Source: a virus. From it: a DNA stretch of 62,927 nt. The notes under the pieces were generated by a model, which had not been told where the DNA came from, made no database searches, and saw only the letters and a program-made list of their open reading frames with translations. The stretch lies in IMG/VR virus record IMGVR_UViG_3300035187_002838, positions 1-62,927 of that record; one strand, 5' to 3'. Positions within the stretch are counted from its first letter, which is position 1. Every line of letters starts with the position of its first letter. Made by a program: the position numbers and the translations under genes. This document shows positions 1-62,927 of the stretch, one piece after another.

Positions 1-1
1 T

Positions 2-1141
2 ATTGCCAGAAATGCTGCAGCAACAGTGGCTGGTTATCAACCAGTCGCAATTGCTTCACTTGCTAATGCAACAACCACGGCAACGGTTACAACTGCACAT
101 CCTCATCAGTTTAAGGTTGGTGAATTAGTTAGTGTTCGCGGTGCAACAGACGCAAACTTTAACGTAACCAACGTTGCAATTGCTACTGTACCTTCAGCGA
201 CTACGTTTACCTATGTAATGGCAGGGACTCCTGCTGCGACTACGATTCCTGGTGCTCAATCTGCTACAACACTCACAGACGGTTCTAAGAGTTGGACAGT
301 TAACCAGTGGGCAGGTTTTACCTGTCACATGTACGCAGCAACTCCGACCGCTGCGTCTGGTTCAACCACAGGTCAAGTATTGCGAATTGTAAGTAACACT
401 GCTACAACCCTGACATTTGCTGTAGCTGGTACTGCGCCTGCGAACGGTATTAGTCGATACTCTATCTGCGCTAGTTCAGCAATTGGAGCTACTGACTCTG
501 GTGTTGCAACGGGTACACACAGCACAACGACACTGCAAGATACCAGCAAAGCTTGGGCTGTAAACATTCATGCCGGTAAGAGAGCTCGTATCTTGGCAGG
601 TCCTGGTGGTCCAGCTGAGGCTATTATTAGTAGCAATACTGCTAATACGTTGACATTCTCTGCTGCACTGGGTGCTGCACCCGTGAGTGCTCAAACAGGC
701 TATGCAATCATTGAACCTACTGCAAGAGGTCTTGGCACTACAGTGTGTTGGGCGTTCGGCACTAGTGTTGCAGCCCTTCGTGGTCGGTACATGTACATTA
801 CTCGTGGCGGTGCTGCAACTGGTTTTGATCGCTGGGACATTACTACAGATCGCGTTAGCTTAATGACTACTTCACCATTGACAGAAACTTTGACTACAGG
901 CACTATGGCAGCGTATGATGGCAGAGATCGCGTCTACTTCCACAAAGACAACACTCAACGTGTTTATAGCCTAAACGTAGTAACTGCAAACGTTAACGGT
1001 GCTTCAATGTATCCATATGTTGCTCCTACAGCAATTATCGGTAACCGTATGGAAATTATTACAACAAAAGACGGCTTGAAATACATCTGGCTCAACAGAG
1101 CATCTTTTGCAGAGTGCTTCCGTTGCTTGGCTTTCTGGTAA
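2..1141 (+). CDS. Virion structural protein, 5' truncated by the window edge
   Basis: The frame is open from base 2, so the true start lies upstream; the first in-window start-like codon (GTG at 26) is not preceded by a ribosome binding site. The visible 379 residues are rich in Thr, Ala, Ser and Gly, and are predicted beta-rich. Two related segments of about 85 residues are visible, each starting with a T-L-x-D-x-S-K-[SA]-W pattern and ending with S-N-T-A-x-T-L-T-F. That pattern is typical of virion decoration or fibre-like proteins. Its place just before the portal and next to a repeat protein fits a head or tail structural role. The exact function is unknown. Confidence 0.6.
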   Translation: MARNAAATVAGYQPVAIASLANATTTATVTTAHPHQFKVGELVSVRGATDANFNVTNVAIATVPSATTFTYVMAGTPAATTIPGAQSATTLTDGSKSWTVNQWAGFTCHMYAATPTAASGSTTGQVLRIVSNTATTLTFAVAGTAPANGISRYSICASSAIGATDSGVATGTHSTTTLQDTSKAWAVNIHAGKRARILAGPGGPAEAIISSNTANTLTFSAALGAAPVSAQTGYAIIEPTARGLGTTVCWAFGTSVAALRGRYMYITRGGAATGFDRWDITTDRVSLMTTSPLTETLTTGTMAAYDGRDRVYFHKDNTQRVYSLNVVTANVNGASMYPYVAPTAIIGNRMEIITTKDGLKYIWLNRASFAECFRCLAFW

Positions 1142-1151
1142 AGGAGGTCTT

Positions 1152-1319
1152 ATGTTATTACAAGATATTGTACAAATTCTTAATAACAAAATAGAATCGC
1201 TAAAAGCTAAAAAGACCATTGCTGTTAATTCCGGAGAATTGGAACAAGTTTACCAGTTAGATCTTCAAATTTCCGAAACGTTAGCAACATTGAATCAGCT
1301 AAAGACGCTATTGGTATAA
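1152..1319 (+). CDS. Small coiled-coil protein, 55 aa
   Basis: The start is the ATG at 1152, preceded by a near-perfect AAGGAGG at 1141-1147 that overlaps the stop of the upstream structural gene. The product is predicted to be fully helical, with heptad-like Leu/Ile spacing (QDIVQILNNKIESLKAKK and the Leu-rich C-terminus). It probably makes a short coiled coil. It lies between two structural genes and ends 3 nt before the next start, so it is in the same operon. No family is recognised. Confidence 0.65.
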   Translation: MLLQDIVQILNNKIESLKAKKTIAVNSGELEQVYQLDLQISETLATLNQLKTLLV

Positions 1320-1322
1320 TCT

Positions 1323-2915
1323 ATGTTATTAACCCTGCTCCAATCTAGTGGCACTGCAAGCTATAATCTTGTTGGAGCAAATTCTAATCAAGATAATAGT
1401 GCCCCGTCTTTAGCAATAGTTCAAATACACAATTTAACAGGCGATTCTTCGATACAGTCTAACAACTTATCGTCAGGAAGCTTATCAGGTGCCGTTGAGC
1501 TAACAGGTTCTTCAAGTCTTCAGACAAATATTAGCCAGTCTGGTGCTGTAACTCAAACACATGCGTTAGCAGCTGATTCTTTAATACAGACTAACACCTC
1601 AGCGCTAGGAAATGTTTCTGGCACTATAAATTTAATTGGATCTACGAGTTCTCAAGCAAACAGTGCTAATTCTGATGTTATAACTCAAACGTATACATTA
1701 ATAGCTGACTCTTTAATACAGACTAACAATTTATCGTCAGGAAGTCTTTCTGGTGCTATAAGTTTAATAGGTGCCTCAAGCTCTCAAGCAAATAGTTCTG
1801 CCTCTGCTGCTGTAAGTCAAACACATAATTTGCAAGGAATAATTTCTACACAAGCACAACTATCAATTTCAGCAGCTGTTGTACAGCAACACAATATACA
1901 AACAGCTACTTCACTGCAATCTAATTTATCTTCTACAGGTTCTGTAACAGGTACCGCAAACTTGACTGCAAGCCCGGACATTCAATCTAATCAATCAGCT
2001 ACCGGCGAATTGAGTGGAAATATACAACTTGTAGGTTCGCCACTTAATCAGTCAGCAGTTTCTTCATCTAATGCAATAGTTCAAAGATTCGACTTACTAG
2101 GCAGCAATGCTACTCAAGATGCAGTCTCAAGCCTTGACACAATTGTCCAGAGATACAACCTTGCAGAGAGTTTTGTTACTCAAACTAACAGCTCTAGCAC
2201 GGGTAACATAAGTCTCATCAGACAATTAGAAGGCACTGATACTGTACAATCAAACAGCAGTCCTTCAAACTCTGTTCAAGTTATCTATCAAGTTGTTGGT
2301 TCTAATGCTGTCCAAAACAATGCAAGCAGTATCAATTCAATTCAGTATATTGTCAATTTACAAGCTTCATCTGTGAGTTCGATAAATGTATCTGCTGAAG
2401 GTAATGTTGTACAAGCCTTGAATTTGCAAAGTGCCGCTACAAACACATGTCTCAACGAAAGTCTTTCTAGTGGCATTTCTCAAATACATAATATTTTGGC
2501 TGCTACTTCTTCACAAACAGCTCAAAGTATTATAAGCTTTATTCTTGTTGATTTGTCAACAACACAAGTAAATAATTTATTGAGCTTTGTAGATAACAAC
2601 CTGAGATTTAACCCGACTGTTGAAAATCTTGCGTCAGGGCTCTCTAACATCCTTAACAGCGAACAGTTGTCTAGGCTCTTAAATATTCTTGGCATGCCCG
2701 GTTCAAATCTTGCTGAGGATATCGTAGATGAACTCTTAAGTAGACTTACACAACAACCACTTGTAGTGGACTTGTTAAGTGCTACTAAGACAGACGTTGC
2801 ACAAGCTGTTAGAAATAATCTAATGTCAACAACAATACCTGTCAATGTTAAGCAAGTAAATGATGCTTACATTAAAGGTACAGGCCAACCTGGCAATGAA
2901 TGGGGGCCACTATGA
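1323..2915 (+). CDS. Ser/Gln/Asn repeat virion protein, 530 aa
   Basis: Residues 1 to about 410 are built from degenerate repeats of about 17-18 residues with the pattern S-x-Q-[TSA]-N-x-S-x-x-G-x-[VLI]-x-x-x-x-x-L. Good units are LSSGSLSGAISLIG and SAAVSQTHNLQG. Such alternating repeats occur in phage virion and fibre proteins and are predicted to form a beta-solenoid. After residue 410 the character changes to a helical domain without repeats, ending NEWGPL. The start is 3 nt after the previous gene's stop. The stop overlaps the next start as ATGA. A role in head decoration or a head fibre is inferred only. Confidence 0.65.
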   Translation: MLLTLLQSSGTASYNLVGANSNQDNSAPSLAIVQIHNLTGDSSIQSNNLSSGSLSGAVELTGSSSLQTNISQSGAVTQTHALAADSLIQTNTSALGNVSGTINLIGSTSSQANSANSDVITQTYTLIADSLIQTNNLSSGSLSGAISLIGASSSQANSSASAAVSQTHNLQGIISTQAQLSISAAVVQQHNIQTATSLQSNLSSTGSVTGTANLTASPDIQSNQSATGELSGNIQLVGSPLNQSAVSSSNAIVQRFDLLGSNATQDAVSSLDTIVQRYNLAESFVTQTNSSSTGNISLIRQLEGTDTVQSNSSPSNSVQVIYQVVGSNAVQNNASSINSIQYIVNLQASSVSSINVSAEGNVVQALNLQSAATNTCLNESLSSGISQIHNILAATSSQTAQSIISFILVDLSTTQVNNLLSFVDNNLRFNPTVENLASGLSNILNSEQLSRLLNILGMPGSNLAEDIVDELLSRLTQQPLVVDLLSATKTDVAQAVRNNLMSTTIPVNVKQVNDAYIKGTGQPGNEWGPL

Positions 2916-3052
2916 TGAATGGTTGGGGTAAATCCTGGAGCTATTCATGGGGAACATCTTGGGGACACTTTGTAGTAGCTGCCGTGCGGACTATTACAAA
3001 GATGCCCTCAAGGTATCTCACTTTTCCACGTTTTAAATTAGGTAGAAGATAA
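2912..3052 (+). CDS. Small Trp-rich protein, 46 aa
   Basis: The reading frame starts in an ATGA overlap with the previous gene and ends in a TAATG overlap with the next gene, which strongly suggests translational coupling and a real gene. The N-terminus is unusually rich in Trp, Gly and Ser (five Trp in the first 20 residues, in the pattern W-G-K-S-W-S-Y-S-W-G). The C-terminus is basic. No family is recognised. A structural or membrane-contact role is possible but is not shown by the sequence. Confidence 0.6.
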   Translation: MMNGWGKSWSYSWGTSWGHFVVAAVRTITKMPSRYLTFPRFKLGRR

Positions 3053-3279
3053 TGTCAGTCGAAATGAATACTCCCTCTCCTACGCTAGGTCTCACTATTG
3101 AAGACACAGCTAACGTTATGCAGGCAGCACCAGAAACTGTTCGAAAGACTAAGGTGGTTCCAAGCGACTGGAATATTACTCCAGTAGAAGGTTCTGATGA
3201 TATCTTAGCTGTCAATACAAACACGCGTGAGACTTTTACAGGTTCTGTCGAAGAGTTTAATAAATTCTTGAGAGGTTAA
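3052..3279 (+). CDS. Hypothetical protein, 75 aa, before the portal gene
   Basis: The gene is coupled to the upstream 46-aa gene through TAATG and ends 4 nt before the portal start. The N-terminal half contains a possible short helix (IEDTANVMQAAPETVRKT). The C-terminus contains I-L-A-V-N-T-x-T-R-E-T-F-x-G-S, resembling small beta-rich phage proteins. No family can be named. Its position suggests a virion or head-assembly role. Confidence 0.6.
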   Translation: MSVEMNTPSPTLGLTIEDTANVMQAAPETVRKTKVVPSDWNITPVEGSDDILAVNTNTRETFTGSVEEFNKFLRG

Positions 3280-3283
3280 TCTT

Positions 3284-4861
3284 ATGGCAGTTGTAAATGC
3301 TGCTCTTGCAAATAAAACTGTCTCAGATCCAAATGCTGAATACGAATCCCTAAGACCTTTATGGCAGAAAAGCCGTGCTATCTGCAGTGGAGAGCGTTTC
3401 ACAAAGGACTTTGACAGTTATTTAGATGTCAGTAATTTTACAAACTTACTGATTCCATTCTCTCCTAGCATGACAGCACAACAATACGGGTTTTACAAAG
3501 CAGAAGCTGAGTTGCCAGGTATTGTTGCGCAATTTGCTAAAATGCTTGTTGGAGGCTTGTTAAGAAAGCAGCCGGTACTATCATTACCTCCGGGAGTACC
3601 TGAAGAAGTTCAAGACTGGATTATGAATCAATTTGGCCAAGATGACTCAAGTCTTATTGGCTTTCTCGATTCAGCATTGTGGGAAGAACTCCAGACAAGC
3701 CGTGCTTGGATTTATGTAGATCACCCTGTAGTAGATCCGGACACTCTTAGTGTAGAAGATAAGCAACTCTTAAAACCATATCCGGTACTCTGGCAAGCTG
3801 ACTCAGTTATTAATTGGAGAACTCGTAAAGATCCTTTTGGTAAGATGATTTTAGATCGTGTAATTGTGCGATCTTATGAAGAGTCTTTTGAAAAGAACGA
3901 GTTCCATCCAGCTTTTAAAGACACGGTTCGTGTGCATGAACTTGATGAATCAGGTTTTTATCAGATTAGAGTATTTCAGCAAAGATCTGATACAACTTCT
4001 GTGCAAGTTGTAAACGGTCAACAGCAAAAAGAATTTTCTAATCGTAAGCCTTCGTTTGAGCTTATAGATACTATTCAAAATATTTTAAATAATGGCGAAA
4101 GGCTTAGGGTAATTCCCGCGTGGCCTTTGAATGGCTCAGTCAATTTATTAGAGCCAATTTTAATGCCTATTATCGATAAAGAAGTCAGCCTATATAATAA
4201 AATAAGTAGACGTAATCATTTGTTATATGGTGCTTCTACTTACACTCCAGTCATCATGTCTGACATGAATGATGATGAATTTGAAGAGGTGGTTAACAAG
4301 GGCTTAGGCTCTTGGTTAAGACTTAGGCAAGGCGATGAGGCAAAAGTTTTAGAAACACCTACAGCAGCTTTACAAGACATGGATAGGGCTATTGCTGCAG
4401 CTATTGAAGAAATGGCAAAGCTTGGCATTAGAATGCTAAGCCCAGAGTCCGCTCAATCTGGTATTGCTCTTGAAATTCGAAATGCAGCTCAAAATGCTCA
4501 ATTGGGTTCTTTGAATACTAAAATAAGCTCTACTTTGAGAGCAGTGATTTGCTTTATGATCAATTGGAGATACAATCTTCAATTGAGACCTCAAGATATT
4601 AACTTTAGTTTGTCTTCGGACTTTAATCCAATACCTTTAGGCGCAGATTGGTTGAGACTTGCCACAGAATGGTATCAACAAGGTCTGATTCCTCGTTCTA
4701 TTTGGTTGATGATTCTCAAGCAAAATGATATGGTGCCTCCTGACTATGATGATGAGGAGGGTAGAATGGAAATCACTAAAGACTTGGATATGGCGCTTCA
4801 AAGACAAAATGAACAATACGCTGATAGCATAGCTTCACAGGAAGGAAATACTAATGGCTAA
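3284..4861 (+). CDS. Portal protein (DUF4055 type)
   Basis: The portal is the dodecameric ring at the head vertex through which DNA is packaged and ejected. The 525-aa product matches the DUF4055 portal family in length and layout. It has an N-terminal Y-x-S-L-R-P-L-W-x-x-x-R-A-I-C-S-G segment, a central V-G-G-L-L-R-K-x-P segment at about residue 90, and a conserved S-A-x-S-G-I-A-L-E-I-R-N-A region near residues 390-400. The acidic C-terminus is typical of portals. The stop overlaps the next gene by 8 nt. The nearby MuF, scaffold and capsid genes support the call. Confidence 0.85.
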   Translation: MAVVNAALANKTVSDPNAEYESLRPLWQKSRAICSGERFTKDFDSYLDVSNFTNLLIPFSPSMTAQQYGFYKAEAELPGIVAQFAKMLVGGLLRKQPVLSLPPGVPEEVQDWIMNQFGQDDSSLIGFLDSALWEELQTSRAWIYVDHPVVDPDTLSVEDKQLLKPYPVLWQADSVINWRTRKDPFGKMILDRVIVRSYEESFEKNEFHPAFKDTVRVHELDESGFYQIRVFQQRSDTTSVQVVNGQQQKEFSNRKPSFELIDTIQNILNNGERLRVIPAWPLNGSVNLLEPILMPIIDKEVSLYNKISRRNHLLYGASTYTPVIMSDMNDDEFEEVVNKGLGSWLRLRQGDEAKVLETPTAALQDMDRAIAAAIEEMAKLGIRMLSPESAQSGIALEIRNAAQNAQLGSLNTKISSTLRAVICFMINWRYNLQLRPQDINFSLSSDFNPIPLGADWLRLATEWYQQGLIPRSIWLMILKQNDMVPPDYDDEEGRMEITKDLDMALQRQNEQYADSIASQEGNTNG

Positions 4862-5120
4862 AGGCGCTAAAAGTCGAAAAAATGTAGATCCCGAACGATC
4901 TTCTGCTATGAAAGGTAATAATAATGCCTCAAAAAAGAATATCAGCCTGAATAAGGTCATTCTTGCAAATGTTGGAGGTGTAGCTACTGGACTCCTACAG
5001 TCTCCTGCATATTCAGCAAAATCCGCAGAAGTGTACAAGAAGTATGGAGCTGGAAGCATTGGCCATGGGCTAGGCGTAGGCGTTAGACGTTTAACGACAT
5101 TAGACTTTAAAAAATATTAA
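4854..5120 (+). CDS. Small basic protein, 88 aa
   Basis: The start overlaps the end of the portal gene by 8 nt and has GGAAAT upstream inside the portal coding sequence. The N-terminal 30 residues are basic and Asn/Ser rich (M-K-G-N-N-N-A-S-K-K). They resemble the K-G-N-x-N-A signature in the next two genes. A glycine-rich hydrophobic stretch follows (ILANVGGVATGLL). Position between portal and MuF suggests a low-copy head component or ejection protein. This is inference. Confidence 0.6.
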   Translation: MAKGAKSRKNVDPERSSAMKGNNNASKKNISLNKVILANVGGVATGLLQSPAYSAKSAEVYKKYGAGSIGHGLGVGVRRLTTLDFKKY

Positions 5121-5152
5121 AATTTAAGTGTTAACTATAATGAAAGGTAATT

Positions 5153-5491
5153 ATGGCTGGTAAAAAAGGTGCCCCTATGGGCAACAGAAACGCTGCAGGT
5201 ACTGGTGGTGCTAGAACTGCAGTTTTAGGTAGTGTAGTGCCTTTTGGAAGTGTTTTAGGCGGTGCTGTATTAGCTGCTAGTGGTAGAAATAAAAGAGCAC
5301 TTACACGTCATACTACAGTAGCAACTGGTTTAGGCGCAATTGGTGGAGGTCTCGTTGGGGCTGTATCAGGAACCATTGCTATGCCTATTATTGGAACTGC
5401 AATAGGTGGCGTAGTTGGCAGCGCTACCGGTGCGGGTACTAGTTATATTGGCTCTAAAGTAGGCCATTTAATTGGAAGAAAGATTCGATAA
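5153..5491 (+). CDS. Glycine-rich hydrophobic protein, 112 aa
   Basis: A ribosome binding site (AAAGG) lies at 5142-5146. The first 16 residues carry the G-K-K-G-A-P-x-G-N-R-N-A-A-G signature seen at the N-termini of many small phage proteins. Residues 20-105 are Gly/Ala rich with at least two glycine-zipper-like stretches that could insert into a membrane (AIGGGLVGAVSGTIAMPIIG and the following GTAIGGVVGSATGAG). The place between portal and MuF makes a head-internal, ejected membrane-active protein plausible. No function is proven. Confidence 0.6.
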   Translation: MAGKKGAPMGNRNAAGTGGARTAVLGSVVPFGSVLGGAVLAASGRNKRALTRHTTVATGLGAIGGGLVGAVSGTIAMPIIGTAIGGVVGSATGAGTSYIGSKVGHLIGRKIR

Positions 5492-5492
5492 C

Positions 5493-5959
5493 ATGGCCGA
5501 AAATCGCATTAATAATCCTCAAGGAAAAATCAGTACACTGGTGCTTCAAGTTCCAACCGCGCCGCATTGCAAATGCAAGGTGGTTATTCTAAAGAATATT
5601 TAGAGTCTAAACGGCTAGCAGCTGAGCAAGCCAAGTATACACAAAGAGAAGCCTTTTACAAATCTGTCGAAACTGGTGTCGAAAAACTAGGTGTTGCTGC
5701 AAAAGTGGCAGGCGGTGTTGGTTTCGTTGCAGGCGCAGCTGTTGGTACAGCCAATCTTATGTTTAGAGAAGGAAGCATACAATCTCTTAGACACGCAGCA
5801 GCCGTAGGCAAGGCCGCAGGAGCTGAACTTCTTTCCCCTAACAGAGTAAACCTAATCGAAAAAGTTCAAAAGACTCCTGAGTTTGCTGATTGGAAAAAAG
5901 CTCAGTCAGCTCAAGCAGATGCTGATTCCGCATATAAGAGAGCTCTTTCTAAATTTTAA
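5493..5959 (+). CDS. Small head-region protein, apparently frameshifted near its N-terminus
   Basis: The only ATG after the previous gene (5493) encodes MAENRINNPQGK and then runs off into an unrelated short tail. The -1 frame continues NQYTGASSSNRAALQMQGG and then an open frame to 5959. Joined, they give N-P-Q-G-K-N-Q-Y-T, a motif common at the N-termini of small phage proteins and related to the two preceding genes. The switch lies in the A5 run at 5525-5529, where an AAA tRNA could slip back one base. The body is Ala-rich with a central glycine-rich hydrophobic helix (residues about 70-90). Either a -1 frameshift, a missing A in the sequence or a real mutation explains this. Confidence 0.55.
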
Positions 5960-5962
5960 TTT

Positions 5963-6121
5963 ATGCCTCTCAAAAAAGGTTATTCTGATAAGACGGTTTC
6001 TAAAAATATTAGTGCAATAGTAAAAGAGGGTCGTCCTCAAAAACAAGCTATTGCAATTGCTTTGGAAACTGCTAAAGAAGCAAAGAAAAAGAATACTAAA
6101 AAGAGTAACTCTAAAGATTAG
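5963..6121 (+). CDS. Small conserved phage protein, 52 aa, lysine-rich
   Basis: The start at 5963 lies 3 nt after the upstream stop. The product has the pattern K-K-G[13 protein letters not shown][IV]-K-x-G-[RK]-P-Q-K-Q-A-[IV]-A-I-A-L, which I recognise as a widespread small protein of tailed phages and prophages, usually next to head genes. Its function is not known to me. The C-terminus is a Lys/Asn-rich tail. Being this short it is easily missed by gene finders. Confidence 0.75.
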
Positions 6122-6138
6122 ATTTTAAAGAGTTAAAA

Positions 6139-6279
6139 ATATGCAATTTAAAGCGGTCCTAGGTGTCTGCGGGTGCATATGGCATGGCCGAGGTATGGCC
6201 ATTCGTAAAAAATTGCACCTGCAGGCAACCTGGGTACCAGTCGGGGCCATCCTGCGACTACCGCAGCTGAGAGGTTGAT
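6139..6279. ncRNA. GC-rich structured segment before the MuF-RNAP gene
   Basis: This 140-nt spacer is far richer in GC than its neighbours and can fold extensively. An 11-bp stem pairs 6167-6177 with 6214-6224 and encloses a 6-bp hairpin (6184-6189 with 6197-6202). A second arm pairs 6226-6231 with 6272-6277 and encloses 6233-6243 with 6255-6262. The second arm contains GGTACCAGTCGGG, echoed by GGTACCAGACGGG near 35370. A 45-codon frame (6141-6278) also crosses it, but no ribosome binding site or family supports it. It could be a 5' leader element or a ribozyme-like RNA. I could not fit it to a known class. Confidence 0.4.
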
Positions 6280-9200
6280 ATGGCGAGTAACGCTAATACT
6301 GATATATACGACAGAACAATAAATAGAGCTGCAATGATAAGGCTTTATGAAAAAAGAGTCAGTGACAAGGTTGATTTAATTGTTAACGATCATACCGGAA
6401 GAATAAACGAGCTTCTGAAAAATGGCGACTTGTCTGTAACAGGTCGAAAGAAGCTAGTCGAAGCTATTGATAAAGAACTTCTTAAAACTTATAGAGAAAC
6501 TTTTAACATTACTAAAAGATCTTTGCTAGATCTTGTGACTGACCAACTTTCATATACTTATCAAACTATTGAATCTGCAATGAGTAAAATTTGGCGTACT
6601 GAAAGACCTCAAAAGCGTGTTGCAGAAGACATTGTATTAGAAAGACCATTATATCAAGACAAAACCTTAGCTGCAGGCTGGGCTAGCGTAAGTGCGGCTG
6701 AGAAGAAAAGACTTGATGCTGTTATTCGAAAAGGTATTGCAGAAAATAAAACTATTGATCAAATAGCATTAGAAATCCGTAAGGGAAATATTCATAATAT
6801 AACAAGAGCCCAATCACGAGGACTTGTTATAACAGCCATTACCTCCGTAACATCACAAACTGATCAAGAGGTATACAAGGCAAATCAAAAAGCAATTCAG
6901 GGTTGGCAGTATGTTTCTGTCTTAGATTCCCGGACTACTCCAGTATGCATTCATAGAGATGGTAAAATTTATGACACTACAGATACTGTACATTTACCAC
7001 CTGCGCATTTTAACTGTAGATCCACAACTGTTCCTGTATTTAAATCTTGGGAAGATATCTCAAAACTAGAAGGTGTTGCTCAAATTCGCAGACGTAATAT
7101 TGAAAATTTGAGCAAAGAGCAAATTGCGTATTACGACGGACAGACACCTTTACGTGAATCTTACAATTCATGGTTGTTACGTCAAGATAAAGCAATTCAG
7201 TTAAGGCATCTTGGTGATTATCAAAAGGTAGAGCTGTTTAGATCAGGACAGCTTGAAGTAGATAAATTTACAAATGCTGATGGTAACTCTGTTGGCATAA
7301 AAGAATTAAGAGCTCTTACAGACAGTGGCTATACGCTGCCTAACGACACTAAAAAGTTTGCAATTGCAAAGGAAAAACTAGATACAATGCAATTGGGTGC
7401 AAGTAGTCCCGATGATTTTATCAATGATGAGAAACTTCGAAAAACATTAATAGATTATTACTTGTTACAAAGCGCAGAATTGAACGGGACACTGTCATTA
7501 ACTAACTATCGAGGTGTTCTTACAAATGTTAAACGTGGTGTTAAAACTCGAGTTCTGACGTCTCCGCCTAGAGAAGATCAACTGAAATTTAATCCAATAA
7601 CAGGACGATATGAAGACGTTAGATTATATCAACCAAATTCAGCTGTCTTGGCTAACAACACAAGACTTATCCAAGAAAGTGATAAGTTACTGGACAGAGA
7701 CAGGGAATTTATATTTAAAGTTTTGGATGGTCTTTCTGAGAGGATGAGTGTAAACGAAAGAGCTGTTGTCGCAGACAATCTTCGAATTATCTTTAGCAGA
7801 TACAGAGACAACAAAGAGCCCTGGACAAATTTTAAAGCGGTAGTTCAAGGTCAAATAAAGTTTGATGTAATGAACGTTTCGGATGCTATTGAAACTCAAA
7901 TTCGAAAGGATTCTGATGTTTTAAAGAAGCTACTTCAGGATAACTACTTAGATCCTGTTTTAGGTCCTACACAGTTACAGGAGCTTCATGATGATTTCAT
8001 TTCTAATATTCTTGCAAGAAATAAGTGGGAAGATAAGACAGCTCCTAAAATTGCGCAAGAATTAAGAACAGTATTTGATTACAAGATACCTGCTAAGATA
8101 CTTGGACGAGTTACTGATCGAAATTTACAACAGTTTTATTTGAAATTTGCGCATAGGTTAAGTTTAGCAGACTCCCCTGATAGAGACAGTTTTGCGGTTT
8201 CGTTAGGCAGAGACCTTTACAATCTTGCAAATTTTAATGGAAATCGACGTCAATGGTATGAGCTTGGCATGAAACTCTTAGAAGCTAAAAATGTCAAGAA
8301 ATTCTTTGAAGTTGAAACTTTTGGTGTTCAAAAGAGAAGAATGAAAAGCAGACTAAGCGGTCAATATTTTGGTCCGTACTATGATGCGTTATCCTATAAC
8401 ATTAGAATTGTAGATCCTAGAATTCAAGAGTACGCTAAGCTAAATAGAAAAGTTGAACTCGGTCTTCGAGTTTCTGTAACAGAAGATAAAAATAGACTTC
8501 TATTTAGAGAAGGCTACAAAACATATTTCATTGATAGAGGAATTTTAGGATTAGAAGATACAAGAATTCCAATTACATCAACCAGCAGCTTCAGTGATTT
8601 TCCTGAAGAATTTGTAGACAAAAATCTAGTTGATGCTTTGAATTGGGCTTCCAAAGCTAAGTATAAAATTGACGAAGACTATTTTGATTTTACACAAAAA
8701 TTATTATATTTTGAAGACGACAAAGGTCAAGCCAAAAAGTATAATGATTTGAATGAATATCGAAAATACATTTCCAGTCGTGGCGACGCTTATGAACGTT
8801 TCAAGACTATGGAATGGCTTCGTAAAGATGACAAGGCTTTTAGTAATCACCCTTTTATTGATCATCGAGCACGTATTTATGATCGTGGTTTAATCGGTCC
8901 TCAGTCTGGTGAAACATTTAGACCCTTTTTAAATACGGATGTAGCTAAGAACTTTAGTCCAGAAGATTTTGAGAACTTTCAAGATCAGATCGGATCTTTC
9001 TTAGGAGGACTTAGCGATTACTTTGAGGGAAAGTTTAATTCTCTATCAATCACAGGAAGACAGAAGATAGCAGAAAAGTGGCGTCCTGAGCTTGTTCGCA
9101 TTGGCAATCACATGCTTAGGAAGAAACCAGCAGATATTCGTGCTATTTTAGAATCTGAAATATTTCAAAAAATTGATGGCGAAGAACTTAATAAGTTTTT

Positions 9201-9528
9201 GCGTTTTGCGTTAGAGACTGCTAAAATTGATAATTACTTAGCAACTGACAGTCTCGGTTCGAAGTATTCAGTTAAAAACCTTCAAAGGCTTCGTGATTAC
9301 AAAACAGCGCTAGCTTTGGAACAAGATGCTTCATCTTCTGGCGCTCAGATTATTGCTTTAACAACTCGTAACAAACAGCTAGCAGAGTTAAGCAATGTAG
9401 TTCCTACAAACCAAAAGAAACGTTTGTATGACGAAATTGCAGCATTAACTTATAATGATCCTAGGTTCAGAGAGCTTAATCAAAAATTAGGATTAAATGA
9501 AAAAGATTTGAGAAAAGCTTCTAAGGCT
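6280..9528 (+). CDS. MuF minor head protein fused to single-subunit RNA polymerase, exon 1 (residues 1-1083)
   Basis: Residues about 150-255 form a Mu gpF-type head morphogenesis domain: SVLDSRTTPVCIHRDGKIY (D216), then L-P-P-A-H-F-N-C-R-S-T. Such proteins sit in few copies near the portal and are ejected with DNA. Residues from about 850 carry T7/N4-type RNA polymerase motifs. D861-H-R-A-R-I-Y matches the T7 D-W-R-G-R-V-Y motif, followed by GPQSGETFRPFL, matching N-P-Q-G-x-D-x-x-K-G-L-L. Motif A is QDASSSGAQIIAL, with the metal-binding Asp at D1016. The exon ends L-R-K-A-S-K-A, the start of motif B (R1078, K1082). The frame then meets TAA, which is intron sequence. The middle (300-850) is unassigned and probably holds the polymerase N-terminal domain. 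Confidence 0.85.
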
Positions 9529-10387
9529 TAAATTGGGCCTTGTAAAATCGGGTTAATTGCTGGAACAGCCTGCCGGCCAATCAGCAGCCAAGCTTAGAGA
9601 GAAATCTCTTTGAAGGTTCAACGACTAGGATATACCGCCCGTAAGGGAGATGAAATCCGTAGAATGGAAGTCCATTCGAAACGCCCGACACCGAAAGGTG
9701 AAGATATAGTCTGGTCTGCATGGGAACATGCAGGTTATTTATAGATAGGAACTGGAATGGAATATCAGAATCTTTACGTAAACTTGCTTTTAAAGCATGG
9801 CACTGAAGAGAAACCTAAAGGGTATTCAGAACGACATCATATAATTCCAAAATCAAAAGGTGGAGATGACTCTCCAGAAAATTTGATTTATTTGTCGGCT
9901 AGAGCGCATTTAATTGCACATTGGTTGTTATTTAAAATACATAAGTGTGATATGACCGCTAGAGCTTTCTATGGAATGTGCGATACTTATCGAAGGCCTG
10001 AAAGAGGTCGTATAACAAGCCATACGTACGAAGCTGCAAAGAAAGCTTTTAGTATGAACAATCATATGAAATTGCCTAAATACAGGAAGCTGGCCAAAGA
10101 GTCGGCAACTGAGCAATGGGCTAAAAAATATGATGAGATGAAGTCTTCTAATGCATTTATGTTTTCAGACGAAAAACATCCAATGTATATGAAAGGTAAG
10201 ACAGGCGACCTTCATCCACGCTCTAAGGCTGTTATTACACCACTAGGCAGATTTGGCTCAGTTCGAGAAGCAGCTAAAGCACATATGATTTCACACCCTT
10301 TAATTTCTAGATATTGCAAAAGTGCAATACACCCAGAGTACTACTATGAATAACAGCTACAAATAACGAATGTAGCTTAACATTACA
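9529..10387 (+). ncRNA. Group I self-splicing intron (subgroup IA2-like) with HNH ORF
   Basis: The exon end AAGGCT (9523-9528) pairs with the internal guide GGCCTT at 9536-9541, with the expected U-G pair at the splice site. The start taaattggg closely resembles the T4 td intron. The core is clear: GGTTCAACGACTA at 9615-9627 (P3/P7), AGATATAGTCTGG at 9702-9714 (P7 3' strand), and a P9 hairpin 9716-9733. The 3' end is less certain. A splice at 10387/10388 restores motif B exactly and also lets CAA pair with the guide (P10), but leaves A as last intron base instead of the usual G. A G-ended alternative is 10375/10376, which would add four residues. Confidence 0.88.
9757..10353 (+). CDS. Intron-encoded HNH homing endonuclease, 198 aa
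   Basis: The gene lies within the group I intron, downstream of the ribozyme core. Residues 27-60 carry the HNH signature: R-H-H-I-I-P-K-S-K-G-G, then S-P-E-N-L-I-Y-L, then A-H-L-I-A-H-W-L-L. The C-terminal 45 residues (F-G-S-V-R-E-A-A-K-A-H-x-I-S-H-P-L-I) look like a NUMOD-type helix-turn-helix DNA-binding segment. Homing endonucleases of this type cut intronless alleles and drive intron copying. The start ATG at 9757 is preceded by AGGAACTGG. Confidence 0.88.
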   Translation: MEYQNLYVNLLLKHGTEEKPKGYSERHHIIPKSKGGDDSPENLIYLSARAHLIAHWLLFKIHKCDMTARAFYGMCDTYRRPERGRITSHTYEAAKKAFSMNNHMKLPKYRKLAKESATEQWAKKYDEMKSSNAFMFSDEKHPMYMKGKTGDLHPRSKAVITPLGRFGSVREAAKAHMISHPLISRYCKSAIHPEYYYE

Positions 10388-11818
10388 CAAAACATGGTGA
10401 CCTTTTACGGTGCTGGTGAAAAAACCAGCGGCCTAAATGTAGAAGGTAAACTGTCTAAGGTTTTAGATAAGCAAGAGAATGTTTTAGTGGTCAAGGCTTC
10501 TGAAAGAGATGTAGTTCTTAATGAGATTTCTGCAAGAATTGCAAGATACGAAAAATTTGATCCAGAAACTGCCGAGGAACTTCGACAATTACGACAAAAT
10601 GTCAGAGACATTTTTAATAAAGGCTTAGATCCTGGCGATGAAATTTTAGACCAGCTTTATTTTCTAGAACCTAAAACAAAAGAACTTGTAGAAAAGCTAT
10701 CTCAGTCGTACGAGAGAGTAGTTACACCTGATGATTTTAAAGCAATTGCTAGAATCATGAGTGAATACTTATCAGAGCAAGTCCCTATACTTAAAGATTT
10801 TACCAGGTATTTTGGCAGGCTAGCCGAAGATTATTTGGCAAATGCAAAACCTTCAGGCAGTAATTTTGACTGGGAATCCATTGCAAAAACACAGCTTGTC
10901 GGCACTAAGAAAAAAGGTTATGTGTTACCTGATAATATAAGCAGATTGTTAGGAATAAAAGCTGGAGAACCTGTTTCAGAAAAGATTCTTAAAAGATTCG
11001 GATTTTGGGAGCCTAATGGTAACTTAGCGCAGCTGATTTTTGGTGTAGACTCTCCTGAATACCGTAGGACTGGAGCTAAGTACTTTAAGACTGAAGTTGT
11101 TGTTCCAACAATTGATATTGAAAAAGGTGCTTTAGCTAAAGAAGTTTCCCTCAGTGGGTTTGAAGTTTTTAAGGCAAATAAATTACCTAAAAGCTGGACT
11201 AACGTTCCTTGGGTAAATTTTGATGGAAAAATTATTGAACAAAATTTTACACAGTCTTTTGAAGAACGGCTTGTTTATAAGGATAAATACGGTAACTGGA
11301 CTACTAATATACTTCAATTACCGCAGAAAACCGAGATATCGTGGGTAGATACGCTGATTAACAAGTCAGGAAAGATTAATGACATTGCTGATTTTACGCG
11401 TGCAAGAACAGCATTCGCAGTTAATGGCAATCACTCTAATGATGCTGTAATTGTTAAAAAGTTTCATCTTTGGGGCAAGAAAACAGGTGTTACAACTTCT
11501 ACTATTCATGATGCTTTCTTTACTAATGCCGCAGACATGCTTACTGCAAGGTCAGCCTTGAAAGAGATTTATGCAGATGTATTAGATAGGAATGTTATCA
11601 AGATGACTCTAGATGAAATGAAAGCCAGAGGCTTGCCTAAGGAGTTGTATGATAAGTATCTTGAAGAAGCTATCGAAAAAGGTTTAATACCTATTCCAGG
11701 AAAATCTAGAGTTGGTGATAAAATTTTAAATGAAAAAGACATACTGAATAGAAAAGATATTTTAAAGGAAATTCCTAAAGGCTTTTCCAATGACTATGGA
11801 TGGTACGGTGTTGGCTAA
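10388..11818 (+). CDS. MuF-RNA polymerase fusion, exon 2 (C-terminal 476 residues)
   Basis: In phase with exon 1, the spliced product reads R-K-A-S-K-A / Q-N-M-V-T-F-Y-G-A-G. This reproduces motif B of single-subunit polymerases (R-x3-K-x7-Y-G, as in this phage's own second polymerase, R-K-I-V-K-R-N-T-M-T-I-P-Y-G). Motif C follows at 11437-11520: N-H-S-N-D-A then TIHDAFFTNAADM, with the second catalytic Asp at residue about 1458 of the spliced protein. T7 has HSxDxxH and IHDSFGT here. No ribosome binding site precedes the ATG at 10394, so independent translation is unlikely. The full spliced protein is about 1559 residues. Confidence 0.85.
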   Translation, partial: QNMVTFYGAGEKTSGLNVEGKLSKVLDKQENVLVVKASERDVVLNEISARIARYEKFDPETAEELRQLRQNVRDIFNKGLDPGDEILDQLYFLEPKTKELVEKLSQSYERVVTPDDFKAIARIMSEYLSEQVPILKDFTRYFGRLAEDYLANAKPSGSNFDWESIAKTQLVGTKKKGYVLPDNISRLLGIKAGEPVSEKILKRFGFWEPNGNLAQLIFGVDSPEYRRTGAKYFKTEVVVPTIDIEKGALAKEVSLSGFEVFKANKLPKSWTNVPWVNFDGKIIEQNFTQSFEERLVYKDKYGNWTTNILQLPQKTEISWVDTLINKSGKINDIADFTRARTAFAVNGNHSNDAVIVKKFHLWGKKTGVTTSTIHDAFFTNAADMLTARSALKEIYADVLDRNVIKMTLDEMKARGLPKELYDKYLEEAIEKGLIPIPGKSRVGDKILNEKDILNRKDILKEIPKGFSNDYGWYGVG

Positions 11819-11825
11819 GCCAAAT

Positions 11826-11841
11826 CCCGTTAGATTAACCC
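11826..11841 (+). promoter_or_regulatory. Repeated promoter-like motif, copy 1 (before scaffold/capsid)
   Basis: CCCGTTAGATTAACCC, preceded by AGCCAAAT. One of four near-identical intergenic copies. It contains GTTA-GAT-TAAC, a 4-bp stem with a 3-nt loop. It lies 98 nt before the scaffold start, where strong late expression is expected. Assignment as a phage RNA polymerase promoter is inferred from repetition and position. Confidence 0.6.
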
Positions 11842-11923
11842 AGGTGAGAATCTCCACAGATAACATCTGATTTTAAAATAAAGATTGTATCTTTATTAAA
11901 TGAGTCGTACTCAAGGAAACAAA

Positions 11924-12607
11924 ATGTCAACTGATACAAATCAAGAAGATCAAAACAACGTCGATGACTCTTCATCTGACAAGAGCACAACCGAGACTAA
12001 CAAGGACACTGCAACAGGCTCAGCAGACCCTGTTGAGAAACTTATAGAATCACGTGTTCAAGAAGCTCTTAAGGATATTAAGCTAAAACTCGACAAAGCA
12101 TACAGCGTCAGAGATGAAGCTTTGCGCAAAGCTGCTGAGATTGAGCAAGCTAAGAAACAAGAAGAGATCAAGCGACTTCAAGAGGATGGTAAGCATAAAG
12201 AAGCACTTGAACTGCAACTTGCAGAAGAAAAGGCACAGAGAGCTGCATATGAAAAACGTGTCGTAGAACTAACACGCGACATGGACCTCAAAAATGCGCT
12301 AAGTACTTACTCTTTCAAAAATGAAAATGCCTTCAGTATGGCATATCGTGAAATTGTAGATCAACTCGCCCAAGATGACAAAGGAATTTGGAGACACAAA
12401 TCGGGTGTATCTCTTAAAGACTTTGTAAAGCAATTTGCAGATGATGAAAACAATGCTTTCTTGCTGAAACCTAAAGTATCTTCTGGTTCTGGCAGTTCGA
12501 CAACGAAGGTTAAAGATTCTTCGAGTGGTATGTCCGGAAAGTCTATTTTCGAATTACCGCAAGACGAAGTTTTGAAACTCGCTAGAGAAGGCAAATTGAG
12601 AAAATAA
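11924..12607 (+). CDS. Capsid scaffolding protein
   Basis: Scaffolds guide capsid shell assembly and then leave. The product (227 aa from this start) has an acidic, Ser/Thr/Asn-rich N-terminus, a long charged predicted coiled coil (about residues 45-120, E-A-L-R-K-A-A-E-I-E-Q-A-K-K and onward) and a flexible Ser/Gly-rich linker before a short basic C-terminus. This is the usual scaffold layout, and it lies directly before the capsid gene. I chose ATG 11924 because AAGGA (11913-11917) is well spaced. An in-frame ATG at 11900 would add eight residues. Confidence 0.75.
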   Translation: MSTDTNQEDQNNVDDSSSDKSTTETNKDTATGSADPVEKLIESRVQEALKDIKLKLDKAYSVRDEALRKAAEIEQAKKQEEIKRLQEDGKHKEALELQLAEEKAQRAAYEKRVVELTRDMDLKNALSTYSFKNENAFSMAYREIVDQLAQDDKGIWRHKSGVSLKDFVKQFADDENNAFLLKPKVSSGSGSSTTKVKDSSSGMSGKSIFELPQDEVLKLAREGKLRK

Positions 12608-12633
12608 CCTTCCTAGCTATCTAGGATAATAAA

Positions 12634-13821
12634 ATGACTGTTCGTGTTAACGTTGCTGGTGCCGACAATTTTGTTCTTCAGGAAGCAATTAGCGCTTACT
12701 CTGACGAAGCATATACCACAGCTAGAAAGCTTTCTGGTACTGGTATTGTTGGTTCCAATCCCCTTATTGATACTTCAACCGAAACTTTCGTCGGTCAAGT
12801 CCGTTGGTACAAGCCGCTGAATCCTACCATTAACGTTGCATCCTTAACGGACTCGACGGATGGTACAGGTACTTCTTACAGCTCTGAGTATGTTAACTAT
12901 GTTAAGACTGTGCGTACGCATGGTGCTAACAAAGTCAATATGCAACAAGTTGTCACGCAAGTGGACGGCCTTGCCAAGATCGGTCGTGACTTTGGTGAAA
13001 CAAAAGCTCAAGATGAGCACAATGCAGTGCTGTCTGTGCTGCGTGGTGTTGCTATTTCTGAAGCACTTAATGGTTGTGCTGCAGGTTCTGGCAACACAGG
13101 TCTTGGCGGTCAAACTTTTGATAACGATCCGACCAATAAGCGTTATGGTTTCTATGTAGACCTCGGCGCAAACAAGCCTATTGTTGATGCAACCGCTGCT
13201 GTTCAAGGTGCTGCAAGAGCTGAAGGTTTCTTGAGAGCCTTTGGCATGGCTTATAAGGACTATGAGCCTGACTATGCTTATCTTGTCTGCTCTCCTGAAA
13301 TCGTGGCTTCTTTGCGTTCTGCGAATCTGGTTGATAGCACTACCGTTGTCGATGGTAATATTACTTTCAACACAATCTTCCAAGGTAAGTTCCGTCTGAT
13401 TCAGACTCGTGCTTCCCAAGGTTTTAGCACAGCTGAGCTGACAAAACTCAATACTGGCGCTGGTGTTGATATTGTCGGTACTAAGACTTCCTTTATTGTT
13501 CTTCCTGGTGCACTGGCTATGGAACCTCTTGCTGTTCCTGACAGTGTTGAAATTGAGCGTAAAGCTGCTGCTTATAAAGGTGGTGGTACTACCGCTGTGT
13601 GGTATCGTTGGGGCTATGTTGTGCATCCTGCCGGCTACAATTGGGCTGGTTCGCAAGACGCTTTCCCTTCTGATACAGACTATGTTAGCGTCTTGGAAGG
13701 CACTACCCAGAAGGCTCTGGCAAGTGTCGCTTCTGGTACGTTGGCATCAACTGGCGGTGTATGGGCACGTAAAGCTAGCTCTGCGCTTAGCTTGGGTATT
13801 CTGCCTGTGTTCCATGCCTAA
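12634..13821 (+). CDS. Major capsid protein, 395 aa
   Basis: The call rests on position (after the scaffold, before connector genes), length and composition. The sequence is rich in Ala, Gly, Val and Thr and uses codons that are clearly more GC-rich and biased than its neighbours, as expected for the most abundant phage protein. Features include an N-terminal helix (NFVLQEAISAYSDEAYTTARKL), a G-Q-V-R-W-Y-K-P-L segment, and a central long helix (MQQVVTQVDGLAKIGRDFGE) compatible with the HK97-fold spine helix. A small CCTAG/CTAGG hairpin (12611-12625) precedes the start. Confidence 0.8.
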   Translation: MTVRVNVAGADNFVLQEAISAYSDEAYTTARKLSGTGIVGSNPLIDTSTETFVGQVRWYKPLNPTINVASLTDSTDGTGTSYSSEYVNYVKTVRTHGANKVNMQQVVTQVDGLAKIGRDFGETKAQDEHNAVLSVLRGVAISEALNGCAAGSGNTGLGGQTFDNDPTNKRYGFYVDLGANKPIVDATAAVQGAARAEGFLRAFGMAYKDYEPDYAYLVCSPEIVASLRSANLVDSTTVVDGNITFNTIFQGKFRLIQTRASQGFSTAELTKLNTGAGVDIVGTKTSFIVLPGALAMEPLAVPDSVEIERKAAAYKGGGTTAVWYRWGYVVHPAGYNWAGSQDAFPSDTDYVSVLEGTTQKALASVASGTLASTGGVWARKASSALSLGILPVFHA

Positions 13822-13839
13822 TAACTAAGGAGAACACTT

Positions 13840-14319
13840 ATGGCTCTCGTTAAAAACGTAAACTCATATGCAACTGTAGAAGAAGCTAACACCTATTTTG
13901 CAGACCGCATAGACGTTGCTGCTTGGACGAATGCCGTTCCTGATCAAAGAGCACAAGCGTTAGTAACTGCTACAGGTTTGCTTGATGCTTTAGATTGGAT
14001 AGGCTATGCCGTAAGTGATTCTCAATCTCTTGCTTTTCCAAGATTCGGAGTCTATTTTGACCCACGTTTAGGTAAAGAAGTAATTCTTTCAGAAACTACA
14101 GTTCCAGATAGAGTTTTAAAAGCTGTTTATGAGTTGTCTTATCACTTGCTAAATAATGATGGCTTATTAGATGATACAGGGTCTGTTAAAGATCTTTCTG
14201 TTGGTAGTATTAAATTAACACTTGTTAAGAGTGCAAACAAACTGCCAGTAGTAGTTAGAAATTTGGTTAAACCGTTAAGAGTTAATGGTGGCTTAAATCT
14301 TTGGTGGAGAGCTAACTAA
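13840..14319 (+). CDS. Head-tail adaptor (DnaT-like connector protein), 159 aa
   Basis: A strong AAGGAGAAC lies 8 nt before the start. The N-terminus N-S-Y-A-T-V-E-E-A-N-T-Y-F-A-D-R followed by W-T-N-A-x-P-D-Q-R-A-Q-A-L-V-T-A-T and L-D-x-L-D-W-I-G is the signature of the small helical proteins often labelled DnaT-like ssDNA binding. In phage genomes they lie right after the capsid gene and most likely act as the gp6/gp15-type adaptor ring under the portal. The stop overlaps the next start as TAATGA. Confidence 0.75.
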   Translation: MALVKNVNSYATVEEANTYFADRIDVAAWTNAVPDQRAQALVTATGLLDALDWIGYAVSDSQSLAFPRFGVYFDPRLGKEVILSETTVPDRVLKAVYELSYHLLNNDGLLDDTGSVKDLSVGSIKLTLVKSANKLPVVVRNLVKPLRVNGGLNLWWRAN

Positions 14320-14672
14320 TGAGCTACAAAAACCTTGTGGACAATAGTTTAAAGTTAGCATTTAATTCTGTAAAAGACCTAGCCAAAGAAGCAACTCTTA
14401 CAAAGAAAACGAATCCAACGTTTAACTTTGGAACGGGAGAGTCCGAATTTCAATCTACACAAAATGTATCAACTAAAATAGTAGTTTCGCAGTATTTGAA
14501 AAATTCTAAAGATCGGAATTCTATCAAGTGCGAAATATTACTTAAAGCTAATGAAGTTGGTGATTTGAACAATTATTCAACAATTTCCTTTGACTCTAAT
14601 ACTTGGAACTTTGCAGATATTCAAAAGAATGATGGTTTTATCTTGATTGCTAATGTTTATAGAGAGGCCTAA
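14319..14672 (+). CDS. Putative head closure / neck protein, 117 aa
   Basis: Coupled to the upstream adaptor by a one-base overlap and directly abutting the next gene. The second half is predicted beta-rich (K-C-E-I-L-L-K, T-I-S-F-D-S-N-T-W-N-F-A-D, F-I-L-I-A-N-V-Y-R), as expected for SPP1 gp16-type stoppers. Gene order (adaptor, closure, terminator, tube) is the main evidence. No specific family signature is recognised. Confidence 0.55.
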   Translation: MSYKNLVDNSLKLAFNSVKDLAKEATLTKKTNPTFNFGTGESEFQSTQNVSTKIVVSQYLKNSKDRNSIKCEILLKANEVGDLNNYSTISFDSNTWNFADIQKNDGFILIANVYREA

Positions 14673-15080
14673 ATGGGAAAATACTCAAATGTACAAGATG
14701 ACATTTTCTCAATATTCAATAGCACTTCTTGGAAAGCAGAAAATATAAAAACATTTCCAAATAACTTTGTAGCAGTTATGCCTGGAAATGAATTTATAAG
14801 AGTATCAGTTATTAGCAGGAATGTCGGCATCAATATTGAATCCGTATCTGGCATATTAATGATAGACATATTTACATCTGCTGGAAATGGCCCCAAGCGC
14901 GCTAATCTAATTGCAGATAAGTTAGACCAATACCTTGTAGGAAAAAGTGTCTCCACTCTTACTGGCAGTACAACTCAATTTATGAGTAGTGCGTTAGATT
15001 TTAGAGGGATAGACACTTCAGATCCCGCTTTGTCAAAGTCTAACTACTCCGTTCCGTTCAATTACTTTAGGAAACAATAA
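14673..15080 (+). CDS. Putative tail terminator protein, 135 aa
   Basis: It starts directly after the previous stop and ends in a one-base overlap with the tail tube gene. The length, the helix-strand pattern and the fixed slot between closure and tube protein fit the lambda gpU or HK97 gp10-like terminator that caps the tail tube. A typical element is the I-L-M-I-D-I-F-T-x-A-G-N-G-x-x-R-A segment near residue 65, with L-I-A-D-K-L-D-Q-Y-L following. Exact family not identified. Confidence 0.6.
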   Translation: MGKYSNVQDDIFSIFNSTSWKAENIKTFPNNFVAVMPGNEFIRVSVISRNVGINIESVSGILMIDIFTSAGNGPKRANLIADKLDQYLVGKSVSTLTGSTTQFMSSALDFRGIDTSDPALSKSNYSVPFNYFRKQ

Positions 15081-15661
15081 TGGCTCACATTTCTTCGATC
15101 GGCGCTGGTTTGTACTCAGATCTTTCTGTTGCAATTGACGCAACAGATATCGCTACAGCTTTCGCTAATCCCACTGAAGCTAATTTAAAGGCAGCTTTTG
15201 CAGTTGCACTTAACAACGGCTCAGCTCCTACTGCTACTGCCGGTGAATTTATTCGTATCAGAAACGTTAGAGAATTCCCTGCAATGGGCACTCCTCCTAA
15301 CGTGGTCAACGTTGCTGTTTATGGCCAAAAGTCGTCTCAGCAAATTCAAGGTCAATCTGATGCACCTTCTATCGAAATTACCTTGAACTACATTGGTTCT
15401 GATTGGCAAAAGGCTGCTAACTTCTTGGGCACCATGGTGGGTGACGGTACTCGCCGTCTGTTCCGCTTTACTTTGCTCAATTCTGAACCTTCTGGTGGCT
15501 ACGCGGGCACAGTGACTGGTTTAGGTACGACTGAGAACAGCCAATATTACTGGTTCGGTAAGATGGAAGCTCTGCTTGTGAATCCTCAGCTTACAGATGC
15601 AAATACTGCGACGCTGACAATCACTGTGCAATCTGACTTCTACGGCGCCTTTACTATTTAA
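15080..15661 (+). CDS. Major tail tube protein, 193 aa
   Basis: The product is beta-rich, with GC-rich biased codons like the capsid gene, as expected for a high-copy structural protein. Features are an early I-R-N-V-R-E-F-P-A-M-G-T segment, S-S-Q-Q-I-Q-G-Q-S-D near residue 90, and a C-terminal L-T-I-T-V-Q-S-D-F-Y-G-A-F. This matches tail tubes of siphophages that carry frameshift chaperones and a long tape measure downstream, as here. Confidence 0.8.
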   Translation: MAHISSIGAGLYSDLSVAIDATDIATAFANPTEANLKAAFAVALNNGSAPTATAGEFIRIRNVREFPAMGTPPNVVNVAVYGQKSSQQIQGQSDAPSIEITLNYIGSDWQKAANFLGTMVGDGTRRLFRFTLLNSEPSGGYAGTVTGLGTTENSQYYWFGKMEALLVNPQLTDANTATLTITVQSDFYGAFTI

Positions 15662-15673
15662 TTAACGTTAGGG

Positions 15674-15696
15674 AGTATTCCTTGGTGAAGAATACT
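15674..15696 (+). other. Hairpin downstream of the tail tube gene
   Basis: AGTATTC (15674-15680) pairs perfectly with GAATACT (15690-15696) across a 9-nt loop. There is no T tract. It could stabilise the 3' end of the highly expressed tail tube message or lower expression of the following low-copy genes. A second small stem (CACG/CGTG) lies at about 15715-15729, just before the next start. Confidence 0.4.
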
Positions 15697-15732
15697 TAAA
15701 CAATCCGCACTAACACGTATTGCTCGTGCAGG

Positions 15733-15993
15733 ATGTCCCTACTACGACAGAAATATATGGCACAAGAATATGAAAAGCCGTTTAGCATGGGCTACGTATT
15801 ACGTACCACTGCCAAACACATGAGGAAAAGTATTGATATCAGCATCAGAAAAACATTCGAACGTGTTTCTGAGTTTAGTAGCAATCAAGAGAAGTCGCAA
15901 GAAGTTTTCAAAACACTTGCATTTTTACATACAATGAGGAAGCAATTAGATGACTTCCAACATCAAAATTCCCAAGATTTCAAAGGAGAATAA
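15733..15993 (+). CDS. Hypothetical protein between tail tube and chaperone, 86 aa
   Basis: Predicted helical and basic, with a C-terminal segment F-K-T-L-A-F-L-H-T-M-R-K-Q-L-D-D-F. The ATG at 15733 has only a weak upstream GCAGG. An in-frame ATG at 15757 (MAQEYEKPF) is an alternative. The stop is 1 nt before the chaperone start. Its slot hints at a tail assembly factor, but no family is recognised. Confidence 0.55.
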   Translation: MSLLRQKYMAQEYEKPFSMGYVLRTTAKHMRKSIDISIRKTFERVSEFSSNQEKSQEVFKTLAFLHTMRKQLDDFQHQNSQDFKGE

Positions 15994-15994
15994 T

Positions 15995-16300
15995 ATGGCA
16001 GAAGGTATTCGCGGTCTTGTTGGCCGTAAGATGACAAAGACAGTTAAGTTTATGAATGAAGACGTTAAGATTTCAAAGCTTAGCGTTTCTGAGGTAATGG
16101 AAGTCCAAGAACTTGCTAAAAAGATTGAAAGCAACGAATCTGAAGGCTTTAACGCTCTTAAAACAATCATCAGAGCTGGTGTTGAAGGCGGCAAAGACCT
16201 GGACGATCAAGCTTTTGAGAATTTCCCGCTTGACGAACTTTCAAAACTTTCTTCTGAAATCATGAAGTATTCTGGGATTGGCCAAGATACGGGAAAATAA
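15995..16300 (+). CDS. Tail assembly chaperone, short form (gpG-like), 101 aa
   Basis: Tail chaperones bind the tape measure during tail assembly. ATG 15995 has AAAGGAGAA at the right distance. The acidic product M-A-E-G-I-R-G-L-V-G-R-K-M-T-K-T-V-K-F-M ... D-V-K-I-S-K-L-S-V-S-E-V-M-E-V-Q-E-L follows the G-protein pattern. It ends in GGGAAAATAA, so the slippery heptamer lies immediately before the stop. Most ribosomes stop here and a minority shift into the downstream frame. Confidence 0.85.
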   Translation: MAEGIRGLVGRKMTKTVKFMNEDVKISKLSVSEVMEVQELAKKIESNESEGFNALKTIIRAGVEGGKDLDDQAFENFPLDELSKLSSEIMKYSGIGQDTGK

Positions 16301-16635
16301 ATCTTTCAGATGAAGAGTTGCTTATTTATGAAATAGCTTTTCATCTGAAACTACCATTATATGAATTGTTAGATAAAATGCCCTACACAGAGTTGCTAGG
16401 GTGGTCTAATTACTTTGATAGAAGACCTGTTGGTTGGCGAGAAGATAATCGCGCATATCAACTTATGCGAGCGCAGGGTGTCAAAGAAAAGCCAGAAGCA
16501 ATCTTTGAATCACTTGCTGCAATCCGAAGAAATAGCAATTCTCAAACAGAACCTGATAGAATTTCTAATACGTTTAAGAATTCTTATTTGTATCAAAAGC
16601 TAATGACAGCAAAAGCTGGAGAGAAAGTATCATGA
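15995..16635 (+). CDS. Tail assembly chaperone, frameshifted long form (gpGT-like), 213 aa
   Basis: After the -1 shift at 16297 the frame continues D-E-E-L-L-I-Y-E-I-A-F-H-L-K-L-P-L-Y-E-L-L-D-K-M-P and then E-L-L-G-W-S-N-Y-F. This is the typical T-part motif: a leucine-proline helix, then E-L-x-x-W-x-x-Y-F. The downstream part has no ATG start of its own that would make sense, which supports production only as a fusion. By lambda precedent the long form recruits the tail tube subunits to the tape measure. Confidence 0.85.
16291..16297 (+). promoter_or_regulatory. Programmed -1 frameshift site GGGAAAA
   Basis: The heptamer is in the correct phase (G GGA AAA) relative to the short chaperone and is directly followed by its TAA stop. 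The lambda G-T site is GGGAAAG, one base different. Sliding back one base opens the frame I-N-L-S-D-E-E-L-L-I-Y-E without a stop until 16635. Confidence 0.9.
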
Positions 16636-16940
16636 TAAAAGTTTCTAATGTCCAAAAGACAATTCAAAGGCTTAAAATTGATTTTGAAAAAGAAACACTT
16701 AAACGTGTTGGAGATAAAACTAAAAGTGTTGTAGAAGCCTTGAAACTGGCCACTCCTGTTGATACAGGAGAAGCTCGTGATGGCTGGAGAATTGAAGGAA
16801 AAAGTATAGTTAATGATGTAAGTCATATTTCGCAACTTAACGAAGGGTCTTCTACACAAGCCCCTAGTAATTTTGTAGAGAAAACTGTTTTATCACAAGA
16901 GGGTGTTCGCCCTAGTGGTACAATTGTGGTGTATAAGTAA
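16632..16940 (+). CDS. Minor tail / tail completion protein (HK97 gp10-like), 102 aa
   Basis: The start overlaps the chaperone stop as ATGA. The features A-T-P-V-D-T-G-E-A-R-D-G-W, then I-S-Q-L-N-E-G-S-S-T-Q-A-P-x-x-F-V-E, match the small HK97 gp10 / tail-completion family. In that family D-T-G and N-x-G-x-S-x-Q-A-P are conserved. Placement between the chaperones and the tape measure is slightly unusual, since it often precedes the tail tube gene. Confidence 0.7.
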   Translation: MIKVSNVQKTIQRLKIDFEKETLKRVGDKTKSVVEALKLATPVDTGEARDGWRIEGKSIVNDVSHISQLNEGSSTQAPSNFVEKTVLSQEGVRPSGTIVVYK

Positions 16941-16946
16941 TCACCG

Positions 16947-16989
16947 ATCCCCGCTAGAGTAGATTTAGTCTGCTTAGCGGGGATTTTTT
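16947..16989 (+). terminator. Intrinsic terminator immediately before the tape measure gene
   Basis: ATCCCCGCTA (16947-16956) pairs with TAGCGGGGAT (16975-16984), with an 18-nt loop that can pair further, followed by six T. It ends 12 nt before the tape measure start, so read-through is needed to make that protein, unless a weak promoter lies in the loop region. Confidence 0.85.
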
Positions 16990-17000
16990 ATGAGGTCCTT

Positions 17001-20000
17001 ATGTCTGGAATTCAAATAGATGTAAATGCAAGGACTTCGAAATCCGAACAAGACCTTGCAAAAATAAATCAATCGCTCAAAAGTATTGAGCAAAGTACAA
17101 CCAGTGCATCCAGAGCATTATCGTCTACCTTTATCGGATTAGGTACAGCTTTAGTTACTGGCGGTGCATTAGTATCACTTAGAAACATCTCTACTGAATT
17201 TACCAATCTTGAAAACAAGATAGCATTGGTAACTGGTAGAACAGAGCAGCTAGTTATAACACAAACTCGGCTTTTCAAAATTGCTGAAGAAACCCGTGGC
17301 AGCCTTGCTGGGACTGTCACTGTATTTTCTAGCTTTGGAAGAGCTCTTAGAGATGCGGGCGCTTCTACTGAAAATATCCTTAAAGCTACAAAGACCGTTC
17401 AACAGTCTATTGCTATTTCAGGCTCTAGTGCAGAGTCTGCTGCCGCAGCTTTAGTCCAGTTAGGGCAGGGTTTATCTTCAGGTGTTTTAAGAGGCGAAGA
17501 ATTAAACTCAGTTTTAGAGCAAACACCTAGACTTGCTCAAGCTATTGCCGATGAGCTTAAGGTAAACTTAGGTCAATTAAGACGCTTAGGCGCAGAAGGC
17601 CAACTTGTAAGCGACGTTGTGTTTAAGGCGCTTTTAAACCAGTCGCAAAAGATCAACAAAGAATTCCAAGTACTTGCTCCGACATTCCAACAAGCAAGTA
17701 ATGCTTTAACAGATTCTATAAAGATTTATGTAAATGAACTTGATAAAGGCTTAGGTGTTTCAACGACACTAGGTAAGCTTACATTTAGTCTAGCTAAATC
17801 AATAAAAGGCGCCTCTGATAACGCATTTGAGCTTGGAAACAATATTAGAATTGCATTCAACCGAAACAAGACAACTGCGTTATCGGTGATACAACCTATT
17901 GGCAGATCGCTTGTAGAGCTGTCAAAACAATTTCTACAGATTGTACCGGGACTCAATTTAACAAGAACTCTTAAAGGTGATTTTAGAGAAGCACTTCGAT
18001 TCATTGATAAAGAATTTCTTGGCGGTTTGATAACCAGATTTAATCAGTTTAAGTTTATTGATCTGATCTCTGTAGAATCAAATGTCGAAAAAGCTATAAG
18101 AAAACTTAAGCGACTAAGCCCGACTTATTGGGCCGCTAGTGGTTTTGATGTTAAGACAATTCAACAAGTTTTAAGTACAGAAAATATAAGGTTATATGGC
18201 GCAGCTTTTACTGAACTTGCAGATGCCTTAAAAGGAAATACAGAAGGTATTGGAAACGCTTTTACAAACTTAGCTCGAAAAGTTGACTTTTCATTTAAGG
18301 CAATTTCAAGGTATTTAGGCTTTCGTGTTGACACTATAATTGCTTTTTCACGAGGTCAATTAGATACGTTCTTTGTAACACTCTCAGAAATTGTTCGCGG
18401 TATTACGGGTGTTAGGATAAAATTCTTTGAACTTAAAAGTTTATTTATTAATGTTGCGCAGCCAGGTATAGAAGCTTTTGCAGATGCTGTAATAGACTCA
18501 TTCAACGCTCTACCAGAAGGGTTTTTAAACTTTGTAGATAATGTTGCAAAAGGTTCTGTAAGACTCATTCAAATTGTTGGACAAATAACAAGAGAACTTT
18601 TGTTCACAGAATTAAATATTAACTACAAAGAAGTTTTAGACACCATCTTAAATTACATTACAAGTTTTTCTGATTCTGTCGCAAATCTTTTAAGCTTTGA
18701 TAGTTCTTTAGATAAACTTCAAAACTTTGGAAATAAAGTTATTGAAATTTTTAGAGAAATTTATGATAAAGTTATTGGAAATTCGTGGTGGACGGATACA
18801 ATAAATAACGTAATTCAAACTTCAGAAACACTTTGGGATAGAACATCTAACGGGCTAAGTCGTTTTAAGAAAAATGTAATTGGTGTTTTTAAGGATATTT
18901 TTACAAACAAAACATCTTTTGATTTTGAAATTAGCAAAAAGGTTTCATTTGATGACGTATTTGGTGGCCTTACAGCCGACGGTCTTGTAAAAACCTTTGA
19001 TGTTGTTGTTGAAAAAGCTACAAAGGTATTTGAGAAATTTTTCGAAACATTTCCAAATCTTGCAAAGGTAGCTTTGACAGGTATTGCTGGCGCACTAGTG
19101 TACAGTTTATTTCCGCCTTCTGTATTAAAAACTATAATTTTAACAAGTATTGTAAGCAGTCTTGCAACCAATTCAACACTCCTTGCAGAAAAATTCGGCG
19201 CTGCTATGACAGGAGGTAGTTTTGCTTCTACTCTTGGATATGCCATAGGTCGTGGTGCGGGATTTTTTATTAGTAACTTTATTAGAGACATTCCTCAAAT
19301 TTTAAATACAATTGGCGGTTTCGTTTCATCTCTTTTTAGAGGTATTACAGAGCAATTGCCAATAATTGGAAGTGCAATATCATTTATATTTTCGTTAGCA
19401 TCTGCAGTAGGGGCTGCAGGACCTTTAGGCATTATTGGAACTTATTTACTCGGCAAGAATTTAAATGTGTTTTCTTTAATTGCAAAGATTGAACCTATAA
19501 AAGGTCTTTTAGAATTCTTCGATCTTAAACTCGGAAAAGATGACGACAAAAAGAAGAATAAAAGCCCAGGTGTGACAGGCGCTATTTTTAGCTATCTGTT
19601 TGGAAACTTTGGTAAAGAGCGCACTATTGCTAGTATCTTAGGTGTTTTAGATCTTTTAGGTACTTTTGAATCCTTATTTGCAAATTCACCACTAACGCAA
19701 ATGGCTGCCAGAGGCGGTATCTTAGCCACTATTTTGTATGGCGAAGAAGCTACTACAATGTTTAAAAACGGTTTTACCAAATTTGTTGCAAAACCTCTCG
19801 GAGATGCTTTAAGGAAATTTTCAGAAACTAAGGGTGGTGGCATTAAGACTATTTACGATATTATTTTTGGATCCGGCGATCCCCTCGCATTACCGTCTAC
19901 GTTTGCTGAAAGAATTTCTCTTGTACTTAGACCGCTAATTGACAAAGTTACAGCAAATATTGTAGACTATGCATCGCCTAAGTTGAAAGCTGGCTATGAT

Positions 20001-23000
20001 TTTTTAGAAAAACTTTTCTTAGGTCGCAGACCTAAAAGAACAATTGCAAAGATTAATCAAGAACTTCGGGCTGTTTATGAATCAGTGGCTAAGACAGTTA
20101 CAGCATACGCTTCTAAGTTCATATCACCTTTTACAAATATTTTTAAATTTGGCAAAGGCCAAAAAGATGATGCTTCTGGAGTCGTTGACTTAGTCAACAA
20201 AACGGGTGCTTCAATTTCAAGCAAGGCTACAGAAGCTGCTTCAAAAGCTAGTGAAGCAATAGGCAAAGCAGCTAAAGAGTCATCTAAAACAATCGATAAA
20301 ATTGCAGGTGAAACCGGATTATTAGGCCGTCTTTTTCTAGGAAAATACGGTAAAGCAATTATTATAGGTTCAATACTTTCTGTATTTTCTGCACTTGCTC
20401 TTGCTAATGTGCAAGCGGAAAAAGACCTAAAGTCACCTTTTGATACATTAATTGAAGATGTAAAGAAAATTGACTTTTTGGCACCCTTCAAGGCACTTTC
20501 GACAGAAACACTGTTAAGTATAATTCCTGCTCTTATCGGTGGCTTCCTCTTATTTAAGAATAATATTCTGACTGTGTTTGGCGACATTAAGAGAGCAGCA
20601 ATGAGCACGTTTGCTTCGGTTGCTGCTGCAGCAGGTGCTACTGGTTTAGCTAACATGCTTGGTGGTGTTGCTGGCGGTGGTGGTGGACGTGCGGCACGTA
20701 ACTCACGTACGTTGGCTGTTGGAAGTATTGGAATTGCCGCAGGTGCGGGTGTTGGAGCCGCATTAATTGACAATATAACAACAGGTATTTTAGTAGGCGG
20801 TGCTTTACTTACTTTCATACAAGCTTTGCCTGCAAAGTTAGCCTTAGGTATTATCGGCGGTATTAAAACAGCCTTGTTAGCAACACTTAGTGCTATTTTT
20901 AGCATTCCAACCTTAATTGGCGCTGTTGCATTGACTGCAATAGGTGCGGCAGGTGTTTGGTTATTCGGTCCTAACAAGGAATTCTTTAAAGATTTAGATT
21001 TAGCAATTGACAAGGCAAGGGAGCTTGTCGGTCTGAGGCCTAGAGAAAAACCTTCAGATCGCGGTTTAGCAAAGTCCGATGAAGCATTTCTGAAATCCAG
21101 AAGTATTGAAAGTACATTTTCATTAAAGCAAGTTAACTTACAAAATCTAGACTCAAAAGACATACAGAAGCTTAAGGAAAAGACCGCTGAATATTCTAAA
21201 GCCATTGACAAGGCAAGAGAGGAAGAAGAACAACGTGGCTCTATTACAGACGAAACTCGAAAAGAACTAGAATTATTGGATGCTGGTCTTAAAAACTTTA
21301 CTGGAAAGTTAGCAGTTAAATCTACTAAATTTTCAGGCTCTATGTCTGAATTTATTCAAAACCTAACTAAAGTTGAAGGTGGAAGTAGGTTTGGAGATTT
21401 TGTTTTAAGATCTGAACAATTTAGAAATGATATAATCTTAGGTATTACAAGAGCTGCAGTTCAAGCTAGAAGATTTTTAGATCCTACTAAAGAAGGTAAA
21501 GCAGCTGCTACAGAGCGACTTGCTGAACTAGATTTTGAAGCTAAAACAATTTTTAATGCATTCTACAGACCTTTGTCTGAAACAGAAAAACAGCTCCTTA
21601 ATCTTGCAAAAGCTGCTGAAGCTGTAACAATAACTAATGAAGACTTAGAGCAAAGTCTGCTCAAGGCAAGACAGTTGTATGAGTCTGAAGCTGATAGGGT
21701 TCGGCTGCAACAAGCAACGCCCTTTGGAGGGTTTAAACAATTAACAGCTGCTGATACAGGATCGCTTACAATTCTAAGAGCAGATTACGATTTATTACTC
21801 CGTCAACGAGTTGCATTTGATCGTGTTAGAAAAGCTGCAAATGCTTACCAAGCAGACTTAGCCGCTTTAGGGAATACATTTAAGGATGTTTTAGGCTTAG
21901 ACGTAGATTTTAATGATATTTTTGCTGTAGATCAATCTGACTTAAAACGTATAAAAGATTTACAAGGTGAAGCTAAAAGGCTTGCAGAACAAATAAAGGA
22001 CACCTCTGATGTTGGACGTCAAAATGAAATTACTTTAAGAATTACTGAAATTAGAAGACAAGTTGTACAAATTGTCGAAAATGCTAAAGTCGAAGTTTCG
22101 CCGTTAAGACCCCAAGTTAGAGCTAGAGAACTTGCTGAAAAAGCTGGAATTATTAACAGCGATCAATTTTACGAAGGCTTAGGAGACGAAAGTGCAAGAG
22201 CTTTAATAAGAACATATCAAAATATTATCGAGAAAATAGATAATGCTAAAATTAATCCTTTAAAGCCTTTTGATATTTTCAGTCCAACTGACAAATTAAG
22301 ACCGGTTGAAACTTTAAAAGGTGCTCCTCAACAATCTTTCGGACAATTGCAAGCAGACATTCGAGCTCAACAAGAAGCAGCTGTAAGACAGGCTAAAGAC
22401 GCTGCTAGAGGCACTAAGGCTGAATTGGTGGCTTTACAACAAGATGCTGAAAAATTCGGTATAAATTACGAAAGTTTAATTACAAAGTACGGCATAAAAA
22501 GTTCTATCGGTGTTATTCAAAATCTTTCAAATAAGTTTAGAGAACTGGAAATTGCAAAAACAAACAGGCAGGATAGCAGAGTTGCAATACTAACTAGGCA
22601 AATCGGATTATTAAAAGAAGAGATTAATAAAGTACCTCTAGACTTCCAAGCTGCATTGGGTTATCTAAGCAGCGGCACATTTTCAATTACTGCCGAAGAT
22701 TTGTTCCAAACGCCTGGTATTCTTAAAGACTCGTTAGCCCTTGGCAGAGTATTTAAAAATGTTGAGGATAAGTTTAGACTGATGACTACAAATGTTTCTG
22801 AAATTGAATTTCAAGAAGTTTTTAAAGAGAAGATCGAGGCAAGTCGTAAAGTATTTGATTTATTCCTTAAAACTATTGGGAACACTCCTGCAAAGTTAAC
22901 GCAAGCATTTGAAAGAACTTTTGGTGTAAATCTTTTAGAAACCACATTGCCATCTGAAGATCTTTTAGATTTTGCAGTAAGTGTTGAGAGGATTAAGCTT

Positions 23001-26000
23001 GAACTAGAAGACCTTGCAAAACGAGGTGGTACACGTGAAGAGTTTGCATTCATCACATTGCTTCAACAGCAACTGAATAAAACTATTGAGTTTGCAAAAA
23101 ATAAATTACCTAAGACATTTGAGCAAATTTTTAATAGAGTAAACTCAACCTTAGAATTAAATCTGACTGAAGCTCAACTTATTCGATTACCTAAAGATAC
23201 TCAAAAGTCTTTACAAGACTATGCTAATTATATTCAATCAAGCTTAGAAAAGATTAGGAAATCAACTTTACCGGCGCTTAAAGAAACTCCTGAAGAGTTT
23301 TTTAAAAGTTTAGATGAGATTCTTCGTAAAACTAGTTTTGTAAAATTCTTTACAGATTTTAGCAAGTCGTTTGCTAAAATTGCATTTGAAGGTTTTGTAG
23401 ATCAATTCGGAAGATTGAAAGATCTCGTTTCAGATCTGAAGTTAGAAAAATCCGAATTTGCACAGTTACCTAAGCAGATAAGAGTTCAACTTGCTGAAGA
23501 TGCAACATTAGTAAGAACCTTTGAAAATTTAATTGAAACTCTTCCAGGTATTACAGAAGAACAATTAAGTATTTTAAGCGAATTATCGCCGACAGGTAGT
23601 AATCTAAAAGCTGTTTTTGATGCATTTGCAAGCTCTGTGTTAGCAAGCTTTAATACGTTGCCAGAAAATGTTAGAAGATCTATAGATGCTTTGCTAAAAC
23701 CAGAAACTGATCCTATTGTAAACCAAATTAGATCTTTAGATAATGTTTCGACAAGACTTGACAGTCTTAGAATTGCAATTGACAATCTTACTGCAAAAAT
23801 TTCAGCACCAACAGGTTATGCAGATGGTGGTTATGTAACAGGCCCTGGCACAGGTACTTCAGATTCTATCCCGGCTGTATTGTCTAACGGTGAGTTTGTT
23901 GTTAATGCTGCAGCAACTCGTAGACATAAAAAGTTACTCGAAGAACTGAACAATAATAGCAATGTTTTTAAAAATACCTTTAATACACCTGAGGATATTA
24001 TTCAGAAGAGTCTTGAGATAAATTCTGAAAAGAACCTGTTAAAAGAACTTACATCTGTTCAAGTCGGTTCTGGGAATCTGAGCTTAGCCAAATTCGGAAA
24101 GTCATTTGGTCTTAAGTGGATGTCTAAGTTTGCAAAAGGTGGCGGAATAAAAACGTTTGGATCTCCTTTTGCAGATAGAGTAGAATACGACAAAGAAAAA
24201 CTTAAATTGTTAAATACACCTTATTTTAATTTTGAAAGTTTGTATGAAATTGTTTCACAAACTGAAAAACAACTTTCTGGTGTAGATATTAGTTCTAAAA
24301 AGGATTCAGTAAAGCTTATTGATATACTTACAGGAGACCTTGATAAAAAATTAAAACTTATTGAATCCCTTGAAACTAAAGATTCAAAACTATTTGAAAT
24401 CGGTAAATCAGGTGCATTTGATACTAGTCGTATACTTGATTATAGAATTAACAGGCCTAATGATATTATTGAAACAAACGGTTTAACAGCCTTGACTAAC
24501 GGCCGTGGAGGACTTAAATGGCAGTTAACAGATGATCCTTTTGAGGCTTATTTCAGGCCTGGTTTCGACATGAAGTACCCGAGCCGATACATCTCAGCCC
24601 AAACTTACAGTTTAAAAAATTCAGAAAAAGAATTCTTGCTACCACGAATGGATACTAGCAAAAGTATTCCCGATCTTTTTGCTAGATACGCAATTTCGAA
24701 TCACGAGCTAGGTCATTATTTTAGCCAAAGAAGAACATTGCCAAATGTTGCCGATTTATTTGATCCTCAAAATTTACCTAAATCATTTCAGAACTTAGAT
24801 TATTTTATGGAACTTCGAAATGTACTTAAAGGATATTCGCATGAAAGATACAATTTTGAAGACGTAACTAAAGACTCTTTTTACGAACGATTACTTTTAG
24901 ATGCAGCCTACGTTGATAAAACAGCTGTTACGGAATCGAGTAATTTAAATTTTAGAAAAGGCCTTCAAAACAATCTTTATAGTTTTAAATTATTTGAAGA
25001 GCTGACTGCCTCAAATATAGCCTCGCTTATAGATCCTACAAAAAGTTCTTGGCTAGTTAATCAAAATGCCTTAAGAACTTACCAAGTACAACAACTCAAT
25101 AATTTAGGTTTGTTAAGCCTAATAGAAATGATTTCTAAAAAGGAAAATTATGAAGGATTTTTCGAAATGTTTGAAACACCTAAGATTAATCCTTTTAGCA
25201 CACAACGCCAAGTTAACAGTATGGTTGGTATTCTGTCGAGTAAGACTCAAGATACTTCTACTATTTTTGAAAATTTGAAAAGACTAGATAAAAATAAATT
25301 CGCTTTGCAAACCGATGCTGCAATAGAATATTCTACAGAAGCTTTTAAAGCAATTGAGGAAGAGATCAAAGAACATAGTCGAGTTGGCAACAGCCTTGTA
25401 ACTAAGACTCTGTTTATAGATCCTTACGATCCATATATAGAAAGTTTAAAAGCTCCTGACAAAGCAAGTAAATCAAAAAACACTAAACTAAGCCAATACA
25501 GCCCTCTTCTTGGCCTAGGTGTTTCGACAGGTATTGCTGGATTTGATTTTCTAAATAATGCTAGCGGAAGTGAATTATACTCTGATACTGTGGGTATTGC
25601 ATCTGTTTTAATGAGACTTAGAAATGCTACTGCGACAGGTCTTTTAACTTACGCACCAGAGGTTGCAGATGCTACTTTGAAAAAGAATAATCCAGAGCTT
25701 TGGAAACTCCAACAAGAAACTGACTTGATTAGACAAGCGTCAGAACGAGCTAAAATCAGAAGTTCTGTTGTAGATTCTAAAATGAAAGTACCTAACTCAT
25801 CTCAGAAGAAGCTTTTAGAGCTTGTTCAAGAACCGACTAAGTCTGACAGTATTAGACAAGGCTTTAACAACTTTGGTTTAAATTTTACAGATGATTTAAT
25901 AAAAAGAATGGGTGATCCTGCAAATATATTCTTAAGCAATAGAGCTAAAAAGAGAGCAAACGGTGGTATATTAGAAGGTCCTGGGACAGGCACTTCAGAT

Positions 26001-27362
26001 TCTATACCCGCCTGGCTTTCTAATGGCGAGTTTGTTGTAAACGCAGCAGCCACACGCAAGCACAAAGATTTGCTTGTTAAACTAAATTCTGCAAAAGGGT
26101 TTCAAACAGGTACTGAAACAGATTCTTCAATTGTGTCTAGCAACGTAATGGGGCAACTTGTAACAGTGCTTAATGATCTTAGGAACACTATTTCTAGAAG
26201 AACGACAGAAGCTTTACCACCTGATATAAAGACTTTAGTCAGAGCTAGAAGTTTAGGTGTAGATGTCGATGAGCTAAAACTTAAGTCATTAGAACCTGCA
26301 TTACAGGCTGAGCTTACTAAGCTTATTGAAGCCGCTTATCAAGCTGAAATAAAAGCCCGTAAAGAGAAAACGCCTGAAGCAATAAAAGAGTCTCAAAAGG
26401 CTCTTGACTTTGTAGAATACTTTGTTGAAACAAACTTGCCAAAATTTTCTAATAAGATTAGGGATATTGGATTATCTTTTGCAGATTCTGTTGGTAGTTC
26501 TTTAACAGAGGCTTTAAAAGGATTGTTAAAAGGACAAACAGAAGAAGGTAAAAGCGCATTCCAAACGTTTGCAAAGAGATTCTTAGATAACTTTACAAAC
26601 ACTGTTATAGACACTTTTGTAGCTGGATTAATGGATCCTTTAACAGGCAAGGATGGTTTAATTACAAAGGCTGCAAAAGGCCTTGGAGAGGGTATTTTCG
26701 GATCTGCAAATAAAGCAACTACAGATGCCCTTAACGTAATTAAACCTAAAAATGTTATTTCTCCTGACAAAGTTCCGGTAGAGTCTAGAGATTTATCGGG
26801 AATTAAAGAAGGAGCCCCGGGAATAATTGATAAGATTACGTCAAAACTGAAAGAAGGTGTATCGGGTATAACAGGTTTGTTTAAGGATTTTAAACTTCCA
26901 GATTTTTCAAGCATCTTTAAGGACTTTAAATTACCAGACTTTTCAAGTATTTTTAAAAACTTTGATATTAGCTCGATCTTTAGTATTTTTGGATTTGCAG
27001 AGGGTGGTAAAGTTTCTGGTGCCGGTAGTGGCACCTCGGATTCTATCCCCGCAATGTTATCTAATGGCGAATTCGTCATAAACGCAAAAGCTACGAGAGA
27101 TCATATAGGTCTTTTAACTTCCATCAATTCAGGTAAGCTTAAGAAATTTGCAGAAGGTGGGCTGGTGTCTACGGCAATGTTAGCTGCACCAGCGATAGCT
27201 GATGTAAAAACCGCACAAGTCAATAATCAATCTTCCCAACAAGTTATCAATTTAACTATTACTGGTGATATCAGCCGCCAAACAAAGGCTGAGATTTATC
27301 AAATGCTACCTTCTATTGCTGAAGGTGTAAATTCACACAATCGAGAAAGAGGTTATCGTTAA
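17001..27362 (+). CDS. Tape measure protein, 3453 aa
   Basis: The tape measure sets tail length and is ejected at infection. The N-terminal 230 residues match the tape-measure N-terminal domain (S-S-G-V-L-R-G-E-E-L-N-S-V-L-E-Q-T-P). Long helical stretches alternate with Gly/Ala-rich hydrophobic segments (residues about 690-830, 1110-1320) that may cross a membrane. Three copies of G-x-G-[TS]-G-T-S-D-S-I-P-A-x-L-S-N-G-E-F-V start near residues 2281, 2993 and 3339. Residues about 2400-2800 form a non-repetitive domain containing N-H-E-L-G-H-Y-F (HELGH at 2568-2572), a zinc-protease-like motif. At about 1.5 angstrom per helical residue the tail could reach several hundred nm. Inserted domains make that an upper bound. 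Confidence 0.95.
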   Translation: MSGIQIDVNARTSKSEQDLAKINQSLKSIEQSTTSASRALSSTFIGLGTALVTGGALVSLRNISTEFTNLENKIALVTGRTEQLVITQTRLFKIAEETRGSLAGTVTVFSSFGRALRDAGASTENILKATKTVQQSIAISGSSAESAAAALVQLGQGLSSGVLRGEELNSVLEQTPRLAQAIADELKVNLGQLRRLGAEGQLVSDVVFKALLNQSQKINKEFQVLAPTFQQASNALTDSIKIYVNELDKGLGVSTTLGKLTFSLAKSIKGASDNAFELGNNIRIAFNRNKTTALSVIQPIGRSLVELSKQFLQIVPGLNLTRTLKGDFREALRFIDKEFLGGLITRFNQFKFIDLISVESNVEKAIRKLKRLSPTYWAASGFDVKTIQQVLSTENIRLYGAAFTELADALKGNTEGIGNAFTNLARKVDFSFKAISRYLGFRVDTIIAFSRGQLDTFFVTLSEIVRGITGVRIKFFELKSLFINVAQPGIEAFADAVIDSFNALPEGFLNFVDNVAKGSVRLIQIVGQITRELLFTELNINYKEVLDTILNYITSFSDSVANLLSFDSSLDKLQNFGNKVIEIFREIYDKVIGNSWWTDTINNVIQTSETLWDRTSNGLSRFKKNVIGVFKDIFTNKTSFDFEISKKVSFDDVFGGLTADGLVKTFDVVVEKATKVFEKFFETFPNLAKVALTGIAGALVYSLFPPSVLKTIILTSIVSSLATNSTLLAEKFGAAMTGGSFASTLGYAIGRGAGFFISNFIRDIPQILNTIGGFVSSLFRGITEQLPIIGSAISFIFSLASAVGAAGPLGIIGTYLLGKNLNVFSLIAKIEPIKGLLEFFDLKLGKDDDKKKNKSPGVTGAIFSYLFGNFGKERTIASILGVLDLLGTFESLFANSPLTQMAARGGILATILYGEEATTMFKNGFTKFVAKPLGDALRKFSETKGGGIKTIYDIIFGSGDPLALPSTFAERISLVLRPLIDKVTANIVDYASPKLKAGYDFLEKLFLGRRPKRTIAKINQELRAVYESVAKTVTAYASKFISPFTNIFKFGKGQKDDASGVVDLVNKTGASISSKATEAASKASEAIGKAAKESSKTIDKIAGETGLLGRLFLGKYGKAIIIGSILSVFSALALANVQAEKDLKSPFDTLIEDVKKIDFLAPFKALSTETLLSIIPALIGGFLLFKNNILTVFGDIKRAAMSTFASVAAAAGATGLANMLGGVAGGGGGRAARNSRTLAVGSIGIAAGAGVGAALIDNITTGILVGGALLTFIQALPAKLALGIIGGIKTALLATLSAIFSIPTLIGAVALTAIGAAGVWLFGPNKEFFKDLDLAIDKARELVGLRPREKPSDRGLAKSDEAFLKSRSIESTFSLKQVNLQNLDSKDIQKLKEKTAEYSKAIDKAREEEEQRGSITDETRKELELLDAGLKNFTGKLAVKSTKFSGSMSEFIQNLTKVEGGSRFGDFVLRSEQFRNDIILGITRAAVQARRFLDPTKEGKAAATERLAELDFEAKTIFNAFYRPLSETEKQLLNLAKAAEAVTITNEDLEQSLLKARQLYESEADRVRLQQATPFGGFKQLTAADTGSLTILRADYDLLLRQRVAFDRVRKAANAYQADLAALGNTFKDVLGLDVDFNDIFAVDQSDLKRIKDLQGEAKRLAEQIKDTSDVGRQNEITLRITEIRRQVVQIVENAKVEVSPLRPQVRARELAEKAGIINSDQFYEGLGDESARALIRTYQNIIEKIDNAKINPLKPFDIFSPTDKLRPVETLKGAPQQSFGQLQADIRAQQEAAVRQAKDAARGTKAELVALQQDAEKFGINYESLITKYGIKSSIGVIQNLSNKFRELEIAKTNRQDSRVAILTRQIGLLKEEINKVPLDFQAALGYLSSGTFSITAEDLFQTPGILKDSLALGRVFKNVEDKFRLMTTNVSEIEFQEVFKEKIEASRKVFDLFLKTIGNTPAKLTQAFERTFGVNLLETTLPSEDLLDFAVSVERIKLELEDLAKRGGTREEFAFITLLQQQLNKTIEFAKNKLPKTFEQIFNRVNSTLELNLTEAQLIRLPKDTQKSLQDYANYIQSSLEKIRKSTLPALKETPEEFFKSLDEILRKTSFVKFFTDFSKSFAKIAFEGFVDQFGRLKDLVSDLKLEKSEFAQLPKQIRVQLAEDATLVRTFENLIETLPGITEEQLSILSELSPTGSNLKAVFDAFASSVLASFNTLPENVRRSIDALLKPETDPIVNQIRSLDNVSTRLDSLRIAIDNLTAKISAPTGYADGGYVTGPGTGTSDSIPAVLSNGEFVVNAAATRRHKKLLEELNNNSNVFKNTFNTPEDIIQKSLEINSEKNLLKELTSVQVGSGNLSLAKFGKSFGLKWMSKFAKGGGIKTFGSPFADRVEYDKEKLKLLNTPYFNFESLYEIVSQTEKQLSGVDISSKKDSVKLIDILTGDLDKKLKLIESLETKDSKLFEIGKSGAFDTSRILDYRINRPNDIIETNGLTALTNGRGGLKWQLTDDPFEAYFRPGFDMKYPSRYISAQTYSLKNSEKEFLLPRMDTSKSIPDLFARYAISNHELGHYFSQRRTLPNVADLFDPQNLPKSFQNLDYFMELRNVLKGYSHERYNFEDVTKDSFYERLLLDAAYVDKTAVTESSNLNFRKGLQNNLYSFKLFEELTASNIASLIDPTKSSWLVNQNALRTYQVQQLNNLGLLSLIEMISKKENYEGFFEMFETPKINPFSTQRQVNSMVGILSSKTQDTSTIFENLKRLDKNKFALQTDAAIEYSTEAFKAIEEEIKEHSRVGNSLVTKTLFIDPYDPYIESLKAPDKASKSKNTKLSQYSPLLGLGVSTGIAGFDFLNNASGSELYSDTVGIASVLMRLRNATATGLLTYAPEVADATLKKNNPELWKLQQETDLIRQASERAKIRSSVVDSKMKVPNSSQKKLLELVQEPTKSDSIRQGFNNFGLNFTDDLIKRMGDPANIFLSNRAKKRANGGILEGPGTGTSDSIPAWLSNGEFVVNAAATRKHKDLLVKLNSAKGFQTGTETDSSIVSSNVMGQLVTVLNDLRNTISRRTTEALPPDIKTLVRARSLGVDVDELKLKSLEPALQAELTKLIEAAYQAEIKARKEKTPEAIKESQKALDFVEYFVETNLPKFSNKIRDIGLSFADSVGSSLTEALKGLLKGQTEEGKSAFQTFAKRFLDNFTNTVIDTFVAGLMDPLTGKDGLITKAAKGLGEGIFGSANKATTDALNVIKPKNVISPDKVPVESRDLSGIKEGAPGIIDKITSKLKEGVSGITGLFKDFKLPDFSSIFKDFKLPDFSSIFKNFDISSIFSIFGFAEGGKVSGAGSGTSDSIPAMLSNGEFVINAKATRDHIGLLTSINSGKLKKFAEGGLVSTAMLAAPAIADVKTAQVNNQSSQQVINLTITGDISRQTKAEIYQMLPSIAEGVNSHNRERGYR

Positions 27363-27976
27363 TGACATACGGTATCTATGAAAATGGAAAGGTTATTGCA
27401 AGATTTACAGCGCCATTGACTGTAAGAAGCAATCAACCAATTTCTGTTTCAGATACCCTTTCTCTAAAGAGACAAATAGCAAAAAGAGGAGCTCAGCGTT
27501 GGGAAATTACATCCAACCTTGAGCCCCTCGGCCTAGATGCCGCAGACTTATTTGTTAATTTAGTTACGAAAGGGTTTTCTAACACAGAAGTTGTAACTAT
27601 AGTAATGCCCCAAAACTATGCTTCAAAACAAAATAGAACTGCTAATACAGGTTTAGCTGCGTATGGCTCTCAGTATGCTACTCAATTAACTGTATCCGGA
27701 TTTGGCAGTGGAATTGTTCCAAAAGGTACTTTTATAAGATTTGCAAACCATCCTAAAATATATATGATGACTTCAAATTTAGAAGTAAATGGTGCATTAA
27801 ACATATTTCCCGGTTTAGTGACAAACGTAGGTTCTATTGGCAGTCCTGTTGCATTTACTTATAGAGACGATGTCTTTATGGATTGTTATTATGATACTGA
27901 TGTCGTGAAAGGTATGGTGTATTCTGACGGTATTCTTATGGATACTGGAACAGTTACACTTATAGAAAAGCTATGA
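27362..27976 (+). CDS. Tail tip-associated protein, 204 aa
   Basis: The start shares one base with the tape measure stop, and the end overlaps the next start by 4 nt. Gene order places it where lambda gpM-type or distal tail proteins lie. The sequence is beta-rich, starting T-Y-G-I-Y-E-N-G-K-V-I-A-R-F-T-A-P-L-T-V and containing A-K-R-G-A-Q-R-W-E-I-T. It probably forms part of the distal tail ring that joins the tube to the tip. No definite family is recognised. Confidence 0.6.
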   Translation: MTYGIYENGKVIARFTAPLTVRSNQPISVSDTLSLKRQIAKRGAQRWEITSNLEPLGLDAADLFVNLVTKGFSNTEVVTIVMPQNYASKQNRTANTGLAAYGSQYATQLTVSGFGSGIVPKGTFIRFANHPKIYMMTSNLEVNGALNIFPGLVTNVGSIGSPVAFTYRDDVFMDCYYDTDVVKGMVYSDGILMDTGTVTLIEKL

Positions 27977-28554
27977 TATCATTTAATTCAACACTTATAG
28001 CTTTGTTACAAAACCCAGTAATAAATGCTTTTTATTTAGTAAAAATAGGTTTGCCTTCTGGATTTTATTTGACAACGTCTCATTTTGCAAATATAACGTT
28101 ATCCAACGGTGATACATATCTTTCAGATGGGAAATTGCTGAGCGCTGATGTCCCTAAATTATCTTCTGTTGTTGATAGAGAAATTTATAAAGTTGTGCTT
28201 GCTGATGTTGACTATACTTTAGGTGCAGCAATGCAAACAGGAATCGTAGGAAAGGTATTTGAGGTTAGGATAGGCTTTATAGATCCAGCAACTGAAGTTC
28301 CTTATACACAGATTGAGAATACAATTCTTGCATATAAAGGTATTATAGATAGCATAGGCTATAGTATCGAAACAGGTAATACAGGTGAAGCAGCTCTTTC
28401 TATTTCAGGTGCAAGTCCGATGGCTGACTTAGATCTTACAAGAACTCCCTATTCTAGCAAAGAATATATTAGAGGACTGTTCCCTAATGACAGCTGTTTC
28501 GATCAGGTATATGAAGGCTCAGGACCTGTAAATATTAAATGGGGTAAAGGATAA
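27973..28554 (+). CDS. Tail tip protein (DUF2163 / gpL-like), 193 aa
   Basis: Overlaps both neighbours (4 nt upstream, 1 nt downstream), so it is tightly coupled. Typical segments are L-V-K-I-G-L-P-S-G-F-Y-L-T-T, V-V-D-R-E-I-Y-K-V-V-L-A-D-V-D-Y, and a C-terminal F-P-N-D-x-C-F-D-Q. The layout is similar to the DUF2163 tail proteins found just before the J-like protein. A Cys near the C-terminus could bind an iron-sulfur cluster together with others as in lambda gpL, but too few Cys are visible to say so. Confidence 0.6.
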   Translation: MISFNSTLIALLQNPVINAFYLVKIGLPSGFYLTTSHFANITLSNGDTYLSDGKLLSADVPKLSSVVDREIYKVVLADVDYTLGAAMQTGIVGKVFEVRIGFIDPATEVPYTQIENTILAYKGIIDSIGYSIETGNTGEAALSISGASPMADLDLTRTPYSSKEYIRGLFPNDSCFDQVYEGSGPVNIKWGKG

Positions 28555-31500
28555 TGGGATTACTTACAGCAATTACTGCAATAGGAGTGTTTCTATCAAA
28601 AGTTCAGGTTTTTATTGTCTTAGCTTCAATGGCATACCAAATAGTACAAGCTAAGAAAATGCGTAATGCAGCAAAAGCAGCTGCTGAAGCGAGAAAAGGC
28701 TTTGAACTAGTTGTAGAAGCGGCTATCCAGCCAATACCTTTAGTTTACGGAAGAGCTATTATAGGTGGAACGAGAGTTTACCATAACACTAGTAGCTCAT
28801 TTGTGATGCCTACTACTCCTACTACTGCAAATAAAACCTTCAGCACTGGTGCTGCAGCGCAAGCCGGTGACAATTACACTTACACTGATGAGAACGGAAG
28901 TTTAGCTACAGTCACGTATGGTGGTACTCCTGAAAAGAAATTAAATTCTAATATTAACGGCTCGAAAAATGAATTTTTGTTTTTCCAGCAAGCACTTTGC
29001 GTGGGTCCTATCAACGCAGTATATGATGTAATTATTGATGAAACACAGTTTTTGAATGACCCTGCTCTAGGCGATTCGTATACTGAGTTTGTGTATAAAA
29101 GCGGTTCCTTTGTAAGAGATACTGACAATAAAGCAGCAATGCGTCTTGATTATTTTTACAATGGTGGTGTAGACCCCATAATGTCCAGCAACTTTGGGGA
29201 AAGATCTACCGCAACTTTTAATAACATTGCGTACCTGTCAGCTACAATTCGTTTAGACAGAGATGAGCCACAGTTTAATAAAGTACCTACTATTCAAACT
29301 TTTATTGAAGGTAGAGTAGTAAGAGAAATTTCAAGAAGTGGAACAAGTCCAAATTTTTCATATGCATTAGGTAATAATGTTTACTCTAACAATCCTGCTT
29401 ATTGCTTGTTAGACTACTTGCTAGATTCTACCGTAGGTAAGGGATTAACAATTTCCGATATTGACTTAGGTAGTTTCTATGATGCTGCTCAAATCTGCAA
29501 TACAGTCGTACAAAGCAATGTAAATGTCGGTGGAAATATTTGGCAAACTACAGACAAAATTACTAGAAATATTAGCACTCGAAATTTACCTTTATACGAG
29601 TGTAATATTATTATCGATGTTTCTAAACCTATTCGAGAAAACGTTCAATCTATACTCTCAACAATGGGCGATGCAAGACTTGTATGGTCACAAGGTCGAT
29701 ATAAGTTGTTGCTTCAATATCCTGCTACGAATGCTAATATTAATCTTGCAGCAACAATAACCGATGATGACTTAGTACATGACAAGCCTGTGGAAATTCT
29801 CTGGCCATCGGCAAGTGATAGACTTAATTCTTGCACTATACGATATCATAATGAAGCAACTAACTTTAAAGAAGACTCTGTGTCTTGGCCTCCCAAAATC
29901 AATAGCACATTTGCTAGAGGTCTTGGCGCTACAAAGTATGTTGCAGTATCTGGTTGGGAAGGCACTAGCGAAGGTGAAAGACTCTTAAATAATTATGCTG
30001 TTTGGAACGGCGGTTCTAATACAACTTCAATGTCTTGGAAAATAGTTGCACCTTCTTCTGGCGACTATGCTTTGAAATTTACTGCAGACGATGTTATAGA
30101 CATTACTTTGAATACCACAAGTTCTAGAAGTGGGCATACTGGTGTATCTACTGTAACAAGAACACTTACTGCAAATGCGGAGTATACAATATCAATATCC
30201 GCAACAAACACTGGAGGTTTGTTTGGAGCTGCAGCAACCTTAACGGCACCTGATGGTACTACAGTTTGGACAACCAGAAGTGATGCTTATACGTCTTTTG
30301 TAAACATATCTCAAACAAACACCGTTTACAACGCATATCTTGCAGAAGATAATAATGTCAAACTAGAGACAGACATTTTTGCAGAAGGCATTACCGACTA
30401 TTATCATGCTATTGCAAAAGCTGAAGAAACTGTAAGAATCAGTCGTACAGCTAGAACAATAAGATTTCAATATGTATTAAAGAATAACTATTTAGAGCCT
30501 GGCGACATTATTAAGCTAAACAGCGCTACTCTAAGCTTAGGCAATACCTCTGATGTATATCTCAGAGTGAATGAAGTAAAGCTTGAAGATAATGCAATTT
30601 GTGAAGTTGTAGGATCTCAGTTTGATGCAGCACAGCTTGTATGGAGTACTAAAGACTCACAAGCAATAAATGCTATTAAATTGTACAACTTCTTTTTGTA
30701 TGCACCATCGAGTCTTACATTTACAGCGGGTAACAATGTTGTAGCTAATTCTCCTGGAACTTTGACTTGGCCGGCATCTTCAAGCCCTTCTATTAGTGGA
30801 TACATACTTTATTTTCATAAAGTATTAGATCTAGACAGCAGCGGCCGACCGATATATAATGAAATTGGCCGCGCAACTCAAACTCTGTTTTATGTCCCTG
30901 ATTTAGGTGATGTTAATGGCGTTTTTGGTGTAAGAGCTTTTACAGACTCAATTGTATCTGATTTAAGGACTAGTGGCAATGCCGTTAGGCTTAATACTGC
31001 ATTAGTGCCACCAACACCAACTGGGTTTGCTGTAGCATTAGGAGGCGATTACAATCAAGTTTCAAAGCTCACTTGGACAATTCCTGCCTTAAGGTCTAAT
31101 GGAATTCCTTACGCCGATCATTTCTTTACGAAGATTTTTAGAGCAAAAGACATTCCGAATCCGGTATTTATTGAAGTAGGTACTTCAGGTACTAGTGAAT
31201 ATTTAGATATTTCAGCAGAATTTGGAAATTTGCTTTACAGAATTGCTTTCGTTTCAAGAAGAAATATTACAGGAAATTTATCTTCAATTGTAAGTACCAC
31301 GTTACAGCCTAATTACTCAGTTATTCCTGGAATTTCAGCGCCAAGTGTAAATGTAAGTAATGAGAATATAAGTTTTGGTGCTCCTCTGAATGGATATGCA
31401 GGTATCGTATTTTCCAGCGGTTCATCTGAAATTACAGCTTTTATCGGAAATACTCAACTAACTTATGGCACAACTGGCGCAAATACGTTTAGTGTAACCT

Positions 31501-33350
31501 CTCAAGTAAGCACTGGTATTACCGTTGCAGCCGGCACGGGCACTGGCTCTACATACACAGTTCCTGCACCTACAGCAATGAGTGCTGATGTCGCATTTAC
31601 TGATTTGTCTATTGTTGTAAGAGACGGTGCCGGAACAGCCTTGCCAGCTATTTCTAAAAGAATAACTTACAGCTTAAGCCGAAGAGGTGAAGGTGGAGCT
31701 GAAGGGACTAAAAGCGTCGCTATTAGCTGTTTTAAGTGGTCTACTACACCTATAAGTCCAATACCATCTCAAGCTGCAACTCTAACGTGGGCCGATTTAA
31801 GTATAAATTCATACCCATCAGGCTGGACTGCTGTTCCAGGTGCTGCAGCTAATAATGGGATGGTTTTATACCAACTTACGGCAATCGTTACTGCAACAGT
31901 CTCTGCTACTACGACAAACTTTAATTGGAGCTCAGGTTATATAGGTTCAATTGGTTATAGGCAAGACGGTTCAATAGGTTTACAAGGAAAATCTAGTAGA
32001 ACTGCGTATACTGTAACAACTAGCGCTACTCCTCCTACTGGTATAACAGCAGGTACAGGTGATGTTGTTCCAACTTCTCCAGGGACATGGAGTTTCAGTG
32101 CTACAAGCACACTGACAGAAGGTCAGTACATGTATCAAGTCGACGGCTTGTATGATGTTGTTACTGACGCAATTGTTTGGGGTAATGCTTACTTAAGTAA
32201 TCTGAAAGTTGGTTCTTTAAGTGCTATATCTGCAAATCTTGGAGCTATAAGTGCAGGCTCTATAAATATCAACAGCGGTGTAGCTACTATTTCAAATACT
32301 GGTGCAGCAGTCTTTAGAAATATTCAGATACAAGACTCTGGCGGTGGAATTATTCTGCAAAGTAACGGAAATATTGATTACTCAAGAGTAAATAATAAAC
32401 CGGCATCTCTGAATGATATTAATACTGCCGAAAGTACTAAGCTTACTGGTATTGCAACTGGTGCTAATAACACTTCTATTGATGCTAATGGTTTGATACA
32501 AGGAGTTAGTTCCGGTAGTGGGACTTTGGTGTCAAATGACAAGATACGCTCTGGAGGTATTAATTTAGTAGGTAATAGTGGTTTTATGAAAACCAGCCCC
32601 ACCATGCCTACCAATTGGAGTCTTTATAATAATGCTGGCGTTGCCACTACAACTTCTGTTCAAGCTGGTGGCTTGTTTGGTCAAAACTACTATAGAGTAA
32701 CTACTGGCGCAAATACAACATCAACAATGGGTATTTATATTGTCCCTAGTTCTACGGACTCTGTCAAAGCTTGGGAACCTGGACAAACTTACTGTATTTC
32801 TTATTGGGCAAGAGGCCAGGCAGGCGCTGTTGGAAAGACTATGAACGGTTTTGACAGCAATATGGGTTTTAATACTACTACAATTTTAGAGAATCCAGCT
32901 GTGACAGGTACATGGCAGCGTTACGTATTTAAAGGAAAACCTAACAGCAATGCAACAACACCTAATGGTGAATTGTTTCTCTCTTGGTTCACTACTGGAA
33001 CTTTAAATAGCGGCTCTATTATTGATATTTGTTGCCCTAAAGTAGAGCTGGGAGATCAGCCTAGTTCTTGGACGCCAGCTCCTCAAGATCTTGTCTCTGT
33101 TGGTAATAAGATTACAGCTACGACTGCTTCAACATTTATTGCTGATGCTGCGATTCAAAATGCTCAAATTGGTGATGCCCAAATTAGTCTTGCGAAAATT
33201 AACACCGCCACTATCGGCAGCCTGTCTGCAATAACAGCGACTATAGGTACATTACGAACTACAGCTAGTGGTAGCCGAGTAGAAATCCGTGACAACGTAA
33301 TAGAAGTTTACGAAAGTAATGTTTTACGTGTTAAAATTGGAAACTTATAA
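28554..33350 (+). CDS. Tip attachment protein J-like / central tail fibre, 1598 aa
   Basis: Residues about 1-70 include a hydrophobic segment and Q-P-I-P-L-V-Y-G-R-A-I-I-G-G-T-R-V, typical of the J family. G-V-D-P-I-M-S-S-N-F and I-R-L-D-R-D-E-P-Q-F-N belong to the J core. Residues about 730-960 look like fibronectin III-type domains. Residues about 1340-1510 resemble a carbohydrate-binding jelly-roll (N-S-G-F ... P-T-N-W-S ... Y-C-I-S-Y-W-A-R-G ... K-V-E-L-G-D-Q-P-S-S-W-T-P). The C-terminal 90 residues have a short repeat-like S-L-x-A-I-T-A-T-I-G-T-L. It most likely binds the host receptor. Confidence 0.85.
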   Translation: MGLLTAITAIGVFLSKVQVFIVLASMAYQIVQAKKMRNAAKAAAEARKGFELVVEAAIQPIPLVYGRAIIGGTRVYHNTSSSFVMPTTPTTANKTFSTGAAAQAGDNYTYTDENGSLATVTYGGTPEKKLNSNINGSKNEFLFFQQALCVGPINAVYDVIIDETQFLNDPALGDSYTEFVYKSGSFVRDTDNKAAMRLDYFYNGGVDPIMSSNFGERSTATFNNIAYLSATIRLDRDEPQFNKVPTIQTFIEGRVVREISRSGTSPNFSYALGNNVYSNNPAYCLLDYLLDSTVGKGLTISDIDLGSFYDAAQICNTVVQSNVNVGGNIWQTTDKITRNISTRNLPLYECNIIIDVSKPIRENVQSILSTMGDARLVWSQGRYKLLLQYPATNANINLAATITDDDLVHDKPVEILWPSASDRLNSCTIRYHNEATNFKEDSVSWPPKINSTFARGLGATKYVAVSGWEGTSEGERLLNNYAVWNGGSNTTSMSWKIVAPSSGDYALKFTADDVIDITLNTTSSRSGHTGVSTVTRTLTANAEYTISISATNTGGLFGAAATLTAPDGTTVWTTRSDAYTSFVNISQTNTVYNAYLAEDNNVKLETDIFAEGITDYYHAIAKAEETVRISRTARTIRFQYVLKNNYLEPGDIIKLNSATLSLGNTSDVYLRVNEVKLEDNAICEVVGSQFDAAQLVWSTKDSQAINAIKLYNFFLYAPSSLTFTAGNNVVANSPGTLTWPASSSPSISGYILYFHKVLDLDSSGRPIYNEIGRATQTLFYVPDLGDVNGVFGVRAFTDSIVSDLRTSGNAVRLNTALVPPTPTGFAVALGGDYNQVSKLTWTIPALRSNGIPYADHFFTKIFRAKDIPNPVFIEVGTSGTSEYLDISAEFGNLLYRIAFVSRRNITGNLSSIVSTTLQPNYSVIPGISAPSVNVSNENISFGAPLNGYAGIVFSSGSSEITAFIGNTQLTYGTTGANTFSVTSQVSTGITVAAGTGTGSTYTVPAPTAMSADVAFTDLSIVVRDGAGTALPAISKRITYSLSRRGEGGAEGTKSVAISCFKWSTTPISPIPSQAATLTWADLSINSYPSGWTAVPGAAANNGMVLYQLTAIVTATVSATTTNFNWSSGYIGSIGYRQDGSIGLQGKSSRTAYTVTTSATPPTGITAGTGDVVPTSPGTWSFSATSTLTEGQYMYQVDGLYDVVTDAIVWGNAYLSNLKVGSLSAISANLGAISAGSININSGVATISNTGAAVFRNIQIQDSGGGIILQSNGNIDYSRVNNKPASLNDINTAESTKLTGIATGANNTSIDANGLIQGVSSGSGTLVSNDKIRSGGINLVGNSGFMKTSPTMPTNWSLYNNAGVATTTSVQAGGLFGQNYYRVTTGANTTSTMGIYIVPSSTDSVKAWEPGQTYCISYWARGQAGAVGKTMNGFDSNMGFNTTTILENPAVTGTWQRYVFKGKPNSNATTPNGELFLSWFTTGTLNSGSIIDICCPKVELGDQPSSWTPAPQDLVSVGNKITATTASTFIADAAIQNAQIGDAQISLAKINTATIGSLSAITATIGTLRTTASGSRVEIRDNVIEVYESNVLRVKIGNL

Positions 33351-33361
33351 AAGGACTGTGT

Positions 33362-33676
33362 ATGCCTTACGGAATGAGAATTTGGGATGCTAGTGGCAAT
33401 CTAACTCTAGACACCACAGACCGAATAACCCGGTTTGTGACAAGTATAACACCAGGTACTATCGCAGCAAATTCAACAGTCAGTTACAGTGTGCCCGGCA
33501 TCGTAGACGATGGTACGTGGTTTTTGGTAGTAATGAACACATGGCGACCGGCTTCTAATAGCACTGCTGTTTTTATCGTAATGACAATTACATCTGGTTT
33601 TATAAATGCTGAAAATAAGAGTACCACGGCTTGGACAAATGGTCTTGGTACTAGAATAGAAGTATTTAGGGGCTGA
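33362..33676 (+). CDS. Small tail fibre-like protein, 104 aa
   Basis: Starts 11 nt after the J-like gene with AAAGGAC upstream. The pattern Y-G-M-R-I-W-D-A-S-G-N-L-T-L-D-T-T-D-R is common at the start of small phage tail proteins encoded after J. The remainder is predicted beta-rich. It shares the Y-G-x-x-I-x-x-A-x-x-N opening with the next gene, which suggests that they are paralogues. Confidence 0.65.
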   Translation: MPYGMRIWDASGNLTLDTTDRITRFVTSITPGTIAANSTVSYSVPGIVDDGTWFLVVMNTWRPASNSTAVFIVMTITSGFINAENKSTTAWTNGLGTRIEVFRG

Positions 33677-33677
33677 T

Positions 33678-34313
33678 ATGTCATACGGTATTAATATTTA
33701 TAACGCTGCCAATAACATTATTATTAGCCAAGACTTTACTAACTATCACGTGGTTTCAAGCGGCACACTTGCAAATGCTGCGGCATGGCCTACGATTGCT
33801 GCTAATGAGATTCTTTTTATCAGAGCAAATACAGCAGGTGCAATAGTAAGATCTAGTATTCCGATAGGCACAATTTCGGTTTCTGCTGGGCTTGTCGAAT
33901 ATGTTGTGGTTAGACGTACTCCAAGCCCTTCCGCTAACACGTTTGGCCTACGCGTATATCAATCCGACGGAGTTAGCATAGCCTTTGACTCGGGGGCAGC
34001 AGCTGCAAAAATTGTATCAAGCTATACAAAAGTTGGACGGTCTGATGGGTTTTTTGCGTATTGGAATGTTACACTAAATCAACCTATTGCAGTTCCTACT
34101 GGCAGAAAACGATATATTACTGCCGAACCTTTCAGAGGCTTGACAGCAGTTTGGCCAGGATTCTTTCCTTTTCCGCCTGCTATAATTCTTGACCAAATCA
34201 CTTGGACCTCTGATACGCAACAGTATATTGACCAATTTACCACGGGTGGTGGTGGTTCAGGCGCTCCAATAGACTTTCAAAGTTCAAAGATCTTTTTAAC
34301 CATTGATATATAG
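33678..34313 (+). CDS. Tail fibre-like protein, 211 aa
   Basis: Starts 1 nt after the previous stop. The opening S-Y-G-I-N-I-Y-N-A-A-N-N-I-I-I-S-Q-D matches the preceding gene. The rest is beta-rich and ends with a Gly-rich stretch before an aliphatic C-terminus (S-S-K-I-F-L-T-I-D-I). It is probably an accessory tip or side-fibre component. Receptor role inferred only. Confidence 0.6.
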   Translation: MSYGINIYNAANNIIISQDFTNYHVVSSGTLANAAAWPTIAANEILFIRANTAGAIVRSSIPIGTISVSAGLVEYVVVRRTPSPSANTFGLRVYQSDGVSIAFDSGAAAAKIVSSYTKVGRSDGFFAYWNVTLNQPIAVPTGRKRYITAEPFRGLTAVWPGFFPFPPAIILDQITWTSDTQQYIDQFTTGGGGSGAPIDFQSSKIFLTIDI

Positions 34314-34320
34314 GCCCAAA

Positions 34321-34923
34321 ATGATGAGTGTATTCGTATATCTTGACCAAAATCAAACACCAACCGGAGTGCAGCGTTTCGAAACAATGCCCGGAGTGGA
34401 CATTACAGTTCCACCTGGAGTCTTGTATTTTGAAGACGCTTCTGAGCTACCTAATGACATGGATATCATAAACCATTGGAGAATAAAATCAGGTGTGTTA
34501 ACAGACGTCGGTCCAAATCCAGGTCCTTCGTATCGTTGGGACACAAATTCTGAAAGCTGGATTCCAGACATACCAAAGGCAAAAGAAAATAAACTTCAAC
34601 AATTAAAAGCTACGAGAGACCAAAAAGAATCTGGAGGCTTTGTTTGGGATGGTAGCGTATTTGATAGTGATCCATTGAGCCAATTAAGGATACAAGGTAG
34701 TGTAGCATTAGCGCAAGTTGCTTTTGCTTCCAATACGCCCTTTACAATAGAGTGGACTTTAAAAAACAATTCTATAAGAAGTCTTTCAGGACAAGATATG
34801 ATTCAAGTTGGACTCTCTTTAGCAAATCATATTATCACAATTCATCAGACTTATAGAGATTTAAAAGAACAGTTAAGTAATGCAACTACTCTGCAAGTTA
34901 TAGACAATATTTTATGGCCTTAG
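34321..34923 (+). CDS. Tail fibre assembly-like protein with DUF4376 domain, 200 aa
   Basis: ATG 34321 is chosen; a TTG at 34303 would overlap the previous gene. The second half has the DUF4376 pattern: K-L-Q-Q-L-K-A-T-R-D, then S-G-G-F-V-W-D-G-S-V-F-D-S-D, and S-Q-L-R-I-Q-G-S-V-A-L-A. These proteins occur beside tail fibres and are thought to be fibre assembly factors or fibre components. The last 10 nt overlap the next gene. Confidence 0.75.
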   Translation: MMSVFVYLDQNQTPTGVQRFETMPGVDITVPPGVLYFEDASELPNDMDIINHWRIKSGVLTDVGPNPGPSYRWDTNSESWIPDIPKAKENKLQQLKATRDQKESGGFVWDGSVFDSDPLSQLRIQGSVALAQVAFASNTPFTIEWTLKNNSIRSLSGQDMIQVGLSLANHIITIHQTYRDLKEQLSNATTLQVIDNILWP

Positions 34924-35369
34924 CTGTAATTGATAAAATAAAGCTTTTTCATGAGATTGCATACTGTGTCAACATGTATGCTAATTTGAATGACTTCACT
35001 TTTCTTCCAATCGATCGTAATTTAGCTATCCAAAATTTAGCATTAGCAGTACGTCGTCAAAAGTTTGTAAGAGTTTTAAAACAGGACAATCAAATAGTAA
35101 CCTGGATTTATGCAGATGTTGGAAATAGTCTTCATATGACTGAAAGAATACTTCAACAGCAATACTACTGCTCAACTTTAACTGGAACAAAAGCTTTTAG
35201 GGCAGTTCAAATCTTACACGAAGAACTTTTAAAATATGCTAAAGAAAATAAATACGACATAGTATTTTCCAATGGAAGTCATATGGATGAAAAATACGTC
35301 TTTACTCGTATGCTGGAAAAACTAGGCTGGCAACGCCGGGGCTACGTGGCCTACAAACGGCCCGACTAG
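34914..35369 (+). CDS. GNAT-like acetyltransferase, 151 aa
   Basis: The C-terminal half resembles the GNAT fold as seen in small phage proteins: A-F-R-A-V-Q-I-L-H-E-E-L-L-K-Y-A, then E-K-L-G-W-Q-R-R-G-Y-V-A-Y-K-R. Similar genes often follow tail genes. Substrate unknown; it could modify a virion or host protein. The GC-rich 3' end (35330-35369) merges into the structured region that follows. Confidence 0.55.
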   Translation: MALAVIDKIKLFHEIAYCVNMYANLNDFTFLPIDRNLAIQNLALAVRRQKFVRVLKQDNQIVTWIYADVGNSLHMTERILQQQYYCSTLTGTKAFRAVQILHEELLKYAKENKYDIVFSNGSHMDEKYVFTRMLEKLGWQRRGYVAYKRPD

Positions 35370-35460
35370 GTACCAGACGGGTCCACCTTGCAAAAATTTT
35401 TCGTCGGTAGGGCCAGGGTGATGTCGTGAAAAATCGCGTCACCTTGGACCGTTTTTCTTT
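35370..35460 (+). terminator. GC-rich structured spacer ending in a terminator-like hairpin
   Basis: GGTCCA (35380-35385) pairs with TGGACC (35445-35450), which is followed by GTTTTTCTTT. Inside, AGGGTGA (35415-35421) pairs with TCACCTT (35439-35445), forming a second, stacked stem. The start GGTACCAGACGGG resembles the segment at 6233. This can act as a late-transcript terminator ahead of the lysis cassette. It may also be a member of the same RNA family as 6139-6279. Confidence 0.55.
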
Positions 35461-35478
35461 GCATATTTATTAGCGGAA

Positions 35479-35494
35479 CCCGTTAGATTAACCC
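35479..35494 (+). promoter_or_regulatory. Repeated promoter-like motif, copy 2 (before lysis genes)
   Basis: CCCGTTAGATTAACCC, preceded by AGCGGAA. It is identical to copy 1 over 16 nt. It lies directly after the terminator-like hairpin and 75 nt before the holin start. An AGGA/TCCT hairpin lies downstream at 35496-35510. Confidence 0.6.
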
Positions 35495-35568
35495 AAGGAC
35501 GGCCCCTCCTATTAGATATCTGTATCATATTGTAGTAGATGTTATAGTACTAAAGTATAAGGAATAGA

Positions 35569-36096
35569 ATGATACCATTAATGATTCAGCCGCTCATTGC
35601 AGGAGGTCTTAATCTCCTTGCTAATGCAGCTATGGCAAAAGGTAAAGAATGGATTCAAGAAAAGACAGGTATTGATATTGATAAAGGTTCTTTGTCACCT
35701 CAAGAACTTCATGCTCTACAACAGTATGAAATGGATCACGAGGAAGAGCTCTTAAGAATCAAACAAGAAGACAATAGAATTGCTGCAGACCTTGAAAAAG
35801 CATATTTAGCAGATGTGCAAAGTGCTAGAAACATGCAGCAGACTGCTATCGAATCTGACGATAAATTTGTCAGACGGTTTGTGTATTACTTTGCAATTTT
35901 CTGGGCAATTTGTACGGCGTCTTACATTGGATTTATTACCTTTGGTGTAGTGCCTGAAGATAATGTAAGATTTGCAGACACAATTCTTGGCTTCTTGCTC
36001 GGCACAATTTTGTCTGGAATTTTTAACTTTTTCTATGGTTCGTCTAAAGGCAGTCAAGATAAAACTCAAGCAATGCTTAAGGAGATCTCTAAATGA
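35569..36096 (+). CDS. Holin, three-TM / GTA-holin type, 175 aa
   Basis: Holins permeabilise the inner membrane to end the lytic cycle. The N-terminal region is amphipathic. Residues 85-95 contain D-V-Q-S-A-R-N-M-Q, the signature seen in the three-TM holin family. Two hydrophobic segments follow (F-V-Y-Y-F-A-I-F-W-A-I-C-T-A-S-Y-I-G-F and D-T-I-L-G-F-L-L-G-T-I-L-S-G-I). The end is F-F-Y-G-S-S-K-G-S-Q-D-K-T. It overlaps the endolysin gene by 4 nt. Confidence 0.8.
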   Translation: MIPLMIQPLIAGGLNLLANAAMAKGKEWIQEKTGIDIDKGSLSPQELHALQQYEMDHEEELLRIKQEDNRIAADLEKAYLADVQSARNMQQTAIESDDKFVRRFVYYFAIFWAICTASYIGFITFGVVPEDNVRFADTILGFLLGTILSGIFNFFYGSSKGSQDKTQAMLKEISK

Positions 36097-36422
36097 TGAC
36101 ATTAGGTCAACATCAAGAAGCCTTTGCGAGAGATCTTGCAAAACTATTGTCAAAAGCTTTTGAGCTAGGTTATGATGCTCGCTTAGGTGAGCTACAAAGA
36201 ACAGTTGATCAGCAGACTATTTATGTTAAGACAGGCAAGTCGCAAACAATGAATAGTATGCATTTAAAGAAATGTGCAATTGACATTTTCTTTACAAGAT
36301 CAGGGCAGCTTGTATACCCTGAAGAGCTTGGGAAATATTGGGAGAGCTTAAATTCTCTTAACCAAGCTGGTATGTTTTGGCGAAAATTTAAAGATGGTCC
36401 ACATTACGAAAGAAGGTGCTAA
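36093..36422 (+). CDS. Endolysin, M15-type L,D-/D,D-peptidase, 109 aa
   Basis: The product probably cuts peptide cross-links in peptidoglycan. It has the zinc ligands of M15 peptidases: S-M-H-L-K-K-C-A-I-D (H and D spaced as in S-x-H-x-x-G-x-A-x-D) and the distal H of D-G-P-H-Y-E. No signal peptide is visible, so export depends on the holin encoded just before, with which it shares an ATGA overlap. The size is small but normal for this family. Confidence 0.8.
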   Translation: MMTLGQHQEAFARDLAKLLSKAFELGYDARLGELQRTVDQQTIYVKTGKSQTMNSMHLKKCAIDIFFTRSGQLVYPEELGKYWESLNSLNQAGMFWRKFKDGPHYERRC

Positions 36423-36533
36423 ATGGCTACGAAACCAATGATCCCAATTAAGAAAGATAATTTTAAAACTTGCCCTGGATGCCCTAGTCCAGGTAAGTGC
36501 AAAGCTGCAGGCAAGTGTCTTAAAAGCAAGTAA
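36423..36533 (+). CDS. Cysteine-rich mini-protein, 36 aa
   Basis: Starts directly after the endolysin stop. Sequence pattern C-P-G-C-P-S-P-G-K-C-K-A-A-G-K-C, four Cys in 16 residues, suggests a zinc-binding knuckle. I recognise similar tiny proteins next to lysis genes in other phages, but know of no function. A terminator hairpin follows 5 nt downstream. Confidence 0.6.
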   Translation: MATKPMIPIKKDNFKTCPGCPSPGKCKAAGKCLKSK

Positions 36534-36537
36534 CATC

Positions 36538-36566
36538 AACCCCACTGAAAGGTGGGGTTTTATTTT
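36538..36566 (+). terminator. Intrinsic terminator after the lysis cassette
   Basis: AACCCCAC (36538-36545) pairs with GTGGGGTT (36552-36559), with a 6-nt loop followed by TTTTATTTT. A clear rho-independent terminator. Confidence 0.9.
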
Positions 36567-36575
36567 GGAGTTAAG

Positions 36576-36827
36576 ATGCCATACGATCCTAGTAGAAAAA
36601 GAGATTACAAAAAAGAATATAAGCAAGACCTGAAAACAGGCAAGTCCGGTCCAGATAGTGATCAACATGAACGTCAGAAGGCTAGACGAATGTATGATTC
36701 TATGGGCGTTGATAGGGATGGTAAACATATAGACCACAAGAAGCCAATTAGGAGTGGCGGTAAGTCTGTTAAAGGTAATTTAAGATTACGTGACCCTAGC
36801 AAGAACAGCGCTGATAACGGCAAATAG
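36576..36827 (+). CDS. Small HNH-like protein, 83 aa
   Basis: ATG 36576 has GGAG at 36567-36570. The N-terminus is basic (Y-D-P-S-R-K-R-D-Y-K-K-E-Y). The C-terminal half has an HNH-like core: I-D-H-K-K-P-I-R-S-G-G, then K-G-N-L-R-L-R-D-P-S-K-N. Small HNH proteins near lysis or terminase genes can be nicking partners of terminase. Here the terminase is not in view. It lacks the Cys pairs of classic HNH endonucleases. Confidence 0.6.
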   Translation: MPYDPSRKRDYKKEYKQDLKTGKSGPDSDQHERQKARRMYDSMGVDRDGKHIDHKKPIRSGGKSVKGNLRLRDPSKNSADNGK

Positions 36828-36841
36828 TTCAACGGGTGTCA

Positions 36842-36872
36842 TGCGGAAAAGTCGGTATCTTATATGATAAGC
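36842..36872 (+). repeat. Spacer repeat R1, copy 1
   Basis: TGCGGAAAAGTCGGTATCTT followed by ATATGATAAGC. Two more copies lie at 40908-40928 and 41515-41540. All lie in gene-free spacers of the small-gene island. In copy 2 the sequence forms the 3' arm of a long hairpin. Confidence 0.7.
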
Positions 36873-36891
36873 AAAAGCCTATCAACAAATT

Positions 36892-36910
36892 CATATGCGA
36901 TGCGCATATG
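36892..36910. other. Perfect inverted repeat, CATATGCG-atg-CGCATATG
   Basis: Eight base pairs with a three-nucleotide loop, in the spacer before the first paralogous small gene. Without a T tract it is not a terminator. It may be an operator or an RNA hairpin. Confidence 0.55.
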
Positions 36911-36954
36911 GACTTTTGTAATCTACGCCTAAACGGGCAATGGAGAAGTCAACA

Positions 36955-37215
36955 ATGCTTTCTCACACAGAAGCTTTGTCAAAGCTGAAGACTGTTGAGC
37001 CGTCTGATCTCGTACAAATCAGTACGCGTATTGGAAAATATCTTGGACGGCCGATCTATCCGGCATCGTCGATAGTAATTGAAGAAGTAAGTGACGATGG
37101 CGGCCTTGCCGCTATGGTCAAGATGACTTACAAGGGGGTGCAGGTTTACAATTCCATGGCATATCATCCCACCCTGGCCCAGTGCATTGTCTTCGTTATG
37201 GCAAAGCATTGGTAA
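36955..37215 (+). CDS. Small protein, paralogue A, 86 aa
   Basis: Start at 36955 is favoured by GGAG at 36942-36945; ATG 36940 is an in-frame alternative. The product is a clear paralogue of the gene at 37858: shared L-V-Q-I-S-T-R-I-G-K-Y-L-G, E-V-S-D-D-G-G, V-K-M-T-Y-K, and a common end T-L-A-Q-C-I-x-F-x-M-A-K-H-W. Predicted mixed alpha/beta. No known family. A hammerhead ribozyme begins at the base after the stop in both paralogues. Confidence 0.75.
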   Translation: MLSHTEALSKLKTVEPSDLVQISTRIGKYLGRPIYPASSIVIEEVSDDGGLAAMVKMTYKGVQVYNSMAYHPTLAQCIVFVMAKHW

Positions 37216-37279
37216 GTGAAACTGAAGAGGCTTAAATAATAGCCGAAACCTAGGCCCTTCGGGGCCGATGGTCTTTCAC
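37216..37279 (+). ncRNA. Type I hammerhead ribozyme, copy 1
   Basis: All conserved positions are present. Stem I is GTGAAA (37216-37221) with TTTCAC (37274-37279). CTGAAGA (37222-37228) fits CUGANGA. Stem II is GGCT/AGCC. GAAA is at 37245-37248. Stem III is an interrupted GC helix capped by TTCG. The cleavage triplet GTC is at 37271-37273, so the predicted cut is after C37273. It starts directly after the stop codon of the preceding gene and ends 21 nt before the next start. Confidence 0.93.
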
Positions 37280-37299
37280 AACTTTGAAGGAATCTTCAA

Positions 37300-37605
37300 A
37301 TGAAACGTCAAGGTGCTGTATTTAACAGGCGCGAATTAAAGCGCGCAAGAAATTTAGTAAGGTGGGTTGCAAATGGATGCAACTGGAAAAATCCAGTCAA
37401 CGCAACTTCAATAGCAGCAAAATCGTCTTTAAATAACTATGCAGTTTGCATTGAAGTACTTGGATTTGCAAAGAATCTTGCAAATCAAGGAAACAGTCTT
37501 ATTACGCAATCTATAGCAGGAGCTGCTGTTGATGCCGTTCTTAGAGGAGACTTAGGATGGGCTGATGATTTGATGGACTTTTGGTCTGAACGCGGACTTT
37601 TATAA
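37300..37605 (+). CDS. Hypothetical protein, 101 aa
   Basis: GAAGGA lies 9 nt before the start but falls inside a hairpin (TTTGAAG/CTTCAAA), which could limit translation. The product is predicted helical and basic at the N-terminus (R-R-E-L-K-R-A-R-N-L-V-R-W). It continues with V-A-N-G-C-N-W-K-N-P. No family recognised. The message is predicted to have a new 5' end made by the hammerhead upstream. Confidence 0.7.
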   Translation: MKRQGAVFNRRELKRARNLVRWVANGCNWKNPVNATSIAAKSSLNNYAVCIEVLGFAKNLANQGNSLITQSIAGAAVDAVLRGDLGWADDLMDFWSERGLL

Positions 37606-37614
37606 CCAATGAGA

Positions 37615-37626
37615 TTTTTTTTTTTT
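37615..37626 (+). repeat. Poly-T tract (12 T) before a ribosome binding site
   Basis: An uninterrupted run of 12 T, followed by CAAAGGAG and then the start of the 44-aa gene. No strong hairpin precedes it, so it is not a standard terminator. The T-run plus CAAAGGAG pattern recurs at 38664. Confidence 0.8.
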
Positions 37627-37641
37627 CAAAGGAGTTTTAAA

Positions 37642-37776
37642 ATGAACGCTTATCTGCGTTACATGAAAGCCGAAGCTCGCGCTTATGAGAGCAACAATGT
37701 TTCCAGAATGTTGAAGTTGGCAAGTCTTAAAGCGCGTGCGTACAGTATGTACGGTTTAACTTGTCTTTACTGGTAA
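37642..37776 (+). CDS. Small basic protein, 44 aa
   Basis: AAAGGAG precedes ATG 37642. The product is Tyr-, Ala- and Leu-rich (M-N-A-Y-L-R-Y-M-K-A-E-A-R-A-Y) and ends G-L-T-C-L-Y-W. It lies between a poly-T leader and hammerhead copy 2, whose first base follows the stop codon. The good ribosome binding site and the framing by RNA elements support a real gene. Function unknown. Confidence 0.65.
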   Translation: MNAYLRYMKAEARAYESNNVSRMLKLASLKARAYSMYGLTCLYW

Positions 37777-37837
37777 GTGAAACTGAAGAGACCTTTATGG
37801 TCGAAACCTAGGCTCTTCGGGGCCGATGGTCTTTCAC
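37777..37837 (+). ncRNA. Type I hammerhead ribozyme, copy 2
   Basis: Same architecture as copy 1. Stem II is GACC/GGTC instead of GGCT/AGCC, a compensatory change that keeps pairing, with a TTTAT loop. The stem III CCC becomes CTC, opposite GGG (G-U wobble). Predicted cut after C37831 in GTC. Starts at the base after the preceding stop; the next start is 21 nt after its end. Confidence 0.93.
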
Positions 37838-37857
37838 AAACTTTGAAGGAGTCTTAA

Positions 37858-38130
37858 ATGGAAACTTTTCTCTCTCATGCAGATGCTTTAACAAAGCTGA
37901 AAACTGCGGATCCTTTCTGTCTTGTACAGATTAGTACTCGTATTGGAAAGTATCTAGGAAAGCCTCTTTATCGGACATCATCAATCGTGGTGCACGAGGT
38001 GAGTGACGATGGTGGCATTGCTGCTCAGGTTAAGATGACTTATAAAAGTAAGTCTATCGTTGATCCTGACGGAACGTATACTCCAACCCTCGCACAATGC
38101 ATTGCATTTATCATGGCAAAGCATTGGTAA
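37858..38130 (+). CDS. Small protein, paralogue B, 90 aa
   Basis: GAAGGAG lies 6 nt before the start. Paralogue of the 86-aa gene at 36955, roughly two thirds identical by eye over the aligned length. The differences cluster at the N-terminus and around residue 65, where B has four extra residues (S-I-V-D-P-D-G). Both are followed directly by a hammerhead, so the gene and ribozyme appear to have been duplicated as a unit. Confidence 0.75.
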   Translation: METFLSHADALTKLKTADPFCLVQISTRIGKYLGKPLYRTSSIVVHEVSDDGGIAAQVKMTYKSKSIVDPDGTYTPTLAQCIAFIMAKHW

Positions 38131-38191
38131 GTGAAACTGAAGAGGCTTCATTAGCCGAAACCTAGGCCCTTCGGGGCCGATGGTCTTTCAC
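38131..38191 (+). ncRNA. Type I hammerhead ribozyme, copy 3
   Basis: Core identical to copy 1, with a shorter stem II loop (TCATT). Stem I GTGAAA/TTTCAC, CTGAAGA at 38137-38143, GAAA at 38157-38160, GTC at 38183-38185 with the cut predicted after C38185. The first base follows the stop codon; a CGGAG ribosome binding site follows at 38194. Confidence 0.93.
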
Positions 38192-38206
38192 AACGGAGTT
38201 TTTTGT

Positions 38207-38608
38207 ATGAACGCAACCGCACGGTTCTCTTCCACCTCTCAAAAGGAAGACGGTCTGACTGTTACTGAAAAAACAGTCCTCACGATATGCCCTCCTGGAT
38301 GCTTCAAAGAAGAAGCGGAAGACGATGGTGTGTCTTACAAAAGCATCCTCAAGCTTTCAAATGGAAGCCACTTTCTCGTCTGGGACGAAGTAAAGAAGGA
38401 GGATGGTGTGTGGTTCTACGGATTCCACGAGTTCACTTGGGACTCGGATATCCAATACAACACCCACGTAGGTGGCATCTGCTTCTCAGCAGTTAAGCCA
38501 GGATACATCGAGTGGAATTCCCGTAACTGGGACGTGACTGATAAAGACGTCACGATGGCTGAAGAAAATAAATTCCGCCAAGTCATCCACCGCGTACTAG
38601 GCGGCTGA
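38207..38608 (+). CDS. Hypothetical protein, 133 aa
   Basis: ATG 38207 follows CGGAG with a T-rich spacer. The product is acidic and predicted beta-rich, with several aromatic residues (L-V-W-D-E-V-K-K-E-D-G-V-W-F-Y-G-F-H-E-F-T-W-D). No known family. Base composition is more GC-rich than its surroundings. Its message is expected to begin within hammerhead 3 after cleavage. Confidence 0.7.
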   Translation: MNATARFSSTSQKEDGLTVTEKTVLTICPPGCFKEEAEDDGVSYKSILKLSNGSHFLVWDEVKKEDGVWFYGFHEFTWDSDIQYNTHVGGICFSAVKPGYIEWNSRNWDVTDKDVTMAEENKFRQVIHRVLGG

Positions 38609-38613
38609 TACTT

Positions 38614-38640
38614 AGACCTGAGCAGGTCTTTAAAAGGCTC
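38614..38640 (+). repeat. Spacer repeat R2 (AGACCTGAGCAGGTCT hairpin), copy 1
   Basis: AGACCT-GAGC-AGGTCT hairpin followed by TTAAAAGGCTC. Further copies lie at 40853-40879 and 41469-41495, and a degraded copy lies at 62116-62140. The hairpins lack a direct T tract. They always sit just after a gene. Confidence 0.7.
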
Positions 38641-38663
38641 TGACTGAGCGAGCTGTAGCGTAA

Positions 38664-38681
38664 TTTTTTTTTTTTTTTTTT
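38664..38681 (+). repeat. Poly-T tract (18 T) before a ribosome binding site
   Basis: A run of 18 T followed by CAAAGGAGTG and the start of the 67-aa gene. A short GCTC/GAGC hairpin lies 20 nt upstream, so it could combine weak termination with a leader for the next gene. Confidence 0.8.
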
Positions 38682-38695
38682 CAAAGGAGTGTTAA

Positions 38696-38899
38696 ATGAA
38701 AAAGTTTATGAACTGGTTTAAAAATCTGTTTCAACCGCGGTCTGCGGCAGTTCTCGCCTTGATTGAGCTTGAAGAGTCGAAGCGGCAATTTCTTGTGTAC
38801 AAGGCTTCAGAAGAACAAGGCAAACACCTGGCCAAGTACTACAGCGAAAAGATTAGCAGGCTTGAAGCCTATCTCAAAGGGGACCAAAATGAAAAGTGA
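38696..38899 (+). CDS. Small phage protein, 67 aa
   Basis: Strong AAAGGAG 6 nt upstream. The product starts M-K-K-F-M-N-W-F-K-N-L-F and continues A-L-I-E-L-E-E-S-K-R-Q-F-L, then K-Y-Y-S-E-K-I-S-R-L-E-A-Y-L. I recognise this L-E-E-S-x-R ... R-L-x-x-[YF]-L layout from many small phage proteins; function unknown. Likely one amphipathic helix plus a coiled coil. Confidence 0.7.
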   Translation: MKKFMNWFKNLFQPRSAAVLALIELEESKRQFLVYKASEEQGKHLAKYYSEKISRLEAYLKGDQNEK

Positions 38900-38963
38900 A
38901 GATATTGGACTGATTGTCGTATCTGCAATTGCAATTCTTTTAATGATTACAGGAGTGATTTAA
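38889..38963 (+). CDS. Single-TM mini-protein, 24 aa
   Basis: Starts inside the end of the previous gene and ends in a TAATG overlap with the next. Nearly all of it is one hydrophobic helix (L-I-V-V-S-A-I-A-I-L-L-M-I-T-G-V-I). The overlaps on both sides suggest translational coupling, but the length makes the call uncertain. Confidence 0.45.
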   Translation: MKSEDIGLIVVSAIAILLMITGVI

Positions 38964-39106
38964 TGGTCACATTTGGGAAGTTCAAGTGGCCAGTGAGCAT
39001 CGTGAGTTACGCGCAGGAAAGCCACATGCGCAATCCCGCGTATTACCACATGTCTTTGGAGGAAATCCTCCATAAGTTTTACAGCACTTATAAGAGAGCT
39101 GTTTAA
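38963..39106 (+). CDS. Hypothetical protein, 47 aa
   Basis: TAATG start coupled to the mini-protein; AGGAG at 38951-38955 is suitably placed. Contains Y-A-Q-E-S-H-M-R-N-P-A-Y-Y-H-M-S-L-E-E-I-L. No family recognised. Followed immediately by the two-hairpin spacer repeat. Confidence 0.6.
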   Translation: MVTFGKFKWPVSIVSYAQESHMRNPAYYHMSLEEILHKFYSTYKRAV

Positions 39107-39108
39107 CC

Positions 39109-39162
39109 CATTTAGAAGCCATTAGAGATAGTGGCTTCAATAATGTGTTAATTTTGACACAG
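39109..39162 (+). repeat. Two-hairpin spacer repeat R3, copy 1
   Basis: CATTTA, then a GAAGCCA/TGGCTTC hairpin, AATAA, and a TGTGT/ACACA hairpin, followed by GACTTTGAAAGGACT with the ribosome binding site of the next gene. Found at the same place between genes three times. In this copy the loops differ (GAGAT, AATTTTG) while the stems are kept. Confidence 0.8.
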
Positions 39163-39181
39163 ACTTTGAAAGGACTTTGAA

Positions 39182-39580
39182 ATGAAACATTTTCCATTGA
39201 GCTTGCCGCAAGAGATCGAGCTTATTGCGCAATTGCACCTTACTGGATCGCGGTACTTTGGAACTGCAAGACCTGTTTCTGACTGGGACTTTATTGTAGA
39301 TTCTGCGTCCAACGAAGTGATTTTAGCGTTATTTCGAAGGCACAAAGCCTACCTTATTGGCTCATATGCCATCGAGACTGGAGGCCAAGTTTGGCGTTGG
39401 GATTATGAGGCTCAACAAACCCATATCGACTTCCAGATCGTTCCAAATATAGCTTGGAAGCTCCGAGCGCAAGCTTGGATCAAAGCTATGTTGGATGAAG
39501 GGTTTTGCTTTCCAGACTCAAAAGTAAAAAGAAATAAGATTTGGGAGGCTGCTTTTAAGGCGTCAGAAGACCACGGTTAA
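39182..39580 (+). CDS. Nucleotidyltransferase-like protein, 132 aa
   Basis: Carries the minimal polymerase-beta-type nucleotidyltransferase signature: L-T-G-S-R-Y-F-G-T-A-R-P-V-S-D-W-D-F, with G-S followed by the D-x-D metal pair. A third acidic strand, T-H-I-D-F-Q-I-V, follows near residue 85. Such small enzymes may modify RNA or protein. The phage encodes a second, larger relative at 58832. Confidence 0.7.
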   Translation: MKHFPLSLPQEIELIAQLHLTGSRYFGTARPVSDWDFIVDSASNEVILALFRRHKAYLIGSYAIETGGQVWRWDYEAQQTHIDFQIVPNIAWKLRAQAWIKAMLDEGFCFPDSKVKRNKIWEAAFKASEDHG

Positions 39581-39587
39581 CTTAACT

Positions 39588-39641
39588 CATTTAGAAGCCA
39601 TTAGAAATAGTGGCTTCACTAATGTGTTAATGGTAACACAG
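39588..39641 (+). repeat. Two-hairpin spacer repeat R3, copy 2
   Basis: Same stems as copy 1 (GAAGCCA/TGGCTTC; TGTGTTA/TAACACA), again just after a stop codon and 18 nt before the next start. Confidence 0.8.
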
Positions 39642-39658
39642 ACTTTGAAAGGACTGAA

Positions 39659-39934
39659 ATGTTCTTGCATGTTTTCTATAACGGTAATGTTGATGTGAAA
39701 GAATTTAGTCTTCCACATGAGGCTTGGAATGCGCTGTATAAGCGTATGGAAGAGCTGTCGACAGAAGAAGTTTATGCGAAACTTTCTAATCAACCTGCAG
39801 AGGCTAATCCTTTTTTCTGGAGAAAAATTACGAAAGATCGTACTTCGCATCTTTCTATGAATCAAAAATATTTGCGAGGAATTAAAATTCTTCAGCAAGG
39901 AATTGATTCTTGGTATAACTCGAAAGGATTTTGA
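39659..39934 (+). CDS. Hypothetical protein, 91 aa
   Basis: AAAGGAC upstream of the start. The N-terminus is beta-like (M-F-L-H-V-F-Y-N-G-N-V-D-V-K-E-F). The middle is helical (A-L-Y-K-R-M-E-E-L-S-T-E-E-V-Y-A). Ends I-D-S-W-Y-N-S-K-G-F. No family recognised. Confidence 0.65.
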   Translation: MFLHVFYNGNVDVKEFSLPHEAWNALYKRMEELSTEEVYAKLSNQPAEANPFFWRKITKDRTSHLSMNQKYLRGIKILQQGIDSWYNSKGF

Positions 39935-39935
39935 A

Positions 39936-40151
39936 ATGGGTACTATTGACAGAGCAACTGCTGAAAAGATTCGTAGCGGGGCGCTATCCCAGGTATCGAT
40001 CCAATATATTATAGAATATAATAACATGTTTAATGGAGGTCTCGCCTATGGGTGTATCGGCTGGAGAGAAAACAAACGGAGATATCACGAATCTCCAGCC
40101 TGTATCAATCCGAGGCTTTGGTGGTCTAACCCTAAAGCTGAACCTTTTTGA
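39936..40151 (+). CDS. Hypothetical protein, 71 aa
   Basis: ATG 39936 is 1 nt after the preceding stop, with AAAGGA inside the upstream gene. N-terminus G-T-I-D-R-A-T-A-E-K-I-R-S-G-A-L could be a small DNA-binding helix. The C-terminus is Trp/Pro-rich (N-P-R-L-W-W-S-N-P-K). Function unknown. Confidence 0.6.
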   Translation: MGTIDRATAEKIRSGALSQVSIQYIIEYNNMFNGGLAYGCIGWRENKRRYHESPACINPRLWWSNPKAEPF

Positions 40152-40163
40152 AAGGACTTGACA

Positions 40164-40418
40164 ATGAATGCTGAAATCAAGTTGGCTGCTGAAACACTAG
40201 CCACGCATACTATTGAGTTTCATTTGGCAGCCTTTAATCTGCAAAAGGCTCGAGCCGAGCACTTCGGGATGCCTGGTGAGACTCGTTCTCCTGTGACTCG
40301 TTATCCTGCTGTGATTCGCGAGCTGGAGGATGATCGTATAGATTCCTATCATCGCATGGCTAGTGCTCAAGATGCTCTTAGTGCCATGTGCAGAGAGTAC
40401 GCCAAACTTAACTTTTGA
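40164..40418 (+). CDS. Hypothetical helical protein, 84 aa
   Basis: AAAGGA lies 7 nt before ATG 40164. Predicted two long helices (A-A-E-T-L-A-T-H-T-I-E-F-H-L-A-A-F-N-L and D-R-I-D-S-Y-H-R-M-A-S-A-Q-D-A-L) joined by a Pro-rich turn. No family recognised. Confidence 0.65.
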   Translation: MNAEIKLAAETLATHTIEFHLAAFNLQKARAEHFGMPGETRSPVTRYPAVIRELEDDRIDSYHRMASAQDALSAMCREYAKLNF

Positions 40419-40428
40419 AGGAGTTATC

Positions 40429-40560
40429 ATGTACCGTGTGTGGATTCCTATGATTCAAAAGTGGATCGAGAATGTGCCTGTGACAGAGGCAGTAGTATAT
40501 AAGGAAGAGGGCTACAAAGTTCTTCGTATGGATCTTCCGTACGAAACTCCTCCGCGCTAA
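40429..40560 (+). CDS. Small protein, 43 aa
   Basis: GAAGGAG precedes ATG 40429. Sequence M-Y-R-V-W-I-P-M-I-Q-K-W-I-E-N-V-P-V and end L-P-Y-E-T-P-P-R suggest a small beta-hairpin protein. Followed by R3 copy 3. Confidence 0.6.
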   Translation: MYRVWIPMIQKWIENVPVTEAVVYKEEGYKVLRMDLPYETPPR

Positions 40561-40565
40561 GAACG

Positions 40566-40620
40566 CATTTAGAAGCCATTAGAAATAGTGGCTTCAATAA
40601 TGTGTTAATGGTTAACACAG
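40566..40620 (+). repeat. Two-hairpin spacer repeat R3, copy 3
   Basis: GAAGCCA/TGGCTTC then TGTGTTAA/TTAACACA. Followed by a GCCC/GGGC mini-hairpin and AAGGAGG of the next gene. Confidence 0.8.
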
Positions 40621-40647
40621 AAACGCCCAAGTGGGCAAGGAGGTTCC

Positions 40648-40776
40648 GTGGAAGTAGTTGTAATCGCGGTATTCTCGTTTGGTGTCCTTAGGATTCTGAC
40701 AAAGAGTCCTAGGACTACTATCAGTGAACTCTCTGGCGAGGAGGGTTTTCTCAGCGCTCGCACACAATCTGTGTAG
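40648..40776 (+). CDS. Possible small membrane protein, GTG start, 42 aa
   Basis: The best evidence is a perfect AAGGAGG at 40638-40644 followed by GTG at 40648. The first 17 residues are hydrophobic (E-V-V-V-I-A-V-F-S-F-G-V-L-R-I-L). The remainder is polar. The short spacing is acceptable. No family recognised. Confidence 0.5.
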   Translation: MEVVVIAVFSFGVLRILTKSPRTTISELSGEEGFLSARTQSV

Positions 40777-40967
40777 AGCACTCTATCATACCATCCAAAA
40801 GGTGGTATGTTATGAGTGTTTTAATTCAAGGCCTACGAAGGCCGATGATAAGAGACCCGAGCAGGTCTTAAAAAGGCTCATTTATCATATAAGAAACTGC
40901 GGAAAAAGCGGTATCTTATATGATAAGCAATAGGGCTTATCAACAACATTAACCAAAGGAGTTAAAA
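40777..40967 (+). other. Structured spacer with long hairpins, R2 copy 2 and R1 copy 2
   Basis: A gene-free 190-nt spacer. First hairpin: CACTC and ATACCA at 40778-40796 pair with TGGTAT and GAGTG near 40802-40818. R2 copy 2 follows (40853-40879, AGACCC-GAGC-AGGTCT). Then TTATCATATAAGA pairs with TCTTATATGATAA over 13 bp (40882-40926), with an inner ACTGC/GCGGT stem made by R1. The spacer ends with AAAGGAG of the next gene. Confidence 0.6.
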
Positions 40968-41312
40968 ATGTTGTTGAATCTTACACCGCATACGATTGTG
41001 GTGAGGCTCTCAGATGGCGGAGAACACGTGTTCTCTCCGTTCGGCCAAACGGCTCGTGTGCAAATGATGCATGAGCCTGTAGAGAGCAGTTTCCCCTTTC
41101 CTGTCGTCACTCGCTTTGCGAGTACGATAGTTGAGGGCCTGCAGTATGACGAGCAAGGCAGGATTCTTCCGTGTCTTGTTTCGTCCATGGTTCTGGATGC
41201 CCTTCCTAAGGGTACCCAGAACGTGTATGCCCCGGATGCGGGGCCAACGGCCATTCGGGAGAATGGTCAAATCGTCGCGGTAACGCGGCTTATTCAAAAG
41301 GAGGGGTTGTGA
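40968..41312 (+). CDS. Conserved phage protein with LTPH start, 114 aa
   Basis: CAAAGGAG precedes ATG. The opening L-N-L-T-P-H-T-I-V-V-R, followed by F-S-P-F-G-Q-T-A-R-V, and the later Y-A-P-D-A-G-P-T-A-I-R-E-N-G-Q-I-V-A-V-T-R resemble a small beta-rich protein family found in many phages of Proteobacteria and Actinobacteria. Function unknown. GC-rich relative to neighbours. Confidence 0.7.
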   Translation: MLLNLTPHTIVVRLSDGGEHVFSPFGQTARVQMMHEPVESSFPFPVVTRFASTIVEGLQYDEQGRILPCLVSSMVLDALPKGTQNVYAPDAGPTAIRENGQIVAVTRLIQKEGL

Positions 41313-41461
41313 AAAAACCCGAACAGATGCAAGCCGAGCAGCTTGCCAAGAACCAAGCCACAAGGGCTTGGGCTGCTTCGAATGGGGTGGGCTCTAAGCC
41401 TGCTTCGTTCCCCGAGATTTCTCGGGCACCGGTTAAGAGCCGGAAGAACATCAAGCGTTGA
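41309..41461 (+). CDS. Small basic protein, GTG start, 50 aa
   Basis: GTG 41309 overlaps the previous stop (GTGA) and has GGAGGGG directly upstream. Sequence K-K-P-E-Q-M-Q-A-E-Q-L-A-K-N-Q-A-T-R-A-W and then K-P-A-S-F-P-E-I-S-R-A-P-V-K. The reading frame is GC-rich like its neighbour, and the overlap makes it convincing. Function unknown. Confidence 0.7.
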   Translation: MKKPEQMQAEQLAKNQATRAWAASNGVGSKPASFPEISRAPVKSRKNIKR

Positions 41462-41468
41462 TGTTCAA

Positions 41469-41540
41469 AGACCTGAGCAGGTCTTTAAAAGGCTCAAAAG
41501 TGTCCGCATAAAAATGCGGAAAAAGTGGTATCTTATATGA
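41469..41540 (+). repeat. R2 copy 3 and R1 copy 3
   Basis: R2 hairpin AGACCT-GAGC-AGGTCT at 41469-41484 with TTTAAAAGGCTC, then CCGCAT/ATGCGG with R1 (41515-41540). Together they repeat the R2-R1 order seen at 40853-40928, so the two elements form a composite repeat. Confidence 0.7.
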
Positions 41541-41559
41541 AAGGAGAAATCCCTATCAA

Positions 41560-42045
41560 GAGAACTGTGTGTTGAGTAGCGGAACACAGACTCTGTAAAA
41601 GTTAGCTATCGAGTAGTGACGTAATCACTCAGCCAATAAGTCAAAGCTGTCAAAGAGGACGATTCTACTCACGTTGTAAGATCGCGGGTCATGCCTATAC
41701 CCGATCGCATCAAATAGGAACCCATCTGAAATATGGTGGGACCACTTAAGCATCTTTAATCGGGTGCTTAAATGGTCTGACTGGGCTGGATAATGCCGAA
41801 TTTATCCTAGGTATAGAACACCGAACATGTACGTTGTTTCAGTCTATTGGAACAAGCCGGAGTAACGTAACCGGCAACCCTTTAGCAGCGGGGAAAAGCT
41901 AGCTATGAACAACTCAGTGTTGTTCCGTAAAGACTACGAAATGTCGAGCGACAGCTGCAACATCGCTTAATCAAGCGCAGCAACACCCAGCGAGTATGGT
42001 GTATAAAAACATCTTGTGAGAATCGAATGCCGAATCGATTCGAAA
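41560..42045 (+). ncRNA. Candidate large ornate noncoding RNA, about 490 nt
   Basis: No plausible gene is present (no frame with a ribosome binding site or family), while hairpins are dense. Perfect or near-perfect stems include 41565-41570 with 41584-41589, 41615-41619 with 41625-41629, 41685-41689 with 41699-41703, 41746-41753 with 41764-41771, 41788-41793 with 41802-41807, 41856-41860 with 41871-41875, 41907-41913 with 41919-41925, 41964-41968 with 41973-41977, and 42020-42026 with 42035-42041. Size and density recall the large phage RNAs GOLLD and ROOL. I cannot match it to their consensus from memory, so class is open. It is not tRNA-like. Confidence 0.65.
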
Positions 42046-42096
42046 TTTAAGCAGGCATCAAATTGGTCTTCAAATCAGTTCTTGAAAGGAACTATC

Positions 42097-42549
42097 ATGC
42101 GTGCTATTCAAGTTCTCCATTTCATTGTCAATGTCATTGTGAACTTCTTTATGGGAGTTCTCATTGGGTTGGCGGCCGTCAAGGTCTTTGCCCTGACGGG
42201 CTTGGCCTTGTCTTCAGGCTTTGGCTTGATCGTCTACCTGGCGCTTGCGTTCGCTGCAATGATTGCAGCCGGTACGATCGCTCAGGTGTACGATCGCGAA
42301 ATCGCCGCTTTCAGCGTCTATATTACTGGCGCGTTGATTGCGATCGCTGGCCTTGCTAGTCTCCCCATTCTGGCGCTGATTTCAGTTGCCTCTATGGTCA
42401 TCGGCTATGCTATCATGGCTGTTGGCCTTGTGGCTGGCATCACCCTTGTAGGTTTCTACAAGGCAAAGGATGCCGTCACAAGGGTTGTCAGCAATGTCAA
42501 GGCTTTCTTTAAGAAGGCTAAGAACAAGCTGACCCCGGCCCTGGCCTAA
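42097..42549 (+). CDS. Multi-pass membrane protein, 150 aa
   Basis: GAAAGGA precedes ATG 42097. Residues 5-125 are almost entirely hydrophobic and contain about four TM helices (V-L-H-F-I-V-N-V-I-V-N-F-F-M-G-V-L, A-L-A-F-A-A-M-I-A-A-G-T-I-A and others). The C-terminal tail is basic and helical. The gene is GC-rich and strongly codon-biased, so it is probably well expressed. Possibly acts on the host envelope, for example in superinfection exclusion or as an extra holin; this is not shown. Confidence 0.7.
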   Translation: MRAIQVLHFIVNVIVNFFMGVLIGLAAVKVFALTGLALSSGFGLIVYLALAFAAMIAAGTIAQVYDREIAAFSVYITGALIAIAGLASLPILALISVASMVIGYAIMAVGLVAGITLVGFYKAKDAVTRVVSNVKAFFKKAKNKLTPALA

Positions 42550-42559
42550 AAGAAAGAAT

Positions 42560-42608
42560 AAGGGGCACCCTAAAAAGTGCCCCTTATCTTTTTCTTTTTT
42601 TTTTTTTT
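42560..42608 (+). terminator. Intrinsic terminator with long T tracts
   Basis: AAGGGGCAC (42560-42568) pairs with GTGCCCCTT (42577-42585), followed by ATCTTTTTC and 14 further T (42595-42608). The next start codon comes only 3 nt after the T run. Confidence 0.9.
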
Positions 42609-42610
42609 CA

Positions 42611-42775
42611 ATGAAAAACAGAGCTATTCTACTTTCGACATTTGTAGTAGCCTCCCTACTTTTGTCAGAAGTTTTCAAGCTGTTTGATGAAGAGTACTAT
42701 AAAGTACTCGGAGGTGTTAGTGGACTTCTGATTTGTGTCTTTGTAAACAATCATCTTCAAAGGAAATCATCATGA
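42611..42775 (+). CDS. Small membrane protein, 54 aa
   Basis: ATG 42611 follows the terminator's poly-T run with no purine-rich ribosome binding site, so it may be translated at a low rate. The product has an N-terminal TM segment (A-I-L-L-S-T-F-V-V-A-S-L-L-L) and a second (L-G-G-V-S-G-L-L-I-C-V-F-V). Ends in ATGA overlap with the next gene. The arrangement supports a real but uncertain gene. Confidence 0.5.
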   Translation: MKNRAILLSTFVVASLLLSEVFKLFDEEYYKVLGGVSGLLICVFVNNHLQRKSS

Positions 42776-42984
42776 TGAAACTTTTCTTAAATGCTGCAAA
42801 AGCTTTTGCGGTAGTTTTCTTCATTGCACTTGCATTCGCAGTGTCGGCTGCTCCTGTGTTCTTTGGAATTGTATTTCTCTCGGCGACAGCCGTGGGAGCC
42901 GCAATTGTGTACGGGCTTTTCGGGGCAGTTGCAACAGGACTTATCGGGTACTTCAAAAGTGCAAAAAGCAAGCAAGATGTCTGA
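42772..42984 (+). CDS. Small membrane protein, 70 aa
   Basis: AAAGGAAA precedes the double ATG (42772/42775). The product has two hydrophobic helices, A-F-A-V-V-F-F-I-A-L-A-F-A-V and G-A-A-I-V-Y-G-L-F-G-A-V-A-T-G-L-I, and a basic tail. The first could serve as a signal anchor. Resembles the larger membrane protein at 42097 in composition. Confidence 0.65.
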   Translation: MMKLFLNAAKAFAVVFFIALAFAVSAAPVFFGIVFLSATAVGAAIVYGLFGAVATGLIGYFKSAKSKQDV

Positions 42985-43267
42985 TGTCCAAGTGGACATC
43001 GAAGGGCTCTTCTGCGTATCTAAACAATACCCAGAAATTAACAAGAGCATGTATCTTCCAACAGAACTTTTTAAGCCTTCAGTCAGGAGGTTTAAACTGT
43101 TCAACCTTCGTGAAACGTCTATGAAGAGGCTCGTCGGAAAGCCTCTAGCGTCTACTGAATACACCGGTATTGTAGACGTAGAAGGGTCACTTGTCCCCTT
43201 CTTTATCAAAACAGACAAAGTAGAAAAATTGAGACAGGCACAAGAGAGTATAAATAGTTTTATTTAA
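42977..43267 (+). CDS. Hypothetical protein, 96 aa
   Basis: ATG 42977 overlaps the end of the previous gene by 8 nt with AAGCAAG upstream. Sequence M-S-D-V-Q-V-D-I-E-G-L-F-C-V-S-K-Q-Y-P; predicted mixed alpha/beta, ending in a helix (V-E-K-L-R-Q-A-Q-E-S-I-N). No family recognised. Terminator directly downstream. Confidence 0.65.
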   Translation: MSDVQVDIEGLFCVSKQYPEINKSMYLPTELFKPSVRRFKLFNLRETSMKRLVGKPLASTEYTGIVDVEGSLVPFFIKTDKVEKLRQAQESINSFI

Positions 43268-43271
43268 AAAC

Positions 43272-43333
43272 AACCTCAGGTGCCCGCAAGGGCATCTGGG
43301 GTTATTCTTTTTTTTTTTTTTTTTTTTTTTTTT
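43272..43333 (+). terminator. Intrinsic terminator with 26-T run
   Basis: AACCTCAGGTGCCC (43272-43285) pairs with GGGCATCTGGGGTT (43290-43303) around a GCAA tetraloop; the mispairs are wobble. ATTC and then 26 T follow. Much longer than terminators need. Confidence 0.92.
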
Positions 43334-43373
43334 GTGGTAAGCAAGAAAAGGGCAATTAAAAAAAGGAGAAAAT

Positions 43374-43520
43374 GTGTCGCCGAAATCTAATTATAAAGTT
43401 ATGCATTTTCTTTTGATTGTAATTGTCTTGTTCTTATTTTCCCGACTGTCTTTTGATGCCCTGATTTTAGGCGCCCTTGTGATTTATTTATTGCAGCGAA
43501 CAGGTAAGAAAGATGATTAA
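43374..43520 (+). CDS. Small membrane protein, GTG start, 48 aa
   Basis: AAAAAGGAG at 43361-43369 lies 4-5 nt before GTG 43374. An overlapping ATG at 43372 is out of frame and gives only 14 residues. The product has one long hydrophobic helix (F-L-L-I-V-I-V-L-F-L-F) and a second (A-L-I-L-G-A-L-V-I-Y-L-L). Overlaps the next small frame by 8 nt. Confidence 0.55.
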   Translation: MSPKSNYKVMHFLLIVIVLFLFSRLSFDALILGALVIYLLQRTGKKDD

Positions 43521-43605
43521 GTTTTTGATTGGACTTTATCTAATTTATCTTATCCCTAAAATAATATCTAAAATAAAGGAACTTGATGAAAAAGAAAATT
43601 CTTGA
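43513..43605 (+). CDS. Possible mini membrane protein, 30 aa
   Basis: Overlaps the previous gene (8 nt) and the polymerase start (20 nt), with AAGAAAG upstream. One TM segment (F-L-I-G-L-Y-L-I-Y-L-I-P) and a charged tail. Overlaps on both sides are suggestive, but the frame is short. Confidence 0.35.
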   Translation: MIKFLIGLYLIYLIPKIISKIKELDEKENS

Positions 43606-45838
43606 TTCTTTAAACTCAAGAATAACAACTGAAATATCGGGACATAACCCGCTTAAATATTTGCTTAAGATTAAAACAGAAGATTATATTGATACATTAA
43701 TATCTATTGTATATCTATACACTAGACCGAAGAAGGGTCATAATAAAAATTCTATTTATCTTACAGAAGTTATTTCAGCTATCGGACACGGTATTCGGAA
43801 TAAGTTCAAACTAAAACGTGACTCAGCATTGGCGGCTAAAACTGGCGCCTTCATGTTATATACTTTTGAACATCTCGGATATATTCAAGTTGTTCTCGGA
43901 CAAGGCTCAAAAGGGCATAACACTTATCTTGTGCAAGTGCTCAATGATGATGAAATTTGCAATTTGTGGAATTCACTAGATCCTTCTCAAATTGAAAAGT
44001 TACCTTCAGAGACTCCCTACGAACCGTGGACTTCTGCAAAGCATTCAACGGGTGTCTGGCTTGTTAAAACAGGCAATAAAACAGTCTTAGACAGTCTTAC
44101 TCCAGAAACACATCCTATTGTCTTTAATTGCGTCAACAAAGCACAACAGATGGGCTGGAAAATAAACAATTGCGTTTACGATCTTCATTTGTGGGCCTTA
44201 CGAAATAAAACAGATGCATTCTCTGAAATCTGGGAATTGTCTAATGCGGAAGCAAAGGCAACTAAACTAAGAGAAGCAAAAGCTATAGGTGACATCTCAC
44301 GAAGATTCTTAAATAAAGTTTTTTATCATCTTTATTACTATGACTTTAGAGGTCGTAAATATACCGCTACTGCATATTTGCATGAGCAAGGCTCTGACCT
44401 TGCAAGAGGTCTACTATTGAGAGCAGACTCAAAACCAATTGGAAAAGAAGGCTTCTTTTGGCTAATGGTATCAATTGCTTCAAATTGGGCGGGTGATGCT
44501 GGCAGAGAAGATGGTGCAAAGACTGACAAAATACCGCTTCAAGAACGATATCTTTGGGCTCTAGACAACGAAGAAATTCTATTGTCATATGCCGAAAACC
44601 CTAAAGTAAATCAAGGTTGGATGAAAGCTGATAATCCTTGGCAATTCATTGCAGCGTGCAACGAACTAATGCGATTTAGAATCTGGCAAATGAATGTGTA
44701 TGAAAACCACAAAGATGTTGTAGCTGAATATGACTACCCATCATCGCTTGAAGTATATATTGACGGGTCAAACAATGGTAGTCAGCATCTTGCAGCATTG
44801 ACTAAAGATGAAATAATTGCACCGCATGTAAATCTGGTGCCATTAAACTTGCCTGGAGATCTCTACAAATATGTCGGTGACCATGTCTGGAAACATCTTG
44901 AAGAAGAGCTTTCTTTAATGACAAATGAAGAAATTCAGGACTGTGAACGAGTCATTGATAATCTAATTCAGCTTAAAAAGCAAATAAATGCTGCTGAACC
45001 TAAAAGTGATTTTAGAAAACAACTCATAGAACAAATCAAAGAATTTAAGTCTGAAAATGATCAGCTTATTGGGATTGCTGCACCTGTATTTTGGTCTAGA
45101 ATTAAAGATGCAAAACACAAGAGAAAGATTGTGAAAAGAAATACGATGACTATCCCGTATGGCGGAACAGCCTATGGCTTAGGTCAGCAAATCATTGATG
45201 ATGCTAGAAAGCATAATATTGAACTTTTGCTTTATATGGAACATCGATGGGGTGCATATCTCGGAAGAGAAGTGTTTAATGACTGCAAGCGTTCTTTAGA
45301 AAAGCCTATGCAATTGCTTAAGATCTTTGAAGAGGCTGGTCGAAAAGCTGAGCAAGACGGCAAGTTTTTATCCTGGACTGTGCCTGTTACAAAGTTTCCT
45401 GTAGTACAAAACTATACAGAAGGCGTTGTTAAAAAGATTTACGTACAATATGGTCCACCTCAAGGTCTTAGAAATAGCACAGGTTATTTTGATAATACAC
45501 TGCAATTAGCAATATGCTTCATTGAGGATGTAAAACCTTCTAAAGGAAAACAGTCTCAAGGTGCAAGTCCGAATATCATTCACAGTCTTGATGCTGCGCA
45601 TCTGTCTATGATTGTAGCTTCTTCTGACTTTCCTGTAACGACTATTCACGATTCTTTCGGATGTCTTCTGGCAGATATGCCTAAGTTGTTTGCAGTAACT
45701 AGACAAACATTTGTTGAACTTTATAAACAAGATCCTTTAACATCGATTATGAAAGATATAGGAGGTAATGCAAATGAAGTAGAACTAGGAAATCTTGATT
45801 TAAACTTGGTAATTGAATCCGAATATTGTTTTTGCTAA
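43586..45838 (+). CDS. T7-type single-subunit RNA polymerase, 750 aa
   Basis: Transcribes phage genes from phage-specific promoters. ATG 43586 has AAAGGA at 43576-43581. Motifs are textbook: D253-F-R-G-R-K-Y, G-S-D-L-A-R-G-L-L, motif A Y-I-D393-G-S-N-N-G-S-Q-H, motif B R-K-I-V-K517-R-N-T-M-T-I-P-Y525-G-G, and motif C H-S-L-D-A-A-H then T-I-H-D689-S-F-G. At 750 residues it is shorter than T7 (883), mostly at the N-terminus, so the promoter recognition part may differ. Made in the cell, in contrast to the MuF-linked polymerase. Confidence 0.95.
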   Translation: MKKKILDSLNSRITTEISGHNPLKYLLKIKTEDYIDTLISIVYLYTRPKKGHNKNSIYLTEVISAIGHGIRNKFKLKRDSALAAKTGAFMLYTFEHLGYIQVVLGQGSKGHNTYLVQVLNDDEICNLWNSLDPSQIEKLPSETPYEPWTSAKHSTGVWLVKTGNKTVLDSLTPETHPIVFNCVNKAQQMGWKINNCVYDLHLWALRNKTDAFSEIWELSNAEAKATKLREAKAIGDISRRFLNKVFYHLYYYDFRGRKYTATAYLHEQGSDLARGLLLRADSKPIGKEGFFWLMVSIASNWAGDAGREDGAKTDKIPLQERYLWALDNEEILLSYAENPKVNQGWMKADNPWQFIAACNELMRFRIWQMNVYENHKDVVAEYDYPSSLEVYIDGSNNGSQHLAALTKDEIIAPHVNLVPLNLPGDLYKYVGDHVWKHLEEELSLMTNEEIQDCERVIDNLIQLKKQINAAEPKSDFRKQLIEQIKEFKSENDQLIGIAAPVFWSRIKDAKHKRKIVKRNTMTIPYGGTAYGLGQQIIDDARKHNIELLLYMEHRWGAYLGREVFNDCKRSLEKPMQLLKIFEEAGRKAEQDGKFLSWTVPVTKFPVVQNYTEGVVKKIYVQYGPPQGLRNSTGYFDNTLQLAICFIEDVKPSKGKQSQGASPNIIHSLDAAHLSMIVASSDFPVTTIHDSFGCLLADMPKLFAVTRQTFVELYKQDPLTSIMKDIGGNANEVELGNLDLNLVIESEYCFC

Positions 45839-45841
45839 ATT

Positions 45842-46252
45842 ATGAAAACACTTGGCACAAATCTTAAGAATCTTAAAGAGTGTGGTATACCGGCACTTTA
45901 TGAGAAAATTTATAAATATTGTGAATCTTATAACAATGAAAGCTCCGATTTAGAGTTCCCTATCGGAGATAATTTTAATGTTGACCTAGGTGGTCCAATT
46001 CTTCTAGCAGAAACCGTAGAAGATTTACAAGCAATTCAAACTAATCACTATAATCACGACGCTAGTCGTTATTACAGTATTGCAGAACGTGCTTGTCAAT
46101 TTGATATTTGTGAATATTTCGATGATGAAAAGTATGTTTACGTACTGATGTGTACACACAATGGTGGCGGTACTACCTATCTGATTCTTAAAGAACTCGC
46201 AGATAAATTTGAAACAATTCGTGAAAGTATTAAGCTAACAGCCTATGATTAA
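45842..46252 (+). CDS. Hypothetical protein, 136 aa
   Basis: Starts 3 nt after the polymerase stop, so it is co-transcribed. Acidic, predicted alpha/beta, with a central Y-V-Y-V-L-M-C-T-H-N-G-G-G-T-T-Y-L-I. This resembles antirestriction-like or small regulatory folds only vaguely. No family call. Overlaps the next gene by 8 nt. Confidence 0.65.
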   Translation: MKTLGTNLKNLKECGIPALYEKIYKYCESYNNESSDLEFPIGDNFNVDLGGPILLAETVEDLQAIQTNHYNHDASRYYSIAERACQFDICEYFDDEKYVYVLMCTHNGGGTTYLILKELADKFETIRESIKLTAYD

Positions 46253-46454
46253 GATAACTAAGACATCAATTATCAGTGGTACTACTAGAACTATCGAATT
46301 ACCGATTACTCAAGATCAACTTGAGCGTTGGCAACGTGGTGAAGACTTGATTCAAAACATTATGCCAGACTTGACGCCAGAACAACGAGAGTTTGTCATG
46401 ACTGGTGTAACTTCTGAAGAGTGGGATGATACTTTTAAAGACGAGGATGTTTAA
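46245..46454 (+). CDS. Small conserved phage protein, 69 aa
   Basis: The pattern I-T-x-x-Q-L-E-R-W-Q-R-G-E-D-L-I-Q-N-I-M-P-D-L-T-P-E-Q-R-E-F-V-M-T-G-V-T-S-E-E-W is one I recognise in many phages and plasmids. It is usually a stand-alone protein of unknown function. The 8-nt overlap with the upstream gene points to coupling. Confidence 0.75.
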   Translation: MIKITKTSIISGTTRTIELPITQDQLERWQRGEDLIQNIMPDLTPEQREFVMTGVTSEEWDDTFKDEDV

Positions 46455-46455
46455 A

Positions 46456-46695
46456 ATGGATGTTAATAATCTTTACATTATTGCTACAATTGGCGAAAAT
46501 GATGCCAGTATTGCAATCCCACACTCTGAGGAAGCATTGGTTTTCCTATCGAAAATAAAGATTCTATATCGAACAAGTAATTGGCGTGGTATTTCAGAAT
46601 TTGAGCATACCGACAAAAAGATGTATTTGTCGCTTGTAGATTACGAGTCTATCAAGCAATTGCCTACACCTGTTCCGCCCGAAGACAAAATTTAA
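46456..46695 (+). CDS. Hypothetical protein, 79 aa
   Basis: ATG 46456 is 1 nt after the previous stop, with GAGGA upstream. Predicted beta-alpha (L-Y-I-I-A-T-I-G-E-N-D-A-S-I-A-I-P-H-S-E-E-A-L-V-F-L). Ends Pro-rich. Function unknown. Confidence 0.6.
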   Translation: MDVNNLYIIATIGENDASIAIPHSEEALVFLSKIKILYRTSNWRGISEFEHTDKKMYLSLVDYESIKQLPTPVPPEDKI

Positions 46696-46716
46696 AGTGA
46701 ACATTTGTTAAGCAAT

Positions 46717-46732
46717 CCCGTTAAGTTAACCC
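46717..46732 (+). promoter_or_regulatory. Repeated promoter-like motif, copy 3 (before SSB)
   Basis: CCCGTTAAGTTAACCC, preceded by AGCAAT. The GTTA-AGT-TAAC mini-hairpin is followed directly by a CCCTC-AAGT-GAGGG hairpin (46730-46743), 23 nt before the SSB start. Placement before SSB fits a strong phage promoter. Confidence 0.6.
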
Positions 46733-46766
46733 TCAAGTGAGGGACATGTTTTTACTAAGGAATTTT

Positions 46767-47261
46767 ATGCCGATTATTTCTAACTGCGAGTTGTGGTTTC
46801 CAAAGCTGGACCCCAAGCGTCCTAATAGCAAATTCAATAAAGAGAATCCTACGTGGGAAGTGCAAATTCGCACTACCTCGAAGGAAGTCAAAAAGAACTG
46901 GGAAGAACTTCAGCTCCCTGTAAAAGCTATTGTGCCTGATGAAGGTGCCCCGTATTACCGCGTCAATCTCAAGAAGAAAGTCTTCAAAGAAAACGGTGAA
47001 AATTCTTCTCCAGTCAAGCTTGTAAATGGTAAGCTGGAAGATATGGATCCTAATTCTGTGGGTAACGGCAGTCTTGGCAATGTTCGCATTTACCAATACG
47101 AGTATCCTAAGAAGGATGGCGGAAAAGGCTTTGCAAGCGTTTTGATGGGCGTGCAAGTTACTAAGCATGTGCTCTATACTCCCAAAGCTCGTAATGATGA
47201 GTTTGGTGAGACCGAAACGGAGATTGTAGAACCTTCTGACGACGAGACCGAAGAGTTCTAA
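46767..47261 (+). CDS. Single-stranded DNA-binding protein (gp2.5-like), 164 aa
   Basis: TAAGGA precedes ATG 46767. The product shows the OB-fold layout of phage SSBs (E-L-W-F-P-K-L, W-E-V-Q-I-R-T-T, G-N-V-R-I-Y-Q-Y-E-Y) and ends in a strongly acidic tail with a terminal aromatic residue (S-D-D-E-T-E-E-F). This tail is the protein-interaction tip of gp2.5. GC-rich codon bias and its own promoter-like motif and terminator indicate high expression. Confidence 0.85.
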   Translation: MPIISNCELWFPKLDPKRPNSKFNKENPTWEVQIRTTSKEVKKNWEELQLPVKAIVPDEGAPYYRVNLKKKVFKENGENSSPVKLVNGKLEDMDPNSVGNGSLGNVRIYQYEYPKKDGGKGFASVLMGVQVTKHVLYTPKARNDEFGETETEIVEPSDDETEEF

Positions 47262-47265
47262 CATT

Positions 47266-47294
47266 AAGGGGCTACCTCATGGGTAGCCCCTTTT
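47266..47294 (+). terminator. Intrinsic terminator after SSB
   Basis: AAGGGGCTACC (47266-47276) pairs with GGGTAGCCCCTT (47281-47292), TCAT loop, then TTTT. Perfect stem. Confidence 0.92.
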
Positions 47295-47312
47295 AATTTG
47301 AAAGGAGAAATT

Positions 47313-47924
47313 GTGCTATATACCTATACTGTTTATAAGACTATTGACCCAGGTCGTGAAATTGTTCGCTGTGATATTTTTACAAGAGAAGAAGAACTTA
47401 AGTTCTGGCAGGTAACAAAACCTTTTCATGTTAGCGTGTTTGACAATCTTCAAAACAAAAATATTCTTATCTTAAACACTAAAGAAGCTTTAGAAGAGTG
47501 GTTTAATACGGTAGAAGATAAAAGAGTTGCTGCAGAACGGGCGTTTGCTTGGAAACCTGAAATGGATCAAAAGCCTGCAATAGGTAAAGTTGAAAAAGTC
47601 ACTGCAACAGGCAGAATTGACACAGTCACAACAATAATAAATTCAACAGCTGTTAAGCCGACACATTACGAAAACTTCATTGGTGAATATCAATGGATTG
47701 ACGCAATGTCTAGGATTCCCAGATTTAAGGATCCTAAAGTATTCATTGCAGCTGTAGAGTTACAAGTTCGTAAGTATCTCGATCGTAACGGTCGAAAAGA
47801 TGAAGAACTGCAAGAACTGAAGAAAGGTTTGTTCTACTATATGTACATGGTAAAGTACATTCAGAATAACAACACTCCTGTTTTAGCAAAAGATATCCAT
47901 GCAATTATGGAGCACTTTAAGTGA
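47313..47924 (+). CDS. DUF3310-like protein before DNA polymerase, 203 aa
   Basis: GTG 47313 is chosen because AAAGGAG (47301-47307) is well spaced. The C-terminal 90 residues match the DUF3310 pattern: H-Y-E-N-F, Y-Q-W-I-D-A-M, then A-V-E-L-Q-V-R-K-Y-L-D-R-N-G-R-K-D-E and L-K-K-G-L-F-Y-Y-M-Y-M-V-K-Y. That family is widespread next to phage replication genes and is sometimes called a nucleotide kinase, which I would not assert. The N-terminal 100 residues are unassigned. Overlaps DNA polymerase by 4 nt. Confidence 0.65.
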   Translation: MLYTYTVYKTIDPGREIVRCDIFTREEELKFWQVTKPFHVSVFDNLQNKNILILNTKEALEEWFNTVEDKRVAAERAFAWKPEMDQKPAIGKVEKVTATGRIDTVTTIINSTAVKPTHYENFIGEYQWIDAMSRIPRFKDPKVFIAAVELQVRKYLDRNGRKDEELQELKKGLFYYMYMVKYIQNNNTPVLAKDIHAIMEHFK

Positions 47925-49786
47925 AAGTGATCTTTGATGCAGAAGCAGATGGATTGCTTCTAGTAGCCAAACGAATGTGGATTTTATCTACATTTGTACA
48001 CGAAACAAAAGACCGTAAAACTTTCTTAGAAAATGACTTAGGCTGGCAAGACCAGTTTAACAATGCAACGCATGTTATTGGCCATAACATTATGGCTTAT
48101 GACTTGCCATTGCTCGAGAAGTTGTTTGGTTACAAATTGCCAAAGCATGTGACACCTATTGATACTATGATTCTATCACAAGTTTTAAACTATAAGAGGT
48201 TCGGAACTGATGGACATAGCTTAGGTCGGTGGGGTGAAGCGCTTGGTCACAAAAAACCTGAGCATGAAGATTGGTCTCAATATTCAGAAGAAATGCGTAT
48301 TCGAAATACTGAAGACGTTGAAATTACAGTTAAAGTGTTTGATACTGTAAGAGCTGAATATCAAGCACTTCTTGCAAAAGAACCTAAGATTAAATTTTAC
48401 ATTAGAGCTGAACATGCTGCAGCTAAATGGTGTGCAACAGCTTCTCTCCACGGCTGGCCTTTTGATGTGCCAGCTGCGAAAACTCTATATGAAAACCTTG
48501 AGACATCGATGGGAAGGGCGTACACAGCTTTGAATGAAAAACTTGGAATGAAATGTGTAGCTGTTGATAAAAAGAAAGGCATTGTTGAAGAGAAGCGGCC
48601 TAAATGGACTAAGCAAGGCTGCTATGATGTTCATACTGCAAATTGGTTTAATATAGATCCATGGTCAGGTTTTGAGGGTGAGGCACGTCCTATTCTAGGT
48701 CCATACTCAAGAGTTGAATTTCAAAATTTAAGTCTAGATTCTGTCACTGATGTAAAAACATTCTTATATCGACATGGTTGGCAGCCTACAGAATGGAACT
48801 ACAAAATTGATGAAGACACAGGTAAGAAAGTAAAATCGTCTCCAAAAATTTCCGAAGACAGTCTTGAGTTTCTAGGCGGTGATGGCAAACTTTATACTGA
48901 GTTTTTAACTGCAAGATCTCGGTATGGTATTCTTAAAACATGGCTAGAAAATACTGATGAAAATGGAATGCTACATGGTGATTGTATGTTGGTCGGAACA
49001 CCTAGTATGCGTGCTAGACATTCAATTATTGTCAATGTTCCAAGTGCCGACAGTCCTTGGGGTAAAGAGATGCGATCGCTTTTTACTTGTTTGCCTGGCT
49101 GGAAATTGATTGGCTGTGATTCGTCTGGTAACCAAGCAAGAGGTCTTGCTCATTATCTTGGTGATGAAAAGTTTATCGATACACTTTTGAATGGCGATAT
49201 CCACCAGTATAATGCAGATGTTCTTACGGCTGTATTGAAATCTATAAATGTAGACTTTGTAGTAAAGCGCTCTCAAGCAAAGCGTATCTTGTATGCGTTC
49301 TTGTTTGGAGCATCTGGTGGCAAATTATGGAGTTATATCTTTGGTGTAATTGACGATATTCAAGGCAAAAAATTAAAGAATGGCTTCCTAAAAGCTGTTC
49401 CTGGATTTAAAGCACTTCTTGAAAAACTCGAAAGCATTTATGGTAAAACATCACAATTCGGTGACGGTTACATTCCTAGCCTTGCTGGTAACCGTATTTA
49501 TGTGGATTCCTTTCACAAGCTTCTTGTGTATCTTTTACAATCTGCTGAAAAAATTACCTGTGCATCGGCTTTAATGCTTACTGTAGAAGCTCTTGAAAAG
49601 GAGAATATTCCATATATCCCGTGTATCTTTTATCACGATGAAATCGATTTCATGGTACCTGAGCAATATGCTGAGCGTGCTGGAGAAATCGGTAAAAAGT
49701 CTTTTGCAGAAGGTCCTAAGTTGTTCGGTATAACGATTATGGACGGTGGCGCAAAAATTGGAAATTCATGGTATGATGTGCATTAA
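47921..49786 (+). CDS. DNA polymerase, family A (T7 gp5-like), 621 aa
   Basis: Replicates the phage genome. N-terminal 3'-5' exonuclease: F-D6-A-E8-A-D-G, G-H-N-I-M-A-Y-D, and R-N-T-E-D-V-E-I. Polymerase motif A is G-C-D400-S-S-G-N-Q-A-R-G-L-A-H-Y-L, motif B K-R-S-Q-A-K-R-I-L-Y-A-F-L-F-G-A-S-G-G-K, and motif C Y-H572-D-E. T7 gp5 has 704 residues; this form is somewhat shorter. The last 14 nt overlap the start of an HNH gene. Confidence 0.95.
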   Translation: MKVIFDAEADGLLLVAKRMWILSTFVHETKDRKTFLENDLGWQDQFNNATHVIGHNIMAYDLPLLEKLFGYKLPKHVTPIDTMILSQVLNYKRFGTDGHSLGRWGEALGHKKPEHEDWSQYSEEMRIRNTEDVEITVKVFDTVRAEYQALLAKEPKIKFYIRAEHAAAKWCATASLHGWPFDVPAAKTLYENLETSMGRAYTALNEKLGMKCVAVDKKKGIVEEKRPKWTKQGCYDVHTANWFNIDPWSGFEGEARPILGPYSRVEFQNLSLDSVTDVKTFLYRHGWQPTEWNYKIDEDTGKKVKSSPKISEDSLEFLGGDGKLYTEFLTARSRYGILKTWLENTDENGMLHGDCMLVGTPSMRARHSIIVNVPSADSPWGKEMRSLFTCLPGWKLIGCDSSGNQARGLAHYLGDEKFIDTLLNGDIHQYNADVLTAVLKSINVDFVVKRSQAKRILYAFLFGASGGKLWSYIFGVIDDIQGKKLKNGFLKAVPGFKALLEKLESIYGKTSQFGDGYIPSLAGNRIYVDSFHKLLVYLLQSAEKITCASALMLTVEALEKENIPYIPCIFYHDEIDFMVPEQYAERAGEIGKKSFAEGPKLFGITIMDGGAKIGNSWYDVH

Positions 49787-50228
49787 TTGGAACGATATCT
49801 TTACATACAAAGACGGACAGCTTATCTGGAAAATATCACCTTCATACAAAATCAAAGAAGGTGCTGTTGCTGGGAATAAAACGGGTCCAGGTTATTGGCA
49901 AATATGTTTTAAGGGTAAGTTTTACAAATTACATAGAATTATTTGGCAAATGTTCTATGGTGAAATTCCACAGGACTTAGAGATAGATCATATTGATCGT
50001 GACAAAGACAACAATAGGATTGAAAATTTAAGGCTTGCAACACGCTCTGAAAATGCAAACAACAGAGATGCTCAATCTAATAATAAACTAGGTGTAGCTG
50101 GAGTTGTAAAAGATGGAAATAAATTTGTAGCTTATATCAGAATAAACAATAAAACAGTTAATCTAGGTAGGTTTAATACTATTTTAGAAGCAAGCTCAAC
50201 TTATCAAAAGGCAAAACTCGAGATTTAA
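49773..50228 (+). CDS. Free-standing HNH endonuclease, 151 aa
   Basis: Starts within the last codons of DNA polymerase (ATG 49773 or 49776). HNH core: H-R-I-I-W-Q-M-F-Y-G-E-I-P, then I-D-H-I-D-R-D-K-D-N-N-R-I-E-N-L-R-L. The C-terminal 50 residues resemble AP2-type DNA binding (G-V-A-G-V-V-K-D-G-N-K-F-V-A-Y-I). Likely a homing endonuclease that invaded after the polymerase gene without intron features. Confidence 0.85.
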   Translation: MMCINWNDIFTYKDGQLIWKISPSYKIKEGAVAGNKTGPGYWQICFKGKFYKLHRIIWQMFYGEIPQDLEIDHIDRDKDNNRIENLRLATRSENANNRDAQSNNKLGVAGVVKDGNKFVAYIRINNKTVNLGRFNTILEASSTYQKAKLEI

Positions 50229-50229
50229 A

Positions 50230-50562
50230 ATGAATACTGACCCTAAACCAAGCACTCTCGCTTACACTATTCCAAAGCCAGTTAAACGATCTCAAAAGAA
50301 TCCTTTACATCTAGAGGCTCGCTATAGTATACCTCCAGACAGACAAATTGGAACAACTACTGCAATTGCATTTGAAACGATTGCTAAAGCAATTAGAAAC
50401 CCTTACACTTGGATTCCTATTTCGGATCACTATGGTACTGTCGAGGCTGATAAGCATTTACAAATGGTAATAAGTACAATATGCAGCTCTCTTGGATTGA
50501 GACAAATTTATTTCAAAATGCTAAATTCAAGACACTTTGTAGCTTTTGGAGATCCTAAGTGA
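50230..50562 (+). CDS. Hypothetical protein, 110 aa
   Basis: Starts 1 nt after the HNH gene. N-terminal third is Pro/basic and probably unstructured. The rest is helical with P-Y-T-W-I-P-I-S-D-H-Y-G-T-V. No family recognised. Overlaps the next gene by 4 nt. Confidence 0.6.
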   Translation: MNTDPKPSTLAYTIPKPVKRSQKNPLHLEARYSIPPDRQIGTTTAIAFETIAKAIRNPYTWIPISDHYGTVEADKHLQMVISTICSSLGLRQIYFKMLNSRHFVAFGDPK

Positions 50563-50846
50563 AATTTCTCTTTAAAGAATATTTGCTTGTTGTACTCGCA
50601 GAAGAAGCTGCAGAAGTTCAGAAAGAAGCTCTCAAGTGTCTTCGATTTGGAATTAATCATTCTGAAGTAGAAGGTCACCAAAGTAATCTGGATAAGCTTG
50701 AAACTGAGTGGAACGAGCTAGTCGCAATTGTTGAAATGTTGAATGAGGAAGGCGTTAAGCTTAGAACATTCACTAAACTTATTGAAGCTAAGAAAGCAAG
50801 AACAGGATTCTATTATGAAAAATTCAGCAAACCCGATGAAGTATAA
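50559..50846 (+). CDS. MazG-like nucleotide pyrophosphohydrolase, 95 aa
   Basis: GTG start in a GTGA overlap. Residues 10-30 have the MazG-like helix with metal ligands: L-A-E-E-A-A-E-V-Q-K-E-A-L-K-C-L-R-F-G. A second acidic helix follows, E-T-E-W-N-E-L-V-A-I-V-E. The E-E-x-x-E pattern binds magnesium in this all-alpha NTPase fold. Likely trims NTPs or an alarmone during infection; substrate unknown. Confidence 0.75.
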   Translation: MKFLFKEYLLVVLAEEAAEVQKEALKCLRFGINHSEVEGHQSNLDKLETEWNELVAIVEMLNEEGVKLRTFTKLIEAKKARTGFYYEKFSKPDEV

Positions 50847-51057
50847 GGTAATGGTTGGCTTTAAGCAGTATTTGGACTTTAGTAAAGGATACACGTACCT
50901 TTCTGATAAAGAGTACAAAAAAGACGATTTAGTACTTGTTCATGCAGGTAATTGGTATTCTGTAGGTAAGGTTGAAAGCTGCTCTGATCTTGTGGAAAAA
51001 GATCTAGATCCGCATGTCAAATATAAAGCTGTTATTCAAAAAGTAGAAGTTGAATGA
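50815..51057 (+). CDS. Hypothetical protein, 80 aa
   Basis: Overlaps the MazG-like gene by 32 nt and the next gene by 4 nt. ATG 50815 or the internal ATG at 50836 are possible starts. Predicted beta-rich (K-V-M-V-G-F-K-Q-Y-L-D-F, D-L-V-L-V-H-A-G-N-W-Y-S-V-G-K-V-E). Could be a small OB or SH3-like protein. No family. Confidence 0.6.
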   Translation: MKNSANPMKYKVMVGFKQYLDFSKGYTYLSDKEYKKDDLVLVHAGNWYSVGKVESCSDLVEKDLDPHVKYKAVIQKVEVE

Positions 51058-51551
51058 ATATCTTTATCTTAGAAGTAAACCCTCAAGTTGCAGCTCAAAT
51101 GTTAATGGACAAACATGTTGTCAAGATGGCATTAGAGACTGCACAAATTCTTTCCACAGTCAGCGGAGGCCCTTATAAGCCAACTCATAAGAATCATCCG
51201 TGTGTGCTTTGGGCAGGCTCCTTTTCAGAAAATTATGCTTGGCTAGTAGAACATGGTATCGGTATTTGTAATGAATATAGATATCGATATGGAAAAGAGC
51301 ATAAGTGTCAGGAAGTAATTTACAAGCTTAGAAATCCTCCGAACACACTTACAAAAGGACTCTCACCCTTTGTGCAATGCATGCCAGATGAATACAAAAA
51401 AGAACTTGCTGTAGACGCTTATAGAGCATATTACCATAGCAAGCGATCATTTGCAACTTGGACTAAACGTAGTAAACCTTATTGGTGGAAAGTAGAAGAT
51501 GTTCAAAGTACCCGAACAACATCGATTGACCCAAGGTCCATCGTCATTTAG
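51054..51551 (+). CDS. Pyrimidine dimer DNA glycosylase-like protein, 165 aa
   Basis: ATGA overlap with the previous gene. Characteristic segments: D-K-H-V-V-K-M-A-L-E-T-A-Q-I-L, T-H-K-N-H-P-C-V-L-W, N-Y-A-W-L, then E-Y-R-Y-R-Y-G-K-E-H-K. This pattern is seen in phage proteins assigned to the pyrimidine dimer glycosylase family. DNA repair is the likely role, though many phage members are uncharacterised. Confidence 0.7.
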   Translation: MNIFILEVNPQVAAQMLMDKHVVKMALETAQILSTVSGGPYKPTHKNHPCVLWAGSFSENYAWLVEHGIGICNEYRYRYGKEHKCQEVIYKLRNPPNTLTKGLSPFVQCMPDEYKKELAVDAYRAYYHSKRSFATWTKRSKPYWWKVEDVQSTRTTSIDPRSIVI

Positions 51552-51633
51552 TTGGAAATGCTTTAAGTGCAACGGTAAAACAAATAATTATTTTGTAAAA
51601 TGTTTGTATTGCAATCAAAGGAGGTATATTTGA
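51499..51633 (+). CDS. Zinc ribbon mini-protein, 44 aa
   Basis: Overlaps the glycosylase-like gene by 53 nt in another frame. C-F-K-C and C-L-Y-C at residues 21-24 and 35-38 form a two-knuckle zinc ribbon. The N-terminus F-K-V-P-E-Q-H-R-L-T-Q-G-P is also found in other small phage proteins. The Cys pairs argue for a real gene. The stop overlaps the start of the exonuclease. Confidence 0.55.
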   Translation: MFKVPEQHRLTQGPSSFSWKCFKCNGKTNNYFVKCLYCNQRRYI

Positions 51634-52454
51634 CAATAGCAATAATTGATGGAGACGTTTTGTGCTACCAAGCATGTAAGCCTCGTTGGGAAAAGAAAGC
51701 GAGAATTGAGGATGGAGTTTCTTTCATATCACTAGATGACAGTGGTAGCCGAATTCCTCTCGAATGGACAAAGGATGAAGATAGACATTACTTAGAAGAG
51801 TCTTGGGAAAATCTTAAGAAAGACCTGAGTTCACTTCTTGACGTTCTTTTCTGTACGGAATATTTAATGGCTGTAAAAGGCTCTGGAAATTTCAGAAACA
51901 GTCTCTATCCCGAATACAAGCTTAATAGGCACGCAGACCCTAATAGACAAAACCACTTTGTTCCAACACTTAGAAAATTAGCTGTTGCTGAAGATTTAGC
52001 AGTAGAAGCTACTGGAAGAGAAGCTGATGATTTAATGCGGATGTGGGCCGAAGAGGCAATAGCATCAGGTGATGAGTATGTAATTTGCTCGATAGATAAA
52101 GACTTAAAATGTATTCCAGGTAAACACTACTTGATGCATAAAAAAGAGTTTATAACAGTAAGTCCAGATGAAGCTCTTAGACACTATTATGAGCAACTTT
52201 TAAAAGGCGATCCAACAGATAATATACCTGGAGTGCCACGTGTAGGCGAGGTTAAAGCTAAAAAGTTTCTAGAAAATTGTCAAACTGAAAATGAATTTCA
52301 GGAAGCCGTTGTAGACCAATATTTAATGGCGTATGGCGATGATTGGAAACAATATCTGCTGAGTAATGGAAAGATGATTTATCTTCAGAAACATAAAGAT
52401 GATTACTTTAAAGTAGAAGATTGGCCGATAGTACGAGAGTTAGGAGGTTTATGA
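51630..52454 (+). CDS. 5'-3' exonuclease (T7 gp6 / FEN-like), 274 aa
   Basis: TTG 51630 is chosen: AAAGGAGG (51618-51625) precedes it by 4 nt, while ATG 51600 has no site. Motifs: I-A-I-I-D-G-D-V-L-C-Y, F-R-N-S-L-Y-P-E-Y-K-L-N-R, E-A-T-G-R-E-A-D-D-L-M, C-S-I-D-K-D-L, and a helix-hairpin-helix region G-D-P-T-D-N-I-P-G-V-P-R-V-G. Likely removes RNA primers and degrades DNA ends. ATGA overlap with the next gene. Confidence 0.88.
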   Translation: MTIAIIDGDVLCYQACKPRWEKKARIEDGVSFISLDDSGSRIPLEWTKDEDRHYLEESWENLKKDLSSLLDVLFCTEYLMAVKGSGNFRNSLYPEYKLNRHADPNRQNHFVPTLRKLAVAEDLAVEATGREADDLMRMWAEEAIASGDEYVICSIDKDLKCIPGKHYLMHKKEFITVSPDEALRHYYEQLLKGDPTDNIPGVPRVGEVKAKKFLENCQTENEFQEAVVDQYLMAYGDDWKQYLLSNGKMIYLQKHKDDYFKVEDWPIVRELGGL

Positions 52455-52945
52455 AATTTGAAGGTGTAGTGCCTTCCATCTCAATTCCAGTTTCTATTCC
52501 AAAACAAACACGTTTTAATAATGGACACTGGTGCTTCCCTGAGCAGATGGGAGACTCAGTAGGGTTTATCTATGTAATACGTGATACGATTCTTGAGAGA
52601 TTCTACCTAGGTAAGAAACTGTTTGTAGGTACAGGTAAGCTTAATAAAGGTAAGGAATCTAATTGGAAAAAGTACACATCTTCCTCAAAAGTTTTAAATG
52701 AACTTTTAAAGCATAGACCTAAAGAAGAGTTTGATTTTGTTTGTTTAGAGCAATATAAAACAAAAGGCACATTGTCATATTCAGAGACATGGTCTTTATG
52801 TTTTGTAGAAGCACCTACAAACAAAATGTGGTATAACACTTTGATTGAAAAAGTTTCATGGCCTGTTAAAGAGCCTATCACAGCCAGGCACAGAGATAGA
52901 TTATTTAAGGTCTGTAATGGACACAATTTTAAGGATGAGATATGA
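52451..52945 (+). CDS. Seg-like / degenerate GIY-YIG protein, 164 aa
   Basis: TTAGGAGG upstream. G-F-I-Y-V-I-R-D and F-Y-L-G-K-K-L-F at the expected distance form the GIY-YIG-like start. W-K-K-Y-T-S-S-S follows, where related phage proteins have S-D-W-K-x-Y-x-G-S-S. E-T-W-S-L-C-F at residue about 120 gives the acidic residue. Related proteins are described as Seg-like homing endonucleases or Endo II-like nucleases. Activity uncertain. Confidence 0.65.
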   Translation: MKFEGVVPSISIPVSIPKQTRFNNGHWCFPEQMGDSVGFIYVIRDTILERFYLGKKLFVGTGKLNKGKESNWKKYTSSSKVLNELLKHRPKEEFDFVCLEQYKTKGTLSYSETWSLCFVEAPTNKMWYNTLIEKVSWPVKEPITARHRDRLFKVCNGHNFKDEI

Positions 52946-53175
52946 AAACTTTTGCTAAAGTTATTGACATTGTAAACTTCTTTATTATTGCATTTGGTGT
53001 TTACGCTTGTATTACAGCTTTTACGAAGCTGCTTGATGTGCCTGAATGGAGTCATTTTGAATATCTCGGAGCAGCATTCTCTGCACTTATCTTTGGAGCT
53101 TTTCTTTCAGCTATTAAAGGACATCTTGTAGAAAATGGGCAAAATCGTCAAAAAGAATCTGAAATGTCTAAGTAA
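52942..53175 (+). CDS. Small membrane protein, 77 aa
   Basis: ATGA overlap upstream and 41-nt overlap with primase-helicase downstream. Two TM helices (I-V-N-F-F-I-I-A-F-G-V-Y-A-C-I and L-G-A-A-F-S-A-L-I-F-G-A-F-L) and a charged tail. Function unknown. Confidence 0.65.
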   Translation: MKTFAKVIDIVNFFIIAFGVYACITAFTKLLDVPEWSHFEYLGAAFSALIFGAFLSAIKGHLVENGQNRQKESEMSK

Positions 53176-54775
53176 AGACTGTAGCTCAAGTGATGCAAGA
53201 CAGCTTTATGAGAACGGGACTTCTTTTTGTTTCTCATGCGAAGGTTGGTTTCCTAAACAAGATAATGAGGAACTAGAAGTGCCAGAAGTTAGAAAAGCAC
53301 CAGATTTCTTTAAAAAATTAATGGGTATTGAAGAAATCCAAGAGCTGCCAATAAGAGGCTTTAAAGAAAGAGGAATTACAAAACAAGTTTGTGAATTCTT
53401 TGATGTTAGAGTCTCTTATGGAGAAAACGGAGAAATTGATGCCCATTATTATCCGTACGATGATGGCAAAGCTTATAAAGTCAGAAAACTGCCTAAGGAT
53501 TTTACTTGGACAGGTAAATCTTCGAATCTGTTTGGCCAGACTAAATTTAATGGTGCAGGTAAACGGCTTATTATCACTGAAGGTGAAATCGATGCTTTAT
53601 CGGTTGCACAGGCATCTTACGATAAATATAAAAAAGTTTATCCAGTAGTTGCAATGTCATCTGCTACGATGACAAAGGCATTACTAGAGAATAGAGATTG
53701 GATTAGGTCTTTTAATGAAATTGTACTTTGTTTAGATAACGACGATGCTGGAAAGAAAGCTACTGAAGAAGCTATTAAGATAATTGGTATTGATAAGGCT
53801 AAGCTAGTAAAGCTACCTTGTAAAGATGCTAATGAAGTCTTAACAAAGTTTGACAGCAATCGTTTGATGCAATGCATCTTTGATGCTGCACCATATGTGC
53901 CAGCAGGTATTATTGGTAAAGAAGAACTTTGGGAAGCGCTTCAAAATTATAATAATGCACCTTCAGTACCGTATCCACCGTGTTTAGCTGGTGTTAACAC
54001 TAAGTTAAAAGGCATGCGTGGTGGAGAGATAACTCTGTTTATATCGGGTACAGGTAGCGGCAAGTCTACAATACTTAGAGAGATAATGCTTGATATCTTA
54101 TTTAACACAGAAGATAAAATAGGCATTGTAAGCCTTGAGGAATCTCCTGCTGAAACAGCTAGAAAGTTAGCAGGAATGGCTATCAATTTAAATCCAGCAA
54201 AAGAAGAAATTCCTTTAAATAAATTGAAAATTGGATTTGACTCTGTCTTTGCGTCGGACAGAGTTGTATTGCTAGATCATCAAGGTTCAATAAATGACAA
54301 CAGTATTGTAGATCAGCTTGAATACATGTGTCTTGTAGGGTGTAAATATTTATTTATAGATCATATTACTATTCTTGTTTCAGAGGGTGTTGAGAATCTA
54401 ACAGGCAATGAAGCTCAAGACAAAGTAATGAATGACTTGCTGAGACTTGTTAAAAGACATCCGCAAACTTGGATCGGTTTAGTTTCTCATTTAAGAAAAG
54501 CTCCAAATAATAAGGGTTCTTTTGAAGAAGGTAGATTACCTTCTATTGATGATATCCGGGGCTCAGGCTCTATCAAACAAATTTCCTTTGATATTATTTC
54601 TTTTGCAAGAAATCTAACAGCAGACAGCGAAGTTGAAAGAAATACAATTAAAATGAGAATTCTTAAATCACGCTACACAGGTCTTACAGGTGACGTTAAG
54701 GGTGCTCATTATGTATACGATACTGGAAGGTTAGTAGCTTCTACAGCTGACGTAGAAGAATTTGTAACGATTTAA
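53135..54775 (+). CDS. Primase-helicase (T7 gp4-like), 546 aa
   Basis: Unwinds the fork and makes primers. N-terminal zinc finger C-L-S-K-D-C then C-F-S-C. TOPRIM primase part: I-I-T-E-G-E-I-D-A-L-S (residue about 148) and L-C-L-D-N-D-D-A-G. Helicase Walker A S-G-T-G-S-G-K-S-T near residue 305, Walker B L-F-I-D-H-I. Works with the family A polymerase and gp2.5-like SSB encoded nearby. Confidence 0.93.
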   Translation: MGKIVKKNLKCLSKDCSSSDARQLYENGTSFCFSCEGWFPKQDNEELEVPEVRKAPDFFKKLMGIEEIQELPIRGFKERGITKQVCEFFDVRVSYGENGEIDAHYYPYDDGKAYKVRKLPKDFTWTGKSSNLFGQTKFNGAGKRLIITEGEIDALSVAQASYDKYKKVYPVVAMSSATMTKALLENRDWIRSFNEIVLCLDNDDAGKKATEEAIKIIGIDKAKLVKLPCKDANEVLTKFDSNRLMQCIFDAAPYVPAGIIGKEELWEALQNYNNAPSVPYPPCLAGVNTKLKGMRGGEITLFISGTGSGKSTILREIMLDILFNTEDKIGIVSLEESPAETARKLAGMAINLNPAKEEIPLNKLKIGFDSVFASDRVVLLDHQGSINDNSIVDQLEYMCLVGCKYLFIDHITILVSEGVENLTGNEAQDKVMNDLLRLVKRHPQTWIGLVSHLRKAPNNKGSFEEGRLPSIDDIRGSGSIKQISFDIISFARNLTADSEVERNTIKMRILKSRYTGLTGDVKGAHYVYDTGRLVASTADVEEFVTI

Positions 54776-54787
54776 ACAGGAATTTGA

Positions 54788-56692
54788 ATGACTGAGATAC
54801 AAACGCCCTGGTCCACTGTGGGCTATCTGACATATAAAAGAACATATGCAAGGCCTTTAGAAGGTACGTCTGCAACAGAGGAGTTTGCAGACACTGTTGA
54901 GCGTATTATTGCAGCTTGTAAAACTCAACTTAATGTTGGTTTTACAGAAGATGAAGAAGCACGTTTGAGAGAATATTTCTTAAAGCTCAAATGTTCTGTC
55001 GCTGGAAGATTCTTATGGCAGTTGGGTACAAAAACAGTAGACAGGTTAGGTTTAGCAAGTCTTCAGAATTGTGCGTTTACTGTTGTAGACAATCCTGTTA
55101 GACCGTTTTGTTGGGCAATGGACATGCTTGCGTTGGGTTCTGGTGTAGGCTATAACATTCAAAGACAACATGTGAATAAACTTCCTGTTGTTCGTGAATG
55201 GTTTAAAGCACCTACTAGAGTAGATCATGGCGGTGCTGATTTCATTATTCCTGATTCTCGAGAGGGTTGGGTGCAGTTTCTTGGTAAGACGCTTAAAGCT
55301 GCATTTTTATCTGAACGAAAAGAAAAAGGAACCTTTACATATTCTACACAAGCTATTCGAGGTAAGGGTGCACCTATCAAAGGCTTTGGTGGTGTTGCGT
55401 CTGGTCCTGAAGACTTGTGTTGGGGTATTGGAAAGATTTCTGAAATTCTTCAAAAGAGACATGGAAAGAAAATTCGTCCGATCGACGCATTAGATATCAT
55501 GAATATTATTGGTCACATTATTGTGGCAGGTAATGTTAGACGTTCTGCGCAAATTGCGTTGGGCGACCCTGATGATGTCGAATATTTGCTTGCAAAGCGT
55601 TGGGACATGGGTAGCATTCCTTCATGGCGTGCAATGTCTAATAATAGCGTTGTGTGTGAGAATATTGAAGATTTGCATGATTACTTCTGGGATGGCTACG
55701 AAGGTAAAGGCGAGCCCTATGGCCTTATTAATCTCGCTTTATCTCGCAAAGTCGGAAGACTTGGTGAGGATCAATATCCCGATCCTGAAGTTATGGGCTA
55801 CAACCCATGCGCTGAGCAATCTCTTGCACCATATGAAACATGCTGTCTCGCTGAGGTTTTCTTGCCTAATGTTGAAAGTAAGGAAGAATTCTTAGATATT
55901 CTTGAACTACTGTATCGCATCAATAAACACTCTCTTACATTACCTTCACATAATCATGAAACCGAGCGCATTGTCCACAAGAATATGCGTATGGGTATTG
56001 GCTTAACAGGTATTCTTCAAGCTTCTGAAGAGCAAAATTCTTGGATGAACGAAGGCTATGAGTATTTGAGAGACTTCGATGAGCGCTACTCTGAGCTCAA
56101 GGATTTCAACATTTCAATCAAGCTTACAACAGTCAAACCTTCTGGAACTTTGTCGCTACTTCCTGGTGTGACTCCTGGAATTCATCCTGCGTATGCACAG
56201 TATATGTATCGCAGAATTAGAATTGCAGCTGGTCATCCATTAGTAGAAACATGCAGACTTGCTGGATATCCTATTGAGTATGTTAAGAACTTTGATGGCT
56301 CTGAAGACTATAATACAGTCGTCGTAACTTTCCCGTTCTCATACCCAGAAGGTACTAAGCTGGCTAACGAAATGACAGCGTTAGATCAACTGAATCAAAT
56401 TAGGCGATTGCAAACAAACTGGTCTGATAATAGTGTGTCTTGCACGATTTATTATCGTAAGGAAGAAATCCCTGAAATAAAAGCGTATTTAAGAGATAAT
56501 TATAAAGACAATCATAAGAGTCTTTCATTCCTACTACACTCTGAACATGGCTTTGCACAGGCACCGTATCAAGAAATTACAAAGGAACAATATGACGAAC
56601 TTGTGGCAAAAACTAGGGTTATCTCCAGCCTCAACAGTGCCGAATTCGAAAGCAGTGACGAATGCGCCTCAGGGGCTTGTCCAATCCGATAA
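54788..56692 (+). CDS. Adenosylcobalamin-dependent (class II) ribonucleotide reductase, 634 aa
   Basis: Makes dNTPs for replication. CAGGAA upstream. Features: residue 95 Cys in L-Q-N-C-A-F-T, N-P-C341-A-E-Q-S with the radical Cys, then C-C-L-A-E-V, V-K-P-S-G-T-L-S-L-L-P-G-V, and the redox pair at the end, C-A-S-G-A-C-P. This is the monomeric class II (NrdJ) type with no partner subunit, which needs vitamin B12. The last 101 nt overlap a second gene. Confidence 0.92.
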   Translation: MTEIQTPWSTVGYLTYKRTYARPLEGTSATEEFADTVERIIAACKTQLNVGFTEDEEARLREYFLKLKCSVAGRFLWQLGTKTVDRLGLASLQNCAFTVVDNPVRPFCWAMDMLALGSGVGYNIQRQHVNKLPVVREWFKAPTRVDHGGADFIIPDSREGWVQFLGKTLKAAFLSERKEKGTFTYSTQAIRGKGAPIKGFGGVASGPEDLCWGIGKISEILQKRHGKKIRPIDALDIMNIIGHIIVAGNVRRSAQIALGDPDDVEYLLAKRWDMGSIPSWRAMSNNSVVCENIEDLHDYFWDGYEGKGEPYGLINLALSRKVGRLGEDQYPDPEVMGYNPCAEQSLAPYETCCLAEVFLPNVESKEEFLDILELLYRINKHSLTLPSHNHETERIVHKNMRMGIGLTGILQASEEQNSWMNEGYEYLRDFDERYSELKDFNISIKLTTVKPSGTLSLLPGVTPGIHPAYAQYMYRRIRIAAGHPLVETCRLAGYPIEYVKNFDGSEDYNTVVVTFPFSYPEGTKLANEMTALDQLNQIRRLQTNWSDNSVSCTIYYRKEEIPEIKAYLRDNYKDNHKSLSFLLHSEHGFAQAPYQEITKEQYDELVAKTRVISSLNSAEFESSDECASGACPIR

Positions 56693-56915
56693 GAAAGCTG
56701 AATTGATTTTAGAAGATGGTCGATTTGCAACTATTTACAAAGTCAAACTAGGGCATGTAGTAGCGGCACAAGATCCTGATGCATTGCATTTTGCTGTAAA
56801 ACTTATTGCACAATGTGTAAAGGTTGATGATAAAATTCCGACATTCCAAGAAATTATGAACTTCGATTTACATGATTACTATAAAATCATGAATCATTTG
56901 TCAACAAATAAATAA
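56592..56915 (+). CDS. Chaperone-like small protein, 107 aa
   Basis: ATG 56592 has AAAGGAA upstream and overlaps the reductase by 101 nt in another frame. The stretch A-E-L-I-L-E-D-G-R-F-A-T-I, then F-A-V-K-L-I-A-Q-C-V-K-V-D-D-K, then I-M-N-F-D-L-H-D-Y-Y-K-I resembles short tail assembly chaperones, but it lies among replication genes. It may have another role. A terminator follows. Confidence 0.55.
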   Translation: MTNLWQKLGLSPASTVPNSKAVTNAPQGLVQSDKKAELILEDGRFATIYKVKLGHVVAAQDPDALHFAVKLIAQCVKVDDKIPTFQEIMNFDLHDYYKIMNHLSTNK

Positions 56916-56921
56916 CTAAAT

Positions 56922-56947
56922 GGGTAGCAACATCGCTACCCTTTAAA
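56922..56947 (+). terminator. Intrinsic terminator
   Basis: GGGTAGC (56922-56928) pairs with GCTACCC (56935-56941), followed by TTTAAAATT. Moderate T tract. Confidence 0.75.
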
Positions 56948-56959
56948 ATTGAAAGCATT

Positions 56960-57169
56960 ATGAAAACAGAAGACGAAAAAAGCTTTTATATGGTATATGT
57001 AGCAGGCCGAAACGGACCTGGAAAATCGCATGATACTTATGCTGAAGCCCATGCTGAAGCTAGACGATTGGGCGGTTTGCATTTAAATCAAAAAGTTTAT
57101 ATTCTAAAAGCATGCGAGTATTTAATTAGCGAAATTCCGCTACCAAAACGAGTAAGCTTAAAGGACTAA
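56960..57169 (+). CDS. Hypothetical protein, 69 aa
   Basis: GAAAG upstream. Contains Y-M-V-Y-V-A-G-R-N-G-P-G-K-S-H-D-T-Y-A-E-A and A-E-A-R-R-L-G, a layout common in small phage proteins with a beta-hairpin followed by a helix. Function unknown. The next gene starts directly after the stop. Confidence 0.6.
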   Translation: MKTEDEKSFYMVYVAGRNGPGKSHDTYAEAHAEARRLGGLHLNQKVYILKACEYLISEIPLPKRVSLKD

Positions 57170-57361
57170 ATGGATAGGCTAGCTACAATATCAGAGGCAG
57201 TAACCGAGTATGTCTTTAACGTAGGTAGAGACAGAAAAGACTCTGCTTGGATTTTAAGCCCTTTTGACACATGGCATAAAAATCCTTTTTACAAAGGGCC
57301 TCCTCAACCACATCCGGAAGATCCAGATGACGATTACTTTCTTTCTGAAGAAACACAATAG
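57170..57361 (+). CDS. Hypothetical protein, 63 aa
   Basis: Starts directly after the previous stop, with AAAGGA inside it. Acidic and Pro-rich C-terminus (P-P-Q-P-H-P-E-D-P-D-D-D-Y). No family recognised. Confidence 0.55.
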   Translation: MDRLATISEAVTEYVFNVGRDRKDSAWILSPFDTWHKNPFYKGPPQPHPEDPDDDYFLSEETQ

Positions 57362-57371
57362 TTCTGTTGAA

Positions 57372-57713
57372 ATGCCGAGTTCTAGTTTCAACCCTCTTGA
57401 ACCGGAAGATCCTATATATAATCCTAGAACCTTTAAGGAATCTATTTATCCTGAACTCAACGTATCTAATACAACAGCTAGTAAAATATTGAATGCAATT
57501 GGTATTTGGAAACATGATGAGCCTTTTCCTTATGAAGGTTTGATTGAAAACAAGAAGTTGGACGATTTATGCAAGTATATTCAAAAGCATATTCAAAATC
57601 ATAACGATACTGTAAAATTTATTGATTCAGACGGCTTTATCGTAAAATTACAAAGATTGGACAGAGTTTTACGTTTTGCAATTGCTCTTAACGACGATGT
57701 TGTGTGGTGTTAA
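57372..57713 (+). CDS. Hypothetical protein, 113 aa
   Basis: ATG 57372 is chosen as the first start after the previous gene; its ribosome binding site is weak. Predicted mixed helix with V-S-N-T-T-A-S-K-I-L-N-A-I-G, which could be a small helix-turn-helix, and E-N-K-K-L-D-D-L-C-K-Y. No family recognised. Confidence 0.55.
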   Translation: MPSSSFNPLEPEDPIYNPRTFKESIYPELNVSNTTASKILNAIGIWKHDEPFPYEGLIENKKLDDLCKYIQKHIQNHNDTVKFIDSDGFIVKLQRLDRVLRFAIALNDDVVWC

Positions 57714-57715
57714 AC

Positions 57716-58627
57716 ATGTTTAAACCAATGCTAGCTCCTGGAGAAGACCCTTTATCTTTTCCCGATTACTTTAAAAAGCTGCAATATCCACTGTTGTGTT
57801 CTCCGAAATACGACGGTGTACGAGCGGTAATTAAGGGTCGAAAAGCAATGTCAAGATCTTTCAAGATTTTGCCATCTTACCAAGTTCAGGATGAATTTTC
57901 AGAATTTGAGCATTTCGACGGTGAAATTATCGAAGGCAATTCTACTGACTTTAATGTTTATAACAGAACACAAAGTCATGTAATGTCTGCCAACAAGCCT
58001 GGAAATCTTACATACTTTGTATTTGACTATACACATCCAGAGTTTTTAAACAAGCCTTTTCATGAGCGTCTTGAGTTTCTAGAATGGTTCATTGGCACTA
58101 CATTCATTGGCACTACAGGCCAAGCTCGATTTGTGCCTCATGAGTATGTAGAGACTTACGAAGAACTGATTGTCTATGAAAAGAAGTGTTTAGCTCAAGG
58201 CTTTGAAGGCATTATGATGCGAGACCCCATGGGTTTCTATAAGCCGGGTAGAGGTACGTTCAGGGAAGGTCTTATCTACAAACTAAAGCGTTTTAAAGAC
58301 GCTGAAGGACTTATTGTTGATATTCTTCCAATGATGGTCAATAATAATGAACTTCAAACAGATGAGCTAGGTTACGCAAAAAGGTCTTCAAGTAAAGCAG
58401 GTCTGGAAGAAGGAGATATTGCAGGTAAATACGTAGTGTTCTTTGAAGGGATGCATCTGGATATTGCTCCCGGTGCATTTACCCATGGTGAACGCTATGA
58501 GATGCTTCAAAATAAGGAAAAGTATGTTGGAAAGAAACATCTTAAGTTTAGATTCTTTAATCACGGTGTAAAAGATAAACCAAGGTTTCCAAGAGCAATC
58601 GGTCTAAGGGAGACACTCGATCTATGA
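57716..58627 (+). CDS. ATP-dependent DNA ligase, 303 aa
   Basis: Seals nicks in phage DNA. Motif I K31-Y-D-G-V-R carries the adenylated Lys. Motif III is F-D-G-E-I-I, motif IIIa T-Y-F-V-F-D-Y, motif IV E-G-I-M-M-R, and motif V I-Y-K-L-K-R-F. This is a compact ligase with a short OB domain, slightly shorter than T7 ligase (359). Overlaps the next gene by 4 nt. Confidence 0.92.
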   Translation: MFKPMLAPGEDPLSFPDYFKKLQYPLLCSPKYDGVRAVIKGRKAMSRSFKILPSYQVQDEFSEFEHFDGEIIEGNSTDFNVYNRTQSHVMSANKPGNLTYFVFDYTHPEFLNKPFHERLEFLEWFIGTTFIGTTGQARFVPHEYVETYEELIVYEKKCLAQGFEGIMMRDPMGFYKPGRGTFREGLIYKLKRFKDAEGLIVDILPMMVNNNELQTDELGYAKRSSSKAGLEEGDIAGKYVVFFEGMHLDIAPGAFTHGERYEMLQNKEKYVGKKHLKFRFFNHGVKDKPRFPRAIGLRETLDL

Positions 58628-58830
58628 ATGAAGATTTTGTAAAAGCACTAAATGAAGCTGACTTAAGCCTATCTGAGTTTCTTGACGTATATTCTAATGA
58701 AATTGAGGAACTTATTGAGACAGGACACTGTGAGTTGACTTTAGGGCTTATTGAGACAGGACCTTGTGACTTAACTTTAGGGAATAAAGATAAAGTCTGG
58801 AAACTTTATCTAACTGTTAAGAAAGATTAA
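58624..58830 (+). CDS. Acidic small protein with internal duplication, 68 aa
   Basis: ATGA overlap with ligase. Residues 32-53 hold a tandem repeat of 11 (I-E-T-G-H-C-E-L-T-L-G, then I-E-T-G-P-C-D-L-T-L-G) with 27 of 33 nt conserved or nearly so, a recent duplication. Otherwise acidic and helical. Function unknown. Confidence 0.6.
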   Translation: MNEDFVKALNEADLSLSEFLDVYSNEIEELIETGHCELTLGLIETGPCDLTLGNKDKVWKLYLTVKKD

Positions 58831-58831
58831 C

Positions 58832-59839
58832 ATGTCTGGAATGAAAACTAACGTAATAAAGCTTGCTCTTAATCATAAGATTAAAGACTGGCTTTCGACA
58901 ATTACTGATGAAAGTGTCAAAAAGCTTGCAGAAGCAAACACACTTGTTTCTGGCGGAGCTATTGCTTCAATGCTTGCCGGTGACAAAGTCAACGATTATG
59001 ACATTTACTTTAGAAATCAAGAAACTGCACTCGCAATTGCATACTATTATGTAAATACGTTTAATAAAACAAAAGGAGAGCTAAAAGCAAAAGCAATTGC
59101 AAGCTGTAATCCAGAAGTTAAAGTGGAAACTCGTAAAAATATTCGAAATGAAGAAGAAGCGCGTATCGTAATATACATAAAGTCTGCAGGTGTTGCTTCT
59201 GAATCTCAGACAACATATGAGTACTTTGAAAGCAGTCCTGAGATTTCTAACGATGAATTTATGTCAAGTTTGAGCTCAGACGAGGGAGATGAGACTGTTA
59301 ATGAAATTCTAGTTACTGATCCTTACACCACAGCTCAAGAACTTTCTGAAGATCTTAAGGATAAGAAGGCTAAATATCGTCCGATTTTCTTTTCAGAGAA
59401 TGCCGTTACACTGTCTCAAAAGGTTCAATTAGTAACGAGATTTTACGGTGAGCCAGATAAGATTCATGACAATTATGACTATGCGCATTCAATGTGCTGT
59501 TATGATTATGCCAAAGGTAACTTGATTATCCACGAAGAAGCCTTGCGAAGTATTCTTAGCAGGTCGTTGATTTACAAGGGCTCACTGTATCCTGTGGCAA
59601 GTTTGTTTAGGATTCGTAAGTTTATTAACAGAGGTTGGCGAATTAGTGCTGGCCAAATGCTTAAGATCATCATGCAGCTTTCAAATGTTGATCTTAAGAA
59701 TCCTGCTGTTCTCAAAGAGCAGTTGATTGGTGTTGATCAAGCGTACATGCATCAACTTATTGCAGCTTTGCAAAGTCAAGACAGCAATCGAGTTGATACT
59801 ACATATCTGGCAAAACTAGTGGATGAGATTTTTGAATGA
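58832..59839 (+). CDS. Nucleotidyltransferase-like protein, 335 aa
   Basis: Residues 35-60 hold the nucleotidyltransferase signature L-V-S-G-G-A-I-A-S-M-L-A-G-D-K-V-N-D-Y-D, with G-G and D-x-D. A similar protein is found in many phages with T7-like replication genes. Its central acidic linker (residues 130-185) is unusual. The C-terminal helical part has Y-D-Y-A-H-S-M-C-C-Y-D-Y. Substrate unknown. Confidence 0.7.
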   Translation: MSGMKTNVIKLALNHKIKDWLSTITDESVKKLAEANTLVSGGAIASMLAGDKVNDYDIYFRNQETALAIAYYYVNTFNKTKGELKAKAIASCNPEVKVETRKNIRNEEEARIVIYIKSAGVASESQTTYEYFESSPEISNDEFMSSLSSDEGDETVNEILVTDPYTTAQELSEDLKDKKAKYRPIFFSENAVTLSQKVQLVTRFYGEPDKIHDNYDYAHSMCCYDYAKGNLIIHEEALRSILSRSLIYKGSLYPVASLFRIRKFINRGWRISAGQMLKIIMQLSNVDLKNPAVLKEQLIGVDQAYMHQLIAALQSQDSNRVDTTYLAKLVDEIFE

Positions 59840-60024
59840 TTAAAGAAGGCGAACGTTGGATGACTCGTAATGGAGAAATTTTCACAATTTTCTCTATAGG
59901 CACGGATAAAGAATTTCCGATTATTGCAATCAACGATAAAAAGCGATTGGAAAAGTTTACACGAGATGGTTATCTTGTGAACAAAACTTTTCCTAAATCC
60001 GGAGACTTGGTGACACCGCTATGA
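59836..60024 (+). CDS. Hypothetical protein, 62 aa
   Basis: ATGA overlaps on both sides. Predicted small beta-barrel (G-E-R-W-M-T-R-N-G-E-I-F-T-I-F-S-I-G). No family recognised. Confidence 0.6.
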   Translation: MIKEGERWMTRNGEIFTIFSIGTDKEFPIIAINDKKRLEKFTRDGYLVNKTFPKSGDLVTPL

Positions 60025-60284
60025 CCAAACAAAATAATACTGAATTTCTCGTAGATGTAATGGAATTTAGTAAAAGCGGACCTTTGATGCAAATCTTTGT
60101 TATTGAAGCTTTGCGTTATTATTCTGAACTTGTTTCTAAAACGGAGGCTACTGAGACTGAAAAAGATTCTGTTTCATTGATTAATCCAAAAGCTTGGCGG
60201 GAAACTGCCAAAGAACTTCATAAACTTTTGACTGAAAAATATGAGCCTAAAACCACTGGTGATCTACCACAAAAACTGTCTTGA
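60021..60284 (+). CDS. Hypothetical helical protein, 87 aa
   Basis: ATGA overlap upstream and 44-nt overlap with the DHH gene. Contains F-V-I-E-A-L-R-Y-Y-S-E-L-V and N-P-K-A-W-R-E-T-A-K-E-L-H. The pattern resembles small phage helical proteins annotated only as hypothetical. Confidence 0.6.
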   Translation: MTKQNNTEFLVDVMEFSKSGPLMQIFVIEALRYYSELVSKTEATETEKDSVSLINPKAWRETAKELHKLLTEKYEPKTTGDLPQKLS

Positions 60285-61089
60285 TGGCTTTGCTGCAGCC
60301 TGGTGCTTTCATAGAATTGGACAGCTGAATCCCAATATATACCCGCAAGGTATTGATTTTCATGCAGCTTCATATAATAAAGAACCTCCGAATATAAGGG
60401 ATCGTGACGTTTTTATTGTAGACTTCTCTTATCCTAGAGATGTCACAGAGAAGATGCTTCAAGATGTTCTTAACCTTACAATCCTTGACCATCACGAATC
60501 TGCAATAAGGAATCTTGAGGGCTTAAGCCATCATAAGCTTAAAATGATTCTTGATAAAAGTCGTAGCGGTGCAAGGATTGCTTGGGACTTTTGTTTCGGC
60601 AATTGGGCTGAACCTCCTATGGTTCTTAAGCATATCGAAGACAGAGACCTCTGGCTGTTCCATCTCCCTAACACCCGGCATATTGCAGCTGTTGTTGCGC
60701 TTGGCGGGTTTGATTTTAAGGAGTATGACAAGCTGATGCTTGATCCTGACATGGATCGACTTGTTGAAGCAGGAATGATTCTTGACAAGTATCAGCAGAA
60801 GGCTGTCAAAGATTTGGCCAATCATGCCAGGCCTATGATTATTGGCGGTCATATGGTTCCATGTGTTAATGCGCCTTTCATGTTTGCTAGTGACATTGGT
60901 AATTTGCTTTCAGAGGATGTGCCATTTGCTGCTAGCTATTTTGACAGTGAACATTCACGAATGTTCTCGCTTCGATCGAGACCTGGAGGCCTTAACGTAT
61001 CGTTGATTGCTGAGAGGTATAACGGTGGCGGTCACGAGCATGCTGCCGGTTTTAAAGTCGATCGAGATCACGATCTTGCAAAAGCTTAA
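60241..61089 (+). CDS. DHH-family phosphoesterase, 282 aa
   Basis: Motifs of the DHH superfamily: V-I-Y-H-K-N-C-L-D-G-F-A-A-A-W, then I-V-D-F-S-Y, L-D-H-H-E-S-A, and the C-terminal DHHA1 G-G-G-H-E-H-A-A-G-F. Members cleave small oligonucleotides or cyclic dinucleotides. In a phage it could recycle nucleotides or degrade defence signals. Last gene of the replication block. Confidence 0.85.
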   Translation: MSLKPLVIYHKNCLDGFAAAWCFHRIGQLNPNIYPQGIDFHAASYNKEPPNIRDRDVFIVDFSYPRDVTEKMLQDVLNLTILDHHESAIRNLEGLSHHKLKMILDKSRSGARIAWDFCFGNWAEPPMVLKHIEDRDLWLFHLPNTRHIAAVVALGGFDFKEYDKLMLDPDMDRLVEAGMILDKYQQKAVKDLANHARPMIIGGHMVPCVNAPFMFASDIGNLLSEDVPFAASYFDSEHSRMFSLRSRPGGLNVSLIAERYNGGGHEHAAGFKVDRDHDLAKA

Positions 61090-61117
61090 CACCGAGAGCT
61101 GTTGAAAATAAACAATT

Positions 61118-61249
61118 TCTAGGGGCCGTAGGAGACGTCGTTTGACGTCCCATGGCCGTCCTACTAGCTTGCCACAAGCGTGCCAAGTAGGGTACTTTCC
61201 GGCCCAGCATGGGGTACTTTAGGAGACTGCAGTGTACGACACCAGCTAA
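61118..61249 (+). ncRNA. GC-rich structured spacer
   Basis: Gene-free. GGGCCG (61123-61128) can pair with CGGCCC (61200-61205), closing a domain that holds GACGTC-gttt-GACGTC (61134-61149), CTACT/AGTAG (61161-61190) and GCTTG/CAAGC (61167-61179). Two GGTACTTT copies follow at 61191 and 61213. No known RNA class fits by eye. Located right before promoter-like copy 4. Confidence 0.45.
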
Positions 61250-61265
61250 CCCGTTAACTTAACCC
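61250..61265 (+). promoter_or_regulatory. Repeated promoter-like motif, copy 4
   Basis: CCCGTTAACTTAACCC, preceded by AGCTAA. GTTA-ACT-TAAC mini-hairpin; downstream AACCCTTATT pairs with AAATAAAGGTT across CTGA (61262-61286) with one mismatch. 138 nt before the 189-aa gene. Confidence 0.6.
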
Positions 61266-61358
61266 TTATTCTGAAAATAAAGGTTCGCAATACCATTCGC
61301 GTTAGAAATGGTTCATGAATGTGTCTTAATCTGTTTCTATAAACCAAAGGAGTTGATC

Positions 61359-61376
61359 ATGTTAATCAATCATTAG
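61359..61376 (+). other. Leader minicistron (5 codons)
   Basis: AAAGGAG at 61346-61352 precedes ATG 61359, which encodes M-L-I-N-H and stops at TAG. A TGATGC/GCATCA hairpin (61377-61390) follows, then AAAGGAT and the 189-aa gene. The arrangement looks like translation-coupled control. Confidence 0.4.
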
Positions 61377-61403
61377 TGATGCTGTGCATCAAAGGATATA
61401 ATC

Positions 61404-61973
61404 ATGGAATTGAGGCAAGTTTTTACCACTCCCGACGGCAAGACTTTCGACACTAAGGCTGAGGCTTTGACCTATCTGCGTCGTCCTAAGATCAAAGAGG
61501 CGATGATGAAGGTTACGGGTGGTAATGCTGAGCTTTCTGATTGGTTGATCGAAAACCAAGAGAAGGTCGAGGTGGCTTTTGAGACTGGCACCATTCGGCG
61601 TGTTACGAAATCTGAACATAACAAGTTGTCCAAGGCTCTGGATGCTCTGAAGGAAATTCAAGGGAATTCCAAGATTGCTTTCCTGCAAGAAAATGCAGGC
61701 GCGATTCTGGATTCGTTCCGTTGGCCTTCCGTCAAGCGCATGGATGAAGCTGAAAAGGCAACGGCTGCGCGCAACACTCTGGTTGCTGCTAGCGAAGGTA
61801 ACGAGAAGCTGGCTGAGTGGGTTCTTGGTAACAAGGACGCTATCCTGGCTGCTTATGAGGCTGGTATTGAGAAGAAGCAGATTAATGCTAAGGCTCAAGA
61901 AGGTCTTGCTGCTTATCGCGCTAAGATGGCTGCTCAAAAGGCAGCTGCAGCTGAAGGTAAAGCCGCAGAGTGA
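61404..61973 (+). CDS. Possibly highly expressed protein with duplicated domain, 189 aa
   Basis: AAAGGAT upstream. GC-rich codon bias like capsid and SSB genes suggests abundance. Two similar helical units: G-N-A-E-L-S-D-W-L-I-E-N-Q-E-K-V-E-V-A-F-E-T-G-x-I and G-N-E-K-L-A-E-W-V-L-G-N-K-D-A-I-L-A-A-Y-E-A-G-I. The C-terminus is an Ala/Lys-rich helix, like DNA-binding tails. No family recognised. An abundant early or nucleoid-like protein is possible. Confidence 0.65.
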   Translation: MELRQVFTTPDGKTFDTKAEALTYLRRPKIKEAMMKVTGGNAELSDWLIENQEKVEVAFETGTIRRVTKSEHNKLSKALDALKEIQGNSKIAFLQENAGAILDSFRWPSVKRMDEAEKATAARNTLVAASEGNEKLAEWVLGNKDAILAAYEAGIEKKQINAKAQEGLAAYRAKMAAQKAAAAEGKAAE

Positions 61974-61979
61974 TATAAC

Positions 61980-62081
61980 AAAACCACTTCCTCAAGTCTT
62001 AAATCATCCTCACGGAAGAGCTGTACTTGGCTCGTTGATTTAGACTTGAGGGTGTCATCTGTTATAGATACATGTGGTTTT
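61980..62081 (+). ncRNA. Structured RNA after the 189-aa gene
   Basis: An outer stem AAAACCAC (61980-61987) pairs with GTGGTTTT (62074-62081). An inner 9-bp stem CCTCAAGTC (61990-61998) pairs with GACTTGAGG (62043-62051), enclosing GAGC/GGCTC. No T tract. Two nested perfect stems in a gene-free stretch suggest a real RNA element, possibly a 3' stabiliser. Confidence 0.5.
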
Positions 62082-62115
62082 GGTTGTAGACCACCAAGTC
62101 TTTAAACTGGAATGT

Positions 62116-62140
62116 AGACCTGAGTAAGTCTTAAAATCTG
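62116..62140 (+). repeat. Spacer repeat R2, degenerate copy 4
   Basis: AGACCTGAGTAAGTCTTAAAA, similar to R2 but with a weaker hairpin. Confidence 0.45.
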
Positions 62141-62205
62141 CTTGTTGAAAAATCTTTAGGTTAATCAAGTTCAGTCTCCTTTCGGGATTTGCTTAGAGGT
62201 TTTAT

Positions 62206-62250
62206 TCCCTCCTGAGTTTACTTAATTGTAGCTCAGGAGGGATTTTTTTT
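62206..62250 (+). terminator. Intrinsic terminator
   Basis: TCCCTCCTGAG (62206-62216) pairs perfectly with CTCAGGAGGGA (62232-62242), followed by eight T. Confidence 0.92.
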
Positions 62251-62271
62251 ATTCAATACAGGAGTCTTCAA

Positions 62272-62436
62272 ATGATGTTTAATTGTTTTCGTCTTAAAGT
62301 AAACGGTCGTACTTTCGGATTCTTCAAGTCTGAACAGTCAGCCGAACTTGTTAAAAACAGTCTTGATGAAATGGGTCTAATTTATGGAGAAGAATGGAAT
62401 ATCACCGGTGAGTATGTTCCTGATCTAACTTGGTAG
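62272..62436 (+). CDS. Small protein, 54 aa
   Basis: CAGGAG upstream of ATG 62272 (double ATG). Sequence M-M-F-N-C-F-R-L-K-V-N-G-R-T-F-G-F-F-K-S and end Y-V-P-D-L-T-W. Predicted beta-alpha-beta. No family recognised. Confidence 0.6.
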   Translation: MMFNCFRLKVNGRTFGFFKSEQSAELVKNSLDEMGLIYGEEWNITGEYVPDLTW

Positions 62437-62446
62437 TACAATCAGT

Positions 62447-62476
62447 GGGCTGTTAGCTCAGTTGGTCAGAGCAGTA
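62447..62476 (+). tRNA. tRNA 5' half, interrupted
   Basis: GGGCTGT acceptor strand, TA, then the D arm GCTC-AGTTGGTCA-GAGC are canonical for a tRNA. After the base following the D arm the tRNA pattern breaks off, and an HNH gene starts 25 nt later. No anticodon arm, T arm or CCA follows in the window. The 3' half might lie beyond the endonuclease. Confidence 0.75.
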
Positions 62477-62500
62477 TCTATTCATTCAAAGGAAATGAAA

Positions 62501-62927
62501 ATGATAACACAAGAGTATTTAAAAAAGCTGTTTGATTATAATAATTTTGACCTTATATGGAAAGAAAGCAGAGGTCCTGCTAAAGCAGGTTCTATTGCTG
62601 GTACTGTCAATTCTAGAGGCTACCGTCATATTAGGATTGATAATAAGTTCTATCAAGCACACCGTTTAATTTGGATTTACATATATGGATTTTTAAATGA
62701 TAATGAAAAGATAGATCATATTGATAGAAACCGAACTAATAATAAAATTTCTAATTTAAGAAAATGCTCTGATACTGAAAACAGCCTGAACAGAAATGCT
62801 TCTTCAAATTCATCGTCTGGTATTAAAAATATTTATGTAACAAAGTCTGGGTTATTCTATGTTGAGTGCAGATTAAACGGTAAACAGTATAGGACACCTA
62901 AATTTAAAAACATAGATGAAGCTGTTA
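62501..62927 (+). CDS. HNH endonuclease, 3' truncated by the window edge
   Basis: AAAGGAAA precedes ATG 62501. The frame is open to the end of the window (142 codons). Core: H-R-L-I-W-I-Y-I-Y-G, then K-I-D-H-I-D-R-N-R-T-N-N-K-I-S-N-L-R. The following G-I-K-N-I-Y-V-T-K-S-G-L-F-Y-V resembles the AP2-like part of the HNH protein at 49773. It lies in the middle of a tRNA gene. Confidence 0.85.
   Translation, partial: MITQEYLKKLFDYNNFDLIWKESRGPAKAGSIAGTVNSRGYRHIRIDNKFYQAHRLIWIYIYGFLNDNEKIDHIDRNRTNNKISNLRKCSDTENSLNRNASSNSSSGIKNIYVTKSGLFYVECRLNGKQYRTPKFKNIDEAV

Follow-up and report, generated by a model that had tools for sequence, protein, structure and literature searches.

Besides coliphage N4 and Thermus phage P23-45, some jumbo and crAss-like phages also have virion RNA polymerases. 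In P23-45, gp96 is a virion RNA polymerase (RNAP) fused to the tape measure and gp64 is a non-virion RNAP (PMC10770324). This phage has two promoter classes, and its virion RNAP reads the pre-early genes, including the gene for the second RNAP (PMC10770324). N4 has a virion RNAP, gp50, and an RNAP II, gp15/gp16 (PMC12633501, PMC5512222). MuF-effector fusions are also known, with ART, PBECR RNase, 2H, RelA/SpoT and Nudix domains as cargo (PMC5512222, PMC9503650). Here we analysed the virus record IMGVR_UViG_3300035187_002838 (positions 1 to 62,927; this whole stretch of 62,927 nt is referred to as the window). A first-pass annotation had proposed that this phage injects an RNAP carried by its MuF head protein, and its authors knew of no described MuF–RNAP fusion. 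Nor did we come across a described MuF–RNAP fusion in the literature searched.

A MuF–RNAP gene split by a group I intron

The MuF–RNAP gene consists of two exons, 6280-9528 and 10388-11818, and its spliced product has 1559 aa (1083+2+474). The earlier reading of the two ORFs as one split gene with a product of this length was borne out by a group I intron match (Rfam RF00028, 89.3 bits, E 5.4e-23) and by L005, an intron-free copy that is 99% identical and reads ...AAG GCG-CAG AAC ATG GTG... across the junction. This junction places the intron at about 9529-10387, and the spliced mRNA of the window is predicted to read ...AAGGCT-CAAAACATGG... there. The insertion point lies in the codons of polymerase motif B; the intron boundaries are ambiguous by 1-2 nt, and no terminal omega-G was seen at the intron end. 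Inteins were rejected as the source of in-frame inserts in relatives, as the inserts have no Cys start, no HN end and no Hint-domain match.

6280..9528, + strand: exon 1 of the MuF–RNAP gene (residues 1-1083; ORF, splice junction from intron-free copy L005)
9529..10387 (ends +/- 2 nt), + strand: group I intron, 859 nt (RF00028; intron-free relatives)
9757..10353, + strand: HNH homing endonuclease ORF within the intron (PF01844, E 1.7e-5)
10388..11818, + strand: exon 2 of the MuF–RNAP gene (residues 1084-1559 and stop; PF00940, E 1.4e-6)

The MuF domain, which had been placed within the first 260 residues, was found at residues 146-250 by Pfam PF04233 (E 4.5e-12; 47.1 bits against a curated cut-off of 29.6), and residues 1-348 match PHROG_241, head morphogenesis (E 7.9e-64). 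TIGR01641 exceeds its cut-off in four relatives, and the best match of the MuF region to PDB structures had an uninformative Z of 5.4. The gene order in the window is portal, MuF, scaffold, capsid, as it is in DSS3_VP1.

3284..4861, + strand: portal protein gene, in its usual place before the MuF gene (PHROG_145, E 2.6e-56)
6715..7029, + strand: MuF / SPP1 gp7 minor head domain (residues 146-250; PF04233, PHROG_241)
11900-12607, + strand: scaffold gene (PHROG_206, E 1.6e-8)
12634-13821, + strand: major capsid protein gene (PHROG_247, E 3.7e-17)
17001-27362: separate tape measure gene (3453-aa ORF)

A complete T7-type polymerase domain

A complete single-subunit RNAP domain starts at about residue 564, and the product ends with it. 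The motifs listed in the first-pass annotation (DHRARIY, QDASSSGAQ, R-x3-K-x7-Y-G, HSNDA and IHDAF) are all present where claimed, and its numbering of D1016 and D1458 was correct. Both aspartates are invariant in 58/58 homologues, as are D861, R863, R865, Y867, K1082, Y1090, G1091, H1432, D1435 and H1457; R1078 is kept in 52 of the 58. Exon 2 matches PF00940 (27.8 bits, cut-off 22, E 1.4e-6), whereas exon 1 alone stays under the cut-off at 15.6 bits. Intron-free homologues match the PHROG_414 RNA polymerase family (L006, E 2.2e-21; DSS3_VP1, E 4.9e-25).

7969..9528, + strand: N-terminal part of the single-subunit RNAP domain (residues 564-1083; AlphaFold2 model of L005:697-4266, in which the VIA-align match with T7 RNAP begins at residue 195)
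8860..8880, + strand: DHRARIY, counterpart of T7 DWRGRVY (residues 861-867; invariance in 58/58, hhalign to T7 RNAP)
9319..9348, + strand: polymerase motif A, EQDASSSGAQ (residues 1014-1023; D1016 = T7 D537; hhalign to T7 RNAP)
Exon 2 polymerase motifs: YG at residues 1090-1091 (rest of polymerase motif B), HSND at 1432-1435, polymerase motif C HDAF at 1457-1460

In profile comparisons, hhalign related the fusion to T7 RNAP (E 3.4e-6), and a direct PDB search with the fusion profile returned only marginal T7 matches (best E 0.02). Structure prediction agreed with the earlier proposal. An AlphaFold2 model of residues 370-1559, built from the intron-free copy (L005:697-4266; pLDDT 83), matched T7 RNAP (8dh5_M) with a VIA-align Z of 26.3 over 545 residues at 3.9 Å, and Foldseek matched it to T7-type RNAP with an E of about 1e-17. 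Model residues 195-1189 pair with T7 residues 33-882, and model residues 1189-1190 with T7 882-883. Judging from this match, D1016 and D1458 would lie close together. The match to N4 virion RNAP was lower (Z 15.4), so the original 'T7/N4-type' label needs correcting to a single-subunit fold that resembles T7/mitochondrial RNAP more than N4 virion RNAP. Sequence and model together support a T7-type fold that is complete and lacks none of its catalytic residues, and the domain would be expected to polymerize RNA.

Distribution of the fusion

The proposed fusion is real: both domains lie in one gene, and PF04233 and PF00940 both matched in 25/25 full-length homologues. In IMG/VR, relatives of MuF–RNAP are encoded by at least 570 stretches. 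Its carriers are not limited to the record analysed here and form a large, widespread and apparently undescribed group of long-tailed phages. DSS3_VP1 (a protein of 1463 aa, QGH74596), DSS3_PM1 and EBPR siphovirus 1 encode an unrecognised MuF–RNAP; their records give head protein or hypothetical only and leave the RNAP domain unmentioned. The related Pelagibacter phage Kolga encodes a 634-aa MuF protein without RNAP, plus a free RNAP, and Kolga-type phages were rejected as members because they lack the fused RNAP. An assignment of hosts to Gammaproteobacteria was also rejected, as it came from two matches in one MAG, of which the larger contig is probably a binned phage. DSS3_VP1 and DSS3_PM1 are deposited phages of Ruegeria pomeroyi DSS-3 (host judged by their names), in which the MuF–RNAP idea is directly testable.

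A second polymerase and two promoter-like motifs

The window also encodes a free T7-like RNAP as its second polymerase, as do DSS3_VP1 and 20/20 relatives with lengths of 56-82 kb. An origin of the fused RNAP by recent duplication of the free enzyme is not supported, since hhalign placed free RNAPs no nearer to it (E 1.5e-4) than T7 RNAP (E 3.4e-6).

43583..45838, + strand: free T7-like RNA polymerase, 751 aa (PF00940, E 2.2e-62; PHROG_414, E 9.5e-107)

When the regions preceding ORFs in six genomes were searched for 16-mers in an unbiased way, promoter-like motifs A and B came out as the top two. Promoter-like motif B has the consensus GCGGAAAN4RGTATCTTATATGA, is about 25 bp long and has fixed spacing and a GCGGAAA block. 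Promoter-like motif A, CCCGTTARNTTAACCC, stands at the start of the late, early and replication blocks; it is near-palindromic and could have an operator role.

11826..11841, + strand: promoter-like motif A, 8 nt past the MuF–RNAP stop and ahead of the scaffold/capsid genes
35479..35494, + strand: promoter-like motif A, head of the early block
36843..36867, + strand: promoter-like motif B copy 1, GCGGAAAN4GGTATCTTATATGA
40899..40923, + strand: promoter-like motif B copy 2
41516..41540, + strand: promoter-like motif B copy 3
46717..46732, + strand: promoter-like motif A, preceding the genes for ssDNA-binding protein / DNA polymerase
61250..61265, + strand: promoter-like motif A, near the record end

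Motif B is found mainly in the part of the early block that precedes the free RNAP gene, so this second phage RNAP gene has a promoter-like class of its own in front of it. All 13 relatives examined have motif B on the coding strand of the early region; in some genomes (G001, G002 and G004) it recurs later, beside motif A. The window holds three exact copies of motif B, against 0.10 expected from shuffles even allowing one mismatch, and four copies of motif A against 0.00. When the exact long motif B pattern was searched in 2.9 million viral contigs, all 19 matching records of at least 60 kb encoded MuF–RNAP, and 15 of the 16 checked records without MuF–RNAP encoded the free RNAP (about 53-72% identity). 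Motif B is thus restricted to the MuF–RNAP phage group, as far as tested. DSS3_VP1 has a diverged motif pair in a similar layout: GCATCTATAATGA occurs three times, at 35.8, 36.3 and 67.8 kb, and ATAGGKKRCGTTAAAG has 12 exact copies plus variants, mostly around the terminase, portal/MuF and replication genes. Other repeats of the window, D1-D3, were rejected as promoters, D2 and D3 being absent from the 13 relatives and D7 having few, partial matches among them. An N4-style hairpin promoter at motif B, which presumes that motif B is the MuF–RNAP promoter, was also rejected: a CTTAT-ATG-ATAAG stem is possible in some copies and is not conserved.

A proposed virion polymerase cascade

The second, free RNAP and the two conserved promoter-like classes, one of them mainly early, lend independent support to the idea of injection for early transcription. 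We consider it likely that MuF–RNAP is a packaged and ejected virion RNAP, which would act through motif B to yield the free RNAP, which in turn would act through motif A. Through the MuF part, a small number of copies would dock at the portal within the head, and these would leave the head together with the DNA on infection. Without host RNAP, MuF–RNAP would then initiate at the early-block copies of motif B, the G in ATCTTATAT-GA being the probable start, and this transcription would allow the free RNAP to be made. The free RNAP would use motif A to express the replication and late genes, including the MuF–RNAP gene. In DSS3_VP1, the first transcripts are predicted to start at GCATCTATAAT-G at 35.8, 36.3 and 67.8 kb. 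We infer the pairing of motifs with polymerases from position only, and a motif A site stands before the early block too.

Alternatively, the fused RNAP might be made late and act in the producing cell, as a late-gene polymerase or cleaved from the MuF part, with no virion delivery and with host RNAP reading the early genes. The MuF–RNAP gene does lie in the late head block, with motif A 8-12 nt past its stop, and Kolga suggests that a phage lacking the fusion can make use of a free RNAP. However, the later genes already have the free RNAP, the MuF fusion is kept in 25/25 full-length homologues, a cluster of motif B sites precedes the free RNAP gene, and the usual interpretation of MuF fusions is that they are effectors delivered from the head (PMC5512222, PMC9503650), which together make this alternative unlikely. 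It is more doubtful still that motif B is a host RNAP promoter, a non-canonical sigma site, with MuF–RNAP doing another job on entry, such as transcription-driven genome pull-in or low-specificity transcription. Some motif B copies do contain TATGAT, and most members are without a known host, but the length, fixed spacing and GCGGAAA block of motif B are unlike a -35/-10 pair, the motif is group-restricted as far as tested with its own variant in DSS3_VP1, and the early block has no clear excess of sigma-70 promoter matches over shuffles (31 versus 25.4 +/- 4.1). A catalytically dead domain with a structural, DNA-binding or regulatory role in the head, which might be suspected from its divergence from known RNAPs (best T7 match E 0.02 in the PDB profile search), is highly improbable given the invariance of D1016, D1458, K1082, Y1090, H1457, R863 and R865 in 58/58 homologues and an alignment that spans nearly the whole length of T7 RNAP.

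Together, these data make it fairly likely that abundant, unrecognised long-tailed phages inject a T7-type RNAP through the tail as MuF cargo, start independently of host RNAP from a dedicated promoter class and hand over to a second phage RNAP with another promoter class. If so, a polymerase can be delivered from the head through a long non-contractile tail, proteins whose present label is 'minor head protein' gain a function, and a start without host sigma factors is explained in phages of poorly known aquatic hosts. The predicted motif sites could also yield new RNAP–promoter pairs.

Comparison with known systems

The whole-protein homologues in named phages are the 'minor head protein-like protein' of DSS3_VP1 and DSS3_PM1 (Naomviridae, Noahvirus; about 30-36% identity) and gp47-gp48-gp49 of EBPR siphovirus 1 (58-59% identity), the latter also split around an HNH gene. 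Described MuF-effector fusions share the MuF domain and an enzymatic cargo, but the cargo here is a complete RNA polymerase. Across homologues, MuF and RNA_pol were the only common Pfam matches.

N4 resembles the proposed system, as read from its genes, in a single-subunit RNAP fold within a head protein, a second phage RNAP made early and the logic of a cascade. However, N4 is a podophage, and gp50 has about 3500 aa, other N- and C-terminal domains and hairpin promoters. MuF–RNAP is nearer to T7 in its fold (Z 26 versus 15), MuF replaces the N4 domains and motif B is without a conserved hairpin. The zincin-like metallopeptidase / C-terminal region of N4-type virion RNAP is absent, as MuF–RNAP ends at the RNAP domain.

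P23-45 shares a long tail, a fusion of a structural protein to an RNAP, a second RNAP and two promoter or promoter-like classes, with the virion role here suggested by the genes. Its RNAPs are two-barrel enzymes of the cellular type, on the tape measure, whereas here a T7-type single-subunit enzyme sits on MuF and the tape measure is separate. MuF–RNAP would thus add to the virion RNAPs of N4 and P23-45 a two-polymerase cascade assembled from different parts and, if the proposal is true, a further structural solution to virion-borne transcription.

Anatomy of the MuF–RNA polymerase gene

The first-pass annotation had placed a MuF head domain and an RNA polymerase (RNAP) in one spliced gene of the window. 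We found that two open reading frames (ORFs) are exons of a single gene and that a group I intron, matching RF00028 along the full length of the model (89.3 bits, E = 5.4e-23), separates them. The features are as follows:

6280-9531: ORF with exon 1 (1083 aa)
Residues 146-250 of the product: MuF domain (PF04233, E = 4.5e-12, well above cut-off)
9757-10353: HNH endonuclease ORF inside the intron (PF01844, E = 1.7e-5)
10394-11818: ORF with exon 2 (474 aa)
36854, 40910 and 41527: promoter-like motif B, upstream of the free RNAP gene (43583)
43583-45838: separate, free T7-like RNAP (PF00940, E = 2.2e-62)

The splice junction, K-A/Q-N-M-V-T-F-Y-G, was read from L005, a related viral sequence with a 99% identical copy lacking the intron, and from other intron-free relatives. 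These copies put the end of exon 1 at about 9528 and the start of exon 2 at about 10388 (a shift of 1-2 nt is possible), giving the 1559-aa product that had been predicted. No terminal omega-G was seen at the ends of the window intron.

The N-terminal part is a MuF protein, as first annotated: besides PF04233, residues 1-348 matched PHROG_241 (E = 7.9e-64), and TIGR01641 (SPP1 gp7) exceeded its own cut-off in four relatives. In BFVD, the matches of a structure model of residues 1-563 (pLDDT 77.8, pTM 0.56) were phage proteins of head morphogenesis and of the minor capsid. The gene lies between those for the portal and for the scaffold and capsid, and portal, fusion and coat genes are ordered likewise in phage DSS3_VP1. 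A tail terminator, major tail protein, distal tail protein and 3453-aa tape measure were recognisable, and no tail sheath was found among the window ORFs scanned, so the virus is most likely a siphophage.

The remainder folds as a T7-like polymerase. Using 57 homologues, we modelled L005:697-4266 (equivalent to window residues 370-1559; pLDDT 83.2, pTM 0.81). The best VIA-align match was T7 RNAP (8dh5_M; Z 26.3, 545 residues, 3.9 Å, 18% identity), model residues 195-1190 in the alignment corresponding to window residues 564-1559; another T7 RNAP chain aligned at 3.2 Å over 500 residues. Mitochondrial RNAPs followed at Z 20-25, and Foldseek agreed with this ranking. The "T7/N4-type" label thus holds for T7, the N4 enzymes being more distant (mini-vRNAP, Z 15; RNAP II, Z 14.6). 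Counterparts of D537, K631, Y639, H811 and D812 (T7 numbering) and of DWRGRVY are invariant in 58/58 homologues, and that of R627 is R in 52. By sequence the domain is very divergent: PF00940 matched weakly in each exon taken singly, but in homologues lacking the intron PHROG_414 reached E = 2.2e-21 and 4.9e-25.

A family with a second polymerase

The fusion is a family rather than an oddity of one phage. Scanning IMG/VR gave 119 close relatives, an alignment query there gave at least 570 related stretches, and each of the 25 full-length proteins tested matched both PF04233 and PF00940. In a set of about 50,000 phage records, the RNAP part matched only EBPR siphovirus 1, DSS3_VP1 (two records) and DSS3_PM1, whose proteins are annotated as head, minor head or hypothetical. 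The fusion is also encoded by a 74 kb contig (JAOUJT010000001.1, L384) of a Gammaproteobacteria MAG; its length (74179) equals that of viral record G008, so this contig is probably phage DNA that was binned with the bacterium.

Fused and free RNAPs occurred together in 20/20 long relatives and in DSS3_VP1; the partial EBPR siphovirus 1 record yielded the fusion alone. Recent duplication is unlikely, since the fused enzyme resembles the free RNAP no more closely than it does T7 RNAP. Pelagibacter phage Kolga (EXVC016S, MT375529) differs in having a related 634-aa MuF protein without RNAP (45152-47053) alongside a free RNAP (33563-35851), making it a natural comparison for gain or loss of the fusion.

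The MuF-RNAP gene is also a repeated homing target. Near the codons of catalytic motif B, intron-like insertions lie at two or more positions a few codons apart: the window's own (9529-10387) and one a few codons downstream in L018 and L096, with L028 and L089 added to the set by spacing. Accessory domains have been placed in frame at two sites of relatives' RNAPs, near residue 988 (about 145 aa in L031, L033, L034 and L092; about 95 aa in L068) and after catalytic motif B (about 230 aa in L070, L072 and L073). Inteins were rejected as their identity, and the inserts tested had no significant Pfam match. In nine relatives (G005, G007, G011, G014, G016, G026, G052, G053 and G064) the gene for the free RNAP also seems to be interrupted, possibly by introns, and an HNH endonuclease ORF (49746-50228) overlaps the 3′ end of the window's DNA polymerase gene.

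Two classes of promoter-like motif

The window and five relatives together supplied 368 ORFs that have ribosome-binding-like sites; in the 150 nt before these ORFs, we ranked 16-mers by how often they recur. Two families came out on top: CCCGTTARNTTAACCC, called motif A, and RGTATCTTATATGA, called motif B, the latter extending to ~YGCGGAAAAN3RGTATCTTATATGAWA (27 sites). With one mismatch allowed, each occurs four times in the window, against 0.00 (A) and 0.10 (B) in shuffled windows. Motif A lies 8-12 nt past the MuF-RNAP stop in 6/6 genomes, in the window upstream of the scaffold and capsid genes, and recurs heading early and other blocks. Motif B is present on the coding strand of the early region in 13/13 relatives, mostly preceding a ribosome-binding site; in G001, G002 and G004 a few copies adjoin motif A in later blocks. 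Sigma-70-like sites showed no clear excess in the early block.

That block (36951-41550) is packed with small unknown genes. Part of it is duplicated (36951/37863, 74% identical), and between its genes it has repeats, including GGCYCTTCGGGGCC and AGAAGCCATTAGARATAGTGGCTTC (three copies each), that were absent from the 13 relatives searched.

Exact long motif B occurred in 63 stretches among 2.9 million viral contigs. MuF-RNAP was encoded by 31 of 47 records checked, including all 19 of at least 60 kb; among those without it, all shorter, 15/16 encode the free RNAP (about 53-72% identity). Motif B therefore belongs to the MuF-RNAP phage group, and the records do not tell which polymerase reads it.

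DSS3_VP1, about 30-36% identical to the window in both polymerases, is an independent repeat of this two-motif pattern. GCATCTATAATGA occurs there three times (35809, 36256 and about 67793; 0.02-0.03 expected), two copies being just upstream of genes leading to the free RNAP (42436). ATAGGKKRCGTTAAAG occurs 12 times exactly, plus variants (0.00 expected), mostly close to the genes for terminase, portal/MuF and replication. The DSS3_VP1 sequence ATCTATAATGA resembles ATCTTATATGA of motif B, and DSS3_VP1 has CGTTAAA in common with motif A. Each of the two phages thus has one class that covers late and replication genes and another that lies upstream of the free RNAP gene.

Comparison with known systems

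No MuF–RNAP fusion is described in the openly readable literature that we searched; the annotation's claim of novelty stands to that extent, and an earlier mention may exist elsewhere. The cargo given in surveys of MuF fusions comprises ARTs, RNases, 2H, RelA/SpoT and Nudix domains, and one survey confines N4-like virion RNAPs to N4-like phages (PMC5512222, PMC9503650). The simplest account of the anatomy, fold, conservation and motif placement that we observe is a two-polymerase cascade, for which we infer packaging, ejection, activity and promoter assignment. The MuF-bound polymerase would enter the cell together with the DNA and read motif B, yielding free RNAP, which would then read motif A. 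The models for such a scheme are the two-polymerase cascades of N4 and P23-45 (PMC12633501, PMC10770324), the latter carrying a two-barrel RNAP on its tape measure (PMC10770324).

Follow-up and report, generated by a model that had tools for sequence, protein, structure and literature searches.

The window analyzed here, a virus record of 62,927 bases taken at its full length, carries three type I hammerhead ribozymes, all on the plus strand and recognized both by a core descriptor and by a covariance model. The explanation that we favor, and hold to be fairly probable, is that the three are active and would divide a polycistronic message of the phage at three junctions between genes. The features concerned are as follows.

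36842..36877, plus strand: promoter-like repeat, with GGTATCTTATATGA at 36854-36867, some 350 nt upstream of hammerhead 1
36940..37215, plus strand: gene A, 91 aa, its TAA (37213-37215) abutting hammerhead 1
37216-37279, plus strand: hammerhead ribozyme 1 (type I), covariance model score 69.6 bits, predicted cleavage between 37273 and 37274
37300..37605, plus strand: gene B, 101 aa, start 26 nt past cleavage site 1
37642..37776, plus strand: gene C, 44 aa, with a T run and CAAAGGAG ahead of it
37777-37837, plus strand: hammerhead ribozyme 2 (type I), 72.8 bits, predicted cleavage between 37831 and 37832
37858..38130, plus strand: gene A', 90 aa, paralogue of gene A, its stop codon abutting hammerhead 3
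38131-38191, plus strand: hammerhead ribozyme 3 (type I), 73.8 bits, predicted cleavage between 38185 and 38186
38210..38608, plus strand: gene D, 132 aa, start 24 nt past cleavage site 3
43583..45838, plus strand: single-subunit (T7-type) RNA polymerase, PHROG 414, E 9.5e-107

All three copies have an intact core (CUGANGA ... GAAA ... NUH, read here as CUGAAGA, GAAA and GUC) and the stem I GUGAAA/UUUCAC, in agreement with a preliminary description of this DNA. Stem I has six pairs, identical across the copies, and stem II has four, GGCU/AGCC in hammerheads 1 and 3 and GACC/GGUC in hammerhead 2; the compensatory change that had been pointed out in stem II is real, and concerns two pairs, not one. 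Stem III consists of three core pairs, a UA/GAU internal loop and a hairpin capped by UUCG. The three helices, with the open ends at stem I, make up the type I layout, and by eye the stem II loops are short and A/U-rich and the stem I flanks A-rich. Cleavage is predicted after C37273, C37831 and C38185, which gives the ends 37274, 37832 and 38186 expected beforehand. The covariance model found no fourth copy in the whole record, and a descriptor of type III hammerheads had no match in the window or in loci L115 to L169.

A chance motif is ruled out: the descriptor (core plus 3' strand of stem I) has three matches in the window and none in 100 dinucleotide shuffles, and a wider alignment displays covariation. 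This alignment comprises 18 hammerheads; 97.8% of the cells pair as the structure requires, a value that is partly selected for, since the rows were chosen from pattern and scanner matches. Changes occur on both sides at 14 of the 18 pairs, none of 500 shuffles reaches any covariation measure, and slid structures drop to 27 to 48%. The invariant pairs, uninformative on covariation, are the three stem III pairs adjoining the core and one stem II pair. Together, the compensated pairs of stem II and this wide covariation suggest selection for the fold. As bare elements, hammerheads 1 and 3 have the hammerhead as their minimum-energy fold; it is not their best fold at some flank lengths, and is so again with 60 nt on each side. 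For bare hammerhead 2, an alternative is favored by 1.7 kcal/mol (-20.6 versus -18.9) and another fold is preferred at every length tried, a preference that we would ascribe to a C-to-U change in its stem III.

The Rfam search that had been proposed as a check returned nothing at the gathering score when Hammerhead_1 (RF00163) was run on the window (best match 11.1 bits, cut-off 34), and the best match to Hammerhead_HH9 (RF02275) reached 20.1 bits for a cut-off of 52; core and fold are nevertheless those of the two families. None of seven records exceeded the 34 bits of RF00163, and no hammerhead was matched at gathering score in 14 loci. That the RF00163 threshold is missed reflects the limits of that model and not of the fold, and the model built here picks up many phage hammerheads that lie below the Rfam thresholds. 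A first pattern scan returned 29 stretches, two of which (L015 and L023) have hammerheads by the model. With a second pattern, which included a UA/RAU loop in stem III, 51 of 60 IMG/VR stretches had a model match at E 0.1. In GTDB genomes, a match was present in 16 of 16 stretches, mostly of Paenibacillus, also of Rhizobium, one Bacilli MAG and one Polaromonas MAG. Arrays are common, with eight model matches in G005, seven each in G004 and L034, and five in G008. In the Polaromonas bin, small contigs (L106, L110 and L113) carry five hammerheads that share this stem III loop pattern, and L106 holds three of them in series. The eight matches of G005 form one array (L091, about 8206-11088 of the record), in which stem I is GGTTAA/TTAACC in all seven copies read by the scanner and stems II and III vary; in the arrays of L034 and L038, stem I varies from copy to copy.

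The UA/RAU internal loop is frequent across phage hammerheads (14 of 35 beyond one bait per contig, counting one locus per record, keeping the window whole and excluding loci with fewer than two scanned copies), a frequency biased by the presence of the loop in the search pattern. In the titles and abstract beginnings of the literature searched, this loop is not mentioned for natural hammerheads. A scan of the window for it gave four places, none of them a hammerhead at the settings used, and two were hairpins of a repeat described below (D2). We did not press the idea that the loop is a GNRA tetraloop receptor akin to the 11-nt receptor (CCUAAG/UAUGG): it is 2x3, not 3x2, and a partner was not found.

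As had been claimed, each window hammerhead begins one base past a stop codon: the TAA codons lie at 37213-37215, 37774-37776 and 38128-38130, and stem I starts on the very next base in all three cases. From cleavage site to next start codon, the distances are 26, 26 and 24 nt, and each of these start codons has a ribosome binding site. The junction between genes B and C has no hammerhead. None of the small genes flanking the ribozymes, genes A, B, C and D included, has a match in PHROGs or Pfam; gene A' has no relative by tblastn, and INPHARED gave no match for 30000-46000 (megablast) or 36800-38700 (blastn). Genes A and A' are 67% identical over 88 aa, and the repeat that contains them (D1, D7) extends into the adjoining hammerhead, so each gene was copied jointly with its ribozyme as one unit, A along with hammerhead 1 and A' along with hammerhead 3. 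Long T runs occur in the window at 37615-37626, 38664-38681, 42590-42608 and 43308-43333, directly before ribosome binding sites or after hairpins, as they do in L015, L023 and L116; they could be real U tracts or slippage sites.

The promoter-like repeat has three copies in the window (36842-36877, 40898-40933 and 41515-41550). Its 12-base core, TATCTTATATGA, was counted 45 times across 27 of the 55 relative loci, without exception on the plus strand; in L015, L023, L080 and L117, the motif lies some 180 to 560 nt ahead of the hammerheads. The repeat is probably the promoter of the phage's own T7-type RNA polymerase, and the enzyme encoded at 43583-45838 presumably transcribes the hammerhead operon. 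The three ribozymes are on the same strand with one or two genes between them and would share a transcript; their placement between cistrons, on the coding strand and downstream of such a motif, fits co-transcription and processing.

How, then, might this message be processed? The phage polymerase would start it from the 36854 motif, at about 36870; each hammerhead would fold, then cut after GUC. Because nearly all of each hammerhead is upstream of its cleavage site, the upstream piece would retain its stop codon, with the folded ribozyme as its 3' end and a 2',3'-cyclic phosphate, while the downstream piece would begin with UUUCAC, a leader of 24 to 26 nt and a 5' hydroxyl. Such ends alter RNA decay, and cleavage may affect the stability or the dosage of the fragments. 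The predicted pieces are gene A, genes B and C together, gene A', and gene D onward. The earlier proposal that cleavage yields single-gene RNAs is therefore not right throughout, two genes (37300-37605 and 37642-37776) lying between copies 1 and 2. The early mRNA of phage T7 is cut between cistrons by RNase III, a protein enzyme of the host; the window RNA would cut itself.

Other elements of the window were recorded as well.

39103-39176: D2 repeat element, first copy
39582-39655: D2 repeat element, second copy
40560-40633: D2 repeat element, third copy
6280-9531: ORF for a Mu F-like head morphogenesis protein, ending in an RNA polymerase-like stretch (weak)
9467-9733: group I intron core, 89 bits
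9757-10353: HNH ORF
10394-11818: ORF in which the RNA polymerase-like stretch resumes

D2 occupies a slot like that of the hammerheads, starting at or beside a stop codon. Its fold is a stem of 10 pairs, capped by a GAGA or GAAA loop, plus a 2x3 internal loop on an outer stem (z of -3.9, -3.8 and -5.4 for the copies), has no Rfam match, and is perhaps a processing or stability hairpin. The region 6280-11818 resembles a fusion between a head protein and a polymerase, interrupted by an intron.

Phage hammerheads in series are already known. Close series flanking prophage genes were reported in 2011 and proposed to process long transcripts (PMC3088659), so the processing interpretation is half new at most. 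In that work, 14 of 18 tested consensus hammerheads were active, three tandem sets that were assayed cut in vitro, and the triple of Agrobacterium tumefaciens also cut in E. coli. This ardA triple resembles ours in combining several hammerheads and small genes on one phage transcript, and in the proposed cutting into operon- or gene-length mRNAs; it belongs to another phage lineage and to other genes. The hammerhead of haloviruses HF1/HF2, 13 nt upstream of a helicase gene and with its cleavage site near a mapped 5' end, likewise directly precedes a start codon, but it is a single copy with a variant core, in a haloarchaeal virus (PMC3088659). In PMC3088659, the sole passage on an 'internal loop' concerns stems I and II and the sole passage on 'stem III' a dimeric form. 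Enrichment close to genes of Mu-like phages and to other ribozymes has also been noted (PMC10085705), and a 2017 review treats the role of prokaryotic hammerheads as an open question (PMC6155905).

Among relatives of this phage, hammerheads are patchy. L015, L023 and L080 (L097 comes from the same record as L080) have polymerase, endolysin or other proteins in common with the window. A search with the polymerase gave 55 relative loci, including L120, the contig of L015, and did not return L023 or the record of L080. Four of the 55 carry a hammerhead by the model (E up to 1), namely L117, L120, L133 and L140, the last two with low scores (26 and 21 bits) and yet fitting the descriptor. Restricting the count to loci with polymerase identity of at least 57% and at least 4 kb upstream, a subset picked and counted by eye, gives 4 of 25. 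In the distantly related DSS3_VP1, a search of 26 kb found no hammerhead. That the hammerhead is fixed in the lineage is ruled out, since most relatives lack the hammerhead in this region, and processing is accordingly not a conserved need of this lineage. The hammerheads of L015, L080 and L117 occupy different junctions, as seen from their neighbor genes: the gene upstream of that in L080 has an L015 relative whose end lacks a hammerhead, and the gene upstream of that in L015 has relatives in L116 and L117, neither of them ending in one. The genes beside the three window copies have no relative in these loci. Single hammerheads at differing junctions, with most relatives devoid of them, mark these as portable cut points. 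In L133, the hammerhead (2394-2441) starts two bases past a tRNA-Thr gene (2316-2391), and its cleavage could possibly free the tRNA 3' end.

Three other scenarios are considered. Cutting may occur and be neutral, small elements hitch-hiking or duplicating and settling at gene ends, where they do least damage. Patchy presence at differing junctions is in line with this, as are the L116 version of the L015 junction, which is devoid of a hammerhead and in which the stop codon overlaps the ribosome binding site, and the duplication of hammerheads along with gene A. However, the signs of fold selection given above count against neutrality, and neither a mobility gene nor an end repeat is seen at the hammerhead copies, so that we consider this scenario rather unlikely. 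Alternatively, the hammerheads could be mainly stable 3' structures that shield the upstream message or weaken onward transcription, cleavage being barely needed. The UUCG-capped stem III hairpin followed by a short T tail is indeed terminator-like in all three copies, but the tail is weak, and a plain hairpin has no need of the unpaired CUGANGA and GAAA, which are conserved (in part through the way the matches were searched); we tend to discard this idea. Re-ligation of fragments by neighboring hammerheads into circular RNAs (about 558 and 354 nt), or an exchange of ends, is the least credible, for although the identical stem I would let the 5' end of one copy pair in the next, and the G005 array also has a constant stem I, those of L034 and L038 do not, and spliced or circular products of tandem hammerheads were sought in PMC3088659 with none reported as detected. 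To return to processing, intact cores, covariation, the coding strand, the upstream motif series of up to eight in other phage records and the cutting seen with published tandem phage hammerheads speak for it, and the fold of hammerhead 2, those of hammerheads 1 and 3 at some flank lengths, the 4 of 25 relatives and DSS3_VP1 against it.

The position of the stop codon was also compared over 84 distinct hammerheads with the core motif, left from 94 model matches after removal of four without CUGANGA and six duplicates, weak ones (<25 bits) being retained. Among open frames of 60 codons or more that end from 90 nt upstream to 45 nt into the ribozyme, the longest supplied the stop that was scored; the controls were 395 further CTGANGA sites from these loci, taken on either strand and mainly within genes. 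Of the 84 hammerheads, 26 have this stop at -3 to +6 relative to stem I (5 of 395 controls) and 20 have it as the core UGA (25 of 395), p-values for this comparison being too small because related phages are not independent. For frames of at least 100 codons, the counts are 12/84 versus 2/395 at stem I and 10/84 versus 10/395 for the core UGA. There is no excess of stops at -60 to -4 (6/84 versus 40/395) or at +14 to +40 (4/84 versus 16/395), and a previous comparison with 707 control sites from a larger number of loci led to the same result. In the lineage studied here, all eight hammerheads that follow protein genes have the stop at or in the ribozyme: abutting in the three of the window, in stem I in L015 and L023, as the core UGA in L117, and in the stem II loop in L080 and L140.

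Tight packing of phage genes could by itself account for this placement. A stop codon in the ribozyme nonetheless means that a terminating ribosome covers the 5' strand of the ribozyme, and translation and cleavage should thus interfere. We raise tentatively, as a doubtful proposal, that phage hammerheads are placed so that the terminating ribosome stands on the ribozyme, cutting being gated by translation. The term 'stop codon' is absent from the main texts of PMC3088659 and PMC10085705, and a literature search for a stop codon within a ribozyme found no natural case among the entries listed, which is not proof of novelty. With its duplicated gene pair, and with relatives that have or lack a ribozyme at a matching junction, the compact array lends itself to a test of the processing idea, and the placement of stop codons offers a specific, checkable tie between hammerheads and translation: if gating holds, heavily translated messages would stay joined, and those that are idle or outrun by a fast phage polymerase would be cut.
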